Source of the DNA: Saccoglossus kowalevskii
Lineage: Eukaryota > Hemichordata > Enteropneusta > Harrimaniidae
Length of the DNA stretch: 25,574 bases
Assembly (NCBI RefSeq): GCF_000003605.2
Contig: NW_003141821.1
Span: 1 to 25,574, forward strand
Direction: 5' to 3'
The position numbers and the translations under genes are program-made. Each line of letters starts with the position of its first letter. The stretch's first letter is position 1. The notes beneath the pieces were generated by a model, which did not search any database, was not told the DNA's origin, and worked only from the letters and a program-made list of their open reading frames with translations. Shown here piece by piece: positions 1 through 25,574 of the stretch.

Positions 1-765
1 TACTAATAAGTAAGGGGATAGGGATCGACGGCTACTAATAAGTAAGGGGATATGGGATTGCCGCCTACTAATAAGTAAGGGGATAGGGATCGCCACCTAC
101 TAATAAGTTAGGGTATAGGGATCGCCGCCTACTTATAAGTAAGGGGATAGGGATCGCCATCTACTAATAAGTAAGGGGATAGCGATCGACGCCTACTAAT
201 AAGTAAGGGGATAGGGATCGCCACCTACTAATAAGTAAGGGGAATGGGATCGCCACCTACTAATAAGTAAGGGGATAGGGATCGACGCCTACTAATAAAT
301 GGGGGAAAGGGATCGCCGCCAACTAATAAGTAATGGGATAGGGATCGCCACCTAACTAATAAGTAAGGAGATAGGGATCGCCATCTACTATTAAGTTAGG
401 GGATAGGGATCGCCACCTACTAATAAGTAAGGGGATAGGGTTGGCCACCTGCTAATAAGTAAGGGGATAGGGATCGACGCCTACTAATAAGTAAGGGGAT
501 AGGGATCGACGCCTACTAATAAGTAAGGGGATAGGGATCGCCATATACTAATAAGTAAGGGGATAGGGATCGCCACCTACTAATAAGTAAGGGGATAGGG
601 ATCGACGCCTACTAATAAGTGGGGGGGGATATGGGATTGCCGCCTACTAATAAGTAAGGGGGATAAAGGGTCGCCGACTATTGATTTGTAAGGGGGAAGG
701 GGTCGTCGCATACTAATAAGTAAAATAAGGAATCGCCGCCTAATAGTAAATAACGGAATACGGGC
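1..765. repeat. 32-bp satellite/minisatellite array, truncated by the window edge
   Basis: About 23-24 head-to-tail copies of a 32-bp unit (33 bp in places) that opens CTACTAATAAGTAAGGGGAT and continues with AGGGATCG and a variable CGCCAC, CGACGC or CCGCC tail. Successive units start at 1, 33 and 66. Most variation lies in the last six bases of the unit and in the length of the G run. The last three or four units (from about 640) are increasingly degenerate and the pattern is gone by about 770. The array begins at base 1, so its true length is unknown. Open frames inside it are by-products of the repeat. Confidence 0.95.
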
Positions 766-1686
766 AACTAGGTTTTTGGTTAAAACAGATAGGCGTGCCA
801 TTTCATTTGGCATGTCATATCAACTGGTTCAGTATTGTTGTTTTTCCGGAGATGATATTAAAGTACATGTGTATATATATATTTGCTGACAGAGCCCATT
901 CTAATAACGATGTTCTCTCTCCTGTACAGAAAACCAACCATTGAATGCTGTGATGCCTTTTCAAAGCTTGGTCTCTGTTGTGCTATTTGGTGAATATCAC
1001 TGTGAACTCTTTTGGAACAATACGAGTCTGTTCTTTTCCGAAGCACCTCTGCACAACCACTTCCCACTACGAAATTCTCACGATGTATTAGTACAGCGCC
1101 ACAATGAGTCACAATCTTGTCAACATGCAATAAAGTTCAACAGTTCATAGATAGCTATACTAGCGCACCAAGTACGTAGACAGCCAATGTTTGAATGATG
1201 TGCACTTTATCTCACCACCAATATCTAAAAATATCCAGTATAGATTTTATTTTCGATGTTTTATATGAGCCTTTTTTTACTCTTGACCCTTTTTTCCAAA
1301 ATTGGCCGGAAACCTCTCACAGTAAAATGCCCGTGAATAGTAGCCCTTCAATTTTTAGGCCATATTCAAATTAATATTTAAATATGTAATATAGTAAAAG
1401 TGAACTAGAAGCGGTACCAGAAATAACGGCAATTTGCGATTATTCACAACTTCTGGTGATATCTGTGTTTCGAAAATGCTCCGGGATTCATAAACAGGCT
1501 GTATACTATCATTTTCTTTTCATTACGATGTATCAACAAAACATTGAACTAATACATAGTCATTGTCAGGTTTTCCATTAATAGCTGTGAGATATATAAG
1601 AATCCCATGTGACAACACCCAACAGCCACGTACTTGGTGGTACTGTCACACTTATTTGTTTTTGTTATTTTTGTTGTTGGCTTCAG
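766..1686. other. Intergenic stretch with one weak exon-like frame
   Basis: No family is recognised here. A pyrimidine-rich acceptor-like site (CTCTCTCCTGTACAG, ending near 928) is followed by an open plus-strand frame to a stop at 1148-1150. It contains WNNTSLFFSE, and the opposite strand is also open (858-1130), so strand-specific coding is not shown. Bases 1200-1630 are plain AT-rich sequence with no repeat or motif I can name. Confidence 0.4.
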
Positions 1687-1843
1687 CGTGTTACATATGC
1701 CAAGAGTGCTGACACATTCACCCACAAAAACCGTTGAGTGTTACATCGATCACTTGTGCGTGGAAAAGAACCTGAGAAATAAAGGAATTGAAACACAACT
1801 GTTAAAATATGCCGAAAATGAAGCTAAACAGTGGATATGTAGG
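1687..1843 (+). pseudogene. Lone GNAT acetyltransferase-like exon (motif A), probable fragment
   Basis: The frame encodes YIDHLCVEKNLRNKGIE followed by TQLLKYAENEAKQWIC. This has the shape of GNAT motif A, the acetyl-CoA pyrophosphate-binding loop (consensus R/Q-x-x-G-x-G/A) and its helix. The loop reads RNKGIE, so the final small residue is Glu, which is unusual for an active enzyme. The segment has a plausible acceptor (GGCTTCAG ending at 1686) and a good donor (AGG|GTAAGG after 1843), and the junction falls where the next GNAT strand would start. I found no neighbouring exon for the rest of the fold on the plus strand up to 2460 or upstream. An exon fragment or pseudogene is likelier than a whole gene, but part of a gene with distant exons cannot be excluded. 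Confidence 0.55.
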
Positions 1844-2470
1844 GTAAGGTTCTGGAGTTTGGTCATTTTAGAATAAAAGCTTTCATAATATACTTAAGCC
1901 ACTAATTAAAGTTTCACTCTGAAATCTTTAGGATTCCTCGAACTATGCGAAATATTTGATAGTCTTAAATTGCGCACATTGCCAGACACGATTCAAAGGA
2001 AGCTTACAAGTTTTCCCCAAAAATCTGAACAAAAATCAAATCTGTATGAATGTACATACACTGTACACCTGTTCAATTAAACCGAATCGTGCGAAGAACA
2101 AAATCTGATTAGATTTTTAAAAAAATAGGACATGTTGAATTTCATCTGATTAGTCTAAAAAATCTGATTGAAGTTTGTTCAGATAATTCTGATCAGATTT
2201 CAAATCAAATGGGAATTTGAAACGATCACCAAAGACCGGACATTGTAATATGTACTTTTATTGAATATTATTCCCAATTCATGTAAATTCAGACTCAAAT
2301 GAATCAGAAGTGTCACGTATTACTCTTCTAAATCTTTATACATGTTCACAGAGTGCAACTTTGAACCACAAAAAGCCCCCGGGGGCAGTTGATACATAGC
2401 TGGGTATACAACTAATGCCTGTGCCATGTATGGTGCACATCTGACCAACAGGTCAGGCACATGAATATGG
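1844..2470. other. Intergenic; AATCTGATT-rich patch
   Basis: No gene is seen. Between about 2095 and 2215 the word AATCTGATT and close variants (ATCTGATT, CTGATCAGATTT) recur at irregular spacing on both strands, giving a loose, self-complementary, AT-rich patch. At 2375-2388 there is a short GC-rich palindromic stretch (GCCCCCGGGGGC). Nothing else stands out. Confidence 0.5.
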
Positions 2471-2764
2471 ATTCAGGTCTGCATCTTAATGCTCTGCCAG
2501 GCCTGAACCAGGTCTGCTTCATCAGACCTGCAGCATGCCAATTCTGTCAGGCCTGTAACAGGTCTGCTCCATCAGACATGCAGCATGCCAATTCTGTCAG
2601 GTCTGTAACAGGTTTGCTCCATCAGACATGCAGCATGCCAATTCTGTCAGGCCTGTAACAGGTCTGCTCCATCAGACATGCAGCATGCCAATTGTGTCAG
2701 GCCAGTAACAGGTCTGCTCCATCAGACCTGCAGCATGCCAATTCTGTCAGGCCTGTAACAGGCC
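2471..2764. repeat. 50-bp minisatellite, about 5.9 copies
   Basis: Units start at 2471 (degenerate), 2521, 2571, 2621, 2671 and 2721, with a constant 50-bp period. Each carries ATCAGACCTGCAGCATGCCA and then ATTCTGTCAGGCCTGTAACA plus GGTCTGCTCC. Units 2-6 differ at only a few positions, mainly CAGACCTG versus CAGACATG. The unit is much richer in GC than its surroundings and contains CCTGCAG next to GCATGC. Since 50 is not a multiple of three, the open frame through it (2461-2658) is accidental. Confidence 0.95.
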
Positions 2765-2789
2765 ATTCAGATATATATGTATTAGCACA

Positions 2790-2850
2790 TTGCCTGCTGA
2801 AAGTTTCACATACATACTAAAATTTGGTGGAATAAAAAGTCAGCAGGCAA
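2790..2850. repeat. Small 11-bp inverted repeat (possible hairpin)
   Basis: TTGCCTGCTGA at 2790-2800 is exactly complementary to TCAGCAGGCAA at 2840-2850, with a 39-bp spacer. It lies just past the 50-bp minisatellite and shares its CCTGC-type vocabulary. It could be a hairpin or simply a chance match; no function can be assigned. Confidence 0.5.
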
Positions 2851-3462
2851 AGAAATTATCATTGTATTGAGATGGTTTGTGCTAAACTGAATTATCTTAT
2901 ATTTAGCCGTAAAATATGCAAGCATTTTCTTGGTGAGAAGACACTTTATTTGCATCATCTTTTTCATGTACATATTGAACTATAGGCTAAAGTACACGAC
3001 CATTGAAAAACACCCTTATTGACAATGCCATTTGTTGTATCAACTGATCCAAAGATTTCTACCATGTCTCCTGTTTGTTTCTCGCATTCAATTGCCCAAT
3101 ATCTCATGCTCCTATAAAGCAAGACATAAAGTCAATGTAATTTATTGTGGTTGCTGAAGTTGAATCAATTAAATTGCATTGTTCATTGGAATCAAATCAT
3201 GTATAGCATAGCATTCACAGTCTACTATTGCTATTAATAAAAAAAGTAAATAATAACCCCTCTATAAGTTATATTTTAGAGAAAAAAACAGTTGAGATTA
3301 TTATGAATGAATCAATTTAATGGTTATGCATTCAAAAAATATGTTGCAGTCTTAGTCAATGACACAAACTCATTTAGTCCTCATTCAGTTTTAGTAACCG
3401 TGTAAATTATAACATTATCAATACCAGTGAATTTGATGATGTCTTTGCTGCAAATTATTCAC
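2851..3462. other. AT-rich intergenic DNA
   Basis: No gene, repeat family or structural signal was recognised between the small hairpin and the foldback element. Confidence 0.5.
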
Positions 3463-3603
3463 AACAAGTCATTGAAAATGACACAGTCCCCGTTAAATTG
3501 CTGAAAGTTCTCTTTGTGCTCGTCATATTAAAGCGGACGGGTTGTCGCGAGCGTGTCCTTGAAACTTGAGTTTCGAGTGGCGTATACAACAGATTGTTTA
3601 TTT
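3463..3603 (+). repeat. Left terminal inverted repeat of the foldback-type element
   Basis: Begins AACAAGTCATTG and ends at ...AGATTGTTTATTT. It pairs with 4408-4547 on the other strand with only scattered mismatches. Confidence 0.85.
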
Positions 3604-4407
3604 CTATCAATTTACAAAAAAAAATAGCAAAACTATAATACCATAACTATCATTATTAAACCACAAGCCTTTAGTACAGAGGTATAGATATGCCTGTCAC
3701 TTTTTTTAGATTGTAACGATAGTGTGTTTTACTACCTTATAAGGTATCTATTCTAAATGTTGTATTTTGGACATGCTTTGTCAGTTTTTATTCAAATTTA
3801 GAACATAGATCATACATGTTAGAATACATGTCCCTGACCGTTCGTGAGTTCCTGAGTTCGTCCGTCCGTCCATCCGTCCGTGCGTCAGTCTGTCCAGAGT
3901 CATATTTCAGAATCCTGTGGACCGATTCCGTTCATTCTTTGCATGTGCCTAATACCTTATGTGGGACATATGCACATGCAGTGGTTTAGAGATTCTATTC
4001 AAAATGGCCGACTGGCAGCCATATTGTTTTTTGTAAAATGTTGTATTTTGTCATTCAAACTTGGTACATATATTATTCATGTTAGAATACATGTCCATGA
4101 CGATTTATTTCGCAATTGGATCAAAGATTTTATGCGGTATCTTGGACGTGCTCTGACAGTTTTCATTCAAATTTGGCACATACATGTACTTTATACATGT
4201 TAGGATGCATGTCCATGACAATTTGTTTCAAAATCTAGTCTAGTCTTACTACTATATTTCCACAATTTATGTACCATTTTCATTCGAATTTGGCACATAC
4301 ATCATATACATATCAGTGTGTTTCATAATCAGATCAAAGATGGCCAAATAATGGCTGTTTTTATTTTTGGCCATATTACTACTACACGGAACACGTGTTT
4401 TGATGTA

Positions 4408-4547
4408 AATAAACAATCTGTTGTATACGCCACTTGGAACTCAAGTTTCAAGGACACGCTCGCGGCAACCCCTCCTCTTTAATATGACGAGCACAAAGAG
4501 AACTTTCAAACATTTAACGGGGACTGTGTCATTTTCAATGACTTGTT
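4408..4547 (-). repeat. Right terminal inverted repeat of the foldback-type element
   Basis: Begins AAATAAACAATCTGTTGTAT on the plus strand and ends CAATGACTTGTT. It is the reverse complement of 3463-3603. Inside the repeat the sequence diverges at once (CTATCAATTT versus ACATCAAAAC), so the inner boundary is sharp. Confidence 0.85.
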
Positions 4548-4776
4548 TATTATTACCATGCATAATATAGAAAGTTTTCTTATTTTTTACCGCGAGTCTT
4601 CATGTTTAATTTTATGTTCCTGTATCTGTAAAACTAAACCGATTAATATTATCCAAAATCGCCCTCACCATAAAACCTATATGTATGTGTCAACACATCA
4701 CCATCAATACACTTCAAACTATGTTGTATATATAGAATTATACAAATGTCAAACTATTACACGAGCTTGGCGGGAT

Positions 4777-4944
<168 letters not shown>

Positions 4945-5403
4945 CAGAAATTGTGTAAGATAGAGAAGTTAATATGAGAAGAATCTACGTGTGTTTTACA
5001 TCAGCATTATAATGCACTATTTACTTGCTCTGAAGATATAACACCTCAACGTAAACCATAGCTAATTACCGAAACTCAACTACCAAAGATCTTTTGTAAT
5101 TTCAAAGATAATATTTATTAATTGGATTTCAAACAAATTAGAGATTAATGTTATTAATAATCCCATACGAGCATCAACTAAGATTATGCCTTACAACATA
5201 TATCTGGTAATCTAATACTTATATTTTTTGTCCATGGACGCAAGCGCACATTTTGTTTATCTATATCTGGTGTGTTATTACTGTTGTTACTGACTCGTTT
5301 CCATAAACTTTTTTCTGAGTGCATACTGCCCTGTGCTCACATTACAACTGAGCGTATATATTTGTTTTAACATATGTAGAGGAACAAAACAGATTTCAAA
5401 CAG
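4945..5403. other. AT-rich intergenic DNA
   Basis: No feature recognised. In particular, the lectin exon 3 that would be expected upstream of the orphan terminal exon at 5747 is absent. Confidence 0.5.
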
Positions 5404-5918
5404 ATACAAAATGCATAATGTAGTTTCTATTATGTTGCATGTTTATTTAATTACACTTCAATTAAAACGCAATCCTACGTGGGTCATAACAAGGTGTAAG
5501 ATTCAACTTGAGAGAAGTGTATTGATTAGTACAAGCAAGTGCAAATAAACTGCGATGGTACAGTACTGATGAAATGCAGAGTGCCACTTCAAATAACAAC
5601 AACTATTTTGTACTCATGTATAAACGTTAAAACCGACAATTATCGTAGAAACGAGGTAATAATAACATGATGTCATTGTTTGTCCTATGTGTTTATATTT
5701 TTTGAAAATGACGTTAAATATTCATTATTGCTTTTTTAGCCTGCAGCTATATTGAGTGTCAATAACCATGAATACAGTCGACGCATTGTTGTAGTTCGGT
5801 GGCCATGGGGCTACATATTTTTTGTAGATCTAATTTCTGTATTTGCATGCTAAACTAATATAATAAAGTTCATCTAGACATAAAATGTGTGTCTTAATTC
5901 ATATCTAAGTAGTATAAA
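5404..5918 (+). pseudogene. Dispersed third copy of the lectin-B last intron and terminal exon (orphan)
   Basis: Collinear with 10440-10955 in the left arm and, inverted, with 21010-21540 in the right arm. It consists of part of intron 3, the acceptor CCTGCAG, the terminal exon 5747-5853 (107 nt, ending TAA), an AATAAA signal near 5862 and about 50 bp downstream. The exon frame starts in the same phase as in lectin B and reads through VNNHEYSRRI to the tail WPWGYIFFVDLISVFAC. The right-arm copy has the same length and tail. The signal-peptide and lectin-domain exons are not found upstream, so this is an isolated 3' end unless they lie outside the window. The intron flank is clearly more diverged than the exon. 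Confidence 0.85.
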
Positions 5919-7592
5919 CACACACACAATATTTTCTAGCATCTTCAAGATGTACACCCGAGTTATCAGATGTATACCCATCATCATTATTTCATTGAGT
6001 AGTGTAGCACAACTGGACGAAATATTACAGTAAAAAGTAAAATAAATGACACAAAAGTATTTAATTTTACACATGTAGTAGAAGAATTATTTGGTAATGT
6101 CATATTATTCAGACAGTACTTTTCATTGTAGCTATACATATACGTCTCTGTATGTGGTAGATTACTGCTCGTACATTGAAATACCCAAACTGACCGACAT
6201 CTGTTGCTTCTTGTTTTATATTTTATCTTCCCTTGCTATCGTCTGCAGGGAGTGTCACAGGGAAGAGCTTTACACGAGCTAGCCGACATCATCACAGTCG
6301 CATAAATTACATACAAATTCATAGTTGTTATGACAAATACATCTCAAATACATGGACGAAATTGGGAAACAATATTTTAGTTCTCATTGAGTTATGATTA
6401 ATTCATTTTCAACACCGCGGTAACACTTGATATTTTCACTTCTATAGTAACAGTGGATAACACATTCGAATGGATGGTAGTCAATCGTATCTACTGACAT
6501 AAATTATCATTCTCATCATGACATGTACATTACGCGACTAAAATGAAAAGTAAATGATTGTATTCAAAAGCGTATTTTGGCGCCCGTTGTAACAAATTTT
6601 ACACATCCGGCAATTAACTTGTATTTGACCACTTACTCTACTTCCAACACGTTTCACCCCTTTCTATTCTATATCACTACGCATTTTGTATTTGTACATT
6701 TTTTTTGTTCTGAATAAGACTGTAATGCACAGTACATTCGATTGGATGGTCAGTCTAACTCATAAAGGGAAAAGTTATGTACTTGAATCCCCACTTCGGG
6801 GATTGTTTCTCCAACAGTGTGGACAGTATGTTCGAATGTGATAAATTTTAATTTGTGACTGCTGGACATTATTAAACCTTAGACAGTCATCGGTAAGCAA
6901 ACATATGGAAGACATCTTGAGCTGTATGCTGAGAGAGAGAGAAAGGCGGAAATCAGTTTTCCGAGTGGTGCAGAAGTGACAAAGAAGAACCAGACTAAAC
7001 AAGAAAATCACTGAAAAAGGTTTTTGCCACGTCAACAAATACGTCAACAAAACCTGTATCATTTATTGTTTATTATTGTTCATAAGAATTCTGTATGTGA
7101 TGTCTTATTGTCCCTTCTCATTATCAGTATGGATCAAACAATTTATATTGTATGAAAGCAACTCACGCAGTTCAGTGGCGAAGATCACATTACTCATGGC
7201 AGACTAACAAAGTAAATGGAAAATATATTTAGTATTGACTTAAATACTGTTATTTCCAGCGGAAATCGTTTTTTTTATTAAATAAACACACTTTATGTCT
7301 ATAGGATGATTTGTTTTATTAGTAAAGCATGCAGATACATAATGATATATTCTAATTATTGTAGACCTATGGTCATCGGGTTGTCACAATACGTTGGTTG
7401 TGTAATTGGTGTTGACGATCTAACAAGTATCACAGAAAATGAAAACTGTAAAAAAACTGAAAATTGTACATATAATAAGAACTTATAGCTTAAAATATTG
7501 TCTAAAATAGTTCATGTTGACAAATCTTTTCAGTTACAGATTAAGTTTTAAGTAGATAATTTGTCGTGGTTATTTATATGACGGGAACATAC
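5919..7592. other. AT-rich intergenic DNA, no firm gene
   Basis: No coding family recognised. A possible terminal exon of left lectin A lies on the minus strand at about 7445-7420: acceptor TTTTTTACAG, then a short frame VFIFCDTC and a stop, in the phase needed after 7593. This is weak. Two similar patches, ACATTCGAATGGATGG near 6463 and ACATTCGATTGGATGG near 6733, are too short to call a repeat family. Confidence 0.4.
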
Positions 7593-8637
7593 CTTGTTTT
7601 TCACAACTATAACCTTTTTGTCTGATGTCATTACAATACTCATCATTCCATTTGAAGTCCCGGCTTTTTCTGCAAAATATAATTAAATAAAGCAATAATG
7701 ATATGATGCATAATTATCGTAATATTCGTACGAAGTGTGAATAATGGGTGATATTGTTGCCAACACATACAATAGAATAAAATCAAATAAACACCAATAA
7801 CATAGGCAAAACCATCCACATGCATTTTAAAAACAATGTTTGTTTGTGCAGCCCAACACTGCATTCATTGATTCATTGGCATATAATAGAGTGACACCAA
7901 AACAACAACTTTCAGGTTATCATTAGTAAACTCACCTCAGTTGTGCACAATCTTGGCCCTCAGCTGCGTTACGCTTAATGTTATTGTTTGGTTCGTCATT
8001 AGCCCAGTTTGTGTAACAAACGGGTCCACCATTGAGCTACACAAATGTAATTTCGTTAGCTCTGTCGTTCAGACCAATCCAAAACCGTTAGCACCAGAGT
8101 AGTATATACAATCTCTGAGAAGATCGTCTGTGCGTTTATCGGGAATCCTGGCCAATTGTCCATTGTCACTTTCACATATTTGTATTGCTTCATCCCAAGT
8201 AACTGCATCAGTGTAGATTTCATGTCCTGAATTAAAAAAAAATACATAATTCTTTAGAATGTTCATGACGCGCATTAACACAATCAACATTGAATATGTT
8301 CTTCAATCACAACAATGAGAGCCGGAAAAAACGGACTGAAAAGTCGTTATTTGAATTTAGTCTATCATAGACAGAAAACGACCGGCGGGATATATAACAA
8401 ACATAATAATGAAATATCTGTGTTGCAGTGCTATTGTTTGGATAACACTAACGGAGATGCATTATATTGTCCATACAACTTGAACAACTATCATTGTTCT
8501 GATGACTATAGGTTGCACAGAAATCCTGTACACAAGTAAATTATACAATAATAATTTCAATGTCCATACATACCATGAACAAAATATAGGCAGGATATCG
8601 TGCTGATCACAATGAGGGCAAAGATAAGATACTTCAT
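7593..8637 (-). pseudogene. C-type lectin A, left-arm copy (damaged)
   Basis: Exon 1 (8637-8574) encodes the signal peptide MKYLIFALIVISTISCLYFV and ends in phase 1 at a GTATGT donor. Exon 2 (8226-7936) carries most of the lectin domain: WDEAIQICESDNGQLARIPD, the WIGL region, CYTNW, an EPN motif and QDCAQL, with donor GTGAGT. Exon 3 (7669-7593) encodes DFKWNDEYC and the closing SCE, giving the WND motif. EPN plus WND are the calcium-site-2 residues that family knowledge links to mannose-type binding. Damage in exon 2: one T is missing in the WIGL codon run, so the frame stops at GFGLV; there is an in-frame TAG where the right arm has TGG (FVWLNGG); and 30 bp are missing near the exon start relative to the right arm, between two ATG repeats. 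Splice sites and a TATA box remain. It is probably a secreted lectin turned pseudogene. Confidence 0.88.
8315..8539 (+). other. Small open frame antisense to lectin A intron 1, also open in the right arm
   Basis: A 74-codon frame begins MRAGK, contains CYCLDNTNGDALYCPYN and ends RNPVHK. The counterpart at 24939-24718 is 73 codons with the same start and stop. The arms differ by a one-base and a four-base indel near the 5' end that together keep the frame. Later differences include Lys/Thr and Leu/Ser replacements, so there is no sign of protein-level constraint. It has no recognised domain and no signal peptide. It could be a short antisense gene, or chance openness in duplicated intron sequence, which I think likelier. 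Confidence 0.25.
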
Positions 8638-9105
8638 GGTGATACAAGAACTTGGCGACGCTGTATGAATATAAGTTCTGTCAAACTATGAAAAAATAGG
8701 TTTGTCAGTTGAATTTAAGATAAAGCCAACAAATATCGAAATAGCGAGCTGTTACACTTGAAGTAAGTCAACAAGCTTGCCAATACCAGTATAATAAATG
8801 AATTAACATTTTGGACTAATTTGTTAATTGTAGGTACTGGTTTCATTGGTTTCATGTGTAAAACCCATCAATCTTATAAGTAATATACTTCAAGTAAATT
8901 GTGGACACTTAAAAAACATATGAGTTGATAATTCAGTTACTGATTTCTTAGGGACAATACTGTGCAGCATTAATGTGAATAGATCCATTGTGTTAATATT
9001 AATGACAGAAATATATCACAGGATTCAAACCAAATGAATAGAGATATACTTATGACTGCTTCCCATTTAGATTACGCAGTGTGACGTAACGTGAACACAT
9101 CAGCG

Positions 9106-9113
9106 TATTTATA
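9106..9113 (-). promoter_or_regulatory. TATA box of lectin A (left arm)
   Basis: TATAAATA on the minus strand, about 470 bp upstream of the lectin A start codon. The downstream sequence (GTGTTCACGTTACGTCACAC) is related to that following the lectin B TATA box at 22841-22836. B shows a 5' UTR donor (ACGTAAGTAT) there; the matching position in A reads CATAAGTAT, so A's copy of that donor is lost. Confidence 0.65.
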
Positions 9114-9676
9114 AATGTTTAAGCGTGCAAACCGCACAACTATTTGCTATCAAAAATATACTTGTTACAATGATTGAGTATCAGAGAAGATGCAAATATT
9201 TCAATAATGATTTTTTGCGCAAGATAAAATAGTCTATTGAAACACATGTTTTCCCTTATTGTTCATTGAAGCATATATTCGTGCATGGAAAAGTATTGAA
9301 TCAAAAATAAGCAGGAAAACGATTTTGTAAAATGAGTATCTCTATTAAAAGCGTAATAATAGTTGTTTGTTGAAGCAAATTTTATAATTACCAAATATCG
9401 TATTCATCACCATCTGTGTGTTTCCATAAAGGAATGCCATGGATAATTTTTGCAGACAGAATGTAACAATCTAATCATTCCAGCTGAACAATGACATCAA
9501 ACATGATTTGAAATTACAAATTATGTCACACTTTTACACCAATAAGCCATTGTGCTCTGATTGTTGTCAATAGATTGCAATGTTAAATGTTTCAGACGGC
9601 CCAAAGCAACTACTGTAATAAAAATAAAGACTTCCAAAGTCTGCTAGAAATAACTTTCATATAAATTTCTTACTTT

Positions 9677-10827
9677 ATGACAAACGCACAGATGATTTGA
9701 TCATACAATACATAATAGACAGTGGCTTACGCGATCAGGTTGATACTGGATTTTGGATTGGCCTAAACGACAGAAATGAAGAAAACAACTTTAAATGGAT
9801 TAATGGTGGAGAGGTGTGTTACACAAACTGGGGTGAAGGGGAACCAGATAACAACACTAATAAAAACCCGGAGGGTCAGGACTGTGGTCAACTGAGGTGA
9901 GTATGATAGCCATAGACAAAATATTTGGCCATCTTTTACCCATCCCTAAATATAAGATTATTGTAAGAATACCACAAGTATCAACAAAAGTCATTTTGAT
10001 GCCATGAGCGTAATCGATGCGATCCCATACTGCCAGTATATACGGTGTGGTATTCTTATGACAATCATATTAGTACATATTTTCCTGCTTTCATTACAAT
10101 GCTACTATGTCCGATGTAAACAAATGAAAGTTGTATTCGCCCATACTCGGTTGTATGACCAAATATATGTGTTTGTTATTGTATGTACAACGTACGCACA
10201 TTATTTAACTTTTTTTTACGATGGCGGTCACATCCTGTGTTTACTGTTTACACAGATATGTATATTATATTGTACTTTGTTGTCGTTGTAGAAAAACAAC
10301 AGACTTTAAATGGGATGATGAATATTGCACTGGTGTTGATATCAGAGAGAATGGTTTCATTTGTGAAGTACAAGGTATGTTAGTGTGTAATAATACGACA
10401 CTGATGTTTACACCTTTTACTAACATTTCTATCTTAAGTTACAACATGCATAATGTTGTTTCTACTTTGTTGCATTTTTATTCAATTAAAACGCAATCTT
10501 ATGTGGGTCATAACAACATGTAAGATTCAACTTGAGTGAAGTGTATTGAGAGAGGTACAAACATGTGCAAGTAAAATGTGCACATGTGCGGTTTTGATGA
10601 CAGGCATGAGGGTCACTACAAATAACAATAACTGTTTTGTATTCATAAATTAATAAACGTTAAAACCAGCAGTTATCATAGAAATGGCTTAATAATTCTA
10701 ATATGACGTCATTGTTCGTCTTATGTGTTTATATATTTGTGAAAATAATGTTAAATTTCATTGTTGTATTTTTCAACTTGCAGCTGTTCTGAATGTCAAT
10801 AACCATGAATACATTGCATTGTTGTAG
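9677..10827 (+). pseudogene. C-type lectin B, left-arm copy (5'-truncated)
   Basis: Homology to lectin B starts abruptly at GACAAACGCACAGATGAT (9677), in the middle of exon 2. The promoter, exon 1 and the first part of exon 2 are absent. Remaining exons are 9677-9896 (GFWIGLNDRNEENNFKWING, CYTNW, EPDNNT, GQDCGQL, donor GTGAGT), 10292-10374 (TDFKWDDEYC to FICEVQ, donor GTATGT) and 10784-10827. The last exon carries a 4-bp loss relative to the two other copies, so the protein ends VNNHEYIALL instead of running into the hydrophobic tail. The lysine codon that is a stop in the right arm is intact here. The calcium-site motifs read EPD and WDD rather than EPN and WND. Without a promoter or signal peptide it is unlikely to make a secreted lectin. 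Confidence 0.88.
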
Positions 10828-10894
10828 TTCGGTGGCCATGGGGCTACATATTTTTTGTAGATCTAATTTCTGTAATCGCATGCTAAGCTAATAC

Positions 10895-10900
10895 AATAAA
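10895..10900 (+). terminator. Poly(A) signal AATAAA, left lectin B
   Basis: AATAAA 68 bp after the truncated stop, in the position conserved in all three copies of this 3' end (near 5862 and at 21084-21079). Confidence 0.65.
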
Positions 10901-11568
10901 GCTCATATAGACGTATAATGTGTGTCTTATTTCATATCCAAGTAGTATCAACATCACGTTAGTAAGAATACGATTTTCCAATTTTCGATTTAGTATTCTT
11001 GTTGGATTTGTTCACCGTTTACGATTACGTTTCCTTGCAATCTGCTGACTGAATTCCACTCACCAATTACTTATCGAAAAGGCATAACGTAACGTGTAGC
11101 TTGAAGAATTATTAAAATAATACACCTCTAGAATTGCTTCGTCTTTATTAACGTTAAAATCCGACGTCCGCAAATAATTAAAACATCTGACATCCTAACA
11201 TCTGGGAAACAAGACAGTGATTTTGAATATTCTGATTTCTGGCACATGCTCATTCAATCACTAAATCTGTGGAGATTTGGGTGTGGTTGCCATAAAACCA
11301 CCATTTTCCGTAATGGCTGAATATAAAAAAAATCAAAACTTATTTTGTCTTTCATTCCAAAACGAAATTAGAAGCTGAAGCTGAATGTATCTTAACAAGG
11401 TGTATTAATACTAGAATTAGTGAGAATAAGTATTTTGCATCTGAGTACCTAGTCTAGTTTTTAATACTTCTGTTTGGTACTTCATGTAGATAAATAATTC
11501 AGATTATGATTTGCCATTTGATGAAAAAAAGTTGATTCAGCAGCACACACGCGAGTTCTGTTATTCAC

Positions 11569-11580
11569 TACGCATGCGTA
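11569..11580. promoter_or_regulatory. Perfect 12-bp palindrome TACGCATGCGTA (NRF1-like core)
   Basis: TACGCATGCGTA is self-complementary and contains GCATGC flanked by CG dinucleotides, resembling half of an NRF1 site. The right-arm equivalent near 20374-20386 reads ATGCGCATGCGTA, closer to the NRF1 consensus. Binding is an inference from motif shape only. Confidence 0.3.
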
Positions 11581-11959
11581 TGAACCAACCAACGAATACT
11601 GTACTACAAAAGCAGTAATTTCATTTAACGATAAATTATAATCAAATTTGGTCTTCCCAATAAATAAAAGTATTAAAAAGTATATGTATCCGTCTATGAT
11701 GCATTCCTGTAGCAGGTAAAATAAGAGAAAAAATTATTTTAATGGAGAGGCATGTGCACATGCGTAGTCTCAACGAATAATTGTTAGTCTATATATAAGC
11801 TGACGATTATGAATGTTATTTCGTTTATTTCTTAATTATTCGTTTATAGAAGATGTTTATACTAAATACGCTGATAATGTTTGTCACAATCTGAAGCAAT
11901 ACCCAATTGTGTTATCGTTCAGATGGTAACATTACGAGGCGCTAAAATGAAATATTGAG

Positions 11960-13640
11960 AAAATTGAAGTCAGATGGGAAAAAGGGAAATTTTAAAAATG
12001 GTAAATTATATATTGTTCAGGATTCTGATAGAGCGCGGTCATCAAATCAGATCCAAAGAAAAGAAGACAGACGACCACCTACTCGCCATCGAACACGCCT
12101 TAACACAAACAACAACCTTTGAACACTGAAGAAAATGTGCTGGTCGACAATATTGCCCAATAGGAATCCGGCCAAGGCCCGACGAAAATAAACTTTATTT
12201 CGTGGAATATCAGAGGATTAAAATATAAACTTCAGTCTCCCGAATTCAAAAAAAAACTTTCTACTATCATTTGATGTTATTTCTTTAACAGAAACCTGGG
12301 CTTATTCTGTCGACCAGTTCTCTGATTTGTTGTTTCATGGATTTAAAGTGTACAATCGTATTAGACCGCGAAGGTAGGTATTTGGTCAATTTTCTGGAGG
12401 TGTCATAACACTAATTAGAAATAGTTTGATTCACCATGTAAAATGTATCAAAACTGACCTACATGATTGCTTATTTTTCCTTTTCCAGAAAGAATTGTTT
12501 GGCTTTGATAAAGATATCATCTATTGTAATGTTTATATACCTCCCCAAAATGCAACACCCTATGATAATCTTGAATCACGAAATGGAATTGATTTATTTG
12601 AAAATTGCAAAAACAAATTTGATTGTAAACGGTGTTTTTAATGACCGTACGTGAAATGAGCCAGATCTTATCATGACTGATAATATAGATTATATTATAA
12701 ATGAATTTCCATATATTGAAGACATCGTCAACAAGAGCAACAAAAGATAACATTTCAAACAATGTTGGTCATACTTTGGTATCTCTTTGCTGCTCACACA
12801 ATTTGCATATGTTGAATGGTAGAGTAGGCAGCGATGCAGGTGTTGGTGACTTTGCATGTATCGCAAGTAACGGGGCAAGCCTTGTTGACTATGTTCTTGT
12901 GTCGACACCTTTATTTACTGATATTGCTGATTTCTTTATTATGACCTGCACAGAGTCTCATCATCTTCCACTTGTATTTAGTATACAGGGGTCTGTACAT
13001 AAACAATTTTATGTTAATGCAAATTGTATGCAAAAGGTCAACTAACTACGTATGTATGGCTGCTAATAAAAAATGGTTATATAAAGATGAAGAAATCGAG
13101 GCAGTTTCTTGGGGTTGTATTTTCTTGTAGACTTCCATGGTCAGAGCAACAAAGGTTTTAGCACAACAACCATAAAAGCCATGTTTGCCATTATGAAAAC
13201 AAGTGACAAAACAGGTCCCCTAAATTATGATGTATTTTTTAAACTTGTTGACTGTTTGCCAATTTTAACATATGGTGCTGAAATGTGGGGGTTCCGACAG
13301 TATGATTGCCTCAAAAAAAACCAGATTCTTGCTTGTAGGTATTAACTTGGTGTCTCACAAAAATCCCCAAACAGTTGTTTATTAGGCGAGTGTGAGAGTT
13401 ATCCCATTTTTCTGTATACCGCGAAACGCTGTGCAAAAACTTTGGCAAAATTAATTAACATGCCCCATAATAGATATCCCCGTAAATGTAATGATATGCA
13501 TTACAGAAATAAACGTTTCTATATAATCATTTGGTAACTGGCAACATGTCTGTGAATTATGTTGGCAAGGAATGTGTGCAGTATAGACGACTTATACCCC
13601 GTAAATGCAAGAATTTTAGTTATTTTTATCGTACAAATCC
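11960..13640 (+). mobile_element. Decayed non-LTR retrotransposon (LINE), reverse transcriptase core missing
   Basis: Three pieces in LINE order. (1) About 11961-12123: an ORF1-like C-terminus (GNFKNGKLYIVQD, then an Arg/Lys-rich tail and a stop). (2) About 12190-12990: an apurinic-type endonuclease with FISWNIRGL, FDVISLTETW (catalytic Glu), SGGVITLIRN, IIYCNVYIPP, then DYVLVS and the closing SHHLPLVFS, where the usual SDH has become SHH. (3) About 13100-13500: the post-RT region with LTYGAEMWGF, SCLLGEC and NRYPRKC. The RT palm with FADD-type motifs is absent between about 13045 and 13095. Frames are broken by in-frame stops (after the RRPRR-like stretch near 12374 and at 13342) and a frameshift at the A run near 12250. 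The arrangement fits Jockey/CR1/L2-type elements; the clade is not certain. No poly(A) tail or target duplication was found. Confidence 0.82.
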
Positions 13641-14005
13641 GAACACAGTGATATAAATGAAGGCCGATTGAAATGAAAATACAGTACACAGATAACGGTG
13701 GTTTTATAATTTTTATTTTCCATACGTTTTATGAGGGAGAAACATTTCAATTTTATTAAAATCGTCTTAAATGTGATAACGACTATTGGTTTGTTATGTG
13801 TCAAATTGCACCGTACACTCATTCTCTCTTGTTTAGTGTTTGGTTATAGCTAATCCGCAAAACGAAGCATGTCAAGCTTATTGCCGTTAGAGGCGTCGTT
13901 AAAAGGCACTGTTTCTTGTTAGTTAGTATACCGCAATGTACCACGGGACATAATAGGTGTTATTGATGTCTAACGCAAAAGTGTATCGTAGCGATTCAAA
14001 CAAAA
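13641..14005 (+). promoter_or_regulatory. Upstream region / 5' UTR of the sulfotransferase gene
   Basis: No other gene here. An in-frame TGA at 13964-13966 precedes the start codon with no intervening ATG, and the start context is AACAAAAATGT. I see no clear TATA box close to the gene. Confidence 0.4.
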
Positions 14006-17000
14006 ATGTCAGTTAGTCCGTGTTTCTGGAAGTGGCCTTTCATGTGTTTCGTGTTCGTGTTACTGGCATACATCATGATGTGCAGTCTGTGGACAATTGT
14101 AGAAATGGATCCTAGAATATCAATTGCAAATCAAGGTAAGCGGCACGGTACTATTAGCAAAACAAAATTACCTCACCAATTAACGAATTTCAGAGTAAAT
14201 TTTGTAAACGTTTAATTGTATGTTATTGAATGGCAACACAGTAAATGGTTATGCTAATTGTTTGCTACTGCATGTTATTAGAACAAAATGTAACCCTTCA
14301 CAGCAACACATGTACTATGAAGGAAGCGGTGCATGGTAATGAATTAATATTATCAGATATTATGGCAATGCTCTATTAAAATTCATGTCTAAATAGTACT
14401 ATCAGCAATAACTACGATTACATATTTTTTATCCTTGCTAGCAGCGTTACATATTTTTAATAAATAAATACACTATTTAGCTTCTTTGACATACGTAGTT
14501 CGATTTTAATTACACCACTGCGATCAACGACCAGCAAAATAATATTGTAATGTACGGGCAAATACTGCAAAGTAAACAGGGTGTATATTTGTTATAACAA
14601 TAATTACTCCTTTGAATGTATTGAACTTTTAAAATACCAGCAATATGAAAAATATGCAAATAATATGAAGGGCAGTATACTGTTTTAGTTGTTACTGGTC
14701 GCTCAGTTAAATATAATGTAAGCAATATTCCTATTACTGCAGGTAAGATTAATATACGCGTTAATCACGAGATTAATGTAGGAGCAAACCCTCCAATTGC
14801 TATGAAATGTATTATGTATGTAAATGTATATTTCTTATTAGATGACTGGCTATCTCAATATAAGATGGAAAGCATTCACAACAACCAATCAGAGGTACAT
14901 AACATGAATGTAAGTCTGATTACAATTTTTCATTGTGTACCATGACAAGATATATTTGGCAAATAGATAATGATTTGGGGGGAGGAGGCTTTACATAGTT
15001 TGCAGTTCATTGCGCATGCCCATTTGCGTAGTTCAGTACGCATGTTCGGTTGTGGAGTTGGTAAATCATGGGCGAATGAATCATGAAAAAACGTCCATAA
15101 TTTACGATAAAGCATACTTATTTATTATGTACACCAATATTAAACATTTGGCTCTTTGATTTAGTTCCAACAAAATATTACCACCTACTGAATATGTATA
15201 TTGAATATAATATGAGTATAATATCACATTAGAACTTTCTTTGATTCATAAATATAATAAAAACAATTAGTATATCGAGTATCGCCTTAACCCACGTCTC
15301 TGAATGACATTTTTAGATATGTATTGCCCTTTTCCACTAAAATAATTTCGACCTTATTTTCATGCGATTTTGATGCGACCCTTCACTGTTTTTTGAATTC
15401 CTCAATGACATTGCACCATATTTTTATTAATGTCATTTAATCGAGAATAAAAAGTACCTGATGTTTGTTTTCAGAAATCTTTGACTCGTGTGATATACAA
15501 CAGGGTACCGAAGTGTGGAAGTCGTACTATTATGCATATCTTAAAGTTGTTATCTGTCCGAAATGGATTCCAAGTTCACAATTCACTAAATAACGACATG
15601 AAACACATGTCATGGACAGAACAGGTAATAATATATGAGAAAGTGGTTGTTACATTAACGCTCTTACATAACTTGATTTATGAAATTTAAATCAAGTATT
15701 TTTAAATCAACGTAAATTCCCGAGAATATAGGAAATGAACAAATTTCTGATTTCAGATTCAAAGTAGATTTCAAATTTAAAGTAGATTACAGATTTAATG
15801 TAGATTTTAAATTCAAAAATAGATTGCCGATTCAAAGTAGTTTTCGAATTCAAAGTAGTTTTCGAATTCAAAGAAGTTTTCTAATTCAAAGTAGATATTA
15901 GATTCAGAGTAGATTACAGATTCAAAGTAGCTTTCAAATTCAAAGTAGATTTCACATTCAAAGTAGATTTCAAATACGAAGTAAATTCTACATTCAAAGT
16001 AGGTTTCAGATTCATAATATCGTTATAGTTTTAGTATAAATTCAAAATAGCTTTTAAATGTCAAATATTTGACAATGGAACGGGCTTAACAGTAGAGCAT
16101 TGCTCGGTGAGGTTAGCAAATCAATATGCACAGACAATAACACCGACCTTCTGTCCGCACAAAGCCATGTTGGAAAAATTATTTCGGTAATACGACTGTT
16201 ATGAGTATGCCTGCCGCTAATTAATGAATTAATACATTATGCTTTTTTAACGTTACAGGAAAAAATCGCAAAAATTATTATTTATTTATTTTAGAAAGAA
16301 TTGGTAAACGAAATCTCGTTATTAGAGTCCCATTCTGTTTTTATACGTCATTTTCATTACATTGATTTTGAAAGGTAAGTATTTGTATACTATAGTTGTA
16401 CACTATGTCGTTGATGATATTCATATGATTACAAAGTACATAAAACGTACAAATAATCAGCACATATAGCATGTGAATATTCACGGAATTTATCATATTG
16501 CAACATAACAGTTTTGACAATTAGGGTTTCGAACCTACTTTTCAAGAATATGATTGTTATGTTATTATTATTATTCGTAAAGTTTATCAAAAAGCGATAA
16601 ACAACCGTATTTTAATTAAAATCGTGTTATAAAGAACTGCTCTCTGAATGACGTATGGCCAATGTTTGGGCTAGTATGGAACTGTAACTTAATGATGCTT
16701 GATTTTGATTTGACAAAACCAAATGAATGAAAATTGTGACGAGTTTTATGACCAACGTTCTAAACCACCATGCCGTGTTTGATACACCCAGATTTAACGT
16801 GACGCAGCCTATGTACATAAATATTATTCGTGATCCAATCGATCGTTTTGTATCTGGATATTATTATAGAAGATTTGGTGATCCCGAGCATCCTGAATAT
16901 CTCAACAGATCCTACCACGACAAAAACACAGTGAGTAAAGGATGTATATTTATTTACATTGTTCACTGGGGGTAATAGAAAAAAAATGAACTGCGTGTGA

Positions 17001-19313
17001 ATATTACTGAGCGGACTATTTAATATAAGACATAAACTTTATACCCGGATGTAAAACTCTTATGAATAGACGGCACCTGTTATGTACGCTGATACGTGTC
17101 CTTGCGTACAATAACCGTACAGTGTCGGTTTCGAGTGGTTACCATTTTTGGAGAGTGACCTAACTTTTACCAATAAACCACTTAATACTATGAACAAACG
17201 GAGTAAATAGATGTTCATGATTTTCCCTGACGACGATGTTCATTGCAAGTATTGAAAACTGTCATTCTTCACTAACCCCAGATAACCATTTATTTGTCCA
17301 ATTTTGCGGAAGTCAGGTTGTTCCATTTGTTTGTTTGTTGTGCAGGAAACGACTTATGTTTTACATTAATCTCAATTTTGTTAGTCTACCGTGTTTATGT
17401 GCGTACATGGTGTCTAATGGATTTTATGAGTCACATACTAATGTATGTACTACTGTGATATTACCTTACTTTCTTTAAATGTATCGGGGTCACAAAAGAA
17501 CATGTGTGCCAAGTTTAAAGCCACTGGTTATCTTCCCCTTATATTACAAAACATGTGTAATATCAAGAGTGGACACAATATTTTTAATTAAGAACACAGG
17601 CATATATTAAAGAGATGTGTAACAATACTACTTTGCAAAACTATTATTTTCTAGACTGTGGATGATTGCGTTTTGAGGAATAGATGGGAATGTAACGAAA
17701 CAAGCATGTTGCATATTATACCGTATTTTTGTGGTCAAGACATGCGTTGTAGGTAGGTAATATATGTGTACAATGTATTCACAACATTGGTGAGGACTAT
17801 TATGTACCATGGTAACACCCTAAGAAATCAGTTCAAAGCATTATATTTCCTCAATTTGTACCACCACTGTTATTGGAGGTGGTAGATCGGAGCGCTTCGT
17901 ATGTCCACTGTCTATCTGCATTTGTAACTTTATCTTGAACACTGATGTACCTCTGTCAGGGCCATTTCATGACAATATTTATGCAATTCTCTGTTTAGCG
18001 AATATGCCCATTTATAATGCTATTGCATCAGACGTATCTAAGTCAATGAAATCGGCTAAAATAACCTATATGCATACATTGGATGTGCTCTTTAATTATA
18101 ACAGTACAATGCTGCATATGTAAGCTTTGATTATTCATTAATGTAGATATAGTTCAGCTGTTCGCCAGAAGTATAAAACTTCTACAAAAGAAAGCCGTCA
18201 GTCAGTGTGAACATTGAGTTCTCTCTGCATAACTAACACTTTTTGGTATTTTGGTTTATAGTAGAATTGAAGGTTAGTACTTTAAACCTGATTGTTAAAC
18301 AGTTCATATAATCTCTAGATACAGTGGATTTAAATATTGTATTTCGATTGCTACTACAAAATGACAAGGGTGTAAATACATTTCAAGTATAGTGTAGCAA
18401 CATTATGAGTATTCGGGGCGGACATTCGGGCATTTTCACCGCCTGGTAACCATCACTGTGAAACAAATGCAGAACACAATCAGAAACAAATACTTTGGGA
18501 TGGTTGTTAAGGCTCTCCTAAGCAGTGTAACAATATTACCCATACGTTGCTCAGGGATACTACAAAGTTGAGTTTGTGATGCTTTCTCGACTTTCGCTGT
18601 TTCCATCGGCTTTTCGACCGGCGTTCCATAGCAACCTGTGCAGAGTTCATAGTAATACAAATTTGAGATTACAACATTGAAAGAGTTTGTCTGAGAAATG
18701 TACCATGTAAGTGACTTATTAAAATTGATAGCTAGCTTGGGTTATGTATTGTAATGCCCTTTGTTCTGTTTCACTTATGTAGGCAACCGTCTCAGTGGTC
18801 CCTCAATAAAGCAATATTCAATATGGACAAACGGTTTTTAGTGGTCGGCTTCACGGACAGACTCAAAGACACTATGCAAATATTAGAAAGACTGCTTCCT
18901 GCTATATTCGAAGGGGCGGCTGACTTACTCACTGATATACGTAAGTTTCAATTCACCGCGACGACATTGGTACATAGTAATTAGCAACATTCCCGTAAAA
19001 AAGGGGATGAAAAACTCGGATACTAGCAGTAAAACATGAATGCTTGTAGGTAGTAAATATTTCATTCATTCATTAATCTTACTGCTTCTATAAACTGTTT
19101 GATTATTATAAAATAACGCAATTCTTCTTTTTGTGTGACTGTTTTTTTTCTGTAGAAATCTCAGCTGCTATAGAGAAGACGACGTCTACTAAGAAAGTAC
19201 CGCCATCAGACCACGTGAGAGACATCATGCGGTTACGAATGAAATATGAATACAAGTTTTATGAAGCAGCTCTACAAAGATTCACGTACAAGTATGAACA
19301 AACCCTTGTATGA
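14006..19313 (+). CDS. UST: Uronyl 2-sulfotransferase-like protein (UST/HS2ST family), 8 exons, intact
   Basis: Family role: a Golgi type II membrane enzyme that moves sulfate from PAPS to the 2-O position of uronic acid in glycosaminoglycans. Exons: 14006-14135, 14842-14909, 15475-15624, 16295-16374, 16792-16930, 17655-17752, 18783-18940 and 19156-19313 (TGA). All introns are GT-AG and phases close to 981 nt, 326 residues. The N-terminus is short and cytosolic, followed by a membrane anchor at about residues 10-32 (FMCFVFVLLAYIMM). The PAPS 5'-phosphate loop is NRVPKCGSRT (75-84); KCGSRT matches UST better than the KTAST of HS2ST. RHFHYIDF (134-141) holds His135, equivalent to the catalytic His of HS2ST. 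The 3'-phosphate motif is INIIRDPIDRF (152-162), then YYYRRFGD. Paired Cys lie around IIPYFCGQDMRC, and FLVVGFTD precedes ERLLPAIFEGA and the C-terminal MKYEYKFYEAAL. Possible N-glycan sites are NVT, NRS and NET. It is somewhat shorter than vertebrate UST, lacking its long N- and C-terminal extensions. Exact uronic-acid substrate is not determinable. Confidence 0.94.
15757..16022. repeat. Degenerate 20-bp tandem repeat in sulfotransferase intron 3
   Basis: About 13 imperfect copies of a 19-20-bp unit built on GATTCAAAGTAGATTTCAAA, with common variants such as AGTTTTCGAATT and AGATTACAGATT. It lies wholly inside intron 3 (15625-16294), so it does not affect the coding sequence. Confidence 0.85.
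18436..18660 (-). other. Antisense open frame with a C-terminal hydrophobic segment in intron 6
   Basis: A 74-codon frame starting MYYYELCTGCYGTPVEKPME and ending in a membrane-type stretch (YLFLIVFCICFTVMVTRR, then stop). It has the shape of a tail-anchored peptide, but no family is recognised, and it is a single frame inside an intron of a gene on the other strand. Probably chance, or a fragment of an old insertion. Confidence 0.2.
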
Positions 19314-19674
19314 ATGCTACGATGCTATGCGTTTATTACGGTTTTGTGGATCCCATGATATTCTTTCGGTTTCAAATTCACGTCACGCTTACGTCACACA
19401 CGGTCCTATATTGTTTATGGGTATCCCACATCGGTTGGTGTGTTCTGGATAGATATTTGGAATATATTATTACAGTGACTATAACACAACAAGCTGCCAA
19501 TGAGAATGAACAAGATAGAACACATTATTACACACAATGGTATAACTATCATGTGATACGTCGCCAGAGATATATGTACTAGTCGTGTCCATTATCAACA
19601 AGAACCATGTGTGGATCTACAACAACACTCCTGTTTATACTACCGTACACTTGTTTCATAAGTCATGTACTTTG

Positions 19675-19680
19675 AATAAA
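19675..19680 (+). terminator. Poly(A) signal AATAAA of the sulfotransferase gene
   Basis: First canonical AATAAA after the stop codon at 19311-19313, giving a 3' UTR of about 0.38 kb. Open frames between the stop and this signal are not considered coding. Confidence 0.7.
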
Positions 19681-20156
19681 CCATAACAGGCTTTAAATTA
19701 AATGATGTGGCTGATATAATGATTTGGAAGCTCGACTTGAGCTATATTCAAATTGTTTAATGTAATGTAGTAATGCATTGTAATGTCACAAATGCATTGA
19801 ACTATTTCAATCGCGGAGAACATATAGATATACATTACAGGAAAAAAACAAGTGTTCAGCACCAATATCCTGAAAAAATAGATTAAAACTAAGCCATAAA
19901 AACGAAAGAATATTTTATTTTACTATTTCCCCCTACGTAATTGCTAATGGTCAGCCCCTTATGCTCTGATAAAAAAAAACATTGTTTACACTAAGAAAAT
20001 ATGTTTTATGGATTCCACACCTTACAACTACGTCATAATTATCGTAATTCGCCTTCCGCTCACACATCAAGTATATGCTGGTACCCACGTTATTTCAATG
20101 TATGTATGTTTGCCAAACTACTCGGATTAAACATATTCAACTCTTCACCGAGTAAT
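19681..20156. other. AT-rich DNA between the sulfotransferase gene and the right arm
   Basis: No gene recognised. Just outside the arm edge, ACTCGG (20120-20125) and CCGAGT (20148-20153) form a small inverted pair around AT-rich sequence. Confidence 0.4.
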
Positions 20157-21078
20157 GACTAACAATCATTCTTTCACACTGCGCATGTTCGCATGCCTCT
20201 CCGTAGAAATTTGTGTCCTCCTATTTTACCCGCAACAGGAATGCATTATGGACAAATACATATACTTTTTAATACTTTTATTTAATGGGAAGACCAGATT
20301 TGATTATAATTTATCATTAAATAAAATGCTGCTTTCGTAGTACAGTATTCGTTGGTTTGAAAAGTAAACGCTCATGCGCATGCGTAGTGAATAATAAAAA
20401 CTTGTTCATCAATTGCCAAATCATAATCTGAATTATTCATCTACATGAAGTATCAGACAGAAATATTGAAAACTAGATTAGGTACACAGATGCAAAATAC
20501 TTATTCTCACTAATTCTAGTATTTATCACATTTATCATATTCACATTCAGCTTCTAATTTCGTTTTGGAATGAAAGACAAAATAAGTTTGAATTTGTTTA
20601 CATTAAGCCATTCCGGGAAATGCTGGTTTTACGGCAACCACACCCAAATCTCCACAGACAGACAGACGACGGCAAAACAACTTAATTAATGGAGACAATA
20701 AATTAATCGGTCGATTTAGTGATTGAATGAGCATGTGCTAGAAATCAGATTATTCATAATCACTGTCTTGTTTTCTAGATGTTCGGATTTTAGTCGTTTT
20801 AATGATTTGCGGGCGTCAGATTTTAAAGTCAATAAAGACGAAGCAATTCTAGAGGTGTATTATTTTAATAATTCTTCAAGCTACACGTTACGTTATGTCT
20901 TTTCGATAAATAATCGGTGGGTGAAATTCAGTCAGCAGATTGCAAGGAAACATAATCGTAAACGGTGAAAAATCCGACAAGGATACTTAATCGGAAAAAA
21001 GAAAATCGTATTTTTACTAACGTGATGTTGATACTACTTGGATATGAAATAAGACACACATTATACGTCTATATCAGC

Positions 21079-21084
21079 TTTATT
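21079..21084 (-). terminator. Poly(A) signal AATAAA, right lectin B
   Basis: AATAAA on the minus strand just after the TAA at 21095-21093. The very short 3' UTR is shared with the orphan copy at 5404-5918. Confidence 0.65.
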
Positions 21085-21092
21085 GTATTAGT

Positions 21093-22619
21093 TTAGCATG
21101 CAAATACAGAAATTAGATCTACAAAAAATATGTAGCCCCATGGCCACCGAACTACAACAATGCGTCGATTGTATTCATGGTTATTGATATTCAGAACAGC
21201 TACAAGCTGAAAAATACAACAATGAATTTGAACGTTATTTTTACGAATATAAACGCATAAGACGAACAACGACGTCATATTAGAATTATTAAGCCATTTC
21301 TACGATAATTGCCAGTTTTACCGTTTATTAATTCATGAATACAAAACAGTTATTGTTATTTGGAGTGACACTCATGATTGTCATCAAAACCGCACATGTG
21401 CACATTTTACTTGCACTTGTTTGTACTAGCGCAACACACGTTTCTCAAATTGAAACTTGAATGTTGTTTTGACCTACGTAGGATTGCGTTTTAATTGAAT
21501 AAAAATGCAAAAAAGTAGAAACAACATTATACATGTTGTAACTTAAGATAGAAATGTTAGTAAAAGGTGTAAACATCAGTGTCGCATTATTACACACTAA
21601 CATACCTTGTACTTCACAAATGAAACCATTCTCTCTGATATCAACACCAGTGCAATATTCATCATCCCATTTAAAGTCTGTTGTTTTTCTACAAAGACAA
21701 CAAAGTAAAATATAATTTACATATCTGTGTAAACAATAAACACTGGATGTGACCGCCATCGTAAAAAAAGTTAAATAATGTGCATACGTTGTACATACAA
21801 TAACAAACACATATATTTGGTCGTACAACCGAATATGGGCGAATAAAACTTTCATTTGTTTGAAAATATGTACTCATATGATTGTCATAAGAATACCACA
21901 CCGTATATACTGGCAGTATGGGATCGCATCGATTACGCTCATGGCATCAAAATGACTTTTGTTGATACTTGTGGTATTCTTACAATAATCTTATATTTAG
22001 GGATGAGTAAAAGATGGCCAAATATTTTGTCTATGGCTATCATACTCACCTCAGTTGACCACAGTCCTGACCCTCCGGGTTTTAATTAGTGTTGTTATCT
22101 GGTTCCCCTTCACCCCAGTTTGTGTAATACACCTCTCCACCATTAATCCATTTAAAGTTGTCTTCTTCATTTCTATCGTTCAGGCCAATCCAAAATCCAG
22201 TATCAACCTGATCGCCTAAGCCACTGTCTCTTATGTATTGTGTGATCAAATCATCTGTGCGTTTGTCGGGAATTCGTGCCAACGTTCCTTCAAGACTAGC
22301 ATCCCAAGTATAGCTTCCAGCGACAATATGGTACTCCACAGCTACGTGGTAACTAATTGTGTATGCTGTAATTGAATAAAACATGCATTGTGTTTAGATT
22401 GTTTTGTTAATGTGTAAAATAAACAGAATCTAGCTGCAGTAACAACAATATGTTTAGCTACATTTCAAAAATATGTATTTACTAATTTTCGAAAAAATAT
22501 GTATTAACTACTTTTCATTGGTATACTTAAAGGTATACTTGTATAGTAAACGCTTACATACCACGGGTAGAGAACACACATGATACCAGGACAAATAGGG
22601 TAATGTTAATTATCTTCAT
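21093..22619 (-). pseudogene. C-type lectin B, right-arm copy (complete exons, one nonsense codon)
   Basis: Exon 1 (22619-22562) encodes the signal peptide MKIINITLFVLVSCVFSTR and ends in phase 1 at GTATGT. Exon 2 (22365-22050) has VEYHIVAGSYTWDAS, LARIPDKRTDDL, GFWIGLNDRNEEDNFKWING, YYTNWGEGEPDNNT and GQDCGQL. Exon 3 (21688-21606) has DFKWDDEYC and FICEVQ. Exon 4 (21199-21093) has AVLNINNHEYNRR and the tail WPWGYIFFVDLISVFAC. All phases fit. One base change makes a TAA (22084-22082) where the left arm has a lysine codon, cutting the protein before the calcium-site-2 strand. Relative to lectin A the segment with the first lectin-domain Cys (CESDNGQ) is missing, and the Cys of the CYTNW motif is Tyr here. 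It may be a recent null allele or a pseudogene; a sequencing error at that base would leave an open gene. Confidence 0.88.
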
Positions 22620-22835
22620 CTTGATACCAGAACTGAAAAATATCTAAATATTCGGGAAGTTCAATAACTAAGTTCAATAACATTTTAGTGAATGATTAAT
22701 GTGTGTTACACTGAATAACGATATTAGATGACGGTTTATGCAGTATTCGAGAGTGATAAGTCAGATATATACTTACGTTAAGACTTCTTCTATGGCAGAC
22801 TGTGCAGTGTGGCATAGCATGAACACTAAGGCGAA

Positions 22836-22841
22836 TTTATA
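22836..22841 (-). promoter_or_regulatory. TATA box of lectin B (right arm)
   Basis: TATAAA on the minus strand, with surrounding CTATAAATTCGCC resembling the lectin A box TATAAATACGC. Downstream, GCCACACTGCACAGTCTGCC leads to a 5' UTR donor ACGTAAGTAT, so transcription probably starts with a short non-coding exon spliced to an exon ahead of the start codon. Confidence 0.65.
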
Positions 22842-24197
22842 GAACTTCTAGTGTACAAACAACAAATACATCTATAATCTACTTGAGGCGAGATTCTTTT
22901 ATTTGTGAATTCCGAATTTTTACGAAATGGCTATTCTAATAGGTTCGTGTCATTGATGATATTAGAAAAGGCGTTTGCAAGCGCGACATGAACACGAGTT
23001 TGTTATCGTTGGGCGTTGTGAATGCACGTTCGTGGGAGAACAACTTCTGAAAACATGACTTGTCTATACTGCATCAAAAAGCGTGATGACGATTATAGTT
23101 TAGTGTCACACGCAACGTAATATTACCGTAATTGGTATAGTACAGGTGTGATGGTTCAAACACCAAAATGGCAACAGTAACAGAAAGACTTCCCTGGTGG
23201 CGATGATAACATACGAACACGGAGCCAACAGGTGAGGTTTCAACTGGTACTGGTATTATTATACTCTGCAAACATCAAGTACAATAACGCGGTAAAACTC
23301 CACTACTCCAATGACTAGATACTTAAACTCCAATACAATTCATCGAGATCTCCGATCTGATCTCAGTGCTGAACATCTCCCCTATATATACCTCCACTGT
23401 CTATAAATAGACCATTACATCAGCATACATAATGAGTCTAGCACTTACTACAAATTTCTAGAATGTTCCATTACCTTCTATTGCCTCCTACAGTGTTCTA
23501 TTACCTATTCAACCAGTTTCCAAAAAAAATCTTGAATATTTCACCCAGACACAGTACGGTTCTAGAACATTCTCATTTGTATAGGTGTTTTTATCTCAGG
23601 AAAATGTTTGTTTTTTTCGTAACGAATGGCAATGTTTTACACAGAAATGTTGGCTAAATATTTTAAATGTCTTGTTGTAATAATGTTATGTCTCATAGTA
23701 TGTAATTTGTTCTATACGATGTTTAAGGAATCAAACTAAAATACGAGCTAGTGCCTTAGCATAATGATAAACTGACAGTAGTGTATTATTTTTCTCAAAC
23801 TGAAACTAGCCATTCATGCCAAAAAGATGTCTTTTCACCATTCATTCGAAATATAATTGTTATGATCATTCACCCCAAAACGATTTGATGCAAGCCTAAT
23901 AGAACTTATGTGAATAGCCATTACTAGTATATCTCTTATGTTAATCCCATTCCAGTTAGATCCGGTGTAATCAGTCACACCAAATAGATTCTCAATTATA
24001 AGAAAGGTAGAAAATAAGAAATCTGTATAAAAGTTATTTCTGGCAGACTTTGGAAGTCTTTATTTTTATTACAGTAGTTGCTTTGGGCCGTCTGAAACAT
24101 TTAACGTTGTAATCTATTGACAACAATCCGAGCACAATGGCTTATCAGTATAAAAATGTAACAAAATTTGTTTACACATTTTTTTATGTAATTTCAG
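22842..24197. other. Right-arm intergenic DNA between the divergent lectin promoters
   Basis: Mostly sequence absent from the left arm (from 22270 to about 24018). No firm gene. Two TATA-like words (CTATATATACC near 23382 and CTATAAATAG near 23401) lie on the plus strand without a recognisable reading frame behind them. Open frames at 23074-23271 and 23463-23657 have no family resemblance. Confidence 0.45.
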
Positions 24198-24326
24198 ATT
24201 ATGTTTGATGACATTGTTCAGCTGGAAAGATTAGATTGTGAAATCCTCCTGCAAAAATGTCCACGAACTATCCATGGCATTCATTTATGGAAACACACAG
24301 ATAGTGATGAATACGATATTTGGTAA
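24198..24326 (+). other. Candidate terminal coding exon of an unknown gene
   Basis: A strong acceptor (a T-rich run, then TGTAATTTCAG ending at 24197) opens a 42-codon frame that starts IMFDDIVQLERLDCE, includes CPRTIHGIHLWKHTDSDEYD and ends IW, then TAA. An AATAAA signal follows two bases later (24328-24333). The left arm holds the same segment in inverse near 9508-9386, with a 9-bp in-frame deletion, one in-frame stop (TGA) and the acceptor AG changed to AA. No family was recognised and I found no upstream exon, so it may be a real last exon or a chance exon-like stretch. Confidence 0.35.
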
Positions 24327-24613
24327 TAATAAAATTTGCTTTAACAAACAATTATTATCACGCTTTTAAAAGAGATGCTCATTTTGCAAAATCGTTTTCC
24401 TGCTTAATTTTGATTCATTTATTTTCCATGCACGAATATATGCTTCCAATGTACAATAATGACAAACAATAGACAATTTAAACACGATAACTGACACGAA
24501 TTCTTGCAAAACTAAATCATTATTGAAATATTTGCATATTCTCTGATACTCAATCATTGTAACAAGTAGATTTTTGATAACAAATAGTTGTGCGGTTTGC
24601 ACGCTTAAACATT

Positions 24614-24621
24614 TATAAATA
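24614..24621 (+). promoter_or_regulatory. TATA box of lectin A (right arm)
   Basis: TATAAATA, equivalent to 9113-9106 in the left arm. The sequence following it matches for about 90 bp and then jumps over the region that carries exon 1. Confidence 0.6.
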
Positions 24622-25027
24622 CGCTGATGTGTTCATGTTACGTCACACTGCGTAATCTAAGAGAAATGGGAAGCAGTCATAAGTATATCTCTATTCATTT
24701 GGTTTGAATCCTTGAATTTACTTGTGTACAGGATTTCTGTGCAACCTATAGTCATCAGAACAATGATAGTTGTTCGAGTTGTATGGACAATATAATGCAT
24801 CTCCGTTAGTGTTATCCAAACAATAGCACTGCAACACAGATATTTCATTATTATGTGTGTTATATATCCCGCCAGTCGTTTTCTGTCTATGACTAAATTC
24901 AAATAACGGCTTTCCAGTCCGTTTTTTTCCGGCTCTCATTGTTGTTGTTGGAGAAAATATTCAATGTCGATTGTGTTAATGCGCGTCATGAAAATTCTAA
25001 AGAATTATATATTTTTTTTCAATGCAG

Positions 25028-25348
25028 GACATGTACTTCTAAATCATGTTGTCGTGGAGTATGAAATCTACACTGATGCTGTTACTTAGGATGAAGCAAT
25101 ACAAAGATGTGAAAGTGAGAATGGACAAGTGGCCAGGATTCCCGATAAACGCACAGACGATCTTTTCAGAGATTATATATACTACTCTGGTGCTAACGGT
25201 TTTGGATTGGTCTGAACGACAGAGCTACCGAGAATACATTTGTGTGGCTCAATGGTGGACCCGTTTTGTTACACAAACTGGGCTAATGACGAACCAAACA
25301 ATAACACCAAGCATAACGCAGCTGAGGGCCAAATTGTGCACAACTGAG
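25028..25348 (+). pseudogene. C-type lectin A, right-arm copy (exon 1 lost, exon 2 damaged)
   Basis: Only exon 2 lies in the window; its acceptor is TTCAATGCAG. It starts HVLLNHVVVEYEIYTDAVT and keeps residues deleted from the left copy. It shares with the left copy the missing T in the WIGL codons. Its own damage: TGG to TAG in DAVTWDEA (ACTTAGGAT), an extra T before the CYTNW codons, a missing base before the QDC cysteine, and a donor changed from GTGAGT to ATGAGT. At the junction near 24712-24717 the signal-peptide exon present in the left arm (8637-8574) is gone. The FVWLNGG tryptophan, a stop in the left copy, is intact here. Later exons would lie beyond the window. Clearly a pseudogene. 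Confidence 0.88.
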
Positions 25349-25574
25349 ATGAGTTTACAAATGATAACCCGGAGATTTTTGTTTTGTTTCTAATATATGC
25401 CAATAAATCAATTAATTCACCATGAATGATATAAGGTATGTTTATATGTATTATCCACTCAATTACACTACGATATAATTAGTGTTGTTGGGCTGCAATC
25501 ACATGTGAATGGTTTCTCCTATGTTATTGGTGATCATTTGATTCCCATCTATTGTAAAGTGTTGGCAATCAACT

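Follow-up and report, generated by a model that had tools for sequence, protein, structure and literature searches.

The window analysed here is the whole 25,574-nucleotide stretch of the Saccoglossus kowalevskii contig NW_003141821.1. It contains two arms in opposite orientation, each made up of two C-type lectin genes placed head to head (L1 and L2 in the left arm, L1' and L2' in the right), and a spacer between the arms that carries a sulfotransferase gene.

Gene content of the locus

Five lectin copies or pieces and one enzyme gene were delimited in the window. The exon limits of L1 were taken from match limits and are good to a few bases.

5402-5920, plus strand: fifth lectin piece, covering some of intron 3, exon 4 and the 3' end
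7276-8637, minus strand: L1, broken C-type lectin gene
~8637-8572 and 8226-7936, minus strand: L1 exons 1 and 2
~7671-7591 and within 7446-7276, minus strand: L1 exon 3 and exon 4 region, outside the visible part of the duplication
9679-10953, plus strand: L2, left-arm C-type lectin gene, broken
9679-9896, ~10290-10376 and from ~10783, plus strand: L2 exon 2 remainder, exon 3 and exon 4
21026-22619, minus strand: L2', right-arm copy of L2
~22619-22560, ~22366-22050, ~21690-21604 and from ~21200, minus strand: L2' exons 1, 2, 3 and 4
24715-25419, plus strand: L1', right-arm copy of L1, exon 2 from ~25027
14006-19313, plus strand: intact sulfotransferase gene, hand-built model, 8 exons, 329 aa
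14006-14135, 14743-14819, 15475-15624 and 16295-16374, plus strand: sulfotransferase exons 1-4, hand model, exons 1-2 least certain
16792-16930, 17655-17752, 18783-18940 and 19156-19313, plus strand: sulfotransferase exons 5-8, hand model, stop included

A Pfam scan for the Lectin_C domain (PF00059) covered L2, L2' and the L1 piece; the first two scored 34.7 and 40.1 bits, above the cut-off of 22.6, and the L1 piece scored 19.5 bits, under it, while L1' was assigned as a lectin through its tblastn match. The earlier note was silent on the C-type lectin identity, the broken copies and the fifth lectin piece. None of the lectin copies in the window combines completeness with an open reading frame. 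L1 carries a frameshift common to the right arm, a stop codon and an exon 2 whose start is 30 bp shorter, and L2 is without exon 1 and the first part of exon 2 and has a 4-base deletion in exon 4 relative to the other two copies. In the right arm, exon 2 of L2' has an in-frame stop and lacks six residues found in L1 near the start of the domain. L1' is without exon 1, its exons 3 and 4 would fall past the end of the window, and its exon 2 has a stop, frameshifts (one common to L1) and a donor site that is no longer GT. Between the arms, one frameshift is shared and the other lesions are separate. Among the changed codons compared, with exons 3 and 4 left out, 17 of 21 changes are nonsynonymous, against 80% expected without selection. 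The lesions are read directly from the DNA, and from them we infer that the lectin copies in the window have lost function.

Older relationships are visible among these copies. L1 and L2 share five matches, all colinear (promoter side and exons 1, 2, 3 and 4), at 62-73% identity under lenient scoring, with the exon 1 match at E=0.002; from this colinear inverted similarity the pair is apparently an older inverted duplication. The fifth lectin piece is ~81% identical to both L2 copies and differs from the arms at 73 and 79 of 502 columns, where the arms differ from each other at 42, and by this comparison it is an outgroup to the arm duplication.

The earlier note had placed an intact sulfotransferase gene in the spacer, and the hand model agrees, with a complete reading frame open across all eight exons. 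A Sulfotransfer_2 domain (PF03567) was found at E=5.4e-13, the match covering positions 10-150 of the 252 in the profile. Among related families, which include uronyl 2-O-sulfotransferase, the comparison made here was with heparan sulfate 2-O-sulfotransferase (HS2ST) only. The spliced product aligns with HS2ST (PDB 4ndz, 3f5f) over residues 75-322 (E=7.5e-41 against 4ndz). Against solved structures, exon 7 alone finds HS2ST at 3.5e-6, and exon 3 alone (a 79-aa stretch) gave no sulfotransferase match among seven weak ones, the best at E=0.018. By sequence and profile similarity the product is a relative of HS2ST, for which 2-O-sulfation is a putative activity. Pattern searches with the sulfotransferase against prokaryote contigs (6 matches) and with the L2 exon 2 remainder against viral contigs (8 matches) yielded no confirmed match. 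The spacer may also hold the LINE remnant named in the earlier note: one of three scanned pieces matched Exo_endo_phos_2 at E=0.019, its 15.2 bits falling short of the 27.4 cut-off, and the other two gave no domain match. Scans of the whole window for tRNAs and against Rfam (gathering threshold) returned no matches.

A probable inverted segmental duplication

The arms pair 7751-11789 with 25574-20157 around the spacer.

7751-11789, plus strand: left arm, 4,039 bp, with exons 1-2 of L1 and the 3' portion of L2
11790-20156, no strand: spacer, 8,367 bp, no homology between its two ends
20157-25574, minus strand: right arm, of which 5,418 bp fall inside the window
8543-9017, minus strand: left-arm-only segment, 475 bp, carrying L1 exon 1
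22268-24008, minus strand: right-arm-only segment, 1,741 bp, in which exon 1 and the beginning of exon 2 of L2' lie

Self-BLAST of the window gave four main minus-strand matches: 20157-20658 with 11789-11266 (81.7%), 20713-22267 with 11267-9679 (91.6%), 24011-24712 with 9676-9020 (85.2%) and 24715-25419 with 8542-7860 (88.5%). The match picks up again at 7757-7822 with 25568-25502 (83.6%), 6 bases short of the right window edge, so that the right arm may run on beyond the window. At the inner side the homology ends at ~11789 and ~20157, beyond which windows fall to 45-50% identity. The observed self-match reaches 2,280 bits, compared with 40.1 bits for the best minus-strand match in 50 dinucleotide shuffles. 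A global alignment of 7860-11789 with 25420-20157 gave 92.1% identity (266 mismatches in 3,374 aligned columns) and 28 indels covering 2,446 bases. The difference in arm length is due mainly to the two one-arm segments. As each carries lectin exons, the 1,741 bp missing from the left arm and the 475 bp missing from the right are most simply explained as deletions in those arms. The two long homologous segments span exons, introns and intergenic DNA in opposite orientation and probably constitute an inverted segmental duplication. The description in the earlier note of arms of about 4.0 and 5.4 kb, a match running through to the right edge and an 8.4-kb spacer is borne out by these measurements.

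A transposon as the cause of the arms was looked for at 11700-12300 and 19700-20300, where only short repeats of 12 to 23 nt were found, and inspection of the junction sequences by eye revealed no recognisable element.

The same layout would arise if the assembly had joined, head to head, divergent haplotypes of a single lectin region, with no real duplication. Some invertebrates are very heterozygous, and with the right arm reaching the window edge no independent flank is in view. Against this, the mean divergence of 8% (12% outside the low-divergence blocks described below) and the 1.7-kb and 0.5-kb length differences are high for alleles, the exon lesions differ between the arms, the codon changes look unselected and the 8.4-kb spacer with its intact gene, present once in the window, parts the arms. 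An assembly artefact is accordingly improbable; the preference of the earlier note for a real duplication is reasonable, albeit not provable from the window alone. Inverted duplication of the lectin pair together with loss of function of every lectin copy is the reading that we hold with good confidence.

Mosaic divergence between the arms

The mismatches between the arms are unevenly spread, and two segments stand out.

9542-10498, plus strand: low-divergence block 1, candidate gene-conversion tract, right-arm counterpart 24145-21482
7936-9218, plus strand: low-divergence block 2, candidate gene-conversion tract, right-arm counterpart 25348-24506

Block 1 has 31 mismatches in 923 columns (3.4%) and block 2 has 34 in 803 (4.2%), percentages that are biased low because the blocks were chosen as the least divergent; the remainder, by subtraction, has 201 in 1,648 (12.2%) and itself includes two weaker low-divergence segments (20/367 and 0/50). 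Mismatches per 100 columns have a variance-to-mean ratio of 3.6, and none of 5,000 permutations was as clustered. The longest identical run is 130 (P=0.0048), and the best low-divergence segment scores 41.8, where the maximum in 500 permutations was 31.4. After the block 1 columns were cut out, the observed score was reached by none of 1,000 permutations, though this score may run across the join left by their removal and is given no weight. The arms show a mosaic of identity tracts, of which rate variation is a possible cause; spatially varying mutation rates could mimic conversion, and the sole outgroup overlaps block 1 by ~60 columns. Within the 130-bp identical run lies a 25-nt imperfect inverted repeat of L2 intron 2 (9952-10070), for which RNA folding gave z=-2.4; an equally good fold was reached by 2 of 200 shuffles.

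Were the duplication real but the blocks kept similar by selective constraint or a low mutation rate, the overlap of the blocks with gene bodies would be expected, as would the place of exons among the more similar parts, L2 exon 3 having no mismatches in 87 columns. Constraint could also account for that exon 3 identity. The codon changes compared show no sign of purifying selection, and within L2 the similarity of intron 2, unlike that of intron 3, comes close to that of the exons (11/358 against 38/403 differences; Fisher P=0.0003, for segments picked after the data were seen). This explanation of the blocks is the less likely one. Past gene conversion between the arms, which the earlier note had raised, probably fits the mosaic best, with indirect support from the clustering and from codon changes without visible constraint. 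The L1 frameshift common to both arms sits in a low-divergence block, so its presence in both could be due to conversion and need not be older than the duplication.

It is very unlikely that the arms form an active palindrome that inverts the spacer and its sulfotransferase in the population while the arms keep converting each other. Clustered mismatches and exact inverted matches of up to 130 bp would suit it, but arm divergence and indels are large, and within each block lies a deletion found in one arm only (475 bp, 1,741 bp), such that conversion across those places has probably been absent since. Equally unlikely is a palindrome of nested inverted lectin copies recombining at a low rate, with lesions of the dead lectins spreading by conversion and the spacer present in both orientations in the population. 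The inversion of the spacer suggested earlier has no support from arms that are 8% divergent, differ by 28 indels and lie 8.4 kb apart. The suggested hairpin RNA likewise finds no support in the sequence, the longest exact inverted match between the arms being 130 bp across that distance.

Proposed history and comparison with known systems

A C-type lectin cluster in decay, shaped by an ordinary birth-and-death process, seems to account for the locus; the duplication appears real and old and the sulfotransferase a bystander, and the arms show no evident function in this analysis. The gene types and introns are in keeping with an animal locus. A head-to-head duplication of one lectin gene would first have produced L1 and L2 as a divergent pair. 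This pair, with flanking DNA and amounting to at least 4-5.4 kb, would then have been copied again in inverted orientation, and the copies now flank the sulfotransferase. All lectin copies in the window would subsequently have lost function, partly by arm-specific deletions and point lesions, and the arms, while still similar, probably swapped blocks of ~1 kb by ectopic gene conversion. A literature search of titles and abstract openings found no description of this locus, which is not a claim of its absence from print. The locus offers a compact case of lectin-cluster birth and death beside an intact enzyme gene: inverted duplication apparently occurred twice, each arm suffered losses of its own, and dead lectin copies probably converted one another. 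It also cautions against taking a long inverted repeat alone as evidence of an inversion switch or of a source of hairpin RNA.

Innate-immune gene clusters of the oyster have likewise been duplicated locally, with some pseudogenes, reported among Toll-like receptors (PMC4346834). The lectins here are comparable as a locally duplicated family of immune type, and any immune role of theirs would be putative. Unlike the present locus, the oyster clusters described there are mainly Toll-like receptors in tandem linkage, and the word 'inverted' does not occur in the main text of that report (PMC4346834). Human Y-chromosome palindromes such as P6 are inverted repeats with gene conversion between their arms, in kilobase tracts with a mean of 2,068 bp, with rare inversions (PMC3723533). 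Their arms, as described there, are more than 99.9% similar, whereas here identity is 92.1% overall and 96.6% in the largest low-divergence block, below the ~99% of Y-type arms. With many indels and broken genes besides, conversion at this locus would have been at most past and patchy.

Extent of the inverted duplication

Self-comparison of the 25,574-bp window places two long homologous segments in opposite orientation on either side of a spacer:

7751-11789: left arm
11790-20156: spacer
20157-25574: right arm, in opposite orientation

The top minus-strand self-match of the window scored 2,280 bits, compared to a maximum of 40.1 bits in 50 dinucleotide-preserving shuffles, which bears out the large imperfect inverted duplication described in the earlier note. 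When 7860-11789 was aligned globally with 20157-25420 in reverse complement, the arms were 92.1% identical (K2P 0.084), with 266 mismatches over 3,374 aligned columns and 28 indels. Homology stops at ~11789/20157, past which alignment windows have 45-50% identity. On the outer side the arms still match at 7757/25568, 6 bases short of the window edge, so the outer boundary lies beyond view and the arm lengths are lower limits.

Several other features occur to the left of the arms:

1-723: 32-bp unit repeated in tandem, ~22 copies, beginning at the left edge of the window
1613-1873, + strand: GNAT acetyltransferase-like reading-frame piece (PF00583, E=8.6e-6)
2493-2762: tandem repeat of 50 bp, 5.4 copies, 93%
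3463-4547: 148-bp inverted repeat (3463-3610 / 4400-4547, 93%) around ~790 bp
4776-4944: TATT microsatellite, 42 copies, 100% matches

The 148-bp repeats could be the terminal inverted repeats of a small transposon; by eye, no clear target-site duplication was seen at this repeat.

The spacer and its sulfotransferase gene

A second copy of the spacer was not found elsewhere in the window by self-comparison. The intact sulfotransferase gene previously claimed for the spacer holds on an exon model picked by hand (14006-19313, + strand), which is open across eight exons, yields 329 aa, and has AG acceptors (7/7) and GT donors (7/7) throughout. The product aligns with heparan sulfate 2-O-sulfotransferase 4ndz across residues 75-322 (E=7.5e-41) and contains a Sulfotransfer_2 domain (E=5.4e-13). 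Exons 1 and 2, placed by splice signals and reading frame only, would likely encode a membrane anchor and stem. A LINE remnant, also proposed earlier, found weak support, with one of three spacer pieces matching Exo_endo_phos_2 at E=0.019, below the cut-off. Two collection scans of viral and prokaryote contigs, one with the sulfotransferase and one with the exon-2 remainder of the left-arm lectin gene L2, returned no confirmed relatives. An intron of the sulfotransferase model holds an 18-bp minisatellite (15749-16014, 14.7 copies).

Lectin genes and their decay

C-type lectin pieces occur in the arms (PF00059, E=3.3e-8 at 9628-9897 and E=6.7e-10 at 22085-22393), and a third PF00059 piece at 8072-8302 on the minus strand falls under the cut-off (19.5 bits). 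Exon reading suggests that each arm carries a head-to-head lectin pair, L1 and L2 (L1' and L2' in the right arm), each with four exons, the first signal-peptide-like, the second carrying the lectin domain, and the third short; the full set of eight exons is present in neither single arm. In a lenient comparison, L1 and L2 shared five matches (62-73%), all colinear and inverted, covering the promoter side and exons 1, 2, 3, and 4 (exon-1 match E=0.002). This similarity indicates that the duplicated unit was apparently itself already an inverted duplication. A further piece lies outside both arms:

5402-5920: a fifth piece of lectin gene, comprising exon 4, adjoining intron, and the 3' end

Across 502 columns, this piece has 73 differences to the left copy and 79 to the right copy, compared to 42 between the two arms. 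Being more distant from the arms than they are from each other, it most likely split off before the arm duplication.

Exon reading of all copies found no complete and open lectin copy in the window. Judged against L2, an exon-2 frameshift of L1 is common to both arms. In the left L1 there is also a stop codon, and exon 2 is shorter by 30 bp at its start compared to the right copy. L1' is without exon 1, carries a stop and additional frameshifts, and has lost the GT of its exon-2 donor site. In L2, exon 1 and the exon-2 start are missing, and exon 4 carries a deletion of 4 bases compared to the other two copies. All four exons are present in L2', with an in-frame stop and without six residues that L1 carries near the domain start. 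The 1,741 bp absent from the left arm and the 475 bp absent from the right each span the first exon of one gene, and are thus most simply separate deletions.

All of these observations are accounted for by an inverted duplication within a lectin cluster in decay. An assembly artefact joining two haplotypes is unlikely, as it would require alleles 8-12% divergent with a 1.7-kb indel, different lesions in the two alleles, and an 8.4-kb single-copy stretch between them. No support was seen in the window for the spacer inversion or hairpin RNA raised in the earlier note.

Mosaic divergence between the arms

Mismatches between the arms form strong clusters, with a variance/mean of 3.6 per 100 columns, a value equalled in 0 of 5,000 permutations. 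The longest run of identity spans 130 columns (P=0.0048), and the top low-divergence segment scores 41.8, compared to at most 31.4 in 500 permutations. Two blocks were selected as least divergent, and their similarity is overstated as a result:

Left-arm 9542-10498: block 1, 31/923 mismatches
Left-arm 7936-9218: block 2, 34/803 mismatches

By subtraction, 201 of the 1,648 columns outside both blocks are mismatched; these columns include two weaker low-divergence segments (20/367 and 0/50).

Coding constraint is a poor explanation for the low divergence. Between the arms, three blocks of L1 exon 2 show 11 nonsynonymous codon changes and 2 synonymous ones, and the remainder of L2 exon 2 shows 6 and 2, respectively. 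The total (17/21 nonsynonymous, including changes to or from stop and leaving out L2 exons 3 and 4) looks unselected against the 80% expected for unselected change. Arm to arm, L2 exon 3 is identical across its 87 columns, and exon 4 differs at 5/107. Further, the similarity of L2 intron 2 (11/358) is close to that of the exons, and the similarity of intron 3 (38/403) is not (Fisher P=0.0003, for segments picked after inspection). Within intron 2, at 9952-10070, a 25-nt imperfect inverted repeat lies in the longest identical run; it folds as RNA (z=-2.4) and is possibly a small mobile element.

Ectopic gene conversion between the arms, a possibility raised in the earlier note, is the best reading of the mosaic. 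Local mutation-rate differences are also possible, because the sole outgroup, the piece at 5402-5920, covers just ~60 columns of block 1. The shared L1 frameshift sits within a low-divergence block, so that it may be older than the duplication or have been copied over later.

In oyster, immune-gene families are described as locally tandem-duplicated, with some pseudogenes, in PMC4346834. For the actively converting human Y palindromes, PMC3723533 gives an arm similarity of >99.9% and conversion tracts with a mean of 2,068 bp; the arms of the Saccoglossus kowalevskii locus fall short of that similarity standard.
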